The notes under the pieces were generated by a model that ran no database searches, was not told the origin of the DNA, and saw nothing but the letters and a program-made list of their open reading frames with translations. Positions 1-64,000 of a DNA stretch of 64,000 nucleotides are shown here, in pieces; position 1 is the stretch's first letter, and each line of letters begins with the position of its first letter. Both the position numbers and the translations under genes were made by a program. This stretch comes from Prevotella sp. (GTDB taxonomy: Bacteria; Bacteroidota; Bacteroidia; Bacteroidales; Bacteroidaceae): positions 45,893 through 109,892 of the forward strand of contig JAFSNR010000024.1 of NCBI GenBank assembly GCA_017443345.1, given 5' to 3'.

Positions 1-82
1 GCGCTCCTTGTGCGTGACTTTCCAACGCAACCAAATGGGTTGCCACCATCATCATTGCAATTGAAAAAAATCTTTTTGTCAT
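1..82 (-). CDS. N-terminus of a secreted protein, cut by the window edge
   Basis: Only the first 27 codons are inside the window. They encode Met-Thr-Lys-Arg, a hydrophobic stretch rich in Met, Ala and Val, and then SHAQG, which is a normal Bacteroidetes signal peptide with a cleavage site near AQ. The product is therefore exported, but its function cannot be told. The start at 82 is supported by a -7 box at 124-132, about 40 bases upstream. The promoter lacks a -33 box and carries the same activator-like motif as the PL11 lyase and the rhamnogalacturonan operon, so a role in pectin use is inferred. Confidence 0.7.
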   Translation of the reverse strand, partial: MTKRFFSIAMMMVATHLVALESHAQGA

Positions 83-123
83 ATTGTTGATCGTTTTAAT
101 TGTAATTCAATTCAATTTCGAGG

Positions 124-178
124 GCAAAGATATTACCTCTTTATATATAATATGATGGAGATTTGTGCAGAGGAATGG
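124..178 (-). promoter_or_regulatory. Promoter with putative HTCS site, copy A
   Basis: On the minus strand TATCTTTGC (124-132) is a Bacteroidetes -7 box. No TTTG lies at the -33 position. At 149-178 a motif begins AATATGATGGA, has GTGC from its 17th base and repeats ATGGA from its 27th base. Copies B (7071-7100) and C (18930-18959) line up with it without gaps at nearly the same distance from their -7 boxes. The GATGGA/AATGGA half-sites are 20 bp apart, as expected for an AraC-type activator. Confidence 0.55.
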
Positions 179-218
179 AAAAAAGTGCAATATGCGTACG
201 GTTTGCCATGAGGCATAC

Positions 219-252
219 AAAAATCCCCGCATTGCGACGGCAATGCGGGGAT
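219..252 (-). terminator. Intrinsic terminator after the Rpn gene
   Basis: ATCCCCGCATTG at 223-234 is the perfect complement of 241-252, with a 6-base loop. On the minus strand the stem is followed by a short T-run. It lies about 30 bases beyond the stop of the Rpn-family gene. Confidence 0.8.
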
Positions 253-284
253 TATGCTATATGGTCAAATATTGTGCTTATCGC

Positions 285-1142
285 TCACAAGGCTTCTATT
301 TCCTCAGCCGTCAGGCCAGTGGCTTTGGCGATGTCTGTTGTAGCCAAGTTCATACTTTTGAGTTTACGGGCAATCTCTGTCTTTTCTTCCGTCCTGCCTT
401 CTTCCCGACCCTTATTATGGGCTGTTGTCACAATACTGTAGTTATCCCAATAGTCTTTCTTACTTGCCACATACTCACGTTGCTCTTCTGGTGTGAAATG
501 GGCAATCTCAGCTTGTTCAAAGAGTCGGCTGAAGATACGTTCCTGAAGAGCCTTGGGACGCTCCAAAAGGCGGGTCAGGTTTGAGAGAGCGAACATCCAC
601 TTATCAAACATAGTCTCCAACTCGTCCTCACGCTTATTGAACTTCGGCATCTCAAGATACACAAAGGTCAACTTGTCGTAGAAGACATGGTTGTCCTCCA
701 CGTCCTTCAGTTTCACCTCATGAATGAAACTGTCAGCAGGATATTCTTCGTCAGGGAAAGTGAAGTTAAGGATACCCACCGTATAGACATCTTCCAAATG
801 GTAGTCCCATTTGCCCTTTGGGGCTTGTTCGCGAATAGGATAGGTGGAGTAGTAGATACTGCGATCCTTAAAATATTGCTGTTCCGCCTTTTGCATCTCC
901 ACAATCATCTTGCTACCGTCTGCCAACTGGCAATACACGTCGTAGACAGCCCTGCGATCAGTATAACGATCGCCAAGATGTTCATTATTCAGATAGGTGA
1001 GATCAGTTATTTCCTTCTGACCTTTGAACAGGGCATTCAGGAAACTAATCAGCAAGTCCTTGTTCAGTTCTGTGCCGAACAACTTCTTAAACCCAAAGTC
1101 TGTATACGGGTTAACATACCTCTCGCTGACGTTCACATCCAT
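285..1142 (-). CDS. Rpn family recombination-promoting nuclease / PD-(D/E)XK transposase-like protein
   Basis: A 285-residue protein of the Rpn / PDDEXK_2 family. These are small nucleases related to YhgA that promote RecA-independent recombination in E. coli and occur in many diverged copies in Bacteroidetes. The N-terminus NPYTDFGFKKLFG, the central DVYCQLADG and IVEMQK stretches (the nuclease core with its E-x-Q/K residues), and the C-terminal charged tail ending in TGLTAEEIEAL are all typical. I use the ATG at 1142, with AGGAG just upstream, rather than a longer reading back to 1256 that would run across the promoter. It is monocistronic, with its own palindromic promoter and a strong terminator. 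Whether it cuts DNA here is not shown. Confidence 0.85.
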   Translation of the reverse strand: MDVNVSERYVNPYTDFGFKKLFGTELNKDLLISFLNALFKGQKEITDLTYLNNEHLGDRYTDRRAVYDVYCQLADGSKMIVEMQKAEQQYFKDRSIYYSTYPIREQAPKGKWDYHLEDVYTVGILNFTFPDEEYPADSFIHEVKLKDVEDNHVFYDKLTFVYLEMPKFNKREDELETMFDKWMFALSNLTRLLERPKALQERIFSRLFEQAEIAHFTPEEQREYVASKKDYWDNYSIVTTAHNKGREEGRTEEKTEIARKLKSMNLATTDIAKATGLTAEEIEAL

Positions 1143-1224
1143 TTTCTTTTCTCCTTTCGTTGTCTTGTCTACATGATTCTCCATAGATTTTAAATTTAGA
1201 GGGTTTAACTTAGTGATATCGGCT

Positions 1225-1272
1225 GCAAAGATACAATTTTTCCCTGAAACGACCAAACGTTTCAGGGAAAAA
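1225..1272 (-). promoter_or_regulatory. Promoter with palindromic operator over the -33 box (Rpn gene)
   Basis: The -7 box is TATCTTTGC (minus strand, 1225-1233). The -33 TTTG is at 1254-1257, 20 bases away, and sits in the loop of a perfect inverted repeat with 15-base arms (1237-1251 and 1258-1272; core CCCTGAAACG). A repressor bound to the palindrome would cover the -33 box. The same layout recurs at 8093-8139. The hairpin also lies just past the stop of the GltD-like gene, so it could act as that gene's terminator. Confidence 0.65.
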
Positions 1273-1282
1273 CTTACGGCGG

Positions 1283-2656
1283 CTACATATTGATGGCCTG
1301 CAATAGTTTGACGGCATCGACATATTGGGCGATGCCCAAGGCTACTTTTTTGGCATCCTGCATGGCATGGACTACGGTGGCCTGACGGTTGGCCACGTCG
1401 CCACCGGCAAAGACACCCTTGCGGGTGGTCATGCCGTAAGGCAGGTCACGGGTGATGAGGAATTTGCGCTCGTCGTTCTCCAGCCCCGACGTGGTGCGCA
1501 CTATCTTGGTGTTGGGCATGGCACCGATGGCCATGATGATATTATTGGCGGGCAGCGTCTGGCGAACAGGTTCCTGGCCCGGTTCTGCTGTTTCGAGCAC
1601 AATCTCCTGAATATCCAAATGCTCGTCTACGTGTATCTCCTTGATGGCTGCCCACCAGTTGAAGTGTACTCCCTCGCTGACGGCATCATCGTACTCTGCC
1701 CGAAGAGCTGACATTGTGTCGATACCCTCGTTGAAGATGACGTCTACCTGCGAAGCTCCGATGCGCAAGGCTGTTCGCGAGGCATCCATCGCCGTGTTGC
1801 CGCCACCGATGACCCAGACGCGGGCACCAGGATGGACATGGGTTTCGTCAGGCGACATGAACCCTTCGGCAATCAGCTCTACACGGCGCAGGAAGTGGGT
1901 GGCAAAGCGAATTCCTGTCAAGTCGGCACAATGCGTGCCATTCTCACCCTCCGAGATGTATCGCCCACCTTGACAGATGGGAATCTCCAAGGAGCGGGGC
2001 TTGCCAAGACCTGTACCTATAAAGATGGCATCGAAGCCCTGCTGGAACAGGCTGTCGACGGTTATCTCCACACCGACATGGGTATTGCGATGGATGATGA
2101 CACCCATCTTCTCGATATAGCGTATCTCACGGGCCACAACCTCCTTCGGCAGTCGGTATTCGGGTATGCCATAGCGCAGCACGCCACCGCATTGAGATTC
2201 CATCTCGAACATTTCGACAGCAAAGCCCATGCGGGAGAGATCGCCAGCCACGGTGATGCCCGAGGGACCTGCGCCGATGACAGCCACCTTACCGCGTGTC
2301 TTCTCCGTGATGTCCTCGTGGGTCAGCTCGTTCTCCGAGTCGAAGTCGGCAATAAACCGTTCCAGTTTGCCGATATTCACCGCCTCGCCCTTCTTGCCCA
2401 GCACGCAGGAGCCCTCGCACTGCTTCTCGTGTCCACAGACACGGCCGCAGACGGCGGGCAGGTTACTCTTCTGGCGGATGATGCTGATGGCATTGCCCAG
2501 GTTGCCCTTCTTCAACTCGTGGATCCAGTCGGGGATATCGTTGCTGATGGGGCAACCCTTCTTACACTGGGGCACCTTGCAATGCAGGCATCGCTGGGCC
2601 TCCTTGATGGCCTCGGCCATCGTGTAGCTCTCGTTGATTTCTTCCTTGAATTTCAT
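1283..2656 (-). CDS. gltD: GltD-like NADPH-dependent glutamate synthase / flavin oxidoreductase
   Basis: A 457-residue iron-sulfur flavoprotein of the glutamate synthase small-subunit family, which passes electrons from NAD(P)H. An N-terminal 4Fe-4S domain has Cys23, Cys26, Cys31 and Cys35, then a second cluster at Cys70, Cys74, Cys80 and Cys84. An FAD-binding GAGPSG lies near residue 125 and an NADPH-binding GGGNTAMDASR near 285. No large GltB subunit is adjacent, so it may act alone as in archaeal GltA-type enzymes or serve as a general oxidoreductase. It starts only 15 bases after the GH2 gene and has no visible promoter of its own, so read-through from the PL11-GH2 operon is likely. Confidence 0.85.
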   Translation of the reverse strand: MKFKEEINESYTMAEAIKEAQRCLHCKVPQCKKGCPISNDIPDWIHELKKGNLGNAISIIRQKSNLPAVCGRVCGHEKQCEGSCVLGKKGEAVNIGKLERFIADFDSENELTHEDITEKTRGKVAVIGAGPSGITVAGDLSRMGFAVEMFEMESQCGGVLRYGIPEYRLPKEVVAREIRYIEKMGVIIHRNTHVGVEITVDSLFQQGFDAIFIGTGLGKPRSLEIPICQGGRYISEGENGTHCADLTGIRFATHFLRRVELIAEGFMSPDETHVHPGARVWVIGGGNTAMDASRTALRIGASQVDVIFNEGIDTMSALRAEYDDAVSEGVHFNWWAAIKEIHVDEHLDIQEIVLETAEPGQEPVRQTLPANNIIMAIGAMPNTKIVRTTSGLENDERKFLITRDLPYGMTTRKGVFAGGDVANRQATVVHAMQDAKKVALGIAQYVDAVKLLQAINM

Positions 2657-2671
2657 AACTTGTAAAAGTTA

Positions 2672-4462
2672 CTATTTCCTTAAATAGTAATCATGAACAA
2701 CGTGCCAGGCCCGCTTGCGGAGGCCCTGATCGGAGACGAGGCCCTTGCGGTTCCAGCCGTCCTGATGGTCGGGGTGCATCCGGTAGGGCGAACGGAAGTC
2801 GAAGAGCACCCAGGGGGAGATACCGCAGAGGTTGGGTATCTGCTCGAACATCTCGATATTGTCGAGATAGAGTTTCTCCTGATGATCCTCGCTCCAACTG
2901 CTGACGACGGTGGCATCGCCCGACTGACCGTAAAGCGCCTCACCACCAAACTCCGAGATAAAGAGCGGTTTTTCACTTGCCACCTCCCAGCGACACTCAG
3001 CTGGCGGCAGCGGCCAGGCGGAGTACCAGCCCATGTATCGGTTGATACTGATGATGTCGAGATAGGGAATCATACCATCGTCGAGGTGGAAGCACTTCCG
3101 CTGCTTGTCCCAGACGGCAGTGTTGAAGGCGGCGGTGTAGAGACGGGTGGAGTCTATGTCCTTACCCGTCTGGAGCAATTCTCTCAAGAAGGCATTGCGT
3201 GCCTCTCCGTCCTTCGTCTCGTTGGCGATGCCCCAGAAACAGTCGGCACAGCGGTTCACGTCGCGCATGATTGTTTCCTTCAGCATCTGCTTAGCGATGC
3301 CACAGGTGGTGGCATTGCCAAAGTCGATGTCCTGCCAGACGGGTATTTCCTGCCACACCATGATACCCATCTTCTCAGCCCCACGGACGATGTATTCGTT
3401 CTGCTGGTAGTGGGCCAGACGGATGGTGTTCACGCCCAAAGCCTTGGCTTCGGAGAGCAGATAGGCCGCATCGCCCTCACTGTAGGCTCGGCCCATGCGC
3501 TGGGGTATCTCCTCATGGAAGGACACACTGCGGAGGAAGATTTCTCTGCCGTTGAGCAGCACCTTCGTACCCTTTACCTCTATATTCCTGAAGCCTATCT
3601 GTTCGCAGACAGTATCCTGACGGCTGTAGAGACGTACCTCATAGCGTTTCGGATCCGTTGGCGACCAGCGTACCAAACGCTTGACACGGAACGAATTTTC
3701 CGCGATTCCATCGGCATTCGTCCTGACTTTCACAGCCTGCTTCAGTTCCGGGATCTCTATGCTGACGGTCTCACCAGCCACAGCCTCCGACAGCCAGACC
3801 CTGGCATGGATCAGGTCGGGCTCATGCTTGTCGAGCTGCACCTGGTAATAGCTGATATACTGGCTGGGCAGGGTGACGAGCATCACGTCGCGGGTGATGC
3901 CGCCATAGTTCCACCAGTCGAACTGCAGGGCGGGAATGGCATCCTTCTGTCGCTGGTTGCTCACCTCGACCACCAGCATATTGTCGCCATCCTTCAAGGC
4001 CTCCGTCACTTCCACCTGGAAGGGCGTGAAGGATCCCTCGTGGGAGACGAGTTTCTGTCCGTTCAGATAGACATTACACCGCTGGCTGACACCTGCGAAG
4101 TAGAGGAACTGCCGCTTGCCGATTTCTCGTCGGGCCGTGAAATGGCGGCCATACCAGACGGTGCCCTCGTAGTAGCGCAGTTCCTGGCGCTGTGAGTTCC
4201 AGTCGCCCGGAACGTTCAGTCGTGAACTGCCGTCGAGATCGTACTCGTAGAAGTCGGTCTTGCCCTTGGGGTGCGGGTTGGCATAGATCTTCTTCTTCAG
4301 CCCGCGGTCGTACTGGTCGACGATGGCGCCCCACTTGCCATTGAGCATCTGAATCTCACGGCCATACACGTTCTGGATATAGTCGGTGGCGGCCTTGAGC
4401 GGCAGAATAGCCGCAAGAGCCAGCATCAGGGATGCGATTCTTCTCATCATGTTTCTCGTCAA
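2672..4462 (-). CDS. Secreted GH2 beta-glucuronidase-like enzyme
   Basis: A 596-residue retaining glycosidase of family GH2 with an N-terminal signal peptide (hydrophobic core ending LPLKAA). The order is jelly-roll sugar-binding domain (about 30-190), immunoglobulin-like domain (200-300) and TIM barrel (300-596). The acid/base is Glu415 in WGIANE and the nucleophile is Glu504 in ISEFGGE. The motif ISINRYMGWY, together with the length, resembles E. coli UidA and points to beta-glucuronidase, though beta-galactosidase is possible. It follows the PL11 lyase by 9 bases, so the two are co-transcribed. It probably removes uronic acid or galactose decorations from rhamnogalacturonan fragments. Confidence 0.85.
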   Translation of the reverse strand: MTRNMMRRIASLMLALAAILPLKAATDYIQNVYGREIQMLNGKWGAIVDQYDRGLKKKIYANPHPKGKTDFYEYDLDGSSRLNVPGDWNSQRQELRYYEGTVWYGRHFTARREIGKRQFLYFAGVSQRCNVYLNGQKLVSHEGSFTPFQVEVTEALKDGDNMLVVEVSNQRQKDAIPALQFDWWNYGGITRDVMLVTLPSQYISYYQVQLDKHEPDLIHARVWLSEAVAGETVSIEIPELKQAVKVRTNADGIAENSFRVKRLVRWSPTDPKRYEVRLYSRQDTVCEQIGFRNIEVKGTKVLLNGREIFLRSVSFHEEIPQRMGRAYSEGDAAYLLSEAKALGVNTIRLAHYQQNEYIVRGAEKMGIMVWQEIPVWQDIDFGNATTCGIAKQMLKETIMRDVNRCADCFWGIANETKDGEARNAFLRELLQTGKDIDSTRLYTAAFNTAVWDKQRKCFHLDDGMIPYLDIISINRYMGWYSAWPLPPAECRWEVASEKPLFISEFGGEALYGQSGDATVVSSWSEDHQEKLYLDNIEMFEQIPNLCGISPWVLFDFRSPYRMHPDHQDGWNRKGLVSDQGLRKRAWHVVHDYYLRK

Positions 4463-4471
4463 TAGAATTTC

Positions 4472-7006
4472 CTAATAGACCACTTTCTTGCCGTTGACGA
4501 TATAGAGGCCCTTTCTTAGTGGAGTGCCTTGTGGCTTGCTGATGCGGCGTCCTTGCAGGTCGTAGATGCCGTTTTTCTCCGATTCCATCGTCATAGGCAG
4601 CGACAGGATGGCCGTCGTCCCTTCTTCTGTGATACCGATACCACGGGTCTGAGCTGCAGGAGCCAGATTCTTGTCGGATTTGAGGTACGACTTGCCCTTG
4701 GCAATCGTTGTGTTGTCTTCCACTGGGAAGAATTTGGCGGTGCCAGCATCGTCGGCTGCGAGGATATAGTTCCAGTGCGAGGCGTCAGGCTGAGTGCGCA
4801 GAGCTTCATCCATGCTCACCAATTGCATGTAGTTGTTATCCACCGTATAAGAACTGCCATCGGCATAGTAGAGACCGACACTGCTGTTGGGAGTACCCTT
4901 CAGGATAACGCCTGTTGCAGTGGGGATACCATTTACCTGTGTCAACACGATGTTGTTGGAGCCAGGTTTGGCCGTGTAGACCTTTACGCCAGTCTCTGGT
5001 CTCAGCTGGTGCCCAGTATTGTTGCTGAAGGTGGCATAGCCCGTTGCACCAATGCTTACCTCTACCTTCTCGCTCTCCAGGTCGCTGCCCAGATAGTAGC
5101 CCAACTGTGTTGGCATGTTATAGCCCACATTCTGGTTCAGGGCCGACATCTCATAGACATGATCCGTCATCAGCCAGGGGAACTGATACTGCGTGGGATA
5201 CCAGGTGGAGAACACCTTCAGGTTCTTGGTGCGGGTGGCATCGGGGTAGATGACCTCTTCGCGCCAATCACCTAAGAAATCTCCATACCACGATGGATTC
5301 TCTTTGGTGCCGTTGATCTTTACGGCATCATAGCGATAGACGGTAAAGGGGCGGCTGCCATCGTCGTGACGACTGATGGTAGCTCCATTCAGCAGCTGGC
5401 GATTCAGACCACCGTCAAACCAGATGGCCATATTGCACGATGAGGGAGAATAGCCAAGGTCTTCGCCACTGATGCTGTGCGCATTGCTCTGATACCACCA
5501 CATCTCACAGCCTGGCGATGAGGGGTCGATATCAGCAATAAGGGCACGGCCAGTATCGTTATCATCGGCTGCATCCTGTTTCCAGATGGTCTCACCTGTT
5601 CTGGCATCGCGCAAAACGGCCATTGTCTTGCCATATTCCTGACATGACCAGATCTGAAGACCTTCGCGCGAAGTATCGAATTTACCTAAATGGAGGGCGT
5701 CGCCGTGACCATAGCCACTGGTATAAAGACCCACGCCGTCATCGTCGACAGTCATGCTACCCAATACCACTTCGTCTTTGCCGTCACCATCGACATCGCC
5801 TACACTCAGCGAGTGGAAACCTTGGGCGGCATAGGCACTATAAGGCTTACCATCTTTGCCAGTCTTGTTGTCGTCAGTATTGAAGTTCCAGCGTTTGGTC
5901 AATTGGCCATTGCTATAGTCCCAGGCCTCCACGACGGACTTACCGTAGATGCCTCGGCAGAGGATGATGGAGGGCTTGCCGCCACTGACATTGGCCACCG
6001 CCACACGCAGACTGTTAGCACGTTTCCAGTAATCATCCTTCTTGGTTTTCGTAGGATCGTCCCATTCCTCACTGGTGTCGCCTCGATAGATATAGTCAGC
6101 ACGTGCCAGCTCCTTACCTGTTTTGCCATCGACCACGGAGAAGAATTCTGGTCCAGCTGCGATATAGTGATGATAGGTCTTACCCTCAACGCCTACTCCA
6201 CGATAGTCGGTTCTGCCATCACCATCCGTATCGCCTATCTCTGTGCCATCACCGAAGATGGTGCCTTCGCCCGTCTTGAAAGCCACTTCGCACTTGCCGT
6301 CACCATCGAAGTCGGCCACAGCGAAGCTCGCACTATTACCAAGAACGATGTTAGGGCCTGAGCAGACACGCCACAAAAACGTGCCGTCAAGTTTGTATGC
6401 CTCAAAGAGAACAGTGTGTCGCGCATCACTTGGTGACTCCTTGGCGCCAGTACCCTCTATCTTCAGGTCATCGTTAGTACCAGGTGTTCCTTGTGTCAGG
6501 AGTCGTCTGACGATAATCTCATGGATACCATCACCATCAAGGTCGCCTACACTCACATCGTTGGCTTCATACCAATATTTACTATGGATATCCTCCGTAC
6601 CCTTGAGGGGAATCTCGATATAGGGCAGCCCTGTTGAAGACTGGGATGCAGGCATGGTATAAGTGCCTATTGTCTCATCGCTTCCGTTAAGCGTCAGACG
6701 ATAAGTGTTGTCTTTTGAACGATCTGCATTTATATCCTGCCAGTTGGTCTTGCCCTTGATAGGTTCGCTGTTCAGTTTCTCACCGTTGCGGTAGAGGTCG
6801 AAAGCCGTGTTCGATCCGTCGCCTGGCAGCATGCGCCACGACAGCAGGATGATATTATTGTAGACTCCCAAAGTCTTCGATGGATTGGAGGCGTCACTCC
6901 TTCCATTGATGGATCCCCACAGCATGCGCTGATTGCCATCAGCCCAGGCAGGAGCAGCTATTGCCATACTGGCAGCCAATACCAAAGTCTTAAACTTCTT
7001 CATCAT
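4472..7006 (-). CDS. PL11 rhamnogalacturonan lyase
   Basis: An 844-residue secreted lyase that cleaves the rhamnose-galacturonic acid backbone of rhamnogalacturonan I by beta-elimination. The signal peptide ends at APAWA. Residues 25-115 form an Ig-like domain, and about 120-640 form the eight-bladed propeller with repeated DxDGDGxxE calcium loops (for example DLDGDGIHE and DFDGDGKCE), as in YesW and YesX. The C-terminal region (about 650-844) has a beta-sandwich and ends in a short domain with KGLYIVNGKKVVY, a tail common on Prevotella secreted proteins. It is the first gene of a minus-strand operon with the GH2 gene. Its promoter carries putative regulator site B. Confidence 0.93.
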   Translation of the reverse strand: MMKKFKTLVLAASMAIAAPAWADGNQRMLWGSINGRSDASNPSKTLGVYNNIILLSWRMLPGDGSNTAFDLYRNGEKLNSEPIKGKTNWQDINADRSKDNTYRLTLNGSDETIGTYTMPASQSSTGLPYIEIPLKGTEDIHSKYWYEANDVSVGDLDGDGIHEIIVRRLLTQGTPGTNDDLKIEGTGAKESPSDARHTVLFEAYKLDGTFLWRVCSGPNIVLGNSASFAVADFDGDGKCEVAFKTGEGTIFGDGTEIGDTDGDGRTDYRGVGVEGKTYHHYIAAGPEFFSVVDGKTGKELARADYIYRGDTSEEWDDPTKTKKDDYWKRANSLRVAVANVSGGKPSIILCRGIYGKSVVEAWDYSNGQLTKRWNFNTDDNKTGKDGKPYSAYAAQGFHSLSVGDVDGDGKDEVVLGSMTVDDDGVGLYTSGYGHGDALHLGKFDTSREGLQIWSCQEYGKTMAVLRDARTGETIWKQDAADDNDTGRALIADIDPSSPGCEMWWYQSNAHSISGEDLGYSPSSCNMAIWFDGGLNRQLLNGATISRHDDGSRPFTVYRYDAVKINGTKENPSWYGDFLGDWREEVIYPDATRTKNLKVFSTWYPTQYQFPWLMTDHVYEMSALNQNVGYNMPTQLGYYLGSDLESEKVEVSIGATGYATFSNNTGHQLRPETGVKVYTAKPGSNNIVLTQVNGIPTATGVILKGTPNSSVGLYYADGSSYTVDNNYMQLVSMDEALRTQPDASHWNYILAADDAGTAKFFPVEDNTTIAKGKSYLKSDKNLAPAAQTRGIGITEEGTTAILSLPMTMESEKNGIYDLQGRRISKPQGTPLRKGLYIVNGKKVVY

Positions 7007-7046
7007 ATCGTTTCTTGCCTTTTAGTTATTATTCGGATTAACGACG

Positions 7047-7100
7047 GCAAAGGTATACATTATAATATATAATATGATGGAGAATAGTGCATAGGGATGG
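7047..7100 (-). promoter_or_regulatory. Promoter of PL11 operon with putative HTCS site, copy B
   Basis: The minus-strand -7 box TACCTTTGC is at 7047-7055; no TTTG is seen at -33. The motif at 7071-7100 has GATGGA twice, 20 bp apart, with GTGC between. It starts 16 bases upstream of the -7 box, against 17 bases for copies A and C. Confidence 0.6.
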
Positions 7101-7109
7101 AAAAACATA

Positions 7110-7148
7110 CAAAAAGCCCGCACTGCCATCAGCGGTGCGGGAAATTTT
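7110..7148 (-). terminator. Intrinsic terminator of the DUF3791/DUF3990 operon
   Basis: CCCGCAC at 7118-7124 pairs with GTGCGGG at 7136-7142, and the minus strand continues into TTTTTG. It lies 26 bases past the stop of the last gene of the module. Confidence 0.75.
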
Positions 7149-7174
7149 GATTGTTTATACCAACTGTTATTAAT

Positions 7175-7393
7175 TTAGTCTTTCTCTGTGAATTCCTGAT
7201 ACAAGGCTACAGGACCATAATGCCATAGTTTGGTATCTTCCTGCTCAAGATTCTTATAGGTGTTGGATTGATAGAAGAGCCTCAATGCATCAAGCATGGA
7301 TACTGGATGCTCATTAACATATTGCTCAACAACAGCGGCCACCTTTCCAGGCAGAAGTAAATACAAGTTCTTTTGGGTAATCTCTGGTATCAT
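7175..7393 (-). CDS. Small protein of the DUF3791/DUF3990 module
   Basis: A 72-residue soluble protein with no signal peptide. Its second half (ALRLFYQSNTYKNLEQEDTKLWHYG) resembles the short DUF3791-like or helical partner proteins often found next to DUF3990 genes; I do not recognise it with certainty. The ATG overlaps the DUF3990 stop by 4 bases (ATGA), so translation is probably coupled. An antitoxin or accessory role is inferred from position only. Confidence 0.6.
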   Translation of the reverse strand: MIPEITQKNLYLLLPGKVAAVVEQYVNEHPVSMLDALRLFYQSNTYKNLEQEDTKLWHYGPVALYQEFTEKD

Positions 7394-7872
7394 ATGCTTA
7401 TCTCCTTGCTATCCAAATACGTTAATGATTCCAACGATTTTTCTGTATGAAATAACATCTGGTCTACCAATTTGTATGCCCTCATCTCGCGAATAAGCGT
7501 TGGCTTATCAATAAAGCCTTGTTCAAAGAGAGCAAAGGCGGCGTATACCTTGTCGTTGGCTACTGGACCGTAGACGATGTCATAGTTATGTGTAAACTTT
7601 GGGACTGTTCTATTGTTATGGACAAAGTCTATCCATTCTTCACTAACCTTAGGGAAATGTAGGAATGAGAGGACATCCTTAGCATTCTCATCCCATTCGT
7701 ATACATTCACATAGCCACTCGTTTGGGTTTCATCCAATTTCCTCTTTACCCATCTTTCTGCCTGTTCAAAAGAGGTCGTTGTATAAAAACCTGTTCCGTA
7801 GTCAGAAGTATGGCCTGTAGGTATGATTCGTGGAGTAACCACTTTAACTAAACTACCATGATATATCTTCAT
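7390..7872 (-). CDS. DUF3990 protein, ADP-ribosyltransferase-like
   Basis: A 160-residue cytoplasmic protein of family DUF3990. The N-terminal YHGS (His5) and the later DYGTGFYTTT (Tyr30) fit the H-Y pattern of diphtheria-toxin/PARP-type ADP-ribosyltransferases, in which His and Tyr hold NAD; Glu59 in VYEW is one candidate for the third residue. The gene lies between two small partner genes with 4-base overlaps on both sides. That arrangement suggests a toxin-antitoxin module with this protein as toxin. NAD-dependent activity is inferred, not shown. Confidence 0.8.
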   Translation of the reverse strand: MKIYHGSLVKVVTPRIIPTGHTSDYGTGFYTTTSFEQAERWVKRKLDETQTSGYVNVYEWDENAKDVLSFLHFPKVSEEWIDFVHNNRTVPKFTHNYDIVYGPVANDKVYAAFALFEQGFIDKPTLIREMRAYKLVDQMLFHTEKSLESLTYLDSKEISI

Positions 7873-8084
7873 TGTTTCTTCCTTTTAATGATTTCATCTA
7901 TTTCCTGAACTATCCATTGTGCTCCTTGGGTATGCAGGACATCATAGTTCTTTACCAGATAATCGGTAATGCCGCAATCATCGAATAGCTTCATCGTTTC
8001 GCTACCCGACAATCCTTTATACATTTTGTACTGCTCAATGCAAAAGGAAAGAAAATACAATGTGTTTTGGTCTTCTTTTCCCAT
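7869..8084 (-). CDS. DUF3791 protein, putative antitoxin
   Basis: A 71-residue protein of family DUF3791, recognised from the pattern FLSFCIEQYK, then LSG near the middle, and YDVLHTQG before a charged C-terminal helix. These proteins are commonly encoded directly upstream of DUF3990. I choose the ATG at 8084; the longer reading to 8096 would need a TTG start inside the promoter. The -7 box ends only 8 bases before this ATG, so the transcript would be nearly leaderless. It is the first gene of a three-gene operon with ATGA overlaps. Confidence 0.8.
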   Translation of the reverse strand: MGKEDQNTLYFLSFCIEQYKMYKGLSGSETMKLFDDCGITDYLVKNYDVLHTQGAQWIVQEIDEIIKRKKQ

Positions 8085-8092
8085 ACTTTGCC

Positions 8093-8139
8093 GCAAAGAT
8101 ACGATTATTTCCTGAAACCGCCAAATGATTTCAGGGAAA
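8093..8139 (-). promoter_or_regulatory. Promoter with palindromic operator over the -33 box (DUF3791/DUF3990)
   Basis: The -7 box TATCTTTGC (minus, 8093-8101) and -33 TTTG (8122-8125) have a 20-base spacer. The -33 box lies between inverted arms TTTCCTGAAA (8108-8117) and TTTCAGGGAAA (8129-8139), with one bulged base. CCTGAAAC begins at the same distance from the -7 box as in the Rpn promoter (1225-1272). Confidence 0.65.
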
Positions 8140-8250
8140 AGTTCCTCTTAGCCGATGCTTTCATTACCTACCAGTCGCCTACACAACGAGTTGATGAGAA
8201 GATGACATCTCATTTTTATTTAGATGTATAATATTAAGTTTTGTAGATTT

Positions 8251-8629
8251 TACTACCATTCTACCACTAAAGTTCTGAAACGTATTTAAATAAAGGCTTT
8301 CTGTGATGGTGGTAGAAATACGAATAGTGGCAGTAAGTGCCACTTTTTTGCAAATAAGGCAAGGTTATTTCAGAATAAGTGGCGCTTATTGACGAATAAG
8401 GCAGGGTTATTTCAGAATAAGTGCCGCTTATTGACGGATAAGTACTTTCTGCATGAGGAAGCATTGTTTTCCTTTGCAGATAACACTTTAGTGTGACGTA
8501 GAATACGGTGTTTTCTCAGCAAGAAAACACTGTTTTCTCTTATTTGCTACCATTAAATATAATTCTACCACCATCGCGTAAAGCCTCTATATAAAGGATT
8601 TTTAAAGCGTTAGTGGTAGAATGGCAGTA
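8251..8629. repeat. 379-bp element with 67-bp terminal inverted repeats
   Basis: The left arm (8251-8317) and the reverse complement of the right arm (8563-8629) are both 67 bases and align without gaps, with the ends most alike (TACTxCCATTCTACCACTAA and GATGGTGGTAGAA). The inside has no gene. It carries a hairpin followed by six T at 8326-8350, two 42-bp tandem units at 8353-8436 and a hairpin GTGTTTTCT/AGAAAACAC at 8508-8530. This fits a non-autonomous mobile element (MITE-like) or a structured RNA. It lies between the end of the SGNH esterase gene and the start of the DUF3791 gene. Confidence 0.65.
8353..8436. repeat. Two 42-bp tandem repeats rich in short palindromes
   Basis: Units 8353-8394 and 8395-8436 differ at two positions. 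Each contains TTATTTCAGAATAA and a CTTATT...AATAAG hairpin, so the array folds into alternating small stems. A chance open frame across it on the minus strand is an artefact of the unit being 14 codons long. Confidence 0.85.
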
Positions 8630-8643
8630 ATTTCCGACAAAAA

Positions 8644-9549
8644 CTATTTTGCGTGTTTGCCTTTGATGAGTTTGAGGTCGAGCATCTTGTTGAACATACC
8701 GCGCCCCAGACGCTCGGCAGTAGAACGATCGAAATGGAGCTGGTCGCCAATAAAGGTGGCTTCTTCAAGAGGGATATAGTGGAAGTTCTTATCCTCCTGT
8801 GCCAGTTGCAGCTTGGCATCCTCCACCTGTTTCTTATATTGCTTGGAGTTCGCAGGCACAGCACCGCAGAGGAAAGGAAGTTGTGCATATTTCTTGTTGC
8901 CCGTTTTCTCCACCAGATGCTGACGGATATGGTTCACCATCGTCTTCAGATTCTCATAATAGGCATTGGGGCACTTGCGATCGCTCTCTCCCTGATGCCA
9001 GAGCATACATTTGATGTCTGGTTCCAGTCCCTGAGCTTTCAGGGCATCGATGCTCTTGTCAATGTTATCCTCAAAGGCCTTAAGCAGTGAGAGTCCACCT
9101 TGGTTTACCGACTTGGTGCTGTCGAGGAAGGCTTCATTAGCACTCCAATGGTGATTGCCAGTGCTCCTACAGGCAGGATCAATCGACGTACCGCCTTCAG
9201 CATGCTTAATCACATAAAACGGCTTTTGCAAGGCCTGTTCCATCAGATAATAGGTGATGGCATCATAGGCAAAGCGGAAGGCTCCCTTGTTCCTGCCCTC
9301 CATCTCTGGCCAGAAAAGTCGGAACTCACCCTCCTTATCTGCCATGCGCGTCTTACCATTGGTATAACTCCAGTAACAGTACTTATACTGACCATTGAGA
9401 GCTTTGATATATTCTGGTAGTGAATCATTGTAACAACGCCCTGCCGTGTTCGACTGTCCTGCGGTAATTACCACGGTAACAGGCTTGCCAGCCTGCATCA
9501 TCATCGCCATGAGCAGGACAACTGAAAGGATCAAAAGTCTCGATTTCAT
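8644..9549 (-). CDS. Secreted SGNH carbohydrate esterase (SASA / acetylxylan-esterase-like)
   Basis: A 301-residue esterase with a signal peptide (first 20 residues). The nucleophile serine lies in GQSNTAG near residue 34. WHQGESD, near residue 170, is the conserved block of the sialate O-acetylesterase / CE6-type group, and the catalytic Asp-His pair is in GDQLHFD near the C-terminus. It most likely removes acetyl groups from rhamnogalacturonan or xylan so that lyases and glycosidases can act. It is the last gene of the six-gene rhamnogalacturonan operon, 12 bases after the GH2 gene, and ends 15 bases from the inverted-repeat element. Confidence 0.85.
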   Translation of the reverse strand: MKSRLLILSVVLLMAMMMQAGKPVTVVITAGQSNTAGRCYNDSLPEYIKALNGQYKYCYWSYTNGKTRMADKEGEFRLFWPEMEGRNKGAFRFAYDAITYYLMEQALQKPFYVIKHAEGGTSIDPACRSTGNHHWSANEAFLDSTKSVNQGGLSLLKAFEDNIDKSIDALKAQGLEPDIKCMLWHQGESDRKCPNAYYENLKTMVNHIRQHLVEKTGNKKYAQLPFLCGAVPANSKQYKKQVEDAKLQLAQEDKNFHYIPLEEATFIGDQLHFDRSTAERLGRGMFNKMLDLKLIKGKHAK

Positions 9550-9561
9550 CGTTCTTTTCTT

Positions 9562-12411
9562 TTATTCTGTGATAGTGAAACAACCTTTATAGGACTTATT
9601 GGGTAGAACTTGATAATTGTGATCATTCAGACGCCCCTTCTCTGAGCGGCCTAAAACCTGACTGAGGATACGCACCTCCTGAGAGGTCTCTTTGTCGCGG
9701 TCGATATAGCCGTTAGCTTGGATGCGCGTCTTCACACCCTGTCTGCTCTGGAGGTCGAGCCAGCGGGCCTGGCGGGTGCCGGTCAGCTTCGAGGCATCCC
9801 ATACGCCGAGGATGCAGCCAGCCTTCTTGTTGGGGTAGGCATCATCGGGGCCAAGACCAAGCCACTGGCGCAGATCGTTCTGCGAAGTCATCTTCACAGC
9901 CATACCTACGATGGGCAGGTAGTTCATCTGTACTTCCGGTCGGATAGTGTAGTCGATGGTGAAGCGGCCCGTTTCATCGATGGTCTGCGCATAGTCGGCA
10001 GTGAAACAATTATTGTCGTCAATGGTATAAGCCACAGCAGAACGGATAGTGACCTTGCCATTGTTCTGGTTGATGCTCATTGACTGTACGTCGGCCTTTG
10101 GCTTCTCCGGGTCGATGCCGGCAGCGAACTTGCGGTTCTTGATAATCTGGTCACCATCGTTGAGGGCGTGCCAGATGGTGGGACGCAGGGCTTCGATGGC
10201 GGGCTTGCCGTTGCGGGTGATGGCAGCCAACAGACCGGTAGCGCGATTGAAGCGGTAGATGGTCTTACCGGCGGTGACGGTAATAGCATCAGCACTTTCG
10301 ACAACAGCTAAATCCTGTTGTTTCTGTGAAACCGTCGCTATCTTCTCTGGCTTCAGCTCGACAGACCTCCGACCAATCTCTGAACCGTCGGGACGGGTGA
10401 AAATCAGTTGTACGTAGCAAGTCTGTCCCTCTCTGAGTCTTCCCACCTTACTCACGTCGATAGTCAAATCAGCCGTTGCATGTGGTGCGGCATCTACTGA
10501 CGCCACACCACTCGATAGCAACCTGTTATCCGTCAACAATCTGTAACTAATAGAAATATTATTCGTGCCAATGAAGTCATAATCATTTCGAATGGGAATG
10601 CTGACGCTCTTAGCATCCTCAAGCAGAACCACACAATCCACATCAGGATAGACGGGAGCATAGACGGCTTTTACTTCCCAGAAGTCGCGAGTGGGTTTGC
10701 GGTAGGAGTCAGTCACACCATCCCATCCTGCAGCATCGAGGCGCAGATAGTCATCGTCCTTTGCCAACGAACCATATTTCTTTCGGTCTTTTTTCGTTGG
10801 GGTCTTGATGCCCTGATCAGCCCACATCCACACGGCTCCACCAGCTCCGGCAGGGTGTTTGTGCAGGGCCTTGAAACAATCCTCCAAGCCTCCGAAGCGT
10901 TGCAGTCCATAGGCATGCACATACTCTGTGGTCACGATGGGACGCTTGGATTGTGAAGCGATGGAGTCGTACTCATAGCTTGTCCAGTAGTGAGGTGCCA
11001 GGATGTCAACCTCTTCTGGGAGTTCCTCGCTGGCATTCCACGGCATGAGCACAGGACGTGTGGGGTCGATGCCCTTCACGGTGCGGATGGCGCGGAGGTG
11101 CATATAGGTAAATGGATCCTCATTACCCACACTCCAATAGATAATCGAAGGGTTGTTGAGGTCGCGCTCGACAGTCTCCTGACAACGCAGCATGACGGGT
11201 CCGACGAACGACGGATCGTACATCATCGTACCGGCACCGCCGAGTGACACCTCGGCACCAACATACATTCCGATGGAATCGCACATTTCTATAAACTGCT
11301 TGGCATGCTGATAGTGACAGGCACGCACATAGTTCACGTTGGCATCCTTCATCAGCTGCAGATCTTCGAGCCAGTGCTTCGGACCGACAGCACGACCTAC
11401 ATCAGGATGCTCATCATGGCGGTTCACGCCACGCAGCTTCACGGCCTGGCCGTTGATGCGCAGCACACCATCACGGGTACTTACCTCGCGGATGCCGATC
11501 TTCTCAACCTTGCTGTGGCCTGGACCATCGGCATTGAGGATCGCCACCTCTAATCTATATAAATAAGGTGTCTCTGCTGTCCATTTGTTGGGAGCGGTGA
11601 GAGGTAGTACCGCCTTCACATCCTTGCTGGTGGAGATGTGGCCTTTCACCAGAATATCCCTTGTGGCAACAACCTTACCTTCATTGTCACTCAAACTAAC
11701 TCGAAGAGTATAATCCTTGCCAGGACTGGGATAGTTGCCTGGCAAGGTGTTCTTCTCACCGTTGGCAATAATCGTCCTGACTTCGAGTTCGGCATTCTGA
11801 TAGTCCTTATCGAAATGGGTGATGGCAGTCACGTTGTCTATCCACTGGCGGCGCGGCATGGCCTCCAGTGTCACATCACGATAGATGCCACCAAGGGTCC
11901 AGTCGTCGTAGGTATCTGTCTTATAGCCATGATATACCTGACGCACTCGGACAGCCAGGGTATTGATGGTATCAGCCTTTGCAGCATTGGTGGCATTCAT
12001 CGTAAACGAGGTGTAGCCGCTGTCATGACGTCCCAGATAAACGCCATTGAGCCACACTTCGGCAGAATTCCACACACCTCCGAAGTGAAGCAGCACTCGT
12101 TTGTCGTCAAACGACTTCGGCAACATGAACTTACGGATATAGAAACCCTCGCTGGCCTTATTGTCTGGGAATCCACGATAGACTGGCTCCTCATAGCCGA
12201 GGATAGCCCAGTTAGAGGGGACGGGTGTCTGGTTCCAATGAGCGGCGTTGTAATCAGGCCGCCAGAAGCCTGTGGCTTCGAGGGAGTCGGCAGTATGGAT
12301 ATCCTTGGCATAGAAGAACTGCCAGTCCTGACCATTGATATTCACTGATGTCTGTGCGTGGGTCGTGCCAACTGCTGTCAGCAACAAGCCTGCGAGGATG
12401 AGTTGTTTCAT
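9562..12411 (-). CDS. Secreted GH2 beta-galactosidase-like enzyme
   Basis: A 949-residue GH2 enzyme with a signal peptide ending in THAQ. It has a sugar-binding jelly-roll (about 25-210), an Ig-like domain, and a TIM barrel with acid/base Glu431 (WSVGNE) and nucleophile Glu496 (VTTEY). The C-terminal half has an Ig-like domain and a beta-galactosidase small-chain-like domain (about 690-949), so the size and layout resemble LacZ-type exo-beta-galactosidases. In this operon it probably trims galactan side chains of rhamnogalacturonan I. It lies 15 bases after the PL4 gene and 12 before the esterase gene. Confidence 0.85.
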   Translation of the reverse strand: MKQLILAGLLLTAVGTTHAQTSVNINGQDWQFFYAKDIHTADSLEATGFWRPDYNAAHWNQTPVPSNWAILGYEEPVYRGFPDNKASEGFYIRKFMLPKSFDDKRVLLHFGGVWNSAEVWLNGVYLGRHDSGYTSFTMNATNAAKADTINTLAVRVRQVYHGYKTDTYDDWTLGGIYRDVTLEAMPRRQWIDNVTAITHFDKDYQNAELEVRTIIANGEKNTLPGNYPSPGKDYTLRVSLSDNEGKVVATRDILVKGHISTSKDVKAVLPLTAPNKWTAETPYLYRLEVAILNADGPGHSKVEKIGIREVSTRDGVLRINGQAVKLRGVNRHDEHPDVGRAVGPKHWLEDLQLMKDANVNYVRACHYQHAKQFIEMCDSIGMYVGAEVSLGGAGTMMYDPSFVGPVMLRCQETVERDLNNPSIIYWSVGNEDPFTYMHLRAIRTVKGIDPTRPVLMPWNASEELPEEVDILAPHYWTSYEYDSIASQSKRPIVTTEYVHAYGLQRFGGLEDCFKALHKHPAGAGGAVWMWADQGIKTPTKKDRKKYGSLAKDDDYLRLDAAGWDGVTDSYRKPTRDFWEVKAVYAPVYPDVDCVVLLEDAKSVSIPIRNDYDFIGTNNISISYRLLTDNRLLSSGVASVDAAPHATADLTIDVSKVGRLREGQTCYVQLIFTRPDGSEIGRRSVELKPEKIATVSQKQQDLAVVESADAITVTAGKTIYRFNRATGLLAAITRNGKPAIEALRPTIWHALNDGDQIIKNRKFAAGIDPEKPKADVQSMSINQNNGKVTIRSAVAYTIDDNNCFTADYAQTIDETGRFTIDYTIRPEVQMNYLPIVGMAVKMTSQNDLRQWLGLGPDDAYPNKKAGCILGVWDASKLTGTRQARWLDLQSRQGVKTRIQANGYIDRDKETSQEVRILSQVLGRSEKGRLNDHNYQVLPNKSYKGCFTITE

Positions 12412-12426
12412 ATCTTGATGTTTGTT

Positions 12427-14181
12427 TTATTGATTTGCTTCCAGTTTGATACAGTCGTACATGATACCTCCCATTTTCTTGATACCCCACACCTCGAGAG
12501 TGATGGTGTTCTTACCCTTGTGGAAGTTCTTTGGATCGATGTAGATGGTAAAGAGATCGTCTTTGCCACTCTGCATAGCACTGCGATAGATGCCACTGTC
12601 GTTTTTTGTGCGGATGAGTTGTATTTTCTTGTCGTTTACCCAGACGTTACAACGGGTGTTGTTGGCTGCTCCAGCCGTGGCGATGGTGAGTCGCAGCGGC
12701 TGCTGGTAGTTCTGGTCGAGGTTAAACTCGATATTCCACTTACCGTTCTTCGTCTGAGCATAGTACCAGTCAGTTTTTTCGTTGCTTTTGCCGATGGTAA
12801 AGGTCAGAACAGCTGGAACCTCATTAAACATGCCATATTGCCTCTTGTGATCGCTCAGTTTAAAGCCGTTTGCCATACGGTCTGCCTCGCCGATACGCCA
12901 GAGGGTCTTGCCGAATTTTGGCAGACTCCAATTGAGTGTGCCAACGTCGTTCTTGCCTGCTTTCACGTTGATACCATCCTGCTCAAAGGTTCCTGTAGCT
13001 TCGCCATTCAGTGCCCAAGCATAGAGGGTATAGCTGCCAGGACGTACATTTTGGATGGTGAAATGCCCCTTTTCATCGCTCTCTGTCCAGAACTGATAGC
13101 TGTTGCCCTGCTCCATGGGCTTGCTGCCAGGCTGAGCGAGGACTATCTGAAATCGGGTGGTGCCGAAATCCTTGCTGGAGAGGACGATGTTGCCATTGAC
13201 CGTACCACGGCTAACGGGGAAAAGATCGTGCTTCATCCATTGGTAGGGATAGCTCTCCAGTTCCTCGGCAGTCTGCCTCTTCGCATCAGCAATCATCTCA
13301 TCGCGTGTACCTTTATTATAATAGACGAGGGCAGGGCCGTACATCTTCTGCTGACCATCGTCGAAATGGGTGGTCACACCTCCGAAGTGGTTACTCTGGA
13401 ACATCTGGAGCAGCAGGGGTGACTTGGTATCGCCGTGAACCGTCAGTTCCTGTTTCTGTACGCCACCATTCACCCACTCAAAGCTGGGGGTGATGAGCCA
13501 GGCACCTATCTGGTCGCCAAGCTGTCCGTGCATGGCATCGTATTTGATGTAGTTCGAATAGTCGTATTTGGTATAGATGGTGCTATCAGGCAGCCGGAAG
13601 GTAGCATCCTGTATCTTCTCGACGGGACCTTTGAGGATGGCAGTGGAAGGTTGCGGCCCCTGATTATCGTCACTTACCCAGGCATAGTTGAAGAGTTTTG
13701 GGTTCAGACGATGGACGATGCGAGCCTCGTGGACACCATTATCGAACTCTCCCTGTGCAGGTTTCTTGGCTTTCACAGTGGCATAACAGTAATAGCCGCT
13801 GATGCCACGACGCATGATATAACCTAACTGCCAGTTCAGACTCAAGGTGTCTGCTTCCTGAGCATATATGATTTCTACCAAGTCATCAGTCTGACGGGCG
13901 ACATAGACCGTATCGGCATTACAGCGTCCACCTTTCAGGATGTCGCAGACGTAACTGAAATAGATGTTGCCCCCCTTCTTGCTGGGCTGTGCCATCTCCT
14001 GATCAGCAAAGCGCACGGAGTTGATGTTGCCATCAGACATGACGTGCATCGTCACCAAACCGTTGGAGAGCGTTGCTCCCCTATGGTCGGTGTCGAACGT
14101 GAGTTTCACGATATCAGCTGCATGAAGTGGCAATACGCTTAATGCAGTAAGTAATATGACTATTGAAAGCAACTTTTTCAT
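12427..14181 (-). CDS. PL4 rhamnogalacturonan lyase
   Basis: A 584-residue secreted lyase of family PL4. Order: signal peptide (ends LPLHA), RhgB-type beta-sandwich catalytic domain (about 22-290), an Fn3-like domain (about 300-375, with NVRPGSYTLYAWA), and a C-terminal carbohydrate-binding-like domain (about 390-584) that begins with KTLWRIGEADRMANGF, a hallmark of this family. It cleaves the rhamnogalacturonan I backbone, probably on different fragments from the PL11 enzyme, or at a different place in the cell. It is co-transcribed with its neighbours (gaps of 12 and 15 bases). Confidence 0.87.
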   Translation of the reverse strand: MKKLLSIVILLTALSVLPLHAADIVKLTFDTDHRGATLSNGLVTMHVMSDGNINSVRFADQEMAQPSKKGGNIYFSYVCDILKGGRCNADTVYVARQTDDLVEIIYAQEADTLSLNWQLGYIMRRGISGYYCYATVKAKKPAQGEFDNGVHEARIVHRLNPKLFNYAWVSDDNQGPQPSTAILKGPVEKIQDATFRLPDSTIYTKYDYSNYIKYDAMHGQLGDQIGAWLITPSFEWVNGGVQKQELTVHGDTKSPLLLQMFQSNHFGGVTTHFDDGQQKMYGPALVYYNKGTRDEMIADAKRQTAEELESYPYQWMKHDLFPVSRGTVNGNIVLSSKDFGTTRFQIVLAQPGSKPMEQGNSYQFWTESDEKGHFTIQNVRPGSYTLYAWALNGEATGTFEQDGINVKAGKNDVGTLNWSLPKFGKTLWRIGEADRMANGFKLSDHKRQYGMFNEVPAVLTFTIGKSNEKTDWYYAQTKNGKWNIEFNLDQNYQQPLRLTIATAGAANNTRCNVWVNDKKIQLIRTKNDSGIYRSAMQSGKDDLFTIYIDPKNFHKGKNTITLEVWGIKKMGGIMYDCIKLEANQ

Positions 14182-14193
14182 TGTAATTGCAGA

Positions 14194-15138
14194 TTAGTTT
14201 TTCTTTAGCTTGATCTGTATCTTACCACCATTCGGGTCGAAGTCCACCAGCGTTTGATCACCCTTGCGAGTCAGTGACAGTTGTTTCTTTCCCTGTTTGG
14301 CCTCTACGGCTTCGCCACTGACAACCAATGTCAGGGGATGGAAGAATAGTTTCTTGTCTAATGGATTCTTAGGCGTTACAGTCAGCGTGCCTTTACCCTC
14401 CTGGATATCGAGGGTAATGGTGTCGCGCTCTGCGGTATAGGCCAGTACATCGTGGAGAGTAGCTACCCAGATGCGATCCTGCATGCCCGACACCTGCTCC
14501 AAGCAGTCCCAGAGCAGTTGGGGATCCTTGAAAGCATCGTAGCCGATGGTAATACCATGCGTCATCGTCACCTCCCATGTACCTTTTTTCAGCGTACGTT
14601 CAAGCCATTTCTGCACCCACACAGAATCGCGCTTCGAGCCGAAGCTACCCTGAAAGGTGCGGGTACCAACTCTGTCCTTACTACAGAAAGCCACTCCTTC
14701 ATCACTCTTGCGGTTGCCAGGATAGAAATAGGTACGGGGGAATATGCCGGTATTTTCATAGATGACGGTGTCGTTGTGCTGTACTTCGTAGCGAAGAGCT
14801 TCTCCGCTGAGTTTGACAACAGCATGATGCGCCCAACCGTGACTGGTAATCTCCTGTCCGTCGGCATGCATCTCCTTCAGCTGCTCCCATGTCATCGTGG
14901 GGATGCCTTTCCACTTGTCGCCCACCTTCGAACCAATGATGCCAAAGGAGGCTTTCAGACCCAGTTTCTTCAGGCGGGGGAACACCTCGGTATAATGCTC
15001 CTGCAGACCATCATCGAAAGTGAAGCTGATGGCAGCCTGGCGGTCGCCAAAATACTTGGCGACTCGCGCAGGCTGCGCATCTGCAGGTGCCGCCGTGAAG
15101 ACGGCTATGAACAAAAGTAGTTTGTTGATGATCCTCAT
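14194..15138 (-). CDS. Secreted polysaccharide deacetylase (CE4-like)
   Basis: A 314-residue protein with a signal peptide (ends PADAQ) and a NodB-homology domain. FTFDDG carries the metal-binding Asp pair, and SHGWAHH gives the His-x(3)-His-type metal ligands. The C-terminal 80 residues form a small beta-rich domain. CE4 enzymes remove N- or O-acetyl groups. Its place between a GH2 and the PL4 gene in a pectin operon suggests it deacetylates rhamnogalacturonan, which is an inference; most CE4 members act on chitin, peptidoglycan or xylan. Gaps to its neighbours are 8 and 12 bases. Confidence 0.82.
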   Translation of the reverse strand: MRIINKLLLFIAVFTAAPADAQPARVAKYFGDRQAAISFTFDDGLQEHYTEVFPRLKKLGLKASFGIIGSKVGDKWKGIPTMTWEQLKEMHADGQEITSHGWAHHAVVKLSGEALRYEVQHNDTVIYENTGIFPRTYFYPGNRKSDEGVAFCSKDRVGTRTFQGSFGSKRDSVWVQKWLERTLKKGTWEVTMTHGITIGYDAFKDPQLLWDCLEQVSGMQDRIWVATLHDVLAYTAERDTITLDIQEGKGTLTVTPKNPLDKKLFFHPLTLVVSGEAVEAKQGKKQLSLTRKGDQTLVDFDPNGGKIQIKLKKN

Positions 15139-15146
15139 ACAGAAAC

Positions 15147-18100
15147 TTATTTGACTGCTTCCTTGAATTCAATCTCAATGATTCCGAGTTTGTTACTCTT
15201 CGAAGCCTTTGTGCTGACGGTCTTCTTGGCGGCCAACTCTGTCATATCGCCGAAAGCTTCCTTCACGGTGGCTGGGCCAATCATACGCACCTTATAAGTA
15301 TCGCTCTTGACGGGCTTTTCAATCTGACAATAAGCATAGCCGAGTGACTTGTCTGTATAGCCTGTCCACACCACAGTGCCATCGGCAGTCGTAATCTCCA
15401 GTGGATAGCTGGTTTTACGGAATCCGTCCATACGGAAGGCTATCTGACTGATGGCAGCGGGGCGCTCCAGGGTGACGGTAATCTCAGAGTTCTGAAGCAT
15501 GCCATCGCTGAACCACTTGGTAGCCTCGTTATCATCATAGATATACTCAATATTCTTGGTATCACTCGGGGAGGTAACAGATTTAATTGCTACCGTCTTC
15601 AGATGGTCGCGATAAGAAGGAGTGGCAGGCGTCTCACCACGGCTGAGATCCATTGGCAAAGCGTTCTGCCATGCAGCCTCGATAGGCTGGCCACTGGCAT
15701 CTGTATAGAAACCGTCCTTGAATGGCGTAGCTACGGTGGTAGTGCTGATGGTGGCAGGCTTGAAACCCTTGGCATTGGCAGTGATAGAGATGTTGCCAGC
15801 CTTAATGGTGCTGCGGACCATCACACGACAGATACCAGCCTCAACAGGCAACTCCTTGCTCAATACACGGTAACCATTGACTGAGTCAGCAGGTACACCA
15901 CTCAATCCACCAATCCATTCACCTTCACCCTTCAGATTGAAGGTGATGGCATCATGTGCCAGCGGACAGCGACGCCCCTTGGCATCCACAATCTCCACAT
16001 CAGCCATACGAATATCCACTCCATCGGCACGGAACTGCTGAGGAGCTTCCACCCAGGTCATCTTGATAGCAGCAGGCTTGCCCACTGTCTCGATGCTATG
16101 GCGGCTGATCTCCTTGCCACCACGACGACTGATGGCCTCCAGCTTACCAGCCTCGAACTGAACCTCGTCGAAGGTGAAGAGGAAGGTCTCACTACGTTTA
16201 CCCTTACCGAGACTCTTACCATTGAGCAACAGTTCTACCTCATCACCCGTAGAGATGACATAGACGGGCTTCTTGACACTTGGCTCGTAGTTCCAATGAC
16301 CAACGATATAGGTATGATTCTTCTCTGTATCTACCCATCCGTCCCACATCACCTGATGGGTGAAATAGCTGTCCTTAGGGATACGCATGGCATCGACATC
16401 ACCACTCGTACGGTAGTTTACCTCACCACGGTAGTGGGTATTCGTATCAGAGAAGATGATTTTAGCTCCTCCGCTATTGACACGCTTACCCTGTCCAGGA
16501 CGTGCCATCCAGTATTCATTCCAACGAATGACGTTCTCCTTGGCAAAACCATCCTGATTATGATTATAGCTGACGGCTACTGAACCACGGAACAGACGCC
16601 CCTCGCCCTCCTTGTGATTCGGATAGCTCCACTCGTCCCAATAATAGCGGATACCCTCGTCGCGACAGTATTCCATCATAAACATGGGTTTGGTGGCACT
16701 CTTGTTCACGTAGAGCATCTCACCACCATATTCGGCCACCTTGGAGTCAAGCATGTTTCGCGAGCCGATGGCACGTCCTCCGTTAGGGTCATACTGATCT
16801 CGGATGGCCTTCATCTCAGTCATGTGCTCTTCAGAGATCTGGTTGTTGCCACACTCATAGAAGAGGATACTTGGGTTATTTTTATTATAGATGATGGCAT
16901 CGCGCATCAGCTCTGTACGCTGTCCCCAGCGACGGTCTGTCACATCTTTCTCGGAGTCACCTGCAGGCATGGCCTGGATGAGTCCCAGACGATCGAACGA
17001 CTCGATATCCTGTTTCATGGGGGTGACGTGCATCCAACGGTAGAAGTTGCCGTTGCCTTTCAGAACCAGACCATTGCTATAATCACTCATCCAGGCAGGG
17101 ATGGAGATACCCACGGCTGGCCACTCATTAGTAGAGCGCTGGGCAAAGCCTTTGAGTTGGATGACACGGTCGTTGAGATATACCATTCCGTTTTTGAATT
17201 CTGTCTTGCGGAAACCTGTTGTCGTTGTCGTCTCGTCCACACACTTGCCATCAATCAGCAACTGCGTCTTCACATCATACAGGAAGCCATAGCCCCAAGA
17301 CCAGAAGTGCAGTCCTGAAACTTTCTGAGAAGCACGGCAAACAGCAGTCTTACCTGGCTCAACCGTCACGGCCTGTCCTGTAAAACTGGCTACCTGTTTG
17401 CCTCCTCTCTCATAAACCAAAACTTTGTATGAAACCTTTTGCGCATTCTGTGATTCGTTCATGACCTCCGACTCGGCATTAATCACTGCCGTACGGCCCT
17501 TGACATCATGTTGTGTGGCATAGATGTAGACACCTGTGGTCTTCAGGTTGGTGTAGAGTGGCAGCGTCTGATAGACATCGTCATACATGACGTGCAGCCA
17601 CACGTTCTTATTAATGCCGCCATAGTTGCAGAAGAAGTTGCGGTCGTTCCACTGGAAACCGCTTTTGGTCTCCTTCTGGTATTTCTCGTTCCAGGTAGCC
17701 TTGTGCTCGCGGTATTTCCAACTGTTATCTACATAGACTGCCAGCACATTGTCGCCGTCCTTCTTGATATAGGGTGTCAGGTCGAAACCGAAGGCCATTA
17801 CGCCATTGTCGCCCCACCCTAACTCTTTTCCGTTCAGGAAGGCACGGGCACCGAAGCGCACGCCCTCGAACTCGATGAAGAACTTCTTACCCTTTTTCAA
17901 CGGCTCGGGCAGCACGAAGTGCTTACGATACCACATCGTTGTGTCGCTGAGGTCGTCGATGCGCTTGGCAAAGGCCTCTGTCTGATTGAACGACCAGGGA
18001 AGTGTGACCTGCTGCCACTGAGTGTCGTTGCAACGGGTACCGGAACTACTTTTGTCTGCCCCTACTTTTACCAGCCATCCCGCGTTGAAGTTAAAGCGGT

Positions 18101-18164
18101 CGCCGGCAAAAGAGGAGAGACTGAAACCTATAAATAGAAAAACTAAACAAAAACGATTCTTCAT
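15147..18164 (-). CDS. Large GH2-family protein with atypical acid/base site
   Basis: A 1005-residue secreted GH2-like protein. Jelly-roll, Ig-like and TIM-barrel domains cover about 25-600, an Ig-like (BIG / DUF4982-type) region about 610-830, and an F5/8-type discoidin domain about 860-1000. The nucleophile is present in MMEYCRDEG, but the usual acid/base GNE reads GNNQ: Asn441 stands where Glu is expected. The enzyme may use another residue, act on an activated or uronic substrate, or be a binding protein. The start overlaps the stop of the upstream gene (TAATG), so translation is coupled. It is the second gene of the operon. Confidence 0.82.
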   Translation of the reverse strand: MKNRFCLVFLFIGFSLSSFAGDRFNFNAGWLVKVGADKSSSGTRCNDTQWQQVTLPWSFNQTEAFAKRIDDLSDTTMWYRKHFVLPEPLKKGKKFFIEFEGVRFGARAFLNGKELGWGDNGVMAFGFDLTPYIKKDGDNVLAVYVDNSWKYREHKATWNEKYQKETKSGFQWNDRNFFCNYGGINKNVWLHVMYDDVYQTLPLYTNLKTTGVYIYATQHDVKGRTAVINAESEVMNESQNAQKVSYKVLVYERGGKQVASFTGQAVTVEPGKTAVCRASQKVSGLHFWSWGYGFLYDVKTQLLIDGKCVDETTTTTGFRKTEFKNGMVYLNDRVIQLKGFAQRSTNEWPAVGISIPAWMSDYSNGLVLKGNGNFYRWMHVTPMKQDIESFDRLGLIQAMPAGDSEKDVTDRRWGQRTELMRDAIIYNKNNPSILFYECGNNQISEEHMTEMKAIRDQYDPNGGRAIGSRNMLDSKVAEYGGEMLYVNKSATKPMFMMEYCRDEGIRYYWDEWSYPNHKEGEGRLFRGSVAVSYNHNQDGFAKENVIRWNEYWMARPGQGKRVNSGGAKIIFSDTNTHYRGEVNYRTSGDVDAMRIPKDSYFTHQVMWDGWVDTEKNHTYIVGHWNYEPSVKKPVYVISTGDEVELLLNGKSLGKGKRSETFLFTFDEVQFEAGKLEAISRRGGKEISRHSIETVGKPAAIKMTWVEAPQQFRADGVDIRMADVEIVDAKGRRCPLAHDAITFNLKGEGEWIGGLSGVPADSVNGYRVLSKELPVEAGICRVMVRSTIKAGNISITANAKGFKPATISTTTVATPFKDGFYTDASGQPIEAAWQNALPMDLSRGETPATPSYRDHLKTVAIKSVTSPSDTKNIEYIYDDNEATKWFSDGMLQNSEITVTLERPAAISQIAFRMDGFRKTSYPLEITTADGTVVWTGYTDKSLGYAYCQIEKPVKSDTYKVRMIGPATVKEAFGDMTELAAKKTVSTKASKSNKLGIIEIEFKEAVK

Positions 18165-18865
18165 TACTTACGTGCTTTGCTGACGGCCTTTGCCACGGCG
18201 AGGGGCTCAGAACCAGTGAACGACTTGTCGATATTACCAGTGAAAACAAATCCATAGAGATTGATGGAGCCATCGGAATAGATCCAGAGCTCATCGCCTT
18301 CAGCATACTTATAGTCGAGTGACTGCGGCTGGTAAGGAGTGGCTTTATTACCCTTTACCTCTTCGTCTTTCGTAAACTTCAGTGTGGCGATATTCTTAAA
18401 GTCATCACCATTGCGTACGGCTACATAGATATTATTCCCCTCAGGTTTGTTGGTCTGTCCACAGAGTGTCAGCTTACCATCGGAGGTGGGCTTCACCTGA
18501 ATCATGCAAGAGCGGGGCACGAGTGTGACGTCTACCACATGATCCTTCGACACACCCTGTGGGGCACGACGGAAAGCCAGAGAGGTCTGGTACTGTCGCA
18601 CAGCTCCGTCGACGGTGAAGTGGCGGCGCGACTTCGTCACGCGCATACCTCTATATTTATTGTCCTGAATCTTATCAGCAGGACGGGTGTCGCCAATGAA
18701 GATGATGCCCTCCTTGGCCGTGCAGGGGTCATTCAGCTCGATTGGCTGGGGTTTACCGTCATCACCATTTTGGATAGTGAACAGGTTGCTCAAGTCGATG
18801 TCAGTCTGTGCATTCACAAACAATGCTGCAAAGAAAGCAGCCAGAAATAATGTCATTTTCTTCAT
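18164..18865 (-). CDS. Secreted beta-rich protein of unknown function, first gene of the operon
   Basis: A 233-residue protein with a clear signal peptide (MKKMTLFLAAFF, cleaved after NAQ). I do not recognise a named family. The last 110 residues (GKLTLCGQTN, then YKYAEGDELWIYSDGSINLYGF) look like the jelly-roll module that precedes pectate lyases in Prevotella, so it may be a free carbohydrate-binding protein. It is first in a six-gene rhamnogalacturonan operon and coupled by a 1-base overlap to the large GH2. Confidence 0.7.
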   Translation of the reverse strand: MKKMTLFLAAFFAALFVNAQTDIDLSNLFTIQNGDDGKPQPIELNDPCTAKEGIIFIGDTRPADKIQDNKYRGMRVTKSRRHFTVDGAVRQYQTSLAFRRAPQGVSKDHVVDVTLVPRSCMIQVKPTSDGKLTLCGQTNKPEGNNIYVAVRNGDDFKNIATLKFTKDEEVKGNKATPYQPQSLDYKYAEGDELWIYSDGSINLYGFVFTGNIDKSFTGSEPLAVAKAVSKARK

Positions 18866-18904
18866 AATGATAAAGCTTTTAGTTCCAAAAATTGATTTCC
18901 TGCT

Positions 18905-18959
18905 GCAAAATTATACTAATTATTAATGGAATATCATGCATTTACGTGCGAAAAAATGG
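18905..18959 (-). promoter_or_regulatory. Operon promoter with putative HTCS site, copy C
   Basis: The minus-strand -7 box TAATTTTGC is at 18905-18913 with no -33 TTTG. The motif at 18930-18959 matches copies A and B at AATAT, ATG, GTGC and the second ATGG, starting 17 bases from the -7 box. It lies between the operon and the divergent regulator gene. Confidence 0.55.
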
Positions 18960-18989
18960 GAAAATGTACGCGGATTCAAAATAATTGCT

Positions 18990-18998
18990 TATATTTGC
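18990..18998 (+). promoter_or_regulatory. -7 box of the hybrid two-component gene
   Basis: TATATTTGC, 21 bases before the ATG at 19020. No TTTG is seen at -33. The motif-C site lies just upstream, so the regulator could also control itself. Confidence 0.6.
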
Positions 18999-19019
18999 AT
19001 CCAATAAGACCTATAATAG

Positions 19020-22000
19020 ATGAAACAGATGAAGTTACTAACCATTATAATTCTTTGGCTGCTCTTTTCTTTGGATGTTAATAGCCAAACAAATATCCAT
19101 GTACGTTCTCGCCAGTTGACGGCCGAAAATGGATTGAAAACCAATTATGTACGTGGAATAGTACAGGATCCGAGAGGCTATCTATGGATGGGAGCTACCA
19201 ATGGTTTGATACGGTACAATGGCTATACGGCAGAATTGTTAGTGCCTGATAGTCTCAGCAACCGATTGCTGCTCGATGAGCGCGTGCAGTCCGTAGAATT
19301 GTGGCTCGACCGCTTTATCTGGATCCGACTCCGTGGACGAAAATACAGCTGTTATGATACGCAGACTAATCAGTTTGTGGATTATACTGGTGAAAATACC
19401 ATGAGCGAAAGCTTTAAAACCAGCAATATCATGAGCAATGGTGAGTTATGGCTGTCAGACCCGGATAAAGGGTGTAAGGTTATTCGTTTTGACAATCAGC
19501 ACTTTATCTGTCAGCGCAAACCTTATTCTGACCTTCCCCAACAACAGATGCCCAAACTGCCAGCATCAGTTGTCGCCCACCTTTCAGGAAAAAAACATGA
19601 AATAACCAAAGACAATCATGACAATACTGTTGCCATTGTAGAATCAGGTGAGATTTGGCATGTCAATAACAAGACGGGGCAAATCATTCATCTCTCCAAT
19701 ATCTACAGTAGCGAATTGGTGCGACTGAATGGCAGGCCCCGCATTGGTGTTGTTACTGATAAAGAAGGAAAGATCTGGATCTCCACTTATGGAAATGGAC
19801 TTTTCGTTCACAACCCTCAAACAGAAGAAACGACCCATTTCTTGAAACTACCATTCAATACTGCACCCATCCAGACCAACTATTTGATGAGTATCTTTGA
19901 AGACAAGGGCGGCAATATATGGGTAAGTCAGGAAAATATGGGTGTAGTCTGCATCAGCAAACAAACCATTAAGACAGATTTTGTCAACTTTACTGAAACA
20001 GAAAGCCTGGATCACAGTAACAGCATACACCTATTGAGTCGCATCGGTAACCGTATCTATGTTGGTAATCATTACAACGGTCTTAAAATTGCTGATGGCT
20101 TATTGAATTTCACCCAAGAAATAAAAGGCTATGATGATGACATCGTGGCTGTATGTCAGGATTATGCAGGAGCTGTTTGGGTGGGAACCCGTCAGAGTGG
20201 TATTTATGTGGATAAACAGAATTTGCGACATGATAAGAACAAGCCTGAATCACTCACTAGTGGCAAGATCAGTGATATTGTCAGCGATGCACAAGGCAGG
20301 ATATGGATCAGTTTCTTCGATGGCGGTGTAGATTTAGCTGAATCTGATGGTAAAGGTGGTTACACATTCCGCCATCTCTTTACAGGAAAACATTCCGTCT
20401 TGCATCCAAGACAGCTACTTGTGGATCATGGAGGTTACATTTGGCTAACGTCTGACGTGGGGCTATTCGTCTTCCAACCTGAAAAACTCATGAAGGATCC
20501 TTCAGCCTATCAACGCCTGCATGTGAACACTGAAGCCCCAGAGAGTGACGAGATCCACTGCATTTACGAGGATTCCAGACATGGTGTCGTAGTTGGTACT
20601 GTTGGCAGTGGAGTAGCTGTGTTTGACAATCGGAATCCCGGACATGCCAAGCTGTTCCAGACTTTTTCAACTGAGAATGGTCTGCCTCATAACAATATCC
20701 AGCAGATTATAGAAGATGATAAAGGCTACATTTGGGTGGGAACTGACCGTGGTATTGGACGTTATGACGTTAAAGAGAATCGGACAATCAGTCTGCTTCC
20801 AGCTAGTACACCACTTGGAAATATGTTCATAGAGAATGCCGTCTGCAGATTGGATGACGGGCGACTGGCCTTTGGAACCAGACAAGGCATTGTGGTGGTC
20901 GATCCCCTTTCCGTATCAATCAACAAGCCTCTCTTCAAACTGCGTATCACAAATTTTGAGATTAACGGTGTCAGTGTTCTCTATTATAAAGATGGTAGTT
21001 TGATTAGCGATCTTAATAAGGAGGATGGAAAAGTCGTATTAAGTCATAATGACAATTCACTTGTATTCAGATTTTCAGATTTTGAATATAATGAAGGACT
21101 AACCACTCGCTATACCTATCGGTTGCAGGGATTTGACAAAGACTGGTCGCCATTATCTGCAGAGAATTATGCTGTTTATAAGAATCTTGAGCCCGGTAAT
21201 TATATCTTCGAAGTAAAGGCACAGAATTCAAATGATGAATGGAATGAGGCCGTTATCAGTTTGCCTGTCACCATCCGCCCTCCTTTCTGGAACACATGGC
21301 AGGCTTATCTAATCTATTTCCTTCTTGGCATAGCTATCTTCTGGACAGCCTTCCGTTATTTTAAACGTATCAACGAATTACGCAACCGCATCAAAGTGGA
21401 GCAGCAGTTGACGGAATTCAAGATGCAATTCTTTACCAACATATCGCATGAGTTCCGTACGCCGTTGACCATCATTCGCGGATCCATGGAACGTATCCGT
21501 ACCATCGATAAGATGCCTGGAGAGATGAAACAGCCTCTTTTCTCTATGCAGAAGAGCTCCGATCGTCTGTTGAGAATGATTAATCAGTTGCTGGAATTCA
21601 GCAAAATGCATGAGAACAAGCTACATCTTGCTGTTGAGGAGACAGAAGTGGTCAGTTTCCTGCGCGATATTTTCAACACCTTTAAGGATATGGCAGAGAC
21701 TAAGCACATTAGCTACATGTTCACAACCAATGCCAAGTCAATCATGATGCTGATAGACAGAAGTTATTTGGACAAGATTGCCTATAATCTCATTTCCAAT
21801 GCCTTCAAATATACGCCCAGTCATCATGACATTACGGTCAGGGTAAAACAAGAGGAAAATCAGTTGCGCTTGATGGTAGAGGATACAGGTGTAGGTATTC
21901 CGAAAGAGAAACAGAAAGAACTGTTTGAGCGCTTCAATCAAAGTGTCTTCTCTCGTGACAGCATCGGCATTGGCCTTCACTTGACTCATGAACTGGTGCG

Positions 22001-22994
22001 CGTTCATCATGGTACCATCAGCTATGAAGAGAACCCGAAAGGAGGTAGTATCTTTGTTGTTACTCTACCCATGGACAGGAGTGTCTATAGCGAGAATGAA
22101 ATGATGAAGGCGGATAACGCCATTGCCATTGAGGAAGAAGAGAATCAGACCAGTTATAATCTCGAGGAATACCGAGAGATGCCACCTATCCCCATCAACA
22201 AGCGGAACATTCTCATTGTGGAAGATGACAGCGATGTAAGAGACTATCTTCAGCATGAACTACAGCATTACTTCGTTGTTACTTCTGCCAATGATGGCCA
22301 AGAGGCCTTGGAAAAGATGGAAGAAGAAAAGCCTGAACTGATAGTGACTGATGCCGTCATGCCTGTTATGGATGGTTTTGAGCTCATTAAGCGAGTTCGC
22401 AGCAACAACGAGTGGTCGGATATTCCCATTATCCTGCTGACGGCACTTAGCAGTGAGGCTGATAATATCAAAGGTATTAAAGCTGGTGCGGAGGCTTATA
22501 TCAAAAAGCCATTTAGTCCGAATATGCTGATTATCAGGATCAGCAAACTGTTAGAGCAACGTGATAAGTTGAAAGTGTCGTATGCCAAAGAGGTCGTGGG
22601 CAACGTGACAACTCCAGAAGTACTGATAAACGAGTCGGACAGACGACTCAGGGAGCAGATGGAAGTCTGGATGAAATCCCATATCAGTGACACTCAGGTT
22701 ACCGCTGACAGCTTTGCACAAGCACTGGGTTACGGACGCACTAATTTCTTCAAGAAAGTCAAGCAATTGACTGGTATGTCACCCAACGACTACATTAAGA
22801 AGATGCGTATGGAAGAAGCAGCCTCATTGCTGACAAGCACCAATATGACAGCTGCTGAAGTTGCTTTTAAGTGTGGCTTCGAAGACCAATATTACTTCAG
22901 TAAGAGCTTTAAGAAATATTATGGCTTGCCCCCTTCACAGTACAGGAAAGGAGACAAGCCACAAAAGGAGGATATTCCTAAAGAGGAAGATTAG
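19020..22994 (+). CDS. Hybrid two-component system sensor/regulator (HTCS)
   Basis: A 1324-residue single-protein two-component regulator in the inner membrane. A signal peptide (ends NSQ) is followed by two-component propeller repeats forming a periplasmic sensor (about 25-670), a Y_Y_Y domain (about 680-755), one membrane helix (about 762-782), a histidine kinase with His810 in NISHEFRTP, the ATPase motifs [10 protein letters not shown] and DTGVGIP, a receiver domain with phospho-acceptor Asp1111 (VTDAVMP), and a C-terminal AraC-type DNA-binding domain (about 1215-1315). Proteins of this kind bind a glycan fragment and switch on the matching locus. It is divergent from the rhamnogalacturonan operon, so rhamnogalacturonan oligosaccharide is the likely signal. 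The stop overlaps that of metG. Confidence 0.95.
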
Positions 22995-25057
22995 CCTACC
23001 TGGCTACCAGGTTTAACATCCTTGGTTGTTGTTACAACGCTCAGGCTTTCGTCAGCATCTACGGCAGAGAGGATCATACCTTGGCTCTCGATACCCATCA
23101 TCTGGCGAGGTGCGAAATTGGCTACGAAGAGGATGCGCTTGCCAATAAGCTCTTCTGGATTCTCATAGAACTGAGCGATACCAGAGCAGATGGTGCGATC
23201 TGTGCCAGAACCATCGTCGATGGTGAACTGAAGCAATTTCTTACTCTTCTTCACCTTCTGACAATCCTTAACCAGACCTACACGGATGTCAAGCTTCTCG
23301 AACTCCTCGAAGCTTACTGTATCCTTGATAGGATCTGCCTTATATGCTGCAGCCTCGTTAGCTTTCTTGGTTGCCTCGAGCTTGTCGAGCTGCTTCTGGA
23401 TAACGTCGTCCTCAATCTTCTCGAACAGCAGAGCAGGCTCACCCAGCTGATGACCTGCCTCCAGGAGGTCGGTAGAACCCAACTGCTCCCACTCGAAGTT
23501 ATCAATCTTCAGCATCTCACGAAGCTTCTTGCTTGAGAATGGCAGGAATGGCTCGAAGGCGATAGCAAGATTAGCTGTCAACTGCAAGCAGATGTTCAGG
23601 ATAGTCTCACAACGCTTTGGATCAGTCTTCCAAACCTTCCAAGGCTCACACTCGGTGATGTATTTGTTACCAATACGAGCCAGGTTCATAGCCTCGAACT
23701 GAGCATCGCGGAACTTGAACTGCTCCAGCAGAGCCTCAACCTTACCCTTCACATCCTTAAACTCCTCAAGGGCTGCCTTATCTACATCTTGCAGTTCGCC
23801 ACAAGCAGGCACAATGCCATTCCAGTACTTCTTAGTCAACTGGAGGGCACGATTCACGAAGTTGCCATAGACGGCAACCAGTTCGTTGTTATTGCGATCC
23901 TGGAAGTCCTTCCAAGTGAAGTTGTTGTCTTTTGTCTCAGGCGCATTGGCAGTCAGCACATAGCGCAGCACGTCCTGTTTGCCAGGCATGTCTATCAGAT
24001 ACTCGTGCAGCCATACGGCCCAGTTGCGCGAGGTCGAGATCTTATCGTTCTCAAGGTTCAGGAACTCGTTGGCGGGCACGTTGTCGGGCATGATATACTT
24101 GCCGTGAGCCTTCATCATCACAGGGAAGATGATGCAGTGGAACACGATGTTGTCCTTACCGATGAAGTGAACCAGGCGCGTATCCTCATCCTGCCACCAT
24201 TTCTCCCAGTTGCCCCACTTCTCTGGCTCCTTCTGACACAACTCGACCGTATTCGATACATAGCCGATAGGCGCATCGAACCATACGTAGAGCACCTTGC
24301 CCTCAGCATCCTGCACAGGCACGGGGATACCCCAGTCCAAGTCGCGAGTCATGGCACGAGGCTGCAGGTCCATATCAAGCCAACTCTTGCACTGGCCGTA
24401 AACGTTAGGACGCCACTCCTTGTGCTCCTCCAGAATCCACTGCTTCAACCAGTCCTGATACTCGTTCAGAGGCAGATACCAGTTCTTGGTCTTCTTCAGC
24501 ACAGGCGTAGAACCGCTGATAGTCGATTTGGGATTGATCAGCTCTGTTGGCGAGAGGTCGCGTCCGCACTTCTCGCACTGGTCGCCGTATGCTCCCTCGT
24601 TGTGGCAATGAGGACACTCACCAGTTACATAGCGATCAGCCAGGAACTGCTTAGCCTCCTCATCATAGAGCTGCTCTGTTGTCTCCTCAGTCAGCTTACC
24701 CTCGTCGTAGAGTTTCTTAAACCACTCAGCGGCAAACTTGTGATGCGTCTCGCTGGTGGTGCGGCTGTAGATATCGAACGAGATGCCGAACTCCTCGAAC
24801 GAGTCCTTAATCATCTTGTGATAGCGGTCTACTACATCCTGTGGCGTGATACCCTCCTTACGGGCACGAACCGTGATGGGCACACCATGCTCGTCTGAGC
24901 CTCCGATAAACAGCACCTCGCGCTTCTTCAGTCTGAGATAGCGCACATAAATATCAGCAGGTACATATACACCAGCCAGGTGTCCGATATGTACACCGCC
25001 ATTAGCATAGGGCAGCGCCGACGTCACCGTCGTACGCTTAAATGTCTTGTTTTCCAT
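22991..25057 (-). CDS. metG: Methionyl-tRNA synthetase
   Basis: A 688-residue class I synthetase that charges tRNA-Met in the cytoplasm. The HIGH motif is HIGH in GGVHIGHL (near residue 21), the zinc knuckle is CPHCHNEG...CEKCG (about 150-165), and the KMSKS equivalent is KISTS (near 340). A C-terminal tRNA-binding domain (about 585-688, FEKLDIRVG) supports dimer formation. It is a housekeeping gene convergent with the HTCS gene; the two stop codons overlap. It has its own promoter at 25089. Confidence 0.97.
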
Positions 25058-25088
25058 TTCTTAAAATACGTATTTTTTGAATTTGGCG

Positions 25089-25097
25089 GCAAAATTA
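25089..25097 (-). promoter_or_regulatory. -7 box of metG
   Basis: Minus-strand TAATTTTGC about 32 bases upstream of the metG start. Confidence 0.6.
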
Positions 25098-25099
25098 AT

Positions 25100-25138
25100 A
25101 AAAAAACCGCAGACTGCAAAGGTCTGCGGCTTTTTTTT
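25100..25138. terminator. Bidirectional-type intrinsic terminator
   Basis: CCGCAGAC (25107-25114) pairs with GTCTGCGG (25122-25129). The stem has an A-run on its left and a T-run on its right, so it can stop transcription from the GH127 gene on the minus strand. It almost touches the GH127 stop codon. Confidence 0.85.
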
Positions 25139-27188
25139 AATCATCAAGGCCGGAAAGGCTTCGTGCAAGCCATACATCCATTTTGCCTGCACCACGATGG
25201 TTCCAGGCATAATAAGGGATGAGTCTGACTCTGACATCCTTGGCAGCGAGTTTGCCATCAGGAGTGATGGAGGCCTCCTGAGCCTGGGCGGTGATGGCTG
25301 TCACCTGGAAAGTCTTGTTGTCACCCTCTGTGTTCTGGATGCCATAGCCCTCCTCCAGCTCGAACTGAGGCTGACGGGCCAGCAGCAGATGGTGAGGATT
25401 GATGCCCGCGTTATCAGCCCACTCAGCACAATAGACCAGTGGTCCGCGCTCTACGGCGATGCGTCCACGATCGTCAGCGACTCTCAGATTAGCCAAAACG
25501 GTGCGAACAGGCATGTCGAAATGAATACGAACGATGTCGCCCTTCTTCCAGTTGCGGTTGATGGCGAGGTAGCCGTTCTGCAACTCACCGTCAACGCGCT
25601 GCCCATTCACCGTTACTTCATAGCCTGAAAGGATATCGTCGCTGAAGGAATAGAGATCGCTGGGCACTACCTTATTCAGCACCCAACCAGGGATACGCAC
25701 CATCATGTTGAAGGTCTTGGCCTTGTTCTGGAGCACCTTGATGGCGATGTCACCGTTCCAAGGGTATTCCGTCGTTTCTTCAAGGGTCACGTTCTTACCA
25801 TTCACCTGGATGGTAGCAGTATTGGCTGCGAAGAGGTTCACGTAGAGGTTGTTGTCACGCACACCATAGATATAGCCTGGCATCGAGGGGATGAAACGGC
25901 TGAGGTTTGACGGGCAGCAGGCACAGCCAAACCAGGGCTGGCGGGTCATCGTGTTGTCTGCATTGAATCGATAGTGCCCGTCGCTGCTCAAGGGGTTGGG
26001 ATAGAAGAATCTGCCTCCGTCGACACTCATGCCGCTGATGACACCATTATATAAGGTGCGCTCGAGACAGTCGATATACTTGGCATCACCATGGAGCAGG
26101 AACATACGCTCGAAGAGGTACACCATCGAAATAGCTGCACAGGTCTCATTGTAGGCAGTCAGGTTAGGCAACTCGTAGTCGGCACCAAAGGCCTCGCCCT
26201 GATGACGGGCACCTACGCCTCCCGTGAGGTAATATTTCCTGGAAACGATGTTCTCGTAGATGGTATCGATGGCCTTGATATAGTCCTCGTCACCTGTCAA
26301 GGCAGCAACATCGGCCATACTGGCATACATATAGCCAGCACGTACGGCATGTCCCCAAGCTTCTGTCTGGTCTGTCACAGGTTTGTCACTCTGAGAATAG
26401 ATGTCGTGACGCTGCGTCTTGCCACGATAGTCGAGCAGGAATTTGGCCTCGTCGAGGTATTTCTTCTCACCTGTAAGTACGTAGAGACGGGCGAGGGCCA
26501 TCTCCGCAATCTGATGACCAGGAACCACACAAGCCTGTCCAGCATTGGGACCCACCTCCTTGATGACACAATCAGCGTAGCGCTTGGCGATATCGAGGAA
26601 CTTCGTCGAGCCTGTGGCCTGATAATGGGCACAGGCGGCATCGACCATGTGTCCGAGGTTATAGAGCTCGTGGCTCAGGATCTCTTCCACCTCCCAGCGC
26701 TTCTTGCCGCTCCACTGGTGAGGATGCTCAGGGTTGATGGTGCGGGCGGTGTAGAGATAGCCATCAGGTTCCTGGGCTGCACCCACGACATCGAGCACGG
26801 AGTCGATATAGGCCTTCAGCTTCTGGTCTGGATAGGTCTGGAGCACATAGCTCGCACCCTCGATGGTCTTATAGACATCAGTATCGTCGAATGAGAAGCC
26901 CATGAACTTCGAAACGTCCCACTCGGGAGTCTGGAGTCCGGGGTGTCCAGGATGCTGGAGCGTGTAGGCTGCCATCTCGAAGTTCTTGTAACGATGCTCC
27001 GTCTCGCATTTTGAGAAAGCGAGTGGAATCGTCACCTCACGGGCAGCTTGGATGCGATTGCCCCAGAAGGTGTTGGGTGTAATCTTCACTGAAGTGAAAG
27101 GAACCTGGGTATAAGGATACCCGCTCTGGGCAGAAACAGTGCCCCAACAGAGTGCAAAAAAGCAGATAAGTGCTGTAAAACGTCTCAT
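25137..27188 (-). CDS. GH127 beta-L-arabinofuranosidase
   Basis: A 683-residue secreted enzyme of family GH127 (formerly DUF1680). It has a signal peptide (ends VSAQ), an alpha/alpha barrel (about 30-430) and C-terminal beta domains. The cysteine cluster GCACCPSN, with a Glu upstream in YNETCAA, matches the zinc-bound Cys nucleophile of HypBA1. Family GH146, also a beta-L-arabinofuranosidase, is the alternative, but the length suits GH127. It releases terminal beta-linked arabinofuranose, as found in plant extensin or RG-II. I use the ATG at 27188; a longer reading to 27341 would run across the promoter. Confidence 0.85.
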   Translation of the reverse strand: MRRFTALICFFALCWGTVSAQSGYPYTQVPFTSVKITPNTFWGNRIQAAREVTIPLAFSKCETEHRYKNFEMAAYTLQHPGHPGLQTPEWDVSKFMGFSFDDTDVYKTIEGASYVLQTYPDQKLKAYIDSVLDVVGAAQEPDGYLYTARTINPEHPHQWSGKKRWEVEEILSHELYNLGHMVDAACAHYQATGSTKFLDIAKRYADCVIKEVGPNAGQACVVPGHQIAEMALARLYVLTGEKKYLDEAKFLLDYRGKTQRHDIYSQSDKPVTDQTEAWGHAVRAGYMYASMADVAALTGDEDYIKAIDTIYENIVSRKYYLTGGVGARHQGEAFGADYELPNLTAYNETCAAISMVYLFERMFLLHGDAKYIDCLERTLYNGVISGMSVDGGRFFYPNPLSSDGHYRFNADNTMTRQPWFGCACCPSNLSRFIPSMPGYIYGVRDNNLYVNLFAANTATIQVNGKNVTLEETTEYPWNGDIAIKVLQNKAKTFNMMVRIPGWVLNKVVPSDLYSFSDDILSGYEVTVNGQRVDGELQNGYLAINRNWKKGDIVRIHFDMPVRTVLANLRVADDRGRIAVERGPLVYCAEWADNAGINPHHLLLARQPQFELEEGYGIQNTEGDNKTFQVTAITAQAQEASITPDGKLAAKDVRVRLIPYYAWNHRGAGKMDVWLARSLSGLDD

Positions 27189-27215
27189 ATTGTTTTTGTT
27201 TTGAGTAATTTGGTT

Positions 27216-27277
27216 GCAAAGATACAAAAATCTTCTTAAAGCCTCGTGATAATTTGGGAATTTTTTAGTATATTTGC
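27216..27277. promoter_or_regulatory. Divergent promoters of GH127 and fhs
   Basis: Minus-strand TATCTTTGC at 27216-27224 serves GH127. Plus-strand TATATTTGC at 27269-27277 serves fhs and leaves a leader of about 15 bases. Confidence 0.7.
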
Positions 27278-27294
27278 AGGCAAAATTATCAACG

Positions 27295-28974
27295 ATGAAA
27301 ACAGATATACAGATTGCACGTGAATGTAAGCTTGAACACATCAGTGAAATAGCTTCCCGTCTTGGTATCCCAACGGATGAGATAGAACCCTATGGACGAT
27401 ACATGGCCAAGGTGCCCATCTCGCTGATTGACGAGAAGAAAGTGAGTCAGAGTAACCTGATCCTGGTTACTGCCATCAGCCCTACGAAAGCCGGTATTGG
27501 CAAGACGACTGTCAGTATCGGACTGACGCTGGGACTGAATAAAATAGGCAAGAATGCTGCAGTTGCCTTGCGTGAACCCTCGTTAGGTCCTTGTTTCGGC
27601 ATGAAAGGTGGTGCGGCAGGCGGCGGCTATTCCCAGGTATTGCCTATGGAGAAGATCAACCTCCACTTCACAGGTGATTTCCATGCTGTCACATCAGCCC
27701 ATAACACCATCAGCGCCATGCTCGACAACTACATCTACCAGCATCGGAAAGAAGGTTTCTCGCTCCGTGAGATATTCTGGAAACGTGTGCTCGATGTGAA
27801 CGATCGTGCTTTGCGCAACGTGGTGACGGGGCTTCGTGGTGATGGTGTTGTCGCTGAGACAGGCTTCGATATCACCCCCGCCTCGGAACTGATGGCTATC
27901 CTCTGTCTGGCCACCAGCGAGAAGGATCTGCAGCGTCGTATCGAAAATATCGTGCTGGGCATCACAGCCGACGGCAAGCTCTTCAAGGTGAAGGACCTCG
28001 GTGTGGCTGGGGCCATCACCGTGCTGATGCGCGATGCCCTGAATCCTAATCTTGTGCAGACCACCGAACATACACCTGCCTATATTCATGGAGGTCCATT
28101 CGCCAATATCGCCCATGGTTGCTCCAGTGTAGTCGCCACGAAAATGGCGATGACGTTTAGTGACTACGTGGTGACAGAGGCTGGTTTCGGAGCAGACCTC
28201 GGTGCCGAGAAGTTCTTCGATATCAAGTGCCGCAAGACGGGACTCCAGCCCCGACTGGTCGTTATCGTAGCCACTACTCAGGGTCTGAAGATGCATGGAG
28301 GTGTTGACCTCGAACATATCAAGGAACCAAATGCCAAAGGACTGACGGAAGGTCTGAAGAACCTCAATCGCCACATCCGTAACATGCAGGGCTTCGGACA
28401 GCCCGTTGTCGTCACACTTAATCGTTATGATAGTGACTTGGCAGAGGAGATTGACATCGTCCGTAAGAACTGTGAGGATCTGGGTGTGGGCTTTGCTGTG
28501 AACGAGGCTTTCCTGAAGGGTGGCGAGGGTGCTACCCAGCTGGCTCAGACCGTTGTCGACACCATCGAGCGTCAGCGTCCGCTGCCCATCCGTTTCACAT
28601 ACAAGGAAGCCGACTGTCTGGAAGACAAGATCGAGAAAGTGTGCAAAGGCATCTATGGTGCCGCTGGCGTGGAGTACAGTAAGACGGCGAAAAAGAAACT
28701 CGAGGACCTGCGCCGCACCTTTACCGACGAGGACGGTGCCATCGCTCATTACCCTGTCTGCATCGCCAAGACGCAGTTCTCGTTCTCGGCCGATTCCACG
28801 CGATATGGTTCTCCCGAGGGCTTTACCATCCGCATTCGCGACGTCATTTTGAATTGCGGTAGTGAGATGATTGTGGCCATTGCTGGCGATATGCTCCGTA
28901 TGCCAGGACTGCCTAAGAGTCCGCAGGCTGAGCGTATCACCATCGAAAACGGCGTGATCGAAGGACTATCCTAG
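27295..28974 (+). CDS. fhs: Formate-tetrahydrofolate ligase
   Basis: A 559-residue cytoplasmic enzyme that makes 10-formyl-tetrahydrofolate from formate, ATP and tetrahydrofolate. The P-loop is in [11 protein letters not shown]-like [11 protein letters not shown] (near residue 65), followed by [19 protein letters not shown] and the long conserved core. The start is the ATG at 27295, 18 bases from the -7 box; the TTG at 27274 lies inside that box and is rejected. A GH51 gene follows 32 bases later on the same strand with no visible terminator between, so some read-through is likely. Confidence 0.97.
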
Positions 28975-29006
28975 ACTCTTCAAATTTAAATCCTAATTGT
29001 CAAGAT

Positions 29007-31022
29007 ATGAATAAACGAGCAACTTTCGCTGCCCTTTTCGCGGCAGCCACGATGGGTCTCAGTGCCCAGAAGCCAATGACTGCCCCTGCAGGTGGCAAGG
29101 CAATCAGTGATGAATTAATCGGTATCTTCTTCGAGGACATCAACAACTCTGCTGATGGTGGTCTCTATGCCGAACTGGTACAGAACGGATCCTTCGAGTT
29201 CTCTCCCGTAGAGCGCGACGGATGGGGCCCAGGAACGGCCTGGAAGATGATCCGTCCAGGACACTCCACTGGATGGTTGGAGACTCGCAATGAAAATCCC
29301 GTTCATGCCAACAACGCCAATTATATGCGTCTCCACGTGGAGCGTGTCAAGGAATATGTCGACTATCGTGGTTGGAAAGGTTTTGGACTGCAGAACGACG
29401 GTTTTGACGGCATCTCCGTGAAGGCTGGCGAGAAGTATGACTTCTCGGCATTCCTGCGTAATATCGGTGATGCCAAGCAGGTGCGCGTGGCGCTCGTCTA
29501 TCAAGAGCCAGGATGGCCTCCCAAGGACCCCAGACTCCTGGCAGAGGCAGTCATTGACGTAAAGGACAATGCATGGAAGAAGTACGAGGCTGTGCTGACA
29601 CCTGACTCGACCTGTCAGAAAGCCTCTCTTCAGATCCTCGTGCTGAACGTTGGTGACATGGATGTCGACGTCGTATCCTTGATGCCAGAGGATACCTATA
29701 AGGGTCATGGCTTGCGTAAGGATTTGGCTCAGGCACTCGCTGACCTTCAGCCAAAGTTCATGCGCTTCCCTGGTGGCTGTGTCGTTCATGGTGGTGGTGA
29801 CGGTTTCTGGAACACCTATCGTTGGAAGACGACCATTGGTCCCAAGGAGCAGCGTCGACAGCTGAAGAATACCTGGGGTTATCACCAGAGCTGTGGACTT
29901 GGCTACTATGAGTACTTCCAGTTCTGTGAGGATCTTGGTATGGAGCCCGTACCCATTCTGCCTGCTGGTGTGAGCTGTCAAGGTGCCAACGGCGGTTGGG
30001 GCTTATGGCCCACTCAGGCTCAGGACGTAGTGCCTATGTCTGAAATGGATGAGTGGGTGGCTGAGGCCATCGACCTCATCGAGTGGGCGAATGGTGATCC
30101 TGCTACTAACAAGTGGGCGAAGATGCGTGCAGACGCTGGTCATCCCAAGCCCTTCAACCTGAAGTATCTCGGTATCGGTAACGAGGAGAAGATCTCGCCT
30201 GAGTTCATCGAGCGCTTTAAATATATATATGAACGCGTGATGAAGGCTCATCCTGAGATTGTCATCGTGGGTACGGCTGGTCCCGGTTCCCATGAGGGTA
30301 ATCCTGACTACGAGGCTGGTTGGAAACTTGCTAACGAACTCGGCATGCCCATTCTCGACGAGCACTACTACGAGCAGAACGACTTCTTCCTCAACAAGCG
30401 CCAGTATGACAGCTATCCCCGTGATGCCAAGACCAAGGTCTATTTAGGCGAATATGCCGCCAAGGACAAGAAACTCATCGATGCCCTCGCAGAAGGACTC
30501 TACCTGCTCCATGTAGAGCGCAATGGCGATGTGGTGGCCATGACCTCCTATGCACCGCTCTTTGCCCGCAAGGACGGTACCCAGTGGAATCCCGACCTCA
30601 TCTACTACGACAACGAGCGCCCCTTCCTTACTTGCAGCTATTATGTGCAGCAGCTCTTCGGACAGTCTTCAGGCAACTACTACTATGGTGACTGCGTGAA
30701 GTTCGAGGGCGATGCGCCTGATGCTATCCAGCCCATGGAGAACGTGCACTATGGTCAGAGCGTAATCCTGAACACTAAGACCCGCCAGCTCTTCGTGAAA
30801 CTCTGTAACGCCAGCGGTGAGGCCAAGAAGGCCAACATCAACCTGAGCCGCTTTGGTATCAAGAAGATGGCTACGAAGACCGTGCTCTCAGGCAATCCTG
30901 ATGACGAGAACAACTATGAGGTCCAGCCTATTGCCCCCAAGTCAGAGCAGATCAAGGCCCAGAAGAAGTTCAGCCTCGACCTCGCTCCCTACAGCTTCGT
31001 CATGCTGCAGTATACACTCTAA
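29007..31022 (+). CDS. Secreted GH51 alpha-L-arabinofuranosidase
   Basis: A 671-residue secreted enzyme (signal peptide ends LSAQ). A jelly-roll domain (about 25-200) precedes a TIM barrel with RFPGGCVVHGG, acid/base Glu393 in GIGNEE and nucleophile Glu482 in YLGEYA, then a C-terminal beta-sandwich. It removes alpha-L-arabinofuranose from arabinan or arabinoxylan. It is 32 bases after fhs and ends at a strong bidirectional hairpin terminator. Confidence 0.93.
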   Translation: MNKRATFAALFAAATMGLSAQKPMTAPAGGKAISDELIGIFFEDINNSADGGLYAELVQNGSFEFSPVERDGWGPGTAWKMIRPGHSTGWLETRNENPVHANNANYMRLHVERVKEYVDYRGWKGFGLQNDGFDGISVKAGEKYDFSAFLRNIGDAKQVRVALVYQEPGWPPKDPRLLAEAVIDVKDNAWKKYEAVLTPDSTCQKASLQILVLNVGDMDVDVVSLMPEDTYKGHGLRKDLAQALADLQPKFMRFPGGCVVHGGGDGFWNTYRWKTTIGPKEQRRQLKNTWGYHQSCGLGYYEYFQFCEDLGMEPVPILPAGVSCQGANGGWGLWPTQAQDVVPMSEMDEWVAEAIDLIEWANGDPATNKWAKMRADAGHPKPFNLKYLGIGNEEKISPEFIERFKYIYERVMKAHPEIVIVGTAGPGSHEGNPDYEAGWKLANELGMPILDEHYYEQNDFFLNKRQYDSYPRDAKTKVYLGEYAAKDKKLIDALAEGLYLLHVERNGDVVAMTSYAPLFARKDGTQWNPDLIYYDNERPFLTCSYYVQQLFGQSSGNYYYGDCVKFEGDAPDAIQPMENVHYGQSVILNTKTRQLFVKLCNASGEAKKANINLSRFGIKKMATKTVLSGNPDDENNYEVQPIAPKSEQIKAQKKFSLDLAPYSFVMLQYTL

Positions 31023-31027
31023 TAAGC

Positions 31028-31063
31028 AATCATCCCTGCCAAATTTGGCAGGGATGATTTTTT
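31028..31063. terminator. Intrinsic terminator shared by convergent genes
   Basis: A perfect palindrome with 16-base arms (31028-31043 and 31044-31059; core ATCATCCCTGCC), followed by T's on the plus strand. It ends the GH51 gene and could also stop the beta-flower gene on the other strand. Confidence 0.85.
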
Positions 31064-31065
31064 AT

Positions 31066-31485
31066 TTACCTGAGGTTGAAGAAGGGGAAGAAATACATCA
31101 CGGCTACGCGTCGTACATCCGTCATCTGCTCGGCACGGCCAATGATAGAGCCGTTATAGCGGATGTCGCCGTTTTTCTCGACGCGACCTACGATAGAGCC
31201 GTTAATACGCACGTCGTTGTTCGATTCTACTCTGCCGATAATGGAACCGTTCTTGCGGATGTCACCGTTGTTCTCGATACGCCCCACGATAGATCCACCA
31301 ACGCGGATGTCGCCATTCGACTCAAAACGGCCAACGATAGAGCCACCAATGCGTACATCGCCGTTTGACTCTATTTTGCCGACGATACTGCCACCCAGGC
31401 GAAGGTTGTCTGCCATGACGTTGACATTTACTGTGAGCAGTAAGGCTACTGCCATGACCAGTCTCAAAATGCTTGATTTCTTCAT
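31066..31485 (-). CDS. Secreted 5-fold beta-flower repeat protein
   Basis: A 139-residue secreted protein with a signal peptide (ends NVMA) and six tandem 16-residue repeats of the form GGSIVGRIESNGDIRV. This matches the Bacteroidetes 5-fold beta-flower family, small repeat proteins of unknown function. The DNA is correspondingly a 48-bp tandem repeat. I use the ATG at 31485, which begins a normal signal peptide; the frame is open back to 31620 but there it overlaps the deacetylase gene. It follows that gene by 20 bases, so the two form an operon. Confidence 0.8.
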   Translation of the reverse strand: MKKSSILRLVMAVALLLTVNVNVMADNLRLGGSIVGKIESNGDVRIGGSIVGRFESNGDIRVGGSIVGRIENNGDIRKNGSIIGRVESNNDVRINGSIVGRVEKNGDIRYNGSIIGRAEQMTDVRRVAVMYFFPFFNLR

Positions 31486-31505
31486 TGTCTTTAAAGATTC
31501 AATTG

Positions 31506-32306
31506 TTAATATGATGGTTTGTTTGTTGAGATGTTCTTTGTCTTCACGAAGTCGGTATAGGTGATAAATCGATGGCCGTCTTTCTTCAGCATCTTGACGA
31601 GGCGGTCCAGACGATCGCACATCTGCTGTCCGCTGTGGTTCTTGATGATGAACGGCATCTTGAACTCAGGATGCTCTCTGAGTTCGAAGAACTCCCAGGG
31701 ATGGAAGTAGGTGACGAAATGGCCATCGTGCCTAAGCGTGCGGCGCACCATCCAGTGGTATAGCCCTTCAGGCAGGTTGTGGAGCGACAGCCAGAATAGG
31801 GGGAATCGGATGAGTGGTGTGACAGAGGCAGGAATCTGCAGCACGCCGTCTTTCATGAAGGGCGTGCGGGGATCGGTCAGATGCATGTAGCGACCGGGAA
31901 TGAAAGCAGGATTCAGCGACGAGTTGTACAGATAGCCCGCCCGCTTGATTTCTGACTCTACTACGGGGAACATCCGGGGCTGACGGTAGCCATAGACGGT
32001 GCGTCCTGTACAGCGCTCCACGATCTCTTTCGAACGGACGAAGTCAGTTTCCATAGGTTGCCAATGGTCAACACCATGGCATGCCACTTCGTGGCCCTCG
32101 TCCATGATGCGTTGCATCACCTCAGGCGCGTTTTCTGCGAAGTTTCCTGTGCAGAAGAAGGTGGCTTTTACCTGATTGTATTTCAATACATCGAGGATGC
32201 GGTTGGTGCCGACCTTCGAGACGACCATCCCCTGTTCCAGCGAGAAGTCAACACCATGCTCGCGAGGAACATCAAACTCCTCGGTGTCAAAACTCAACAA
32301 AATCAT
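31506..32306 (-). CDS. Cytoplasmic polysaccharide deacetylase family protein
   Basis: A 266-residue NodB-type deacetylase without a signal peptide, of the DUF3473 / lipopolysaccharide-linked group. LSFDTEEFD gives the metal-binding Asp, ACHGVDHW the His ligands, and FHPWEF the C-terminal motif. Related proteins often sit in cell-surface polysaccharide clusters, so it may act on an envelope glycan precursor rather than on food glycans. It is first in an operon with the beta-flower gene. A -7 box (minus TATATTTGC) lies at 32363-32371. Confidence 0.85.
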   Translation of the reverse strand: MILLSFDTEEFDVPREHGVDFSLEQGMVVSKVGTNRILDVLKYNQVKATFFCTGNFAENAPEVMQRIMDEGHEVACHGVDHWQPMETDFVRSKEIVERCTGRTVYGYRQPRMFPVVESEIKRAGYLYNSSLNPAFIPGRYMHLTDPRTPFMKDGVLQIPASVTPLIRFPLFWLSLHNLPEGLYHWMVRRTLRHDGHFVTYFHPWEFFELREHPEFKMPFIIKNHSGQQMCDRLDRLVKMLKKDGHRFITYTDFVKTKNISTNKPSY

Positions 32307-32362
32307 AACTCAATATTTAAATTAAACATACACCAATTTGTATGAAACATCTGTGATATGGT

Positions 32363-32371
32363 GCAAATATA
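32363..32371 (-). promoter_or_regulatory. -7 box of the deacetylase operon
   Basis: Minus-strand TATATTTGC, 57 bases upstream of the start at 32306. Confidence 0.55.
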
Positions 32372-32434
32372 ATATGAAAAATTGAATTAAACTAATTCGT
32401 GGTTCACCAATCGGTGCGCTTTATGGTTATTTAA

Positions 32435-32917
32435 CTAATCGCTGATAGACTCTATCTGGATGCCGTCTTGGATGAGTTCTGTTATCAGACCTCGGATGCG
32501 GGCGAGGCCATTGCCTTTGGGAGAGGCGTTAGAGCCATGAGAGGAAATAGAGGAGCCATCGGAGAACTTGGCCCTGAACGACCAACCCCAACCATCAAGC
32601 ACTTCCATCTTGGGGTGATAAGCCTCTTTATACTTAAACATCTCCTCGTTTTCGATAATCTGACGGAAACGGGTCATGGTCTCAGGAGAAAGTTGCTTCT
32701 GAAACAAAGGACCGTAGTTTTCTTTCATGGCACGAAGTACGAAAGTGCCCGTAGAGTCTGGCTCTACACAACCATACCACTCGTAACCTGCCATCGTTCC
32801 GCTATGTGTCAGTTCCACACGTACCAGAGCACCCTCTGGCATCCGTTTTACCGTACAGCCCACCAAGCTAAGAAGGCCACCAAATAAGCATAAAAATAAA
32901 CTTCTACCTTTCATCAT
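32435..32917 (-). CDS. Putative lipoprotein of unknown function
   Basis: A 160-residue protein with a lipoprotein signal peptide: a hydrophobic stretch and the lipobox LVGC at residues 18-21. I recognise no family. The middle (SGTMAGYEWYGCVEPDSTG and later DGWGWSFRAKF) is beta-rich. It may start at the second Met (32914). It begins 40 bases after the GH51 fusion gene and probably shares its transcript. Confidence 0.7.
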   Translation of the reverse strand: MMKGRSLFLCLFGGLLSLVGCTVKRMPEGALVRVELTHSGTMAGYEWYGCVEPDSTGTFVLRAMKENYGPLFQKQLSPETMTRFRQIIENEEMFKYKEAYHPKMEVLDGWGWSFRAKFSDGSSISSHGSNASPKGNGLARIRGLITELIQDGIQIESISD

Positions 32918-32957
32918 TTCTATTTCATTCGTGAAATGGTATGATTTCTGTAATTAT

Positions 32958-35522
32958 CTACAGCTCTATGACTCTGATGGAATAGGCAGGCAGGTTCAGG
33001 CTCTTCCCTGTCAGTTCTTCGGTCTTGATTTCGACTTGCTGGTCCTCGGGGAGGCCGTCGAAGCCGATGGCTTTGGAGCCTTGGGGGATGGTGAGGCCTT
33101 CGACGTTGAGGATCAGTCGCTCGGGCAGGGCATTGATGACCTTAAGGTAGGTCTTGCCTGTCTTCGAGTTGCGAACGACACTGGCTCCCAGACGATGGGC
33201 GAAGCTTGGCTGCTCAGATGTGCTGGCTCCTGGTTCGCGAACGACATTGAACTTCAGCTCTGAGGTCACGTAGCGGTCGCCACCATAGACGGAGAAGAGG
33301 CGCTGGGTCTCGTATGCAGGGGTGGGGCGCACCTCCGTGTTCGAGAAGTAGATCATATCGGGGTTCCAGTTGTGGTGGCCGTCCTTGGCGAGCATGGGGG
33401 CATAGGAGGTCATCTCGACGATGTCACCATTACGCTCGATATCCGTCAGATAGAGTGCTTCGGCAAGGGCTGTCTCCACGTTGGGACGCTTCACATCAGT
33501 AGAGGCTGCATATTCGCCGAGGTAGACCTTGGCAGAGTTGCGGTCGTAGCTGTCGTAATAGTTGCGATGGTGCATGAACCAACCAGTAGATTCATAGTAG
33601 TGCTCATCGACCATATATTGCAGATCGGGGTGTTTCTTCGTGAAGTCCCAGCCTTCGAGGTAGTCGGCAGAAGGTGTGTGGAAGGGTCCTACAGTGCCGC
33701 AGATCTTGATCTCAGGATATTTGGCACGGATGGCCTTGCAGATCATCTCGTAACGCTCCTCGAAGACGGTTGAGATGATATCCTCGTTGCCAATGCCGAT
33801 GTACTTCAGGTTGAAGGGTTTGGGATGTCCTGCGTCAGCACGCATCTTGGCCCACTTAGAAGTGGCAGGGTCGCCATTGGCCCAGTCGATAAGGTCGAGC
33901 AGTTCCTGAATATAGGCAGGCATATCCTTCATGGGGATGCCTCCCTGCTGACCTCCGATGCCTTGACGGTTGTTGTTGGAGTTCTGGCAGGGCACTCCAG
34001 CAGCGAGCACGGGCAGTGGCTCTGCTCCGATGTCCTCACAGAACTGGAAGTACTCGAAGAAACCTAAGCCGCGCGTCTGGTGATAGCCCCAGATATTAAA
34101 GTCGGGCTTACGGTCCTGGAGGGGACCGACGGTATGGTTCCAATGGTAGATGTTCTCCAGTCCCTGGCCGTGACTCATACAACCACCAGGGAAGCGAACG
34201 AACTTGGGCTTGAGGTCGGCGATGACTTGTGCGAGGTCCTTGCGAAGGCCGTTCTTTCGACCCATGAAGGTTTCCTGTGGGAAGAGGCTGACCATGTCGA
34301 TGCCTGCTTTCCCGTCATTCAGTCCTGCAACGGCGAGACGAGCCTTCTCACAGGTCCGGGTGGCCTTAAGCACAGCCTCGTATTGCTGCCAGGCTGCACC
34401 TTGGGTCTTGATCTTGGTCTGGGCTATGACGCTGCCGTCTTCTGTGACCAATGAGACGATGAAATCCTTCTTTAATTTGCTCTTGCCTTGTGGGGCAGGG
34501 ATGTTGCGCACGAACATCGAAAAGTCGTACTTGGCACCTGCTGTAACAGCGATGCCGTCCCATCCTTCATTATAGATGGTGTCGTTGCCCAACACGGCAT
34601 AATGGGGATTGTTCTCGCTCAACGGGTCGACGGAGATGACAACCACAGGTTTCGAACCACTCCAGGAAGTGGTGGCACTCCAGCCACGATGGTCTTTTGG
34701 GACGTATTCGAAGTCGCGATTCTGGATGAGTTCGGCATAAAGTCCTCCGTCAGCGGCGTAGCTGATATCCTCGAAGAAGATACCAATCAGCTTGTCGCTG
34801 ATGGCTTTCTCCTGACCAGAAACTTTCAGCGTGGCCTTGACGGGGCCGGCGATGTTGAAAGGATGGTCCTTCTTGTCGTTGTGCATGCGCTCCTGACTGA
34901 TCTGCCAGTCTTTCGCCTGACGCTCGAAATGATTAGTGATGGTCTGCAGTTCAGTCGGGGTGATGTCGAAGAGACAGCCGTTCTCCTCTTTGCCATTGAT
35001 GGAAACGGTGTTGCGTGTCCAGGCGGCCTCACTGATCAGGCTGGCTTCATCCTTACTGAACTTCCTGAAGTCGGCAGAGGCAGATACCCACCGTCTGTCA
35101 CCACCTTTGGTCTTATAGTAGATATCGAAAGTGCCGTTATCGTTGGGGAAGATGACTGGACTCAGGCATTGGCGGGTGGACATAATAGGATAATCCTGAG
35201 GACGCCAGCTGACCAGATCCTTGCTATAGGCAACAGCGAGCAAAGGACTCTTGTCATTCACTTGGAAGACGAGTCGCCAGGAACCGTCGGCTGCACGAGC
35301 CACTGAGGGGTGGTACATGCGTTTTTCAGCGCCCCATGTACCATAGTCGGAAGAGCATAATTGTCCGATTTCCTGCCAACCGTCAGCAGTTTCTTGCGCA
35401 ATATGCAGGCCTGCACGCTCACCAGGGCAGTAGATAAACACTTGTTTTGTATCCTGTGCGTTGACAGAAAGCGAGATGAATGTTGCCAGGAAGGCCATTC
35501 CAAAGGATTTGATCTTCTTCAT
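32958..35522 (-). CDS. Secreted GH43-like propeller + GH51 alpha-L-arabinofuranosidase fusion
   Basis: An 854-residue secreted protein (signal peptide ends VNAQ). Residues 25-225 have blade-like repeats (MYHPSVARAADGSWRLVF, YSKDLVSWRPQDYP, GTFDIYYKTK) typical of the five-bladed GH43 fold, but cover only part of one. From about 240 a complete GH51 unit follows: jelly-roll, RFPGGCMSHGQG, acid/base in GIGNED and nucleophile in YLGEYA. GH51 releases alpha-L-arabinofuranose; the propeller part may bind glycan. I use the ATG at 35522; the longer reading to 35624 crosses the promoter. Confidence 0.87.
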   Translation of the reverse strand: MKKIKSFGMAFLATFISLSVNAQDTKQVFIYCPGERAGLHIAQETADGWQEIGQLCSSDYGTWGAEKRMYHPSVARAADGSWRLVFQVNDKSPLLAVAYSKDLVSWRPQDYPIMSTRQCLSPVIFPNDNGTFDIYYKTKGGDRRWVSASADFRKFSKDEASLISEAAWTRNTVSINGKEENGCLFDITPTELQTITNHFERQAKDWQISQERMHNDKKDHPFNIAGPVKATLKVSGQEKAISDKLIGIFFEDISYAADGGLYAELIQNRDFEYVPKDHRGWSATTSWSGSKPVVVISVDPLSENNPHYAVLGNDTIYNEGWDGIAVTAGAKYDFSMFVRNIPAPQGKSKLKKDFIVSLVTEDGSVIAQTKIKTQGAAWQQYEAVLKATRTCEKARLAVAGLNDGKAGIDMVSLFPQETFMGRKNGLRKDLAQVIADLKPKFVRFPGGCMSHGQGLENIYHWNHTVGPLQDRKPDFNIWGYHQTRGLGFFEYFQFCEDIGAEPLPVLAAGVPCQNSNNNRQGIGGQQGGIPMKDMPAYIQELLDLIDWANGDPATSKWAKMRADAGHPKPFNLKYIGIGNEDIISTVFEERYEMICKAIRAKYPEIKICGTVGPFHTPSADYLEGWDFTKKHPDLQYMVDEHYYESTGWFMHHRNYYDSYDRNSAKVYLGEYAASTDVKRPNVETALAEALYLTDIERNGDIVEMTSYAPMLAKDGHHNWNPDMIYFSNTEVRPTPAYETQRLFSVYGGDRYVTSELKFNVVREPGASTSEQPSFAHRLGASVVRNSKTGKTYLKVINALPERLILNVEGLTIPQGSKAIGFDGLPEDQQVEIKTEELTGKSLNLPAYSIRVIEL

Positions 35523-35546
35523 ACAAATGGTTTTAGTAAATCTGCT

Positions 35547-35579
35547 GCAAAGATACGAATAAGTGAGAGAAAAACCAAA
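35547..35579 (-). promoter_or_regulatory. Promoter of the GH43-like/GH51 gene
   Basis: Minus-strand -7 box TATCTTTGC at 35547-35555 and -33 TTTG at 35576-35579, with a 20-base spacer. Confidence 0.7.
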
Positions 35580-35630
35580 TATTATTTGAGTTTTTCCAAA
35601 CGGGAGTATCTTCGGCGAAGCCAAAGTTAC

Positions 35631-35660
35631 AAAAAAAGCCGAAAGCGTTCAACTTTCGAC
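35631..35660 (-). terminator. Intrinsic terminator after the transporter gene
   Basis: GCCGAAAG (35638-35645) pairs with CTTTCGAC (35653-35660) with one mismatch. On the minus strand the stem runs into seven T's. Confidence 0.75.
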
Positions 35661-35683
35661 CTTTTCTATTTTATTTAAGATAG

Positions 35684-37078
35684 TTACTCTTTGCTACGAG
35701 CCTCGATTTCCTGGTTTATCTTGTCGATCTTCTCGTCAGTCAGCTCATATTTCGAAATGATGAACATAGCCAACAACAACAGAGCTGCAGGGATGACACA
35801 TACCAGCCAGAGGATTCCCTCCTCGGCCTCAGGCGTCTGCTGTATAACCTCAGGGTTGTAAGCAACATACTCGAGAATGGCGGGAGCGACCACGCTACCT
35901 AATGTCATACCGGCCTTGAAGAAGATACCTGTCAGGGCATTGACGATACCTGCGATGCGCTTGCCGCTGACATACTCACCATAGGAGATCACCTCAGGCA
36001 CGAGTGCCCACATGTAACCAGTAGCCACAATGACACCCGTAGACTTCACGAACTGAGCCACATAGACCATGCTCATGCTGGGGTTGTCCATCTTTGCAAC
36101 GACATAGAGAAATGCCATGCCAACGATGGCAATTGACAGGAAGATGTAGAACATGTTCTTCTTTCCTACCATTTTCTTGATCATCGGCACTAAGGGCATG
36201 AAAATGAAGGAAGGCGCAGAGCCGAGACCCATGAAGATGGAGAGCTGATCTGCTGAACCATGCATATTGCTATTGATGAAGTAAGCACCAGCAGCATTGC
36301 CGATAGACATCATGGCAAAGGCCGTAATGAAGAAGAAGGCGATAATACGCAATGGGCGGTTGTGGAAGAACTCCATCCAGAGGTCGCTGATCTTTACATT
36401 AGCAGCCTCGCTGGCATCCATCACCACGCGTTCCTTACACTGGCTGAAGCAGAATAGCAACAGGGCCAATCCTACGAGACCGTAGATAGTCATTGTCGTG
36501 AACCATGCGGCTGGGTCTTTGGGCAGACCCTCTGCCTCCTGGTTAGTGAAGTAGGCAATCAACAGCGGAAGTCCGGAGCCTACGGCCAAACCACCACAGT
36601 TAGCCATAAACATTCGGACGGAGGTGAGGATCGTAATCTCATCTGTATCACGTGTCAGTGAGGAGTTCAAAGCACCATAGGGCACATTAATAAATGTGTA
36701 GAGCAGTGTCATGGCTATATACGTGATGTACGCATAGAGCAGTGATGGAGCGAAACCGTTCCAGAAGCAGAGGATGGCGAAGCCCGTCAGGGGGATACCG
36801 ACAAACACCAGATAGGTACGATACTTTCCTAGCTTGGGATTATGCTTGTCGATAAGAGCTCCCACGATAGGATCCCAAATCACATTGGCAATATTACCCA
36901 CTGCAAACATAACTGATACGTCAACGGCATTGAGGCCATAGATGTCAGTGTAGAAAAACAGCAGGTACATACATGTAGTCTGGAAAATCAGGTTTTGCGC
37001 CAAGTCGCCCGATCCAAAGCCGATGCGTTGGAGCCAAGAGAGCTTATAGAAGCCTTTGCTTTCGTTTGTTGTAGCCAT
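35684..37078 (-). CDS. MFS sugar symporter, GPH family
   Basis: A 464-residue inner-membrane transporter with about 12 hydrophobic helices. WDPIVGALIDKHNPKLGKYR between helices 2 and 3 is the signature of the glycoside-pentoside-hexuronide cation symporter family. It probably imports the sugars or short oligosaccharides made by the enzymes around it. It lies 12 bases after the acetylesterase gene and is the last gene of that operon. Confidence 0.9.
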   Translation of the reverse strand: MATTNESKGFYKLSWLQRIGFGSGDLAQNLIFQTTCMYLLFFYTDIYGLNAVDVSVMFAVGNIANVIWDPIVGALIDKHNPKLGKYRTYLVFVGIPLTGFAILCFWNGFAPSLLYAYITYIAMTLLYTFINVPYGALNSSLTRDTDEITILTSVRMFMANCGGLAVGSGLPLLIAYFTNQEAEGLPKDPAAWFTTMTIYGLVGLALLLFCFSQCKERVVMDASEAANVKISDLWMEFFHNRPLRIIAFFFITAFAMMSIGNAAGAYFINSNMHGSADQLSIFMGLGSAPSFIFMPLVPMIKKMVGKKNMFYIFLSIAIVGMAFLYVVAKMDNPSMSMVYVAQFVKSTGVIVATGYMWALVPEVISYGEYVSGKRIAGIVNALTGIFFKAGMTLGSVVAPAILEYVAYNPEVIQQTPEAEEGILWLVCVIPAALLLLAMFIISKYELTDEKIDKINQEIEARSKE

Positions 37079-37090
37079 AATTGATAATTT

Positions 37091-39097
37091 TTATTTGTTT
37101 ACTTTCATTTCAAAGGAACTCATGGGAAGTCCGCTCAGTGAGCGTACATTGGCTGAGAGGGGGTTGTCCTTCCAAGCATAACGGATGGTGTAGACGCTGC
37201 TCATGGGATGGAAGCCCTCTGGTAGAGTGAGAATAATCTGATTGCCTTTGGCCTGGGCCTCTACGTTCTGGAAGACGCCATCGCCATCAGCAGCAGCCAC
37301 TTCAAAGGTGTTAATGGCGCCATCCTGTACGGGCTGATCAAGGGTGAGGGTGATAGTACTCTTACCATTGACCATTGACCATTGACCATTGACCACCTCT
37401 GGGGCGAGGCTTACCTTTTGATTATATACGAGACGATCAAAACAGAGACCTACTCGCTCAGCCACCTCCTTTTTGCGGAGGGGATGGATATCGACAGTCT
37501 CGCCCAGATCGTTGATAACGGCTAGGGCTGCGTAAGAATCGTCCTTGGCTGCTGTGCGCTGAGCTTCGCGGAGCTGTGCCCAACCACTGTTCATGGGCTC
37601 TGTCTGTGGGGTGATGGGACGTGGGAATCCAGTCTGTTGACGTCCGTCATAGTTCGCAAGTTGAACGATGACGAAAGGCATCTGCTGATCCTGCCAACGG
37701 TCTCGCCAGCAGCCCATGAGTTTCTTCAGATAGTCTGCATAGGGAGCAGGGTTGCCTGTGTTCGACTCGCCCTGATACCACACGACACCATTAAGAGCAT
37801 AAGGTGCCAGCGGATGGAGGACAGCGTTGTAAAGTGTGGTGGGAATGTTCTGCAGTGAGATGTCGCCACTGGGACAGTTGGGCATTTCTGCACCCACCTG
37901 CATCTTCCATGTGGGAGCAAGGGGGATGACGTCCTTAGGCATCGGGTTCTGAGAGCAGCGGTCCTCGCCAAAGCATAGCATATAAGGCTTCTCAGGGATG
38001 AAGTGGACGGCTCCATATTTATTGATGAAGCGCACGGTAATCACATTATCGCCCTCTTTAAGCAGTCCTTCAGGGATGTCATAACGGCGTGGGGGGTACT
38101 GGTAGTAGGTATGGCCGACCTCCTTGCCATTGAGGTAGGTGATGTCCTGATCGAAGAGGGTACCAAGGAGCAAGCGTGCAGGCTTTCCCGCGTGTACCTT
38201 ATTTATATTTATATGCTGTCGCAGCCAAACGGTGCCACAGCCACGCCAACTCCAGCCGTTTTGGTTGATGGTCTGCCAGACAGAGTCGTCGCATGCGGGA
38301 TCCGTCCAGTTCTGCAGAATACCAGGGTCAGACTCCTGCAGGATTTTCTGCCATTGACGATCTGCCTGCATGTTGGCTTGCCCCTGGGCTTTCACATACT
38401 CGTCGTTCTGGAAGAACTGTGCACGCTTGACAAGCATGGGGTAATCGCGTTCCAGCGAGTCTTTCGATATCCAGGCCTCGATGGGAGTGCCTCCCCAACT
38501 GTTGACAATGATGCCCTGAGCCACCTTGGTCTTCTCATACATTCGTTTGCCGAGGAAATAGCCAACGGCTGAGAAAGGCCAGGCATTCTGCTTGTTCAGC
38601 GGTTTCCAGTTGATAGGGGTAGGGCGGATATCGTCCTTGACACCATGGACATCGGTATCATTCTGGACACGGAACAAGCGGATCTGGGGGTTCTCATAGG
38701 TGTCGATTTCCTGCGCATACTGCGGATAGACACGCTCAATATGTACATCGATATTCGATTGTCCTGACAACAGCCAGACATCCCCTATGAGAATGTTGTC
38801 GATGACCAACTTTTCACTTTTCACTTCTTCACCTTCCACTTCCAAAGTGTAGGGGCCTCCGGCCTTCATCTTGGGCAGGTCGATACGCCATCGGCCTTCT
38901 GCATCGGCGGTGGTGTCGTATTGTTTTTTATTGAATTGGATGGTCACCTTTTCTCCAGGCTGCGCTGTTCCCCAAACAGGGATGAGCTTACCACGCTGGA
39001 GAACCATGCCTGATTGGAATAGTTGTGGCAAACTGACCTTTGCCTCCGTGACACATACACACGCCAGGGCGATGCATAAAAACAGAAATTTCTTCAT
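37091..39097 (-). CDS. Secreted sialate O-acetylesterase-like enzyme
   Basis: A 668-residue SGNH esterase with a signal peptide. An N-terminal Ig-like domain (about 22-100) precedes the SGNH core with nucleophile serine in LSGQSN and a second block VVWYQGESNTG. A GH2-like jelly-roll is inserted at about 250-360, as in 9-O-acetylesterases, and the catalytic His is near IHPLRKKEVAER. It removes acetyl esters from sialic acid or plant glycans. Odd feature: a heptamer (ACCATTG on the plus strand) is repeated four times at 37364-37391 inside the gene. Confidence 0.85.
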   Translation of the reverse strand: MKKFLFLCIALACVCVTEAKVSLPQLFQSGMVLQRGKLIPVWGTAQPGEKVTIQFNKKQYDTTADAEGRWRIDLPKMKAGGPYTLEVEGEEVKSEKLVIDNILIGDVWLLSGQSNIDVHIERVYPQYAQEIDTYENPQIRLFRVQNDTDVHGVKDDIRPTPINWKPLNKQNAWPFSAVGYFLGKRMYEKTKVAQGIIVNSWGGTPIEAWISKDSLERDYPMLVKRAQFFQNDEYVKAQGQANMQADRQWQKILQESDPGILQNWTDPACDDSVWQTINQNGWSWRGCGTVWLRQHININKVHAGKPARLLLGTLFDQDITYLNGKEVGHTYYQYPPRRYDIPEGLLKEGDNVITVRFINKYGAVHFIPEKPYMLCFGEDRCSQNPMPKDVIPLAPTWKMQVGAEMPNCPSGDISLQNIPTTLYNAVLHPLAPYALNGVVWYQGESNTGNPAPYADYLKKLMGCWRDRWQDQQMPFVIVQLANYDGRQQTGFPRPITPQTEPMNSGWAQLREAQRTAAKDDSYAALAVINDLGETVDIHPLRKKEVAERVGLCFDRLVYNQKVSLAPEVVNGQWSMVNGKSTITLTLDQPVQDGAINTFEVAAADGDGVFQNVEAQAKGNQIILTLPEGFHPMSSVYTIRYAWKDNPLSANVRSLSGLPMSSFEMKVNK
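37364..37391. repeat. Heptanucleotide repeat inside the acetylesterase gene
   Basis: ACCATTG four times in a row, plus a partial fifth unit. Read on the minus strand it encodes the NGQWSMVNG stretch near residue 570. Seven is not a multiple of three, so gain or loss of one unit would shift the frame and remove the last 90 or so residues. Confidence 0.85.
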
Positions 39098-39115
39098 AAA
39101 TGTTGTTTTGATGTT

Positions 39116-39239
39116 GCAAATATAGCAAAAATTCCCGTTGAAATGGTCAAAAAGGCCTTTTTTTTGAATGAATGAAACATATGGAAAAGCATCTGTAACA
39201 ATTGAGAATGTTGAATGGGATAAAAATGACTATCTTTGC
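39116..39239. promoter_or_regulatory. Divergent promoters of the esterase and transporter genes
   Basis: Minus-strand TATATTTGC at 39116-39124 serves the acetylesterase operon. Plus-strand TATCTTTGC at 39231-39239 serves the transporter and places its start at 39264. Confidence 0.7.
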
Positions 39240-39263
39240 AGCAGAAAACAAGAATCAGGCTTC

Positions 39264-40703
39264 ATGAAGGATAATGAATCACAGAAAGTGACATTTGGCG
39301 AGAAATTCGGCTACTCTTTAGGAGACGCTGCTGCTAATCTGGTATTCCAGATGATGATGATCTTCCAGTTGAAGTTCTATACGGACGTTTTCGGCTTGGA
39401 TGGTGCACTGGCGGGCTCAATTCTGATGATTGCCAGTTTCTCAGCGATTATAGTTGACCCGGCAGTTGGAATCCTGGCAGACCGTACCTCGACTCGGTGG
39501 GGTAAGTTCCGCCCTTGGGTCCTTTGGACGGCGATACCTTTCTGTTTGTTCTATGTGCTGGCCTTCTACCATCCTGGTATTCATGAGAAGAGTATGGTGG
39601 CCCTATATGCTACCATCTCGTATGTCCTTCTGATGACGGTCTACTCGTTCAATAACATCCCTTATACCTCTTTGGGAGGAGTTGTGACGAGTGACATCCA
39701 TGAGCGCACCAGTATCACTACCCTTCGTTTTGTCGTTGTGACCATTGCCCAGTTTGTGGTACAGGGCCTGACACTGCCGCTCGTAGACCATTTCGGGCAG
39801 GGAGATCTTCGAAGGGGTTGGTTCTCTACTATTTGTCTCTTTGCCTGCATCGCCTTGGTATTCTTCATCATTACCTTTGTTGTGACTAAAGAGCGTATTC
39901 AGCCTCCTCCACGTCAGAAGACGGATATCAGGGAGGATATCAAGAATACGGTGTCTGATGTCTCGTGGAACGCGATGGCACTGCTCACCTTTGCCCTCTT
40001 CATCACACTGGCCATGTGGGGATCGGCCATGAATTTCTACTTCCAATATAATGTAGATCAGCGTTCATTGTACGAATTCCTGTCGCATTTCGTCACTATT
40101 GAGGAGAAAGAGGCTTACTCTTTCGGCTTTTCTGCTTTCAACATGATGGGTGCCATCGTGCAGTTTGTAGGTGTCATCTGTCTGTCGCAGTATCTGGCTA
40201 ACAAATATGGCAAGAAGAGTGTTTTCGTGATCTGCCTGTCGTTGACAGCTTTCTTCACAGCTCTCTTTTATATCCCTTCCCCAACAGATGTCAGTCTGTT
40301 GTTTGTACTCAACTTTGCTCGTTCTTTGGCCTATGCGCCGACGGTTCCCCTGCTTTGGGCGATGATAGGCGATGTAGCCGACCATATTGAATATGAGAAT
40401 CATCGTCGTGCTACGGGTTTCTGTTTCTCAGGCATCGTTCTGGCATTGAAGGTGGGTCTTGGTCTCGGAGGTGCTATTGCTGGTGTCATCATTTCTATGT
40501 TTGGCTATGTCTCAGGCAATGTGGCAGTTCAAAATGAGAGTGCTATGGAGGGTATTCGCTTGGTATCGAGCATTGTACCTGCTGTTCTCTTCTGCATCGG
40601 TGTGGTGGCGCTCCATTTCTATCCCATTACCAAGGAGTATAATGAGAATATGCAGGCAGAGTTGGCAGCTCGTCGTAAGCATGCCAAGGCTGAGCTTGAG
40701 TAA
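39264..40703 (+). CDS. MFS sugar symporter, GPH family
   Basis: A 479-residue inner-membrane symporter with about 12 membrane helices. VDPAVGILADRTSTRWGKFRP is the GPH signature loop. It resembles XynD-type transporters that sit next to intracellular GH43 enzymes in xylan loci, which fits the GH43 gene 46 bases downstream. The start is the ATG at 39264; the frame is open to 39168 but that part spans the -7 box at 39231-39239. Confidence 0.9.
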   Translation: MKDNESQKVTFGEKFGYSLGDAAANLVFQMMMIFQLKFYTDVFGLDGALAGSILMIASFSAIIVDPAVGILADRTSTRWGKFRPWVLWTAIPFCLFYVLAFYHPGIHEKSMVALYATISYVLLMTVYSFNNIPYTSLGGVVTSDIHERTSITTLRFVVVTIAQFVVQGLTLPLVDHFGQGDLRRGWFSTICLFACIALVFFIITFVVTKERIQPPPRQKTDIREDIKNTVSDVSWNAMALLTFALFITLAMWGSAMNFYFQYNVDQRSLYEFLSHFVTIEEKEAYSFGFSAFNMMGAIVQFVGVICLSQYLANKYGKKSVFVICLSLTAFFTALFYIPSPTDVSLLFVLNFARSLAYAPTVPLLWAMIGDVADHIEYENHRRATGFCFSGIVLALKVGLGLGGAIAGVIISMFGYVSGNVAVQNESAMEGIRLVSSIVPAVLFCIGVVALHFYPITKEYNENMQAELAARRKHAKAELE

Positions 40704-40749
40704 AATGTTTGTCTAATTATAATAATTGTCTAATTAAATAGTTTATAAG

Positions 40750-41751
40750 ATGAAACCACGTTATCTTTATCCGCAAGATTATTATGCAGATCCTTCTGCT
40801 AATGTGTTTAATGGAAAACTTTATGTCTATCCCTCGCACGACTGGGAGGCTGGTGCCGCCTTCGATGATGATGGTGGACATTTCCAGATGAAGGATTATC
40901 ACGTGATCTCCATGGAGGATGTTGAGAATGGTGAGGTTACCGACTATGGTAAGATTCTCGACGTAGAGCAGGTGAAGTGGGCTGAAAAGCAGATGTGGGA
41001 CAACGACTGTGTAGAGAAGGACGGCAAGTACTATCTGATTTTCTCTGCCAAGGATTATAACGGTGTGTTCCATCTGGGTGTTGCTGTCAGTGATACACCT
41101 GAGGGCCCTTTTATTCCTGAGAATCAGCCCATTCGTGGATCTATGAGTATCGATCCCAGCGTATTTAAGGACGATGATGGTCAGATCTATGTTTACTTCG
41201 GTGGACTCTGGGGTGGACAGCTCCAGTGGTATCAGGCACCTGAGAAACTGGTGAAGGAAGGTATAGACCTTGGCCCTGCTGCTGATAAGAAGACCCAGCT
41301 CTTCTGTCCTGCTGACGTGCCTGCACTGCCCAGTTTCGTAGTTCGTCTGAGCGATGATGTTAAGCAGTTTGCTGAGGCTCCTCACAACGTGCTCGTTGTC
41401 GATGAGAATGGCGAACCATTGAGGGCTGGTGATCCACATCGTTTCTTTGAGGCCTCATGGATGCACAAGTATAACGGTAAGTACTATTTTTCTTACTCTA
41501 CAGGTGACAGCCATATGCTTTGCTATGGTATCGGCGATAATCCTTATGGACCATTCACCTATAAAGGTGTGATCCTTGATCCTGTTGTAGGCTGGACTAC
41601 CCATCACTCTATCGTAGAGTACAAGGGCGAGTGGTTCCTCTTCTATCACGACTGTGTGCCCTCAAACGATGTCACACACCTGCGCTCACTGAAAGTACAG
41701 CGCCTGTTCTACAATGAGGACGGAACGATTCAGAAGGTGATCAACGAATAA
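40750..41751 (+). CDS. Intracellular GH43 beta-xylosidase / alpha-L-arabinofuranosidase
   Basis: A 333-residue cytoplasmic enzyme without a signal peptide. The five-bladed propeller of family GH43 has its catalytic base in YADPSANVF, the pKa modulator in SIDPSVF, and the acid Glu in FFEASWM. The overall pattern resembles subfamily 1 (Xsa- or XynB-like). It would hydrolyse imported xylo- or arabino-oligosaccharides, and pairs with the upstream symporter. Confidence 0.88.
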   Translation: MKPRYLYPQDYYADPSANVFNGKLYVYPSHDWEAGAAFDDDGGHFQMKDYHVISMEDVENGEVTDYGKILDVEQVKWAEKQMWDNDCVEKDGKYYLIFSAKDYNGVFHLGVAVSDTPEGPFIPENQPIRGSMSIDPSVFKDDDGQIYVYFGGLWGGQLQWYQAPEKLVKEGIDLGPAADKKTQLFCPADVPALPSFVVRLSDDVKQFAEAPHNVLVVDENGEPLRAGDPHRFFEASWMHKYNGKYYFSYSTGDSHMLCYGIGDNPYGPFTYKGVILDPVVGWTTHHSIVEYKGEWFLFYHDCVPSNDVTHLRSLKVQRLFYNEDGTIQKVINE

Positions 41752-41775
41752 TTCGGCCTTTTCAGGTCGTTAGCC

Positions 41776-42267
41776 ATGAAACAACTTATCACCGACTATT
41801 ACATGACTCACCGTGACGAGCTGCTGGCATTTGTCAGCAGTCGTCTCGGCAGTAGCGTGGAGGCAGAAGACATCGTCCAGGATGTCTTCCTCCGCCTGCT
41901 GACTACCGACAAGCTGATTACAGCTGTCACCATGCCAGCCTTAGTCTATACGATGATACGCCACAAGATAGCTGATTATTACCGTCGTCATACCACCTTT
42001 GAGCAGTATGAACATTTTATCAAGGGCGTGTGTAGCGAAGAGACAACCACGGAATCGGTCTTTTCTGCCAAAGAGATCATGGAGCGTCTGGAGCGTGGCT
42101 TAGTACGCCTGCCCGAAAACTGTCGCGACATCTATCGCCTCCATATCTATGGCGGTATGAAGGTCAGTGAGATCTCGCTACAGCTTGGCGAAGGCTATAA
42201 GTCTGTGGAGCATCGCCTTGGATTTGCCCGTAAGGCCATGCGCCAATACCTGCGTCAATACGCTTAA
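41776..42267 (+). CDS. ECF-like RNA polymerase sigma factor
   Basis: A 163-residue sigma-70-family factor with region 2 (DIVQDVFLRLL, near residue 40) and a region 4 helix-turn-helix (LPENCRDIYRLHIYGGMKVSEIS, near 115). No FecR-type anti-sigma gene or TonB receptor is next to it, so its signal is unknown. It starts 24 bases after GH43 with no terminator visible and may be co-transcribed. Its end overlaps the end of the convergent PfkB gene by 4 bases. Confidence 0.87.
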   Translation: MKQLITDYYMTHRDELLAFVSSRLGSSVEAEDIVQDVFLRLLTTDKLITAVTMPALVYTMIRHKIADYYRRHTTFEQYEHFIKGVCSEETTTESVFSAKEIMERLERGLVRLPENCRDIYRLHIYGGMKVSEISLQLGEGYKSVEHRLGFARKAMRQYLRQYA

Positions 42268-43142
42268 TCCCTGATGATCTTGTAGACATCTTCGATGGAA
42301 TGATCGAAGGGACCCGTATGCTCCAGTTTGAGCGTACACATGGCAGCGGCAAAACGTCCGCTCTCAGCATAACCCATGCCACGGGCACGGGCATAAAGAT
42401 ACCCTGCACTATAAGTATCTCCGCAACCAGTGGCGTCTACCAGTTGATGAGGCGGGTAGGCTGGTGTCTCGTAGAATTTTCCTTCTGCATAAATGACAGA
42501 ACCACCACCGCCAAGTGTGATGATGACCTCACGTACGCCCCAGTCGTGAATCTGTTCTGCAGCAGGGAAAGGGTCTGAGATGCCAGTGAGTGTATGACAT
42601 TCCCACTCGTTGACTTTCAGGATGGCTGTATGCTTCAGCAGTCGTAGTTTGTCTGTCCATTCCACAGAGTGGACTTCCTCGCCCTCGACAGCACGAAGAT
42701 AGCCTTGTACGTCAATTGACACATCGCCTTTCGTAGCAAGGTATTCAACGGTCTTGGGAGTGAAATCATCAGCCAGGAGCGTGCCAAGATGGAAGACGCG
42801 TGCTTCCTCGCGCTCCAGCTGGCGAAGGGTGAATGGAGCCGATTTGGCCAGGACACGTTGGGTACGATGATCCATGTTGGCACCATATTTGTTCTCGAAG
42901 AACACATTCGTTGGACTCTCATAGGCCGTCACCTTAATACCCGCCTCGCGCAGCCGATTGACCTCAGGCATCAATTCCTCGCTCACGGAGGTGATCATGT
43001 GGAAGTCGACGTCGTGCGGTAGGGCCTGGAAAGCCCAAGCCATATAGTAGGCAGAGCCTCCTGCACAGTGGGTGGTCATGGGAGGATCCTGTGTGATGAT
43101 TCTGTCACGTGTAATGTGTCCGATGCAGCAAATATCTGTCAT
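42264..43142 (-). CDS. PfkB-family carbohydrate kinase
   Basis: A 292-residue cytoplasmic sugar or nucleoside kinase. The N-terminal GHITRD and CAGGSAYYMAWAF form the substrate site, and DATGCGDTYSAGY holds the catalytic Asp and anion hole. The substrate cannot be told. Being divergent from a GH28 gene suggests, weakly, a role in sugar-acid use (for example a KDG kinase-like step). Its promoter -7 box is at 43182-43190. Confidence 0.85.
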   Translation of the reverse strand: MTDICCIGHITRDRIITQDPPMTTHCAGGSAYYMAWAFQALPHDVDFHMITSVSEELMPEVNRLREAGIKVTAYESPTNVFFENKYGANMDHRTQRVLAKSAPFTLRQLEREEARVFHLGTLLADDFTPKTVEYLATKGDVSIDVQGYLRAVEGEEVHSVEWTDKLRLLKHTAILKVNEWECHTLTGISDPFPAAEQIHDWGVREVIITLGGGGSVIYAEGKFYETPAYPPHQLVDATGCGDTYSAGYLYARARGMGYAESGRFAAAMCTLKLEHTGPFDHSIEDVYKIIRD

Positions 43143-43181
43143 TTTTCTTGTTTTTTTGATGAAAAAGTATCATTTTTGGGT

Positions 43182-43240
43182 GCAAAGATACTATTTTTTT
43201 CGAAAAGTTTTGTTAATTAGAAAAAATAAACTATCTTTGC
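43182..43240. promoter_or_regulatory. Divergent promoters of pfkB and GH28 genes
   Basis: Minus-strand TATCTTTGC at 43182-43190 for the kinase. Plus-strand TATCTTTGC at 43232-43240, with TTTG at 43209-43212 (19-base spacer), for GH28. Confidence 0.7.
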
Positions 43241-43276
43241 AACCTAAAAATTACTCATTACTACTAGTAGATTAGC

Positions 43277-44602
43277 ATGTCAAAACGAATTCTATTGTGG
43301 AATTTCCTGCTTTGTTTGGTAGTGATACCATCAGTAGCACAGACTGTTTACGACGTGACGGCTGCAGGTGCAGTTGGTGACGGTAAGACAGATGATGCCC
43401 AGGCTATTCAACGCGTGATTGACCGTTGTTCTGAAGAGGGTGGTGGCAGGGTCCTGCTGCCACGTAACCATGTTTTTCTGGCAGGTCCTCTGGAACTGAA
43501 GAGCAATGTGGAACTGTATCTGGAAGCAACGGCTACCCTGAAAGCCAATCCCGACGAAAGTATTTATCACCTGAGCGCCTTTGGAAAGAATGAGGGCGAA
43601 GGTATGTTGTGGCTCTATGCCAACGATGCTGAGAATATCAGTATTACGGGCAAGGGCACTATCCATGGTAACGGCATCGCGTTTATGGGTGCTGAGCTGG
43701 AAGACAGCTATGAACTGAAGCCGCTGGCAGATCAGGCATTTGACCCTCGTCCCCACGTGTTGACATTGACAAACGTCACAAATCTGATGATCCGTGACGT
43801 GACAATCAAGGAGGGTGCTTATTGGACGGTTCATCTGATTGGTTGCAACGAAGCGGTTATTGAAGGTATTAACCTGATCAACAACCTGAAAATCCGTAAT
43901 GGTGACGGCATCGACCTCGACCACTCGAAGAATGTACGTATCGCCAACTGCCATATTACCTCTGGTGATGACTGTATCTGTCTGAAGAACCGTCGTGAGT
44001 TTGAACAATATGGAAGTTGCCATGATATTACTGTAACCAACTGTGTGATGTCCTCACGTTCATGCGCCATCAAGATAGGGTCTGAGAATATGGACTCCAT
44101 CTATAATGTCGTATTTGATAATTGCATTATTACGGGATCTAATCGTGGCCTGGGTATCCAGAACCGTGACGAGGGAACGGTGACAGATGTGGTATTCTCC
44201 AACATCAAGCTGGATTGCCGTTTGTGGAGTGATGTATGGTGGGGCAAGGCTGAACCCATCTACGTGACCAGCTATCCGCGTGCTAATGGCAACCACAAGG
44301 ATGCCAACTGGCGCTTCCCCAAGGGACAGATTGAAGGCAAGTGTGGTGAGGTAAGCCGCATTTATTTCAATAATATCACTGCCACCTCTGAGAACGGCTG
44401 TTTCGTAGGAGGCGATGAGGTAGGGAAGGTGAAGGACATATATTTTAATAATGTACGCGTGAACCTGAAGAAGGCAGGGCTGCCGCTCATGATGGACAAA
44501 CGTCCTTGCAAAGGCGAGGGCTTTATCAGTGCTGACTGGAACAGTCTGTCGAAGATGCCCGTGCCCTTACTGACGGAGAACGCAGAAGTGAAGATAGACT
44601 AA
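43277..44602 (+). CDS. Secreted GH28 polygalacturonase
   Basis: A 441-residue right-handed beta-helix enzyme with a signal peptide (ends SVAQ). Catalytic acids are in NGDGIDLD and SGDDCICLK; SRSCAIKIGSE replaces the classic GHG-RIK block, as in exo-acting bacterial members. It cleaves alpha-1,4-galacturonic acid links in homogalacturonan or pectin fragments. It is the first gene of a locus that continues with SusC, SusD and a second GH28-containing gene, 30 bases before SusC. Confidence 0.92.
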   Translation: MSKRILLWNFLLCLVVIPSVAQTVYDVTAAGAVGDGKTDDAQAIQRVIDRCSEEGGGRVLLPRNHVFLAGPLELKSNVELYLEATATLKANPDESIYHLSAFGKNEGEGMLWLYANDAENISITGKGTIHGNGIAFMGAELEDSYELKPLADQAFDPRPHVLTLTNVTNLMIRDVTIKEGAYWTVHLIGCNEAVIEGINLINNLKIRNGDGIDLDHSKNVRIANCHITSGDDCICLKNRREFEQYGSCHDITVTNCVMSSRSCAIKIGSENMDSIYNVVFDNCIITGSNRGLGIQNRDEGTVTDVVFSNIKLDCRLWSDVWWGKAEPIYVTSYPRANGNHKDANWRFPKGQIEGKCGEVSRIYFNNITATSENGCFVGGDEVGKVKDIYFNNVRVNLKKAGLPLMMDKRPCKGEGFISADWNSLSKMPVPLLTENAEVKID

Positions 44603-44632
44603 TTTTTTATTTCTTTTTACTAACTTTAATTA

Positions 44633-47600
44633 ATGATTATGCAAAAGATCCTAAATCTCAAGCAAGGAACGCTGAAGGCGATGTTCTTCGTGTTCTTTCT
44701 GTTGTGCAGTACGGTGATGCTGGCACAGAACAAGGTGTCAGGAACTGTACTGGACGCTACTGGTGAGCCTCTCATTGGTGTTAGTGTTCTCGAGGACGGC
44801 ACCAGTAATGGTGTTATCACCGACTTCGATGGTAACTTCTCACTAACAGTGAAGCAGGGTGCTAAGTTGACCTTCTCTTATGTAGGTTATACATCTCAGA
44901 CCCTCGCTGCTGCTAACGGCATGCAGGTGACTCTGCAGGAGGACAACACCGTCTTGAACGAAGTTGTTGTCGTTGGTTATGGTACCATGCGCCGTAAGGA
45001 CGTGACCTCATCGATCACTACCGTACAGGCCAAGGACCTGAACAAGGGCGTATTCTCTGATCCCGCTTCTATGCTGCAGGGTAAGGTAGCTGGTCTGACC
45101 GTAACGACCTCTGGTGACCCCAACGGTACACCATCAATCACACTACGTGGTGCTTCTTCACTCCGTGAAGGTGCTGCCATGCAGCCTTACTATGTCATCG
45201 ACGGTATCCCTGGTGTTGACATCTCGATGGTGTCTCCCGATGATATCGAGAGTATCGACGTGCTCCGCGATGCTACCGCTACCGCTATCTACGGTTCTAA
45301 GGCAGCCAACGGTGTGATCATCATCACTACCAAGAGTGGTGGTAAGACTGAGCGCACAAACGTCAGCTACAATGGTTATGTGGCATTCGATAATGTCTCT
45401 AAGAAACTCGAAGTGGCCTCGGCTAGCGATATCCGTAACTACGTTTCAAAGAACAACATCGACTACGCTTACGACAAGAGTGGTAACACAGACTGGCAGA
45501 AGGAAGTGCTCCGCACGGGTATCAGCCACAACCATAACCTCTCGATCAATGGTGGTAGTGCCAAGACCAAGTACATGGCAAGTATCAACTTCATGGATCG
45601 TCAGGGTGTTGTTGACGGCACTCACATGAACCGTCTGAATGTCCGTTCTCTGTTGTCTTCAAAGGTATTGAAGGAGCGTCTGGAACTTTCTGTTGGTCTG
45701 AACGCCATGTATGGAAAGAGCGAGAACGGCTCTATGGGCAAGGGCGGCAACGGTAGCGGAAACGAAGGAAAGTCCGTGCTGGATGCTATGAACTACTTCA
45801 ACCCGACCATCCCCATTAAGAATGCCGATGGATCATGGTCAACAGGTGATGGTTCTGCCAACTACAACCCGCTGTCAATCATCAACGAGGATACCTCTGA
45901 GACCATTTGGAAGCGTAACCAGATTGTGGCCAAGGCTTCGCTGAATATCATCGACGGCCTGGTATTGAATGCAAACTACTCGTTCGACCACTTCCAGAGC
46001 ACTTACAGCGACTATCATTCTCATAACACGCAGTTGGTGCCTTACAATGCGTATAATGGTAATGCAAGCCGTAATACCTATTTTGGCAACAACCACACGT
46101 TTGAGACCTATGCTAACTACGACCATACTTTCGGAAATGTTCATAAGCTGGCCTTGATGATTGGTTACTCTTGGGAGGAGCGTAACTCAAACGATGGCTT
46201 CGGTCTGAGTGTCCACAACTTCTTCGATGATTATCTGAAGTGGAACAACCTGACCTATGCAGGAACCATCGACGGTATGACAGCCGTTCAGAGCGGTACC
46301 AAGGAGAAAGTTCGTAACATCTCATTCTACGGACGTGCCAGCTATTCTTTCAACAGCCGTTATATGCTGCAGGCTACTATCCGTCGCGATGGTTCTTCAG
46401 TATTTGCTGATGGTCATCGCTGGGGTACCTTCCCATCTGTATCTGCAGCTTGGAACATCACAGAGGAGCCTTTCATGGCTAACCAGAAGGTGTTCGACAA
46501 TCTGAAACTCCGTCTTGGTTATGGTGTCAGCGGTAATGCTCTGGGCTTCGGTGCCTACTCTGGCGTTGCTACTTATGGCGCTACAGGTCAGACCTTCGTC
46601 TATAACGGAAACAGCTGGGCTATCCTCGGCGCTACAAAGCTGGCTAACCCTGATCTGACTTGGGAGACCACAGGAATGTTTAACGTAGGTATCGACTACG
46701 GCTTCTGGAACAACCGCATCAACGGTAGCATTGAGTTCTACAACAAGAAGACCAAGGACCTAATCTGGGATTATCCCGTATCAACCGTTATCTATTCTTT
46801 CGGCTCGATTGCAGCTAACGTGGGTGAGATTACTAACAGAGGTATCGAGTTCACCATCAACATTGACGCTATCCGCACGAAGGACTTCAACTGGATGACC
46901 ACCTTGAACCTCTCTCACAACAAGAATACCGTTGATAAACTGTCAAACGACAAGTATAAGACCTCTACCTTCGCACAGGGTGACCCAATGGTGGCTGGTG
47001 TATCTGCCAATGGTTATACGCAGCGTGTGATGGAGGGTGAGCCTCTTGGTACTTTCTACCTCTATGAGTATGCAGGTACTGGCACAGAAGGCAAGGCTAC
47101 CTATTATGTACGTGATGAGAACGGTAACAAGACTGGTGAGACCACAAGTTCTCCAGAGTACAAAGACCGTTACATCGCAGGCAATGCACAGCCTAAGCTG
47201 AACCTCGGCTGGAACAACACGCTCTCTTTCAAGAACTGGACAGCTACACTGTTCTTCACGGGCGTATTCGGCAACAAGATCTATAATGGTTCACGTGCGC
47301 ACTATACTGCTCCCGATTTCTTCGCTGGTGGCAAGAACGTGCTGAAGGAGTTCATCACTGACCGTCCTGCTACAGATAACCTGAGCAACGTTCCGTCAGA
47401 CCGCTTCCTCGAGAAGGGTGACTACTTCCGTCTGCAGACCCTCTCTATCGGCTATACCTTCAACAAGCTCGGCGACTGGCTCCAGAGCCTGCAGATCTAT
47501 GCTACTTGCAACAATGTATTTACCATCACTGGTTACAAGGGTCTTGATCCTGAAGTCAGAATGGATGGTATCGATCCTGGTGTAGACTATCGTTGGAGTA

Positions 47601-47650
47601 CCTATCCTCACACTCGTACCTTTATGGCCGGTCTGAGAGTTAATTTCTAA
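44633..47650 (+). CDS. susC: SusC-family TonB-dependent outer-membrane receptor
   Basis: A 1005-residue outer-membrane transporter. A signal peptide (ends MLAQ) is followed by a carboxypeptidase-like domain (about 35-115, GEPLIGVSVLEDGT), a TonB box-like VVVVGYG, a plug domain (about 125-235) and a 22-strand barrel ending in aromatic NF. It imports large oligosaccharides with the SusD protein encoded 21 bases downstream. Being flanked by GH28 genes points to pectic oligosaccharides. Met3 at 44639 is an alternative start. Confidence 0.95.
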   Translation: MIMQKILNLKQGTLKAMFFVFFLLCSTVMLAQNKVSGTVLDATGEPLIGVSVLEDGTSNGVITDFDGNFSLTVKQGAKLTFSYVGYTSQTLAAANGMQVTLQEDNTVLNEVVVVGYGTMRRKDVTSSITTVQAKDLNKGVFSDPASMLQGKVAGLTVTTSGDPNGTPSITLRGASSLREGAAMQPYYVIDGIPGVDISMVSPDDIESIDVLRDATATAIYGSKAANGVIIITTKSGGKTERTNVSYNGYVAFDNVSKKLEVASASDIRNYVSKNNIDYAYDKSGNTDWQKEVLRTGISHNHNLSINGGSAKTKYMASINFMDRQGVVDGTHMNRLNVRSLLSSKVLKERLELSVGLNAMYGKSENGSMGKGGNGSGNEGKSVLDAMNYFNPTIPIKNADGSWSTGDGSANYNPLSIINEDTSETIWKRNQIVAKASLNIIDGLVLNANYSFDHFQSTYSDYHSHNTQLVPYNAYNGNASRNTYFGNNHTFETYANYDHTFGNVHKLALMIGYSWEERNSNDGFGLSVHNFFDDYLKWNNLTYAGTIDGMTAVQSGTKEKVRNISFYGRASYSFNSRYMLQATIRRDGSSVFADGHRWGTFPSVSAAWNITEEPFMANQKVFDNLKLRLGYGVSGNALGFGAYSGVATYGATGQTFVYNGNSWAILGATKLANPDLTWETTGMFNVGIDYGFWNNRINGSIEFYNKKTKDLIWDYPVSTVIYSFGSIAANVGEITNRGIEFTINIDAIRTKDFNWMTTLNLSHNKNTVDKLSNDKYKTSTFAQGDPMVAGVSANGYTQRVMEGEPLGTFYLYEYAGTGTEGKATYYVRDENGNKTGETTSSPEYKDRYIAGNAQPKLNLGWNNTLSFKNWTATLFFTGVFGNKIYNGSRAHYTAPDFFAGGKNVLKEFITDRPATDNLSNVPSDRFLEKGDYFRLQTLSIGYTFNKLGDWLQSLQIYATCNNVFTITGYKGLDPEVRMDGIDPGVDYRWSTYPHTRTFMAGLRVNF

Positions 47651-47671
47651 TTTTTTAAACGGAATAGCAAT

Positions 47672-49333
47672 ATGAAAACAAATATCAAGATATTTTTCGC
47701 AGCTGCTCTCACTGCTCTGACTGTTGGCTGTACTAATCTGGATGTTCCTGTAGAGTCTCAGTACACCTCTTATCCTACCAGTGAGGCTGCTATGGAGGCT
47801 CAGCTTTCAGGAATCTATTTCCAGATGCGTGGCTGCTACGGACGTCGTTACATGGAGGCCATGGCACTCTCAAGTGACGAGTATACAGCCGTATCTTACG
47901 GAGGTAACTGGTATGACAACGGTGCATACGCACACCCCAGCCTCCACAACTTCACTTACGAGGATGCCTCTATCGACTGGATGACTGATCTGGCATCAGG
48001 TGTCGTAAAGGCCAATGAGGTTATCAACAGCGATGCTGATGTTAAGTACAAGGCTCCTGCCCGTGCCATGCGTGCCTTCTTCACATTCGTCATGATGGAC
48101 GGATGGGGCGATGTGGCTATCAATGATCCCTCCAAGGCGAATGAGATCGACCTTGAGGCTCGTCAGCCCCGTGCTGATGTAGCACGTTGGCTCGAGAGCG
48201 AGCTGAAGGAGATCATCCCGCAGCTGACTACGGAGATCACTGGTGAGAACTATGGCAAGCCCAATAAGTATATGGCTCAGGCACTGCTTGCCAAGCTGTA
48301 TATCAACTGGCCTGTTTACACCGCTTCTTCTGTAGAGAACTACGATGCAGCAACTGCCAGCAATGAGAAATTGGCTGACTGTATCAATGTCTGCAACGAG
48401 ATCATCAACTCTGGTAAGTTTGAGCTGGGTCCCGATGCTTATCGCTTCAAGTTCGCTTCTGACAATACAGAGCGCGTTGAGGCTGGTACCATCAAGGACT
48501 TCATCTATGCCATGCCTTATCACACTATCGATGCTCAGGGTATGCAGTATGGACGTTCTCACTCTTATAAGGATATTAAGAACATGAAGCCCAGCTATTA
48601 TGGTGAGGCTCTGACCAACTCTGGTGGTGGTTATGTAACCATGGTTCCTGAGTTTGTTAAGGTGTTTGATTTGAAGGGTGATGAGCGTAATAAGCTGATT
48701 ATCGGTCTGTCAGAGAATTTGGACGATTATCGTTATAGCACTGGTGCCGACGAAAACACAGTCTATGTGTATGATCCTTCTACACTGCTCCCCACAACTG
48801 AGGTTGCTAAGAATAAGGAAGGTAATCCTCTGAAGTTAACCAGAAGCATTAATCTGGTAGAGACAGACTTCACCATCAACGTAGGTGATAACCTCGATGG
48901 TTGGCGCCAGGGTTGCCGCAACGTGAAGTGGCATGTGACACGTGCCGACTTTGCCAACGGACGTAACCAGTCTAACGACGTGCCCATCTTCCGCTTTGCT
49001 GACATCTTGCTTACCAAGGCTGAGGCACTCACCCGTCAGGGTTCTTCTGCAGAGGCAATGGCTCTGGTAAACCAGGTTCGTTCTTATGTGAACGCTGAAC
49101 TGCTGACTAGCAATCCGACACTGGAGGACATCTATCAGGAGCGTGGCCGTGAGTTCTTCGATGAGAACTGGCGTCGTAACGACATGATCCGTTTCGGACA
49201 TTTCGAGGACGAGTACTTCCCCCACTACAAGAGCTTCCCAACAGCCAACTTCGACAAGACCCGTCGTGTATGGCCTATCAACAAGAGTATGCTCGACCTG
49301 AACCCGAAGTGGACACAGAACAATGGCTATTAA
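47672..49333 (+). CDS. susD: SusD-family glycan-binding lipoprotein
   Basis: A 553-residue outer-membrane lipoprotein: hydrophobic signal with lipobox ending at Cys19 (TVGC). The body is the helical TPR-based SusD fold, with the RagB/SusD C-terminal pattern ERGREFFDENWRRNDMIRFG near residue 490. It covers the SusC barrel and binds oligosaccharide. Its last 11 bases overlap the start of the GDPD-GH28 gene, so the two are translationally coupled. Confidence 0.95.
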   Translation: MKTNIKIFFAAALTALTVGCTNLDVPVESQYTSYPTSEAAMEAQLSGIYFQMRGCYGRRYMEAMALSSDEYTAVSYGGNWYDNGAYAHPSLHNFTYEDASIDWMTDLASGVVKANEVINSDADVKYKAPARAMRAFFTFVMMDGWGDVAINDPSKANEIDLEARQPRADVARWLESELKEIIPQLTTEITGENYGKPNKYMAQALLAKLYINWPVYTASSVENYDAATASNEKLADCINVCNEIINSGKFELGPDAYRFKFASDNTERVEAGTIKDFIYAMPYHTIDAQGMQYGRSHSYKDIKNMKPSYYGEALTNSGGGYVTMVPEFVKVFDLKGDERNKLIIGLSENLDDYRYSTGADENTVYVYDPSTLLPTTEVAKNKEGNPLKLTRSINLVETDFTINVGDNLDGWRQGCRNVKWHVTRADFANGRNQSNDVPIFRFADILLTKAEALTRQGSSAEAMALVNQVRSYVNAELLTSNPTLEDIYQERGREFFDENWRRNDMIRFGHFEDEYFPHYKSFPTANFDKTRRVWPINKSMLDLNPKWTQNNGY

Positions 49334-51491
49334 TTGCAGATCGTTTTTAACAATTCTATTTGTCTGGACAGTCACAGCTGTGGCTGCCCAGAATTCTATT
49401 GAGATAGTAGTGCATCGTGGAGCCAATGCCTTGGCACCTGAGAATACTATTGCCTCAACGGATTCTGCCCTGAAGTATGGGGCGACGTGGATAGAAGTTG
49501 ATGTGCGCAAGTCGAAGGATGGTGAATTGTTTAATCTGCACGATGCCACATTGGATCGCACGACGAATGGCAAAGGGCTGCTTTCAGACATGCTGGCAAA
49601 GGATGTGCGCAAGCTCGATGCTGGCAGTTGGTTTGGGCCAAAGTTTGAGGGCACTCCTCTACCAACTATTGCAGAAATGCTGGACTATCTGAAGGGCAAA
49701 GCCAATGTTTTCTTCGATGTGAAGCGAGGCACGCCCATTCCTTCTTTAGTCAAACTCGTTCGTGAGAAGGGCTTTGCTGATAAAAGCTTCTTTTGGTTTG
49801 GCGACGAGGCGATGCTCCGTGAGTTCATCAGTCTCGCGCCCGAGATGAAGATCAAGGTGAATGCTGGCGATATCGAACGTCTGAAGTATTGGCAGAGTGT
49901 CTGCACACCTTCATACGTCGAGATTGCTCCAGAGAAGATTACAGACGATTTCCGCAGTTACTGCCACCAGCATGGTATCAAGGTCATGGCTGCCTGCCAG
50001 GAAGACGACACCTCACAGTTCCAGCTTGTCATCGACAAAAAAGCTGACTTGGTAAACCTGGATCGCCCAGAGGTGTTCTTACCGCTGTTACGAAAATCAC
50101 AAGCCTATTCACTTCGTACAGACCAGTTGCAGATTCCTGCTGATGGCAAGACGCTCTGTACCCAACCATTGCAACAGGCCATCGACACCATATATAAGAA
50201 AGGTGGCGGATGGCTGGTATTGACGAAAGGTACTTATCTGACGGGTGGTTTGATGCTGCGCTCTGGCGTGGAACTTTATCTCGAAGAGGGAGCCACGCTT
50301 TTAGGGAGCACCAATCCCTACGACTATCAGTTAATCAATGTGGGCAATGTGGCTGATCAGCGTAATGATAATGCCTCGATGGCACTGATCATGGCTGACG
50401 GGGCAGAGCATATCAGCATCACGGGGAGTGGCACCATCGACGGGCAGGGGCTGCAACTGGCCTTGAATGTCGATAGTCTGCACCATACGGGCGAGCGGCC
50501 AGATCCCCATTACAACCAGCGCCGCCAGCGCCCCAGTGAATTGGCGCGCCCCAAGCTGTTCTTCTTTTATGGTTGCAAAGATGTCAAGGTAGAGGGCGTG
50601 CATTTGCGTAGCAGTGCCAATTGGGGATTGTCCTTCGACCTGTGTGAGAATATGAGGCTGACGAATCTCGACATCGAGAACCGCGCCTATTGGAATAACG
50701 ACGGTATCGACCTGACAGACTGCAAACATGTGCTGGTGGCCGACTGTAGGATTAACTCCGCAGATGACGGGGTCTGTCTGAAGTCCTATCATGCGGATAG
50801 CGAGTGTTACGACATCGAAGTGGCCCGATGCGATATCCGCAGCAGTGCCTCGGCCGTGAAGTTCGGTACGGCCTCATGGGGTGGTTTCCGTAAGGTTTGG
50901 GTGCATGACATCAAGGTGCAGGACACGTTCCGCTCTGCCATTGCCATTGAGAGTGTGGATGGTGGAGAGATTGACGATATCCTTGTGGAGCGCATCGATG
51001 CCAAGAATACAGGCAATGCCTTCTTCCTCCGATTGGGCCAGCGGGCTGGCGACAGAAAGGGCATGTTGCGCAATGTGACAATCCGTCAGCTGAAGTGTGA
51101 GATTGCTTTCGGACGTCCTGATGAGGCATACGATCTGCGCGGTCCCGAGGTGGATTTCTTCCACAACCCATTCCCTGCCAGCATCTGCGGAATCCCGGAT
51201 AACCGCATTGAGAACGTGATGCTTCAGGACATCGATGTAAGCTACCCTGGTCGTGCTACAAAGGGTATGGCCTACATGCCGCTTTGGCGTATCAAGGATG
51301 TGCCGGAGCAGATTCAGAAATACCCGGAGTTCACGATGTTTGGCGAACTGCCGGCATGGGCTCTTTACGTCAGGCATGTCAAAGGCCTGACGCTCCGCAA
51401 CGTCCGTTTCTCCCTTCGTGATACCGACTTCCGTCCAGCCACCGTCTTCGACGATGTCGAGGATGTCTTAAAACACTTGACCATTCCATAG
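49323..51491 (+). CDS. Secreted glycerophosphodiester phosphodiesterase + GH28 fusion
   Basis: A 722-residue secreted protein of two enzyme domains. After a signal peptide (ends VAAQ), residues 26-260 are a GDPD domain with its catalytic set intact: His31 in HRG, Glu40 in ENT, Glu58 and Asp60 in EVD, and His73 in LHD. Residues 280-720 are a GH28 beta-helix with Asp460 in NNDGIDL and Asp481/Asp482 in SADDGVCLK. GDPD enzymes split glycerophosphodiesters; GH28 splits galacturonic acid links. The pairing in a SusCD operon suggests work on one substrate carrying both bonds, which is inference. The 3' end overlaps the convergent ATPase gene by 24 bases. Confidence 0.9.
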   Translation: MAINCRSFLTILFVWTVTAVAAQNSIEIVVHRGANALAPENTIASTDSALKYGATWIEVDVRKSKDGELFNLHDATLDRTTNGKGLLSDMLAKDVRKLDAGSWFGPKFEGTPLPTIAEMLDYLKGKANVFFDVKRGTPIPSLVKLVREKGFADKSFFWFGDEAMLREFISLAPEMKIKVNAGDIERLKYWQSVCTPSYVEIAPEKITDDFRSYCHQHGIKVMAACQEDDTSQFQLVIDKKADLVNLDRPEVFLPLLRKSQAYSLRTDQLQIPADGKTLCTQPLQQAIDTIYKKGGGWLVLTKGTYLTGGLMLRSGVELYLEEGATLLGSTNPYDYQLINVGNVADQRNDNASMALIMADGAEHISITGSGTIDGQGLQLALNVDSLHHTGERPDPHYNQRRQRPSELARPKLFFFYGCKDVKVEGVHLRSSANWGLSFDLCENMRLTNLDIENRAYWNNDGIDLTDCKHVLVADCRINSADDGVCLKSYHADSECYDIEVARCDIRSSASAVKFGTASWGGFRKVWVHDIKVQDTFRSAIAIESVDGGEIDDILVERIDAKNTGNAFFLRLGQRAGDRKGMLRNVTIRQLKCEIAFGRPDEAYDLRGPEVDFFHNPFPASICGIPDNRIENVMLQDIDVSYPGRATKGMAYMPLWRIKDVPEQIQKYPEFTMFGELPAWALYVRHVKGLTLRNVRFSLRDTDFRPATVFDDVEDVLKHLTIP

Positions 51492-52607
51492 CATTTTTAG
51501 GAAATCCAGTACGTATACTAATTCTTTATCTCCTGACTTGCGGGTAATCGGGTCTAGGGAAACAAGCATCAGTCGGCAGTCCGGGTGCTCTTCCTTGAAG
51601 GCTTTGAGACCTTTTTTATGCTTGGTCTCCACACGTTCTGTCGATTTGATTTCAATAGCCACTTTAGCATCACCGATAACGACATCCACTTCTTTCTTGT
51701 CGTAGGTATGCCAATAGGAGATGATGTCACGCTTGTCATTGTATCCTTTGTATGCTATAATTTCCTGCATTACGAGGTGCTCAAAGGCATGTCCGTAGTC
51801 ATCGGTACCTCGCTTTAGGTTGTGGCGTCCCATCAGGTAATTGGCAAGCCCTACGTCAAAATAATAGAAACGGGGAGCCTGTATAATCTTCCGTTTGATC
51901 TCTTTCCTGAATGCCGGGATTTCGTATCCGATAAGCGTATCATATAGAATCTGGAAATATGACTTGACTGTTTTTGCAGACACACCGCAATCGGAGGCGA
52001 TGTTGGAATAGTTCAGCATCTCTCCATCTGAAATGGCGGCAACTTCCATAAAACGCTCAAAGGCATCGAGTTCTCGCACCTCTCCTTCCTCTCTGATTTC
52101 TTCATCCAAGTAAACCTTCACATAGCCGGAAAGACGCTTGGTAGCATCCTCTACCATATAATGACGGGGAATCATCCCATTCTGCACGGCACGGTCAATC
52201 TGAAAGTCTGTGACCTCGGGCCATACAAGAGGATAAAGGGTTTCGGGAATGGCACGACCGCCAAGGGTATTGGCTCCAGAACGCTTGAGTTTTCTTGCAC
52301 TGGATCCGCTCAGGATGAAGAACAGACCTCTGTCTACCATCAGGGAATGCACCACATCCAATAGTTCTGGGACTTTTTGAATCTCATCCACTATTACAAG
52401 CGTACCGGCTGGTTTGTCTTGAAGCGCCTCCCATAAGGAATTAGGATTCTGTCTGAAAGCCCTTCTGACATTGGGATTGAGTAAATCGTAATAAACAGCC
52501 CCTTTGAACCGCTCTTTCAAAAGAGTGGATTTCCCCGTCTGACGTGCACCAAACAGGAACATTCCTTCATCAAGCTTGCCCTCAATATCAAATATTCTCC
52601 TGTACAT
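51468..52607 (-). CDS. AAA ATPase with DUF4143 domain
   Basis: A 379-residue protein: AAA_14 ATPase with Walker A GARQTGKST (about residue 21) and Walker B LVIVDEIQK, then a C-terminal DUF4143 region with a PD-(D/E)XK-like EVDVVIGDAKVAIEIKS. These proteins are numerous in Bacteroidetes; function is unknown, with links to mobile or defence DNA suspected. A hairpin sits in its 82-base leader. It lies between the pectin locus and a truncated gene, which suggests it was inserted there. Confidence 0.85.
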   Translation of the reverse strand: MYRRIFDIEGKLDEGMFLFGARQTGKSTLLKERFKGAVYYDLLNPNVRRAFRQNPNSLWEALQDKPAGTLVIVDEIQKVPELLDVVHSLMVDRGLFFILSGSSARKLKRSGANTLGGRAIPETLYPLVWPEVTDFQIDRAVQNGMIPRHYMVEDATKRLSGYVKVYLDEEIREEGEVRELDAFERFMEVAAISDGEMLNYSNIASDCGVSAKTVKSYFQILYDTLIGYEIPAFRKEIKRKIIQAPRFYYFDVGLANYLMGRHNLKRGTDDYGHAFEHLVMQEIIAYKGYNDKRDIISYWHTYDKKEVDVVIGDAKVAIEIKSTERVETKHKKGLKAFKEEHPDCRLMLVSLDPITRKSGDKELVYVLDFLKMLWNGQVF

Positions 52608-52630
52608 AGAACCTCTTATTTTAGGTATCG

Positions 52631-52662
52631 TACTCCCGATTTTTATATGAAATTCGGGAGTA
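52631..52662 (-). promoter_or_regulatory. Leader hairpin / palindrome upstream of the AAA ATPase gene
   Basis: TACTCCCGA (52631-52639) and its exact complement TCGGGAGTA (52654-52662) flank a 14-base loop. The palindrome lies 24 bases upstream of the start codon, in the predicted leader. It could be an operator or an RNA stem. Confidence 0.6.
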
Positions 52663-52673
52663 TAGTCACGAAT

Positions 52674-52955
52674 TTAGCTACTTTTTTGCGGTGCAAAGAT
52701 ACGTAATAATTGGTGAAAAACCAAATTTCTTCGCCTCTTTTTATGATTCCTAAGTCGATTTTGCGGTTTGGGCGAGCCATTGGCGACAAATGCCGAGTGT
52801 CCGCTGCGTGGAATGTTCAAATCAGGCAGTTGCTCGGCCTCGATCCTGACAATAGGACAGGCTTTCTGACTGCTGATGGAGTCAGTCGTGGAAAACACCT
52901 TTACCGACATTGCCTGCAAAACCGCAACGAAGCAGAGCATTGGTGATCTATTCAT
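52674..52955 (-). pseudogene. Truncated N-terminus of a kelch-type secreted protein
   Basis: Reading from the ATG at 52955, the frame encodes a short hydrophobic leader, then IVRIEAEQLPDLN and IPRSGHSAFVANG, which matches the start of the first kelch repeat in secreted Bacteroidetes kelch proteins. After ANG (near 52773) similarity ends and the remaining 30 codons are lysine- and arginine-rich with no kelch pattern. Full kelch proteins are 300 or more residues. The start overlaps the queC stop by 8 bases. I read it as a gene cut off by the DNA carrying the AAA ATPase. Confidence 0.5.
52693..52727 (-). promoter_or_regulatory. Promoter of the AAA ATPase gene with small palindrome
   Basis: -7 box TATCTTTGC (minus, 52693-52701) and -33 TTTG at 52722-52725, 20 bases apart. 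TTGGT and ACCAA around the -33 box form a short inverted repeat (52708-52727). Confidence 0.6.
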
Positions 52956-53598
52956 AATCAGTAGGGTCTGGGATTCCAGCTTCAGCGAGGGCTTCCTGAC
53001 GCTCGACGCAGGTGCCGCAACGGCCACAGTGTTTGTCTCCACCACGATAGCACGACCAGGTCTTGCTGTAGTCGATGCCCAGTTCCTTACCTCGTGCAGC
53101 AATCTGTCCTTTCGTCATATTGCAATAAGGTGAAAGGAGATGCACGCCATTGAAGGTGCCTGCATGGGCCGTAGCATCGAAAGCCTCTACAAACTCTGGA
53201 CGACAATCTGGGTAAATGGTGTGGTCGCCCCCATGATTGGCCATCATGACATATTGAAGGTCGTTGCTCTCTGCCATCCCTGTGGCGATGGCGAGCATGA
53301 TGCCATTGCGGAAAGGCACTACTGTCGACTTCATATTCTCGTCAGCATAATGGCCTTCAGGAATGGCCTCGTCGCCTGACAGCAGCGAGCTTCGGAAGTA
53401 CTGCCCTATGAAGTTGAGGGGGATCACCAAGTGTTTGATTCCCAGCTGCTCACAATGATACTGGGCAAAAGGAATCTCCTTCGCATTGTGATTGCTGCCA
53501 TAATCGAACGAAATGGCCAGTGCGATGCGGTCCTGATAGTCGTAAAGCAGGGTGGTGGAGTCCATACCTCCACTGAGAATCAATATGCAATCTTTCAT
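52948..53598 (-). CDS. queC: 7-cyano-7-deazaguanine synthase
   Basis: A 216-residue cytoplasmic enzyme that makes preQ0 for queuosine in tRNA from carboxy-deazaguanine and ammonia, using ATP. The PP-loop LSGGMDSTTLL is at residues 8-18, PFRNGIMLAIATG is the conserved middle block, and CYRGGDKHCGRCGTC supplies the four zinc cysteines. The promoter -7 box TACCTTTGC is at 53617-53625. Its stop overlaps the start of the kelch remnant. Confidence 0.95.
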   Translation of the reverse strand: MKDCILILSGGMDSTTLLYDYQDRIALAISFDYGSNHNAKEIPFAQYHCEQLGIKHLVIPLNFIGQYFRSSLLSGDEAIPEGHYADENMKSTVVPFRNGIMLAIATGMAESNDLQYVMMANHGGDHTIYPDCRPEFVEAFDATAHAGTFNGVHLLSPYCNMTKGQIAARGKELGIDYSKTWSCYRGGDKHCGRCGTCVERQEALAEAGIPDPTDYE

Positions 53599-53616
53599 CT
53601 TATCGTCTTTTTGCCT

Positions 53617-53667
53617 GCAAAGGTACGATAAAAATTTGGTAATTCATGTGTTTTTTCTTATCTTTGC
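53617..53667. promoter_or_regulatory. Overlapping divergent promoters of queC and GH92
   Basis: Minus-strand TACCTTTGC at 53617-53625 for queC. Plus-strand TTTG (53635-53638), 20-base spacer and TATCTTTGC (53659-53667) for GH92. The GH92 ATG follows the box after 3 bases, so the transcript should be leaderless. Confidence 0.75.
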
Positions 53668-53670
53668 AGC

Positions 53671-56274
53671 ATGAAACTGAAACGATTACTACTGATAGCA
53701 GCTTTTTTGCCACTTTCTCTGGCCACGATGGCGCAAGTTTGGCAGTATGTGGACCCTCGTATTGGTAGCGAGGGAGTTGGGCGCACGTTCCCTGGACCTT
53801 CGATGCCTTTTGGCATGTGTAAACCTGGACCTGATTGTACGGTAAATCCCAATGCAGGGTGGGCACCCATGCCAGAGGTGGTGACTGGTTTCTCGCAGAC
53901 ACATGTCAGTGGAACAGGTGGAGGTCAGAAGTATGGAAACATCCTATTATTGCCATTCTTGGGCGAGGTTCAGTCTGAGCAGTTGAGAAAGACTGAGGAT
54001 TTCGCCCTTGGTTATTATACGACAACCTTCGAAAATGACATCCGTACTGAGATGACAGCCTCAGAGCGTTGTGCTTTCTATCGTATACACTATCCTTCAG
54101 CGGGGTCACTTCTCATTGACGCTACTCACTATCTGGGCAAGAACCCTCTGCCAGACCGTCGAGAGCAGCAGCAGTTCGTAGGGGCTGAGGTCGAAGTCAT
54201 CAACGATCACGAGGTCAGAGGTTTTTCCAGAGTGCGTGGTGGATGGAACAATGGCGATGCCTATACGGTGTATTTCTGTCTGATAAGCGAGCAAGGATTT
54301 AAGCAGAAAGCTCCCAACGCAATCGAATTCAACGACACCTTATTAAATATAAAGGTGGGCATATCCTATGTCAGCACGCAACAGGCCAAGCGAAATATCC
54401 CAGACTGCGACTTCGATACCCAATTAAATAAGGTACGCGAGAGCTGGGAGCAACAGCTTTGCAAGTTCCAGATAAAAGGCACCGAAACGGACAAGCGGAT
54501 GTTCTACACAGCCCTTTACCACACGCTGATTATGCCAGTGGACAAAAGTGGCGAGAATCCCAAATGGCGCGAAACGCCTTACTATGATGACTACTACGCC
54601 ATCTGGGACACCTATCGCACCTCTACCCCTCTCATCACCCTGCTCGATGAAAAGCGTGAGGCAGACATCGTGAACTCGTTGCTGAATATCTACAAACGAG
54701 AGGGCTACATGCCTGATGCCCGCAGTGGCGACTGCAATGGTAGGACCCAAGGAGGCTCGAATGCTGAGGTCGTCATCGCTGATGCTTTCGTTAAAGGCGT
54801 GAAAGGCATCGACTACCACTATGCGCTCGAAGCCATGCTGAAGGATGCCGAGGTGGATCCAGGGGCAGATCATGAGAAGCATGGACGAGGTGGCATTCAG
54901 GAGTATCTGAAATATGGCTATATCCCCTATGGTATCGATCGAGCTGGTACGCGAACCATCGAATATGCCTATAACGACTACTGCATCGCTGAGGTGGCGC
55001 AGGGTCTGGGGCGCATGGATATCTACGAGCGCTATCTGAAACAGTCAGCCAACTGGAAGAACCTTTGGCGAGCTGACTATGAGTGGGACGATGTGAAGGG
55101 CTATATCATGCCTCGCGATGCCGAGGGTCGTTGGATGGACTCTGTGCCCTGGGGCAAATCGAAGGTCTTCCATCCACAGATTCCCTATACACCTATCACG
55201 AAAGTGGCACCTTGGTATCTGCCTTGGTGGAGTACCTTCTTCTACGAGGCGCTCTCTGCTGAGTATTCGCTCAGTATCCCTCACGATGTGCCAGGACTTA
55301 TTGCTGCCTGTGGTGGTGAGGAAACCTTCCGCAAGCGACTGGATATGTTCTTCGAGCGCAAGCGCTATAACGTGGGCAACGAGCCTTCGTTCCTCACACC
55401 TTGTCTCTATCACTGGATAGGTCGCCCAGACCTGACCTCAGACCGTGTGCGCCAGATAGTCAAGGATAACTACACGGACCAGCCCGATGGTTTGCCAGGC
55501 AACGACGACAGTGGTGCGATGTCCTCATGGCTCGCCTTTCACATCTTGGGACTCTATCCCAATGCAGGGCAGAGCTATTACTTGCTTCATGCCCCTCTGA
55601 TTCCTGAGTGGACCCTACAGCTCTGTAATGGTAATCAGTTGAAAGGCATTCTAAAAGGCAAGGGCACGCATTTCGAGAAAGTGACCTTCAATGGCCAGGA
55701 GCTGAAAGATGCCCGTGTGGAGCACGCTGACTTGATGCAAGGCGGAGAGCTCGTCTTCTACGTCTCAACTGCTCGTCAGGCTAAGGCTGGCGATTTATTC
55801 CCAAGCTGGGAACAATCCATTCCCAAGGTGGGAACAATTCATTCCCAAGGTGGGAACAATCGCGCAGCCGTAACCTTCACGCTGAACAAGCAGTATCGCA
55901 CGTGGCCCTTGACTTATGACTGGCAAGGCGACACCTTATGGCTTACCTGCAAGGAGGCTACCTACAAAATCGCCCGTTCCATCGTGGAGCAGGGTACAGG
56001 CTTCAGCTGGGACATCCCTGCCGATGGGGCCATCCATGAGACAAAGGGCACCTTCTGCTTCATCTCCAACAAGGCTTTGCGCGATTTGAAAGAGATAGGT
56101 GCGTTCGTATATGACGGCATCACCTGGCGAAAGATTGACCAGGATGCCAACACGATCCATGTGCGTGCTGACATTGATCAGACAGAGATGTGGATCTCTC
56201 TGAAAGACGATCTGCCCTGGGTGGTCGAATTGCGTCATAATCCATTAGGAATCGACTGGCTGATAGAACGATGA
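53671..56274 (+). CDS. Secreted GH92 alpha-mannosidase
   Basis: An 867-residue calcium-dependent exo-alpha-mannosidase family protein with a signal peptide (ends TMAQ). The N-terminal beta-sandwich (about 22-255) begins VDPRIGSEGVGRTFPG, and the alpha/alpha barrel holds GNEPSF (acid region, near residue 570) and GNDDSGAMSSW (base Asp, near 610). It trims alpha-mannose from N-glycans or yeast mannan. A 22-bp sequence repeated three times at 55797-55862 lies inside the C-terminal region. First gene of a three-gene operon; overlaps the kinase gene by 4 bases. Confidence 0.92.
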   Translation: MKLKRLLLIAAFLPLSLATMAQVWQYVDPRIGSEGVGRTFPGPSMPFGMCKPGPDCTVNPNAGWAPMPEVVTGFSQTHVSGTGGGQKYGNILLLPFLGEVQSEQLRKTEDFALGYYTTTFENDIRTEMTASERCAFYRIHYPSAGSLLIDATHYLGKNPLPDRREQQQFVGAEVEVINDHEVRGFSRVRGGWNNGDAYTVYFCLISEQGFKQKAPNAIEFNDTLLNIKVGISYVSTQQAKRNIPDCDFDTQLNKVRESWEQQLCKFQIKGTETDKRMFYTALYHTLIMPVDKSGENPKWRETPYYDDYYAIWDTYRTSTPLITLLDEKREADIVNSLLNIYKREGYMPDARSGDCNGRTQGGSNAEVVIADAFVKGVKGIDYHYALEAMLKDAEVDPGADHEKHGRGGIQEYLKYGYIPYGIDRAGTRTIEYAYNDYCIAEVAQGLGRMDIYERYLKQSANWKNLWRADYEWDDVKGYIMPRDAEGRWMDSVPWGKSKVFHPQIPYTPITKVAPWYLPWWSTFFYEALSAEYSLSIPHDVPGLIAACGGEETFRKRLDMFFERKRYNVGNEPSFLTPCLYHWIGRPDLTSDRVRQIVKDNYTDQPDGLPGNDDSGAMSSWLAFHILGLYPNAGQSYYLLHAPLIPEWTLQLCNGNQLKGILKGKGTHFEKVTFNGQELKDARVEHADLMQGGELVFYVSTARQAKAGDLFPSWEQSIPKVGTIHSQGGNNRAAVTFTLNKQYRTWPLTYDWQGDTLWLTCKEATYKIARSIVEQGTGFSWDIPADGAIHETKGTFCFISNKALRDLKEIGAFVYDGITWRKIDQDANTIHVRADIDQTEMWISLKDDLPWVVELRHNPLGIDWLIER
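55797..55862. repeat. Three 22-bp palindromic tandem repeats inside GH92
   Basis: Units 55797-55818, 55819-55840 and 55841-55862 share the core TTCCCAAG[G/C]TGGGAAC. Because 22 is not a multiple of 3, the three copies are read in three different frames (SWEQS, PKVGT, SQGGN). Three copies keep the frame; two or four would break it. Confidence 0.9.
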
Positions 56275-58160
56275 GACGACTGCTGACGATATTTGCCTTT
56301 TCGATCTGTTGTCTTGCGCTTGATGCAAGCTCCGCAGACAGCAAGGATGCCGTTGAGGTAGCCCTTGCAAAGGTTGATGCGCAGATTGCCCATGAGCAGC
56401 AGGCTGGTAGTCTTGAGAAAGAGGGCGAAGCCCGTTGGCAGAAGATACTGACCCTGAAGAACTATTCGAAGGCGATGGAACTGATTGCTGAGGCCGATGT
56501 GCAGATGGAGTGGTTCCGTAAGAACGATCAGTGGGACAACTATTACCGTACCTGGCAGTTGAAGGCCAACAATCTGTGCTCTGAGGGCAAGCTGCAACAG
56601 GGCCTGCAGGAGACACAACGGATGCTGAACGATGCCAATGAGCGCGACAACAAGTTGGGCCGTGCGATGGCCTACAAGCAGATAGGCATCATCTACCTGA
56701 ATATGAAGCAAACGGAGCCTGCCGTCGAGGCTCTTCAGCATTATGCAGAACTGATGAAGGACGAGAGCGGTGACTTCAGTTCGCTCAGCAATATCTACTA
56801 TCGCATGAGCAAGGCCTACGACTATGACAAGGCCTACGAAAAGGAACTGGAGGTGAATGATAAGTGGATCAGTTTCCTCCACGAGAAGGTGGGCAAACAG
56901 GAGAAGCCTGAGGTGCGCGAGTGCTACAATTCCTGCTATCTGGCACGCACTTCTGCTCTCATCGGACTGAGGAAGTTCGAGGAAGCCAGTCTGGCTCTTG
57001 ATACAGCAGCCCATCATGCCCATCTGGTCAACACCTCGCTCAGCCTGCACCATCTCTATAAGATGAAAGCCCGCTACTACCTGGCAACAGGCGATGCTGG
57101 CAGGGCACTGCTTTATACTGACAGCGTCAAGCTGGTAACATCAGTAAAGGATGAGCATACAGCCGAGGTAAGAGCCTTGGCCCTGATGATGTTGGGATAT
57201 GACAAGGAAGCTGCAAGCATCTATCAGCGTCTGTTCCACGACAAGGACTCTGTCTATGGAGCTGAAGCCCGTCAGCATCTCGACGAGTTGAACACCCTGT
57301 TCCAGCTCGATGACCTCAAGAGAGAACAGCAACTCACCAAGCTCCGATATTTCATGATTGCCGTCGTCTCTATCGTATTGGCTCTTCTGGTGCTGCTGCT
57401 CTTTGGCTGGCGTACTGCCATCAGGCAGAAGAAGGTCAACGAGCAGTTGCGTATCGCCAACGAACGGGCGAATGTATCTGCGAAGATGAAGACTGAGTTT
57501 ATCCGCAACATCTCCCACGAAATACGGACACCCCTGAACATTCTGTCAGGATTCACGCAGATACTGACCACACCAGACATGGAGCTGCTGGAAGACGAGA
57601 AAAAGAATCTGAATGAACAGGTGACTGAGAATACGTATCGCATCACCCATCTGATAGATCGCATGCTTGAACTGAGCGATGCCAGTAGCGAGGTGCTGAT
57701 AGAGCGGAAGGACCATACGGATGCGCAGGCCATCGTGGCAGATGCCATTGAACATTCGAGAATCGACCTCCAGGCTCATAGGGCTGCTGTGAAGTTCGAA
57801 TTTCCTGATCCTCAGACGGCTGCCTCTGTCGCATTGCTCACCAATAAGCTCTACGCCGTGCGCGCCCTTGCACAGTTGCTGGAGAATGCCGCGAAGTTTA
57901 CGCACGAAGGCCGTGTCTCGCTCCACATGGAGTCTACGGACAGGATTGTCCGTTTCACCGTCGAAGATACGGGTATAGGTATTCCGTCAGACAAGGCGGA
58001 GCATATCTTCGGTGAGTTTGTGCAGCTCGACGAGTTTGTCGACGGTACAGGTATCGGACTGCCTCTTGCACGTTCCATCGCTCGACGGATGGGAGGTGAC
58101 TTGTGGCTCGATACCAGTTATTCACGAGGTGCACGATTTGTTTTTGAACTATTAAGATAA
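56271..58160 (+). CDS. Membrane histidine kinase with TPR sensor
   Basis: A 629-residue sensor kinase. A signal peptide (first 20 residues) leads into a periplasmic region of TPR-like helices (about 30-335), a single membrane helix (about 360-382), a coiled segment, the phospho-acceptor His416 in NISHEIRTP, and a C-terminal ATPase with QLLENAAKFT and DTGIGIP. No receiver domain or response-regulator gene is adjacent, so its partner is elsewhere. It lies between two GH92 genes in one operon: 4-base overlap upstream, 7-base gap downstream. Confidence 0.92.
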   Translation: MRRLLTIFAFSICCLALDASSADSKDAVEVALAKVDAQIAHEQQAGSLEKEGEARWQKILTLKNYSKAMELIAEADVQMEWFRKNDQWDNYYRTWQLKANNLCSEGKLQQGLQETQRMLNDANERDNKLGRAMAYKQIGIIYLNMKQTEPAVEALQHYAELMKDESGDFSSLSNIYYRMSKAYDYDKAYEKELEVNDKWISFLHEKVGKQEKPEVRECYNSCYLARTSALIGLRKFEEASLALDTAAHHAHLVNTSLSLHHLYKMKARYYLATGDAGRALLYTDSVKLVTSVKDEHTAEVRALALMMLGYDKEAASIYQRLFHDKDSVYGAEARQHLDELNTLFQLDDLKREQQLTKLRYFMIAVVSIVLALLVLLLFGWRTAIRQKKVNEQLRIANERANVSAKMKTEFIRNISHEIRTPLNILSGFTQILTTPDMELLEDEKKNLNEQVTENTYRITHLIDRMLELSDASSEVLIERKDHTDAQAIVADAIEHSRIDLQAHRAAVKFEFPDPQTAASVALLTNKLYAVRALAQLLENAAKFTHEGRVSLHMESTDRIVRFTVEDTGIGIPSDKAEHIFGEFVQLDEFVDGTGIGLPLARSIARRMGGDLWLDTSYSRGARFVFELLR

Positions 58161-58167
58161 GAGATAT

Positions 58168-61100
58168 ATGGAAAAGAGAAGTTTAGATATGGTATTAAGA
58201 CGACTTGCGATCGTTTTACCCTTTTACCTTTTTACCTTTTTACCTTTACACGCTCAGTATGAGAAGATGGGTGGCGTGTATTATGCCTATCCCGTGACGG
58301 AGACTGTATTAGCCTCTGCCCCAGAGGGTTTCGAACCGATCTATATTTCCCATTATGGGCGTCATGGTTCCCGTTGGGTGACCAGTGACAAGCGATATAT
58401 CTGGGTGAACCAGCAGTTTGAGGATCAGAAGAATCTGACGAAGCTGGGCAAGAGTTTACGCAAACGCCTTCAGAAAGTGTGGAAGAATGCTCAGGGTAAT
58501 GGTGGCAAGCTGACACCACTAGGTGGCAGACAGCATCGCGGCATCGCCCATAGGATGTATCAGAACTTACCCCAGCTCTTCACTGCTGAGGCCCGTCTGA
58601 CAGCTCATAGTAGCGTTGTGGGGCGTTGCAAGAGCAGTATGGAGAACTTCGTGTCGGAATTGAAATCGCTGAATCCATCGATACAGATCGACCCTGTTAC
58701 CCGTGAGGAGGACATGGATTGGATTGCTTACACCTCGCCAGAGCAAAAGGCTTTGGAGCAGCGTACGAATGTGCCGTTGAAGATCTCCCCTGAGCGGTTT
58801 GTCAAGGCACTCTTTATAGATCCTTCGAAGGTGGAGGATCCCACCAAACTGCTCTTGGAACTGCATACGATTGCTTCAGATATGCAGGATGTCGAGCTGG
58901 ACATCTCGCTCTATGATCTCTATACGATGGAAGAGATGGAAGCCGTCTATGCCAAGAACAACGAGGGTATGACCACCATTCATGGCGACGTGATTCAGAA
59001 TGAAGGCATCCCAGCCCGTAGTGCCATCTCCTTGTGGCAACGGATCGAGGCAGATGCCGATGCTGCCATTGCCCGTGGTGGTGTGGGGGCAGACTTGCGC
59101 TTTGGGCACGACTCGAATCTCTTCCGACTGATGAACCTGATGCAGATTGCCCCAAAGGATATGCCTATGGACGAGCTCCTGCCTATGGCAGCTAATCTTC
59201 AGATGATTTTCTATAGGAATGCACAGGGTGATGTCATTGTGCAATTACTGCATAACGAACAGTCTATGGGCTTTAAAAACTGGAAGGAACTGAAGCAGCA
59301 GGTGAGCACTCGTATTCACGAACTCGAGCACCTGCGACAGCTCTGTGCCCTGAATACGATGGTGGGAACGGCTCCTGCCAATACCAAGACGGCAGGACTC
59401 TTTGGTAAAGGTTCTGAGGAACATGGCCAGACGTTGCCAGCCGTTTTGGCTCCCAATGGACAGAACTTCTGGACACCTCAGACACAAGATACGGAGAAGA
59501 AGTGCATTGCACCTTATTATTATACAGACTCGCTGCTACAGGGTTTCCGCAACAGTCATTGGATTGTGGGTGGTTGTACGCAGGACTATGGCTCGTTTAC
59601 CCTCGCTGCACTTGGTGGCCAACTGCGTCTGAGACCAGCAGAACGGGCTACGCCATTCTCGCATGCAGAAGAGATCTCGCATCCTCATTACTATGCTGTC
59701 CGTCTGCCTCAGGAGCATCTGAAGGTGGAGATGACTGGCAGCAGTCATACGGCCATTTTCCGTATCACCCCAGAGCAAGACGGTCCAGTACACATCATCC
59801 TGAACCATAACAGCGATGAGGGCGAGGGATACCTGGAGATCAACCAGCAGGATAAGACGATCTATGGCTATAATCCTGTTCATCGCATCTATCAAGGCTG
59901 GGGTGAGCATGCTGGTTTCGATGGTCATTATCTGCTCCAGGCTTACGATGAAATCGAGGATTCTGGGTGCGACAGCCTTTGTGCGTGGTTTACGTTCCGA
60001 GGTAAGGCTCATGAGCCGATAATCCTGAAGGCAGCCACCTCGTTTATCTCGAAAAGAGGTGCAGAGGACAATTTTGCCTTTGAGGCTGAGGGGCATGACT
60101 TTGACAGTATGATGGAGCAACTGGCCCAGCAATGGATGGATCGTCTGCACACCATCGACGTTGAGGATCCTGATACGGCTCGTGTGAACCAGTTCTATGG
60201 TGCTCTCTATCGCTGCAGCTTCCTGCCTCACGAGATGAGTGACGTGGATGGAACTTATCCTTCTTTTGCCAATGGTGAGCTTGCCGTGGGAAAAAGGAAG
60301 TATTATGGCGACTACTCCATGTGGGACACCTATCGCGCTGTTCATCCACTCTATAACATCATCGCTCCTCAGCAGTCGGCTGATATGATGCAGTCGTTGG
60401 TAACGATGTATGAACAGGGTGGGTGGTTGCCTATCTTTCCTTGTTGGAACTCCTACACAGCAGCCATGATTGGCGATCATTGCAGTGTTGTTCTGGCTGA
60501 TGCCTATGTGAAAGGAATTCGCGATTTCAACGTGGAAAAAGCGTATGAAGGTATGCGGAAGAATGCCTTCGAGACTCCAGCATCCTTTGAGGATTACAAG
60601 AATGGTATGGGGCGTAGGGCTTTGCCTTCGTATTTGAAGTATGGCTATATCCCCTTGGAGGATGGTGTCAAGGAAGCTTTCCATCAGGATGAGCAGACCT
60701 CGCGCACGCTGGAGTATGCCTTCGACGATTTCGCCGTGGCCCAGTTGGCAAAGACCTTGGGTAAGGATCAGGATTATCAGGAGCTGATGCGTCGCTCTGA
60801 GAACTGGCGAAACGTCATCAACCCCAAAACAGGCTATTGCGACGGACGCCATGAACCAAAGCAGATCTCTAAGAAGAAGACGGATGGCGGTAAGTTTGAG
60901 GATAACCTCGACTTCATCCATCGCAAGCCTTACATCACAGAAGGGGCTACCTGCCACTATACCTGGTATGTGCCTCAGAATGTTGAAGGGCTTGTGGAGA
61001 TGTTAGGAGGCAAGGCACAGTTCGAGGCCAAACTCGACTCGATGTTCACTGAAGGTCGCTACTGGCATGGTAATGAACCCTGTCACCAGATTGCCTATTT

Positions 61101-61410
61101 GTACGATTTCATCGGTAAACCTGAGAAGACTGCCCAGCGCGTGGCCCATATCCTCGACACAGAGTATAACGACACCCCAGGAGGCCTTTCAGGCAACGAC
61201 GATGCTGGTCAGATGTCTGCCTGGTATGTCTTCTCGTCGATGGGCTTCTATCCCGTCTGTCCTGCTACGGATCGATATATGCTCACAGCGCCCCGTTTCC
61301 AGAAGGTGACGCTGAACCTCCAGAACGACAAGAAGTTCGTCATCACACCAACATCCCTGCCAAAGGACAGAAACTACATCACCCACGGAGAAATCCTGCA
61401 AGGGAATTAG
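58168..61410 (+). CDS. Secreted histidine acid phosphatase + GH92 alpha-mannosidase fusion
   Basis: A 1080-residue secreted protein. The signal peptide (ends LHAQ) is encoded partly by an octamer repeat. Residues 35-440 are a histidine acid phosphatase (phytase/MINPP type): catalytic R65-H66-G67-S68-R69, LTPLGGRQ, and the proton-donor pair His314-Asp315. Residues 455-1080 are a GH92 domain with GNEPCH and GNDDAGQMSAW. The pair could first remove phosphate and then mannose, for example from mannose-6-phosphate glycans or phosphomannan; that is inference. Last gene of the GH92-kinase operon. A start at 58189 is possible. Confidence 0.9.
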   Translation: MEKRSLDMVLRRLAIVLPFYLFTFLPLHAQYEKMGGVYYAYPVTETVLASAPEGFEPIYISHYGRHGSRWVTSDKRYIWVNQQFEDQKNLTKLGKSLRKRLQKVWKNAQGNGGKLTPLGGRQHRGIAHRMYQNLPQLFTAEARLTAHSSVVGRCKSSMENFVSELKSLNPSIQIDPVTREEDMDWIAYTSPEQKALEQRTNVPLKISPERFVKALFIDPSKVEDPTKLLLELHTIASDMQDVELDISLYDLYTMEEMEAVYAKNNEGMTTIHGDVIQNEGIPARSAISLWQRIEADADAAIARGGVGADLRFGHDSNLFRLMNLMQIAPKDMPMDELLPMAANLQMIFYRNAQGDVIVQLLHNEQSMGFKNWKELKQQVSTRIHELEHLRQLCALNTMVGTAPANTKTAGLFGKGSEEHGQTLPAVLAPNGQNFWTPQTQDTEKKCIAPYYYTDSLLQGFRNSHWIVGGCTQDYGSFTLAALGGQLRLRPAERATPFSHAEEISHPHYYAVRLPQEHLKVEMTGSSHTAIFRITPEQDGPVHIILNHNSDEGEGYLEINQQDKTIYGYNPVHRIYQGWGEHAGFDGHYLLQAYDEIEDSGCDSLCAWFTFRGKAHEPIILKAATSFISKRGAEDNFAFEAEGHDFDSMMEQLAQQWMDRLHTIDVEDPDTARVNQFYGALYRCSFLPHEMSDVDGTYPSFANGELAVGKRKYYGDYSMWDTYRAVHPLYNIIAPQQSADMMQSLVTMYEQGGWLPIFPCWNSYTAAMIGDHCSVVLADAYVKGIRDFNVEKAYEGMRKNAFETPASFEDYKNGMGRRALPSYLKYGYIPLEDGVKEAFHQDEQTSRTLEYAFDDFAVAQLAKTLGKDQDYQELMRRSENWRNVINPKTGYCDGRHEPKQISKKKTDGGKFEDNLDFIHRKPYITEGATCHYTWYVPQNVEGLVEMLGGKAQFEAKLDSMFTEGRYWHGNEPCHQIAYLYDFIGKPEKTAQRVAHILDTEYNDTPGGLSGNDDAGQMSAWYVFSSMGFYPVCPATDRYMLTAPRFQKVTLNLQNDKKFVITPTSLPKDRNYITHGEILQGN
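58214..58245. repeat. Octanucleotide repeat in a signal-peptide region
   Basis: TTTTACCT in four tandem units (the first is TTTTACCC), encoding the hydrophobic core of the signal peptide. A change of one unit shifts the frame near codon 25. Confidence 0.88.
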
Positions 61411-61437
61411 GGTGTTTTGATATGGAAATCGTAAAAT

Positions 61438-61472
61438 GTTACGGAGAAAACCAAAATTCTCCGTAACTTTTT
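61438..61472 (+). terminator. Intrinsic terminator after the phosphatase-GH92 gene
   Basis: GTTACGGAGAA (61438-61448) pairs perfectly with TTCTCCGTAAC (61457-61467), followed by five T's. Confidence 0.85.
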
Positions 61473-61505
61473 ACATAAATTCTTGATGGTTTAAGAGAAA
61501 AATAC

Positions 61506-61514
61506 TATCTTTGC
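61506..61514 (+). promoter_or_regulatory. -7 box of the AbiEi gene
   Basis: TATCTTTGC, ending 22 bases before the ATG at 61537. Confidence 0.65.
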
Positions 61515-61536
61515 ACCGTCGAATTATTGGTCGTGT

Positions 61537-62124
61537 ATGAAAAAGACGGCAAAGGTGGTTGAATCCATACAAGACAAAGGCGGCTTCATCAGGACAGATG
61601 AAGTTACAGGCCGTGCTGAGTATGAGCATATCAGAAAGGCTATAGAAGATGGCACGCTTGTAAGGCTGCGTCAAGGGGTATATGCCGATCAATTGGCTTT
61701 GGCAAATACCATGATTGATGTCGAGAAGATTGTGCCAGGCGGTGTCGTATGTCTATATTCAGCATGGTTTCATTATCAACTCTCAACACAAATTCCAAGT
61801 GGTCATTGTATTGCAATTGATGCCAAGCGAAAGGTGACAATCCCAGAATATCCACCTATTAACTTGTACTATTGGAAGAAGGAATACTTGGCTATAGGTG
61901 TAAAGGAAATGGAAATATGCGGATATCGGGTTAAGATAACTGACGTGGAGAGAAGTGTATGCGATGCAGTGAAATATCGCAATAAAATAGGGTTGGATGT
62001 TTGCTCTGAGATTATCAATGAATACTTGAAGCGTATGGATCGGAATATTTCCCGTCTTTGTGAATATGCCAAGCAATTGAGGGTGTACAACACCTTGTCG
62101 AAGTATCTTGAAGTAGTATTGTAA
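61537..62124 (+). CDS. AbiEi-type antitoxin
   Basis: A 195-residue protein of the AbiEi antitoxin family (type IV toxin-antitoxin, phage defence). An N-terminal winged helix (about 5-55, GGFIRTDEVTGR and RLRQGVYA) would bind its own promoter; the rest is the AbiEi C-terminal region (VERSVCDAVKYRNKIGLD). The partner gene begins one base after the stop but is broken. Intact systems have a nucleotidyltransferase toxin AbiEii that the antitoxin neutralises. Confidence 0.85.
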   Translation: MKKTAKVVESIQDKGGFIRTDEVTGRAEYEHIRKAIEDGTLVRLRQGVYADQLALANTMIDVEKIVPGGVVCLYSAWFHYQLSTQIPSGHCIAIDAKRKVTIPEYPPINLYYWKKEYLAIGVKEMEICGYRVKITDVERSVCDAVKYRNKIGLDVCSEIINEYLKRMDRNISRLCEYAKQLRVYNTLSKYLEVVL

Positions 62125-62125
62125 A

Positions 62126-62418
62126 ATGAGTAACGGTATAGGAAGATCAGTCAGGGAGAGGCTCCTGAATATCTCGAAAACATATGGTGAGAAGAACGGC
62201 TTTATGAAGTTGTTGGTTCGCTATTTGCATGAACGATTGATTATCCTGTTTTTCTCGATACCACTCCGCCTATTAGCATCAAGGCTTATTCGTTGGAAAC
62301 CGTAGTGGCTGAGAAGTTCCATGCGATGGTGGAAAAGGATACAGAGAATAGTCGAATGAAGGATTTCTTCGATTGCTATCAGATACTAATCCAAAATCGC
62401 TTAGGAAAGTATGTCTAA
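62126..62418 (+). pseudogene. Broken AbiEii nucleotidyltransferase toxin
   Basis: From the ATG at 62126 the frame gives a normal AbiEii start (RSVRERLLNISKTYGEKNGF...YLHERL), then shifts. From about 62235 another frame gives the AbiEii C-terminal part (SIKAYSLETVVAEKFHAMV and NSRMKDFFD). The nucleotidyltransferase core that should lie between (about 100 or more residues) is missing. The locus is 293 bases; intact toxins are about 250-300 residues. The toxin is therefore inactive by deletion with a frame change. Confidence 0.8.
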
Positions 62419-62428
62419 GCGATTTTGG
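62391..62428. terminator. Long hairpin between converging genes
   Basis: CCAAAATCGCTTAG (62391-62404) pairs perfectly with 62415-62428 around a 10-base loop. There is no clear T-run, but its position between the AbiEii remnant and the convergent DUF3987 gene suits a terminator. It overlaps the remnant's stop codon. Confidence 0.6.
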
Positions 62429-62443
62429 AAATGGTACATTAGA

Positions 62444-63859
62444 CTATGTCAGCTCTGAATAGATTTTCTTGTACAGTCCTGTTTCTATGCGGTCGATGTA
62501 GTGCTCATCATGCCAGCGTTCAATCATCTTCTCCGCATTGCGTTTCTTAACTCCACAGTATTGCTGAACCATGTCAATGTCAAAAACCTCGGGAAGTCGG
62601 CGATAACGGATTCTGGCCTGTTCCGTATGGCGCTTTAAAGGAGGAGCCTCTTCGTCCTTTACCTTCTTGAAATAATCTTCCAAAAGGGGACCAAAGAAAT
62701 AGTACTGACACATAAACTGGATATCCATGACGAGTTGGCAAAGCCGCTCGTCTGTCTCATCGATGCTCAGTGTACCATTTTCCTGCCATTCATGCCAATG
62801 ACGCATCAGGATGAATGGCATGCTCACATTAATACCATAATAGGGCACACGCTTGCACATCAGCTCAGCCTCCTCCGAATCGTCTTCAGCTGCATCTGCC
62901 ATACGTCCTTTAGTCCAGTTATAGGTGTAAAGTACCAGCCTTCTGATAGGAAGTTCACCATGCACTTTATCGAGTTTTTCAGCCCATTCAAGCAGTGTCT
63001 GCTCTTCTGGAATTAGCTCATCCTTGATATTATTGGGATCGAAGTCCTCTAAAGGCATCATCTCATAGTGAGTACTCGGCATAGGGATGGCTGCTATACG
63101 CGTAGAATGGCCACTGCCGATATTCTTGGCATTTACCTTATTGTTCAAAGCCAATGGCGTTCCTGTATAGATGTAATTCCAGTAAACTCTAAACTCACCG
63201 ACAGGGGAGTCGTACTTCATAAAGAACTCACCGTCTTTCTCATTGTGGAAAGACTTCAGCTCCATGTAGGTCTTGTCTTTCCAGTGATCACGCTGCTGAG
63301 TAGTGACGTTGTCAAGCTCAGAGTCGAAGGAGAGCATGTGTAGGTTCATATCCTGACCATCAACATTGACAACAGCATTCATCATGTCTTCGATGAAAAC
63401 ACTGTTTGCAGTACGGGCAGGATGGCTGCGTATCATGAATTGGGGTTTATCAGGCCCTTTTCCCTTTTTTCCGCCATCCTCCCACCTTTTCAATCTGCGT
63501 TTGTAGTTGTTCCACAACTGAACGGCTTCCTTCGTCTCTCTTTCGATAGGGATAGAGATCACTTGATAAAGCCTCTCCGCAAATGACTTGCCCGTAGCTG
63601 GATGTCCGATAACGTAGATGCCATAGTTCAGCCGTCGCTCATAGTTAGCACGATGATAAAAGTGGTAATGGGTACGTGTCATCAGCGTGCCAAAGAGAGC
63701 CCCTCCCACGAAGAGTGCAGCAGGATAGGCAGAAGGCTGAAGCCCATGACATACTTCACGCAGACAGGGGAAGTCCCCCATCAACTTTTCAATTTCCATA
63801 CCAGCCATTTCGAGTCTCTGCTCCATGAGCTGGTTTCTTGTTAGTTCTTTTCTTTCCAA
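62444..63859 (-). CDS. DUF3987-type ATPase of mobile elements
   Basis: A 471-residue cytoplasmic protein with a P-loop-like GHPATGKSF near residue 107 and LSFDSELD near 195, the pattern of DUF3987 proteins found with primase-like domains in Bacteroidetes integrative elements. The usual N-terminal BT4734-type/primase part is absent, so it is a short form. The C-terminal 60 residues (DIDMVQQYCGVKKRNAEKMIERW) look like a winged helix. Its role in replication or transfer is not established. Its promoter is at 63884-63916. Confidence 0.75.
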   Translation of the reverse strand: MERKELTRNQLMEQRLEMAGMEIEKLMGDFPCLREVCHGLQPSAYPAALFVGGALFGTLMTRTHYHFYHRANYERRLNYGIYVIGHPATGKSFAERLYQVISIPIERETKEAVQLWNNYKRRLKRWEDGGKKGKGPDKPQFMIRSHPARTANSVFIEDMMNAVVNVDGQDMNLHMLSFDSELDNVTTQQRDHWKDKTYMELKSFHNEKDGEFFMKYDSPVGEFRVYWNYIYTGTPLALNNKVNAKNIGSGHSTRIAAIPMPSTHYEMMPLEDFDPNNIKDELIPEEQTLLEWAEKLDKVHGELPIRRLVLYTYNWTKGRMADAAEDDSEEAELMCKRVPYYGINVSMPFILMRHWHEWQENGTLSIDETDERLCQLVMDIQFMCQYYFFGPLLEDYFKKVKDEEAPPLKRHTEQARIRYRRLPEVFDIDMVQQYCGVKKRNAEKMIERWHDEHYIDRIETGLYKKIYSELT

Positions 63860-63883
63860 TTTACTTAATTTTTTAATTTACCT

Positions 63884-63916
63884 GCAAAGTTACGGAAAAA
63901 ATTTGAATCTTGCAAA
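63884..63916 (-). promoter_or_regulatory. Promoter of the DUF3987 gene
   Basis: -7 box TAACTTTGC (minus, 63884-63892) and -33 TTTG (63913-63916) with a 20-base spacer. The remaining 84 bases to the window end are AT-rich; nothing else is seen there. Confidence 0.7.
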
Positions 63917-64000
63917 TTATTTAGTGACAAAACGTCAATACGACACGAATTAGCAATGATTTTACCATAATTTCTTTAATAAATTATATATATTATATTA

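Follow-up and report, generated by a model that had tools for sequence, protein, structure and literature searches.

We describe a GDPD-GH28 fusion protein, real and secreted, encoded in a 64,000-nucleotide stretch of Prevotella sp. DNA (the window), and propose that it works as an enzyme of a SusCD-type locus that utilises glycosyl-inositol-phospholipids, with plant glycosyl inositol phosphorylceramides (GIPCs) as the likeliest substrate, a reading to which we give about half of our confidence. With a little more reserve, we picture a system of rumen and gut Bacteroidota for the uptake and degradation of GIPC head groups, in which the GDPD would be a GIPC phospholipase and the GH28 the first alpha-glucuronidase of its family, acting on GlcA-inositol. 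According to PMC9113257, the GIPC head group has GlcA on Ins-P-Cer, with Man or GlcN(Ac) attached to the GlcA, and up to 45% of plasma-membrane lipid may be GIPC; a 2021 review calls the mechanism of their digestion "not yet clarified". No paper linking GIPCs or GDPD to utilisation loci appeared among the matches listed in open-licence PubMed Central text.

A fused gene in a SusCD utilisation locus

The SusC and SusD pair with its adjoining co-directional glycosidases identifies a SusCD utilisation locus, composed as follows.

43277..44602, + strand: GH28a, a secreted GH28 (Pfam GH28 E 3.9e-28), candidate exo-type uronic-acid glycosidase
44633..47650, + strand: SusC-type TonB-dependent transporter (TIGR04056 E 2.6e-242)
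47672..49333, + strand: SusD-type lipoprotein (PF07980 E 1.1e-27)
49323..51491, + strand: 722-aa GDPD-GH28 fusion protein whose signal peptide has no lipobox (open frame, domain matches)
49389..50096, + strand: GDPD domain, predicted phosphodiesterase with intact catalytic residues (solved relatives, residues, clade)
50097..51488, + strand: GH28f domain with its three catalytic Asp, AIAIES replacing RIK (Pfam, alignments)
53671..56274, + strand: first GH92, candidate alpha-mannosidase (Pfam GH92 E 2.1e-136; GNEP and GNDD motifs)
about 55873-56268, + strand: small domain, C-terminal in the first GH92 (25% identity to the reference)
56271..58160, + strand: sensor histidine kinase, probably a regulator, with a GH92 gene on either side (HisKA, HATPase_c)
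58168..59400, + strand: branch-2 histidine phosphatase domain, MINPP/phytase type (PF00328 E 5.7e-8; RHGSR, GHD)
59401..61410, + strand: GH92b domain of the phosphatase fusion, candidate alpha-mannosidase (Pfam GH92 E 2.7e-150; 2wvy E 4.8e-99)

The fusion is a single open frame without internal stops, in which Pfam matched residues 31-134 to GDPD (E 1.4e-25) and residues 344-535 to GH28 (E 1.4e-15). Its start codon lies inside the 3' end of susD with an 11-base overlap, which bears out the coupling to susD described in an earlier, sequence-only reading of this DNA. That reading had also named an assembly error as a finding that would refute it, and had called for a survey of its occurrence beside SusCD. 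Nine of 24 other related loci have the same fusion, one from the named isolate Hallella mizrahii (L051) and eight metagenome-assembled or uncultured, and a locus of a second bacterial family (L152) encodes a 764-aa protein in the reversed order, GH28-GDPD. The two domains have thus been joined repeatedly and independently, the fusion is conserved, and an assembly artefact is excluded.

As in the pectin and mannan utilisation loci of Bacteroidota, a sensor kinase and secreted glycosidases encoded in the same direction accompany SusC/SusD; unlike in those loci, a phosphodiesterase and an inositol-phosphate-type phosphatase recur, and the proposed target is the head group of a lipid rather than a polysaccharide. 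A lipobox-like N terminus was found in 32 of 33 SusD proteins of the locus set, in none of 23 GH92 and in none of 21 fusion or GH28f proteins. Of the locus proteins in the window only SusD has one, so that no surface endo-enzyme is apparent. Most enzymes look periplasmic, and hence a lipid or a phosphodiester fragment would need passage through the outer membrane. The N termini of GDPD, GH28a and phosphatase from the second family are lipobox-like.

The GDPD domain belongs to a distinct clade

The GDPD domain is a member of its family (PF03009; 91.3 bits against a Pfam gathering score of 23.6), its best solved relatives being 1zcc (E 1.7e-42) and 2pz0. It holds H31, R32, E40, E58, D60, H73 and D74, which we take to be the catalytic His, Arg, Glu/Asp metal ligands and second His, and all 32 locus-type GDPDs (31 of them distinct, since L077 and L040 are one contig) have identical residues at these seven positions. 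Where an E-x-K motif usually has its Glu, the fusion has Asp132; Asp occupies this site in 32/32 locus-type and 16/22 other aligned GDPDs.

Locus-type GDPDs form one clade of 31 (support 98/99, in a tree of 53 rows with some long branches), and some of its members are fused to GH28, to GH92 (L055, L071, L076), to DUF3089 or to the small domain, which also occurs in other proteins of the system. The window GDPD shares with 1zcc and 2pz0 the family match and intact catalytic residues but differs from them in its own clade, its E-x-K Asp and its fusion to GH28. In the source genome (4.16 Mb, 92.1% complete, 204 contigs), the fusion is the sole GDPD match. The clade was found in 5 of 15 genomes of the second family, in 2 other genomes among 393 searched in the order and in 1 distant genome among 394 searched in the phylum; the L153 region holds no locus of this type.

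GH28 domains without RIK

GH28f belongs to GH28 (57.7 bits against a Pfam gathering score of 22.9; Asp motifs NNDGID and DDG). The RIK segment of polygalacturonases is carboxylate-binding; placed by alignment to 3jur, this site reads AIAIES in GH28f, and RIK is absent from all 18 GH28f rows of alignment A1 (AIAIES 14, ALAIES 2, AIAMES 1, AIALEC 1). The name polygalacturonase, given earlier to this domain, is thus too specific. The best named model is that of the BT4146-type rhamnogalacturonidase (NF049898, E 2.6e-65), but GH28f, at 220.9 bits, stays below the curated cut-off of 500 and so falls outside that model. GH28a, whose best solved relative is 5olp, also misses RIK at the aligned place; it has a homologue in 22 of the 24 loci, directly 5' of SusC in 21. 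In 7 of 18 long loci (L064, L068, L070, L072, L078, L079, L080), GH28f occurs without GDPD, GH92 or phosphatase in the stretch, and hence also works outside the locus.

Conserved partners of the GDPD domain

The 24 loci, collected by the GDPD domain alone, contain SusD in 23, SusC in 22, GH28 in 22, GH92 in 14, phosphatase in 12 and GH89 in 4, and since they form one clade, Fisher values overstate the evidence. Hallella mizrahii and Prevotella ruminicola KHT3 are among the carriers. Forty control GDPD regions of the bacterial family, hand-picked among the matches listed with seven locus-type genes left out, gave SusD 0, SusC 13, GH28 2, GH92 1, phosphatase 0 and GH89 0; homologues in both sets were scored by tblastn with the system's own proteins, a choice that favours close relatives. 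As the controls lack this gene company, a chance neighbourhood was rejected.

Partners that point to the substrate had escaped the sequence-only reading: the two GH92, the phosphatase-GH92b gene (58168-61410) and, in relatives, GH89 with an HGSNAT-like acetyltransferase. The phosphatase domain is closest to 7r5y (E 3.7e-32) and to the B. theta MINPP 4fdt (E 2.3e-29), and this similarity, its RHGSR and GHD motifs and its His_Phos_2 scores (30.6 bits for the whole protein, 33 for the domain, cut-off 23.6) together assign it to the MINPP type; the genome-wide search gave it 22.1 bits, under the cut-off. With five phosphatase-family genes in all, the family is not rare in the source genome. Six loci have a calcineurin-like phosphoesterase, and the phosphatase is co-present in none of them.

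Among the 18 long loci, the seven bearing GDPD (L077 repeating L040) contain GH92 in 7, SusD in 6, GH28 in 2, phosphatase in 2, GH89 in 2 and the calcineurin-like phosphoesterase in 4. The GDPD is not required in the locus, as it is missing from L065, whose genome (G150) gives no GDPD model match, and from L063, which has GH28a, SusCD, GH28f and phosphatase. In L034, GH43 is the only reference-set gene accompanying the GDPD.

GH89 is the alpha-GlcNAc-ase family, and it was found in 21 of 24 genomes examined (G249 plus those of every one of the 24 loci but L044). GH89 and HGSNAT-like homologues lie side by side in 19 of 20 GH89 regions, and they adjoin pieces of the system in 8 of the 21 carrier genomes with GH89 (8/22 including the window's own); the probability calculated for this linkage takes 3 x 20 kb per 3.4 Mb as its assumption. 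The source genome has its GH89 and acetyltransferase on another contig than the window, and the HGSNAT-like copy of L047 matches DUF5009 and Acyl_transf_3 only, under the cut-off. In lysosomal heparan sulfate breakdown, HGSNAT acetylates terminal alpha-GlcN and NAGLU then removes the GlcNAc. The PF07786 and PF05089 genes are likewise paired here, but the bacterial pair sits beside SusCD, GDPD and GH28.

A nine-gene operon and a model for GIPC utilisation

Three genomes of the second family (loci L151/L157, L154/L158 and L155) contain a co-directional operon in the order SusC-SusD-GDPD-GH89-GH92-small domain-HGSNAT-GH28-phosphatase, its domains assigned by Pfam in L151, including PF07786 and PF05089, and by tblastn in the other loci; the remaining two of the five clade-bearing genomes have the reversed fusion and a locus cut by a contig end (L156). 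This single operon thus holds a candidate gene for each head-group bond (Man, GlcN(Ac), uronic acid, phosphodiester and phosphomonoester). The window holds GH28, SusCD, GDPD, two GH92 and the MINPP-like phosphatase, the whole set except GH89/HGSNAT. Because the nine-gene operon matches the needs of GIPC head groups enzyme for enzyme, we propose a GIPC-utilisation locus.

Observed are the gene content, its conservation, the intact GDPD residues and the repeated independent fusions; the model built on them infers the substrate, the order in which bonds are cut and every activity. SusD and SusC would bind the head-group glycan, or else the entire amphiphile, and take it in. The GDPD domain would cleave the phosphodiester between inositol-phosphate and ceramide, and the MINPP-like domain would take the phosphate off inositol. 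GH92 would remove mannose; on GlcN-type head groups, the HGSNAT-like protein would N-acetylate GlcN before its removal by GH89. The GH28 domains would cleave the uronic acid from inositol, and the fusion would then join in one protein both bond-breakers flanking inositol. To our knowledge, GH28 acts only on GalA glycosides and no characterised member is an alpha-glucuronidase, so that cleaving GlcA-inositol would be new to the family. No gene for handling ceramide was recognised.

Competing substrates

GPI anchors are the main rival to GIPCs. The locus would then degrade GPI-type glycans (Man3-GlcN-Ins-P-lipid) of plants, fungi or protozoa, which we consider unlikely, with GH92 acting on the mannoses, HGSNAT and GH89 on GlcN, GDPD on the Ins-P-lipid and the phosphatase on Ins-P. 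Every function except one finds a match, and the window and several relatives have two GH92 per locus. Mammalian GDE3 offers a precedent, as PMC5576486 describes this GDPD enzyme as a GPI-phospholipase C that cuts GPI anchors, leaving inositol 1-phosphate; the likeness, a GDPD domain cutting a glycosyl-inositol-phospholipid, is one of function. GDE3 has six transmembrane segments, whereas the window protein looks secreted. Moreover, five distinct loci from other genera (L069, L071, L073, L074, L076) carry GDPD and GH92 without GH28 in the stretch, GH28f lying elsewhere in three of their genomes, and on account of these loci we weighted the GIPC readings lower and GPI higher. GPI cores contain no uronic acid, yet GH28a directly precedes SusC in nearly all of the loci, and GH28 is also found inside the nine-gene operons and fused to GDPD in both orders.

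Less likely again is a glycan with uronic acid and phosphodiester decorations (glycerophosphate or mannosyl phosphate), such as a fungal phosphomannan or a bacterial capsule; its glycerophosphate form was an idea of the sequence-only reading. GDPD classically cuts glycerophosphodiesters, and mannan loci contain GH92 and phosphatases. Three observations speak against it: the lack of lipobox-like starts on the locus enzymes of the window, the resemblance of the phosphatase to the histidine acid phosphatase 7r5y and inositol-phosphate (MINPP) enzymes, and the HGSNAT and GH89 of the relatives, which point to alpha-GlcN. The first of these likewise tells against the "polymer" of that reading, and its glycerophosphate decoration is not supported, but the wider gene set agrees with its hunch that the substrate is a lipid-linked uronic-acid compound with a phosphodiester. 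As substrates, yeast phosphomannan and heparan sulfate were rejected, no mannanase or heparinase being present among 65 Pfam-queried proteins (part of the loci's genes), although the L049 phosphodiesterase also scores above the cut-off of the Sulfatase model (42.6 bits).

A pectin locus, with GH28 acting on rhamnogalacturonan fragments and GDPD scavenging phosphate only from phospholipid head groups, is improbable: the window does contain an RG-I type region at 8-42 kb (PL4-like lyase, GH127, two GH51-type, GH43, esterases), 9 of the 24 loci have a GH43 or GH51 homologue close to the GDPD and GH28f weakly matches the rhamnogalacturonidase model, but GH43/GH51 were not found in the stretch of the other 15 or in the second family's loci (GH127 and PL4 being outside the probe set), and the GDPD is repeatedly fused to GH28 and GH92, which the 40 other GDPDs, among the matches listed, rarely adjoin.

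Implications for gut Bacteroidota

Our study offers a likely role for genes otherwise named only GDPD or polygalacturonase, in a conserved gut-bacterial gene set that looks built for the head groups of plant sphingolipids, a major plant lipid. If the GIPC model is true, it would provide enzymes for GIPC glycan analysis and extend utilisation loci from polysaccharides to phosphosphingolipids, suggesting how leaf membranes may supply bacteria of the herbivore gut with inositol, phosphate and sugars.

The fusion gene and its neighbors

The GDPD-GH28 fusion gene reads through 722 aa in one frame without a stop (49323-51491, forward strand), and its start lies within the end of susD, the overlap being 11 bases. 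The protein begins with a signal peptide without a lipobox, as judged by a simple pattern, followed by a GDPD domain with all catalytic residues (Pfam residues 31-134, E 1.4e-25; most of residues 26-258 covered by alignments to solved GDPD relatives) and by a GH28 domain (Pfam residues 344-535, E 1.4e-15) that retains the three catalytic Asp and has lost the RIK segment of polygalacturonases. This GDPD is the sole Pfam GDPD match in its genome (4.16-Mb assembly, 92.1% complete).

The first block of the system runs from a separate GH28 gene (GH28a) through SusC and SusD to the fusion, whose GH28 domain and homologues we call GH28f. AAA_14 and QueC genes follow on the opposite strand, and then GH92, a sensor kinase and, last, a branch-2 histidine phosphatase joined to a second GH92 (GH92b). 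The phosphatase domain carries RHGSR and GHD motifs; its nearest solved structures are 7r5y, a histidine acid phosphatase (E 3.7e-32), and 4fdt, the MINPP inositol-polyphosphate phosphatase of Bacteroides thetaiotaomicron (E 2.3e-29). Both GH92 domains retain the GNEP and GNDD motifs, which have a catalytic role. An RG-I pectin region lies upstream of the fusion locus:

8644-42000, PL4-like lyase, GH127, two GH51-type arabinofuranosidases, GH43, SASA esterases, hybrid two-component regulator

Conservation of the locus

Searching with only the GDPD domain gathered 31 loci, of which 24 belong to Prevotellaceae or Bacteroidales (GDPD identity 71-91%). In these 24 the GDPD stands alone (13) or is fused to GH28 (9), GH92 (1, L055) or DUF3089 (1, L050), and the fetched stretches, several cut by contig ends, hold SusD (23 loci), SusC (22), GH28 (22), GH92 (14), phosphatase (12) and GH89 (4). 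GH28a lies immediately upstream of SusC in 21 and GH43 or GH51 homologues are nearby in 9. In a control of 40 further GDPD regions from the family, hand-picked among the matches listed, SusD, phosphatase and GH89 were each found in 0, GH92 in 1, GH28 in 2 and SusC in 13. The 31 distinct GDPDs of locus type make up a single clade (support 98/99) in a 53-row tree, some of the remaining rows having long branches.

The partners vary. L034 has the GDPD, and SusCD, GH92 and phosphatase were not found in its stretch; L063 and L065 retain most partners and lack the GDPD, the L065 genome having no GDPD match genome-wide. In five distinct loci that pair GDPD with GH92 and belong to other genera (L069, L071, L073, L074, and L076), GH28 was not found in the stretch; three of their genomes (G168, G224, and G140) carry GH28f elsewhere. 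The genomes of L043 and L050 carry GH92 and phosphatase-GH92 genes away from the GDPD, adjoining GH89/acetyltransferase (L137 and L140). A calcineurin-like phosphoesterase occurs in six loci, and the phosphatase was not found in any of those stretches (Pfam for L074 and L076, tblastn for the rest).

Several loci bear other genes. L066 and L067, in whose stretches no GDPD was found, combine GH28a, GH28f, GH92 and the calcineurin-like phosphoesterase with an alpha-galactosidase and an acetylesterase (identified by Pfam in L066), and may handle Gal-bearing head groups. In L049, a type I phosphodiesterase/nucleotide pyrophosphatase (13656-14567; PF01663, E 1.9e-28; also Sulfatase PF00884, E 6.2e-11) sits between the GH92 and phosphatase-GH92 genes. 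In L033, a patatin-like phospholipase gene (12477-13325, opposite strand) directly follows the GDPD-GH28 fusion. Finally, a SusC of another kind (26-32% to that of the window system) lies a few kb away from GDPD genes in L094, L096, L100, L104, L106, and L109, the GDPD genes being paired in tandem in five of the six; these are perhaps a second type of GDPD and SusC locus in the family.

A nine-gene operon and recurrent fusions

In a second family of the same order, three genomes (G713, G1105, and G1106) each carry nine co-directional genes: SusC, SusD, GDPD, GH89, GH92, a small domain, an HGSNAT-type acetyltransferase (PF07786, E 2.7e-12 in L151), GH28 and phosphatase. The genes flanking the operon on both sides match none of the reference proteins (those of the system); in G713, further GH92b and GH28f lie about 14 kb beyond it. 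GH89 adjoins the acetyltransferase in 19 of 20 fetched GH89 regions (one from the window's genome, those of 16 more carriers, two refetched linked loci and a second G249 copy, the exception). In the window's own genome the pair is on a different contig, and in 8 of 21 GH89-bearing carrier genomes GH89 lies beside pieces of the GDPD system:

L040, L045, L047, L054, L075: the GDPD locus itself
L137, L140: GH92 and phosphatase
L143: GH28f

Fusion has recurred independently. L152, of the second family, encodes a 764-aa GH28-GDPD protein of reversed domain order directly after SusC-SusD, and the GDPD-GH92 fusions of L055, L071, and L076 require three changes on the tree. The DUF3089 alpha/beta hydrolase fused to GDPD in L050 (9944-11593) has a homologue (64%) in another carrier genome, about 7 kb from GH89 (L133, 16221-17069). 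A small unnamed domain of ~150 aa, without a Pfam match, is N-terminal to GDPD in L069, L073, and L074, occurs on GH92 (window), phosphatase (L075) and calcineurin-like phosphoesterase (L076) proteins and as a stand-alone gene, and is possibly a targeting or binding module:

window, about 55873-56268
L073, 9457-9924
L075, 17186-17638
L076, 6838-7293
L151, 15638-16192

Localization and predicted substrate

Scored by simple pattern rather than a trained predictor, lipobox-like starts were found in 32 of 33 SusD, 0/23 GH92, 0/21 GH28f or fusion proteins, 1/17 GH92b (most phosphatase-fused), 3/16 GDPD, 4/28 GH28a, 0/6 phosphoesterases and 0/5 GH89. Their rarity among the enzymes implies that, in most carriers, the substrate would be imported before cleavage. 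In the second family, the N-termini make GDPD, GH28a and phosphatase seem to be lipoproteins.

We infer the activities of the locus, its substrate and the bond order from this gene set. It suggests a phosphodiester as the target of the GDPD, an inositol phosphate for the MINPP-type phosphatase, a uronic acid in alpha linkage for GH28, alpha-mannose for GH92, and a terminal alpha-GlcN or GlcNAc for the acetyltransferase with GH89. GPI anchors would fit every part except the uronic acid, which they lack. We know of no abundant plant compound with such a set of parts other than the glycosyl inositol phosphorylceramides (GIPCs). Plant GIPCs are described as Man-GlcA-Ins-P-ceramide or GlcN(Ac)-GlcA-Ins-P-ceramide (PMC9113257, PMC7980081). 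In open-licence PubMed Central text, we found no paper joining GIPC or GDPD to utilization loci. With a GIPC as the predicted substrate, GlcA would, to our knowledge, be a new target for GH28.
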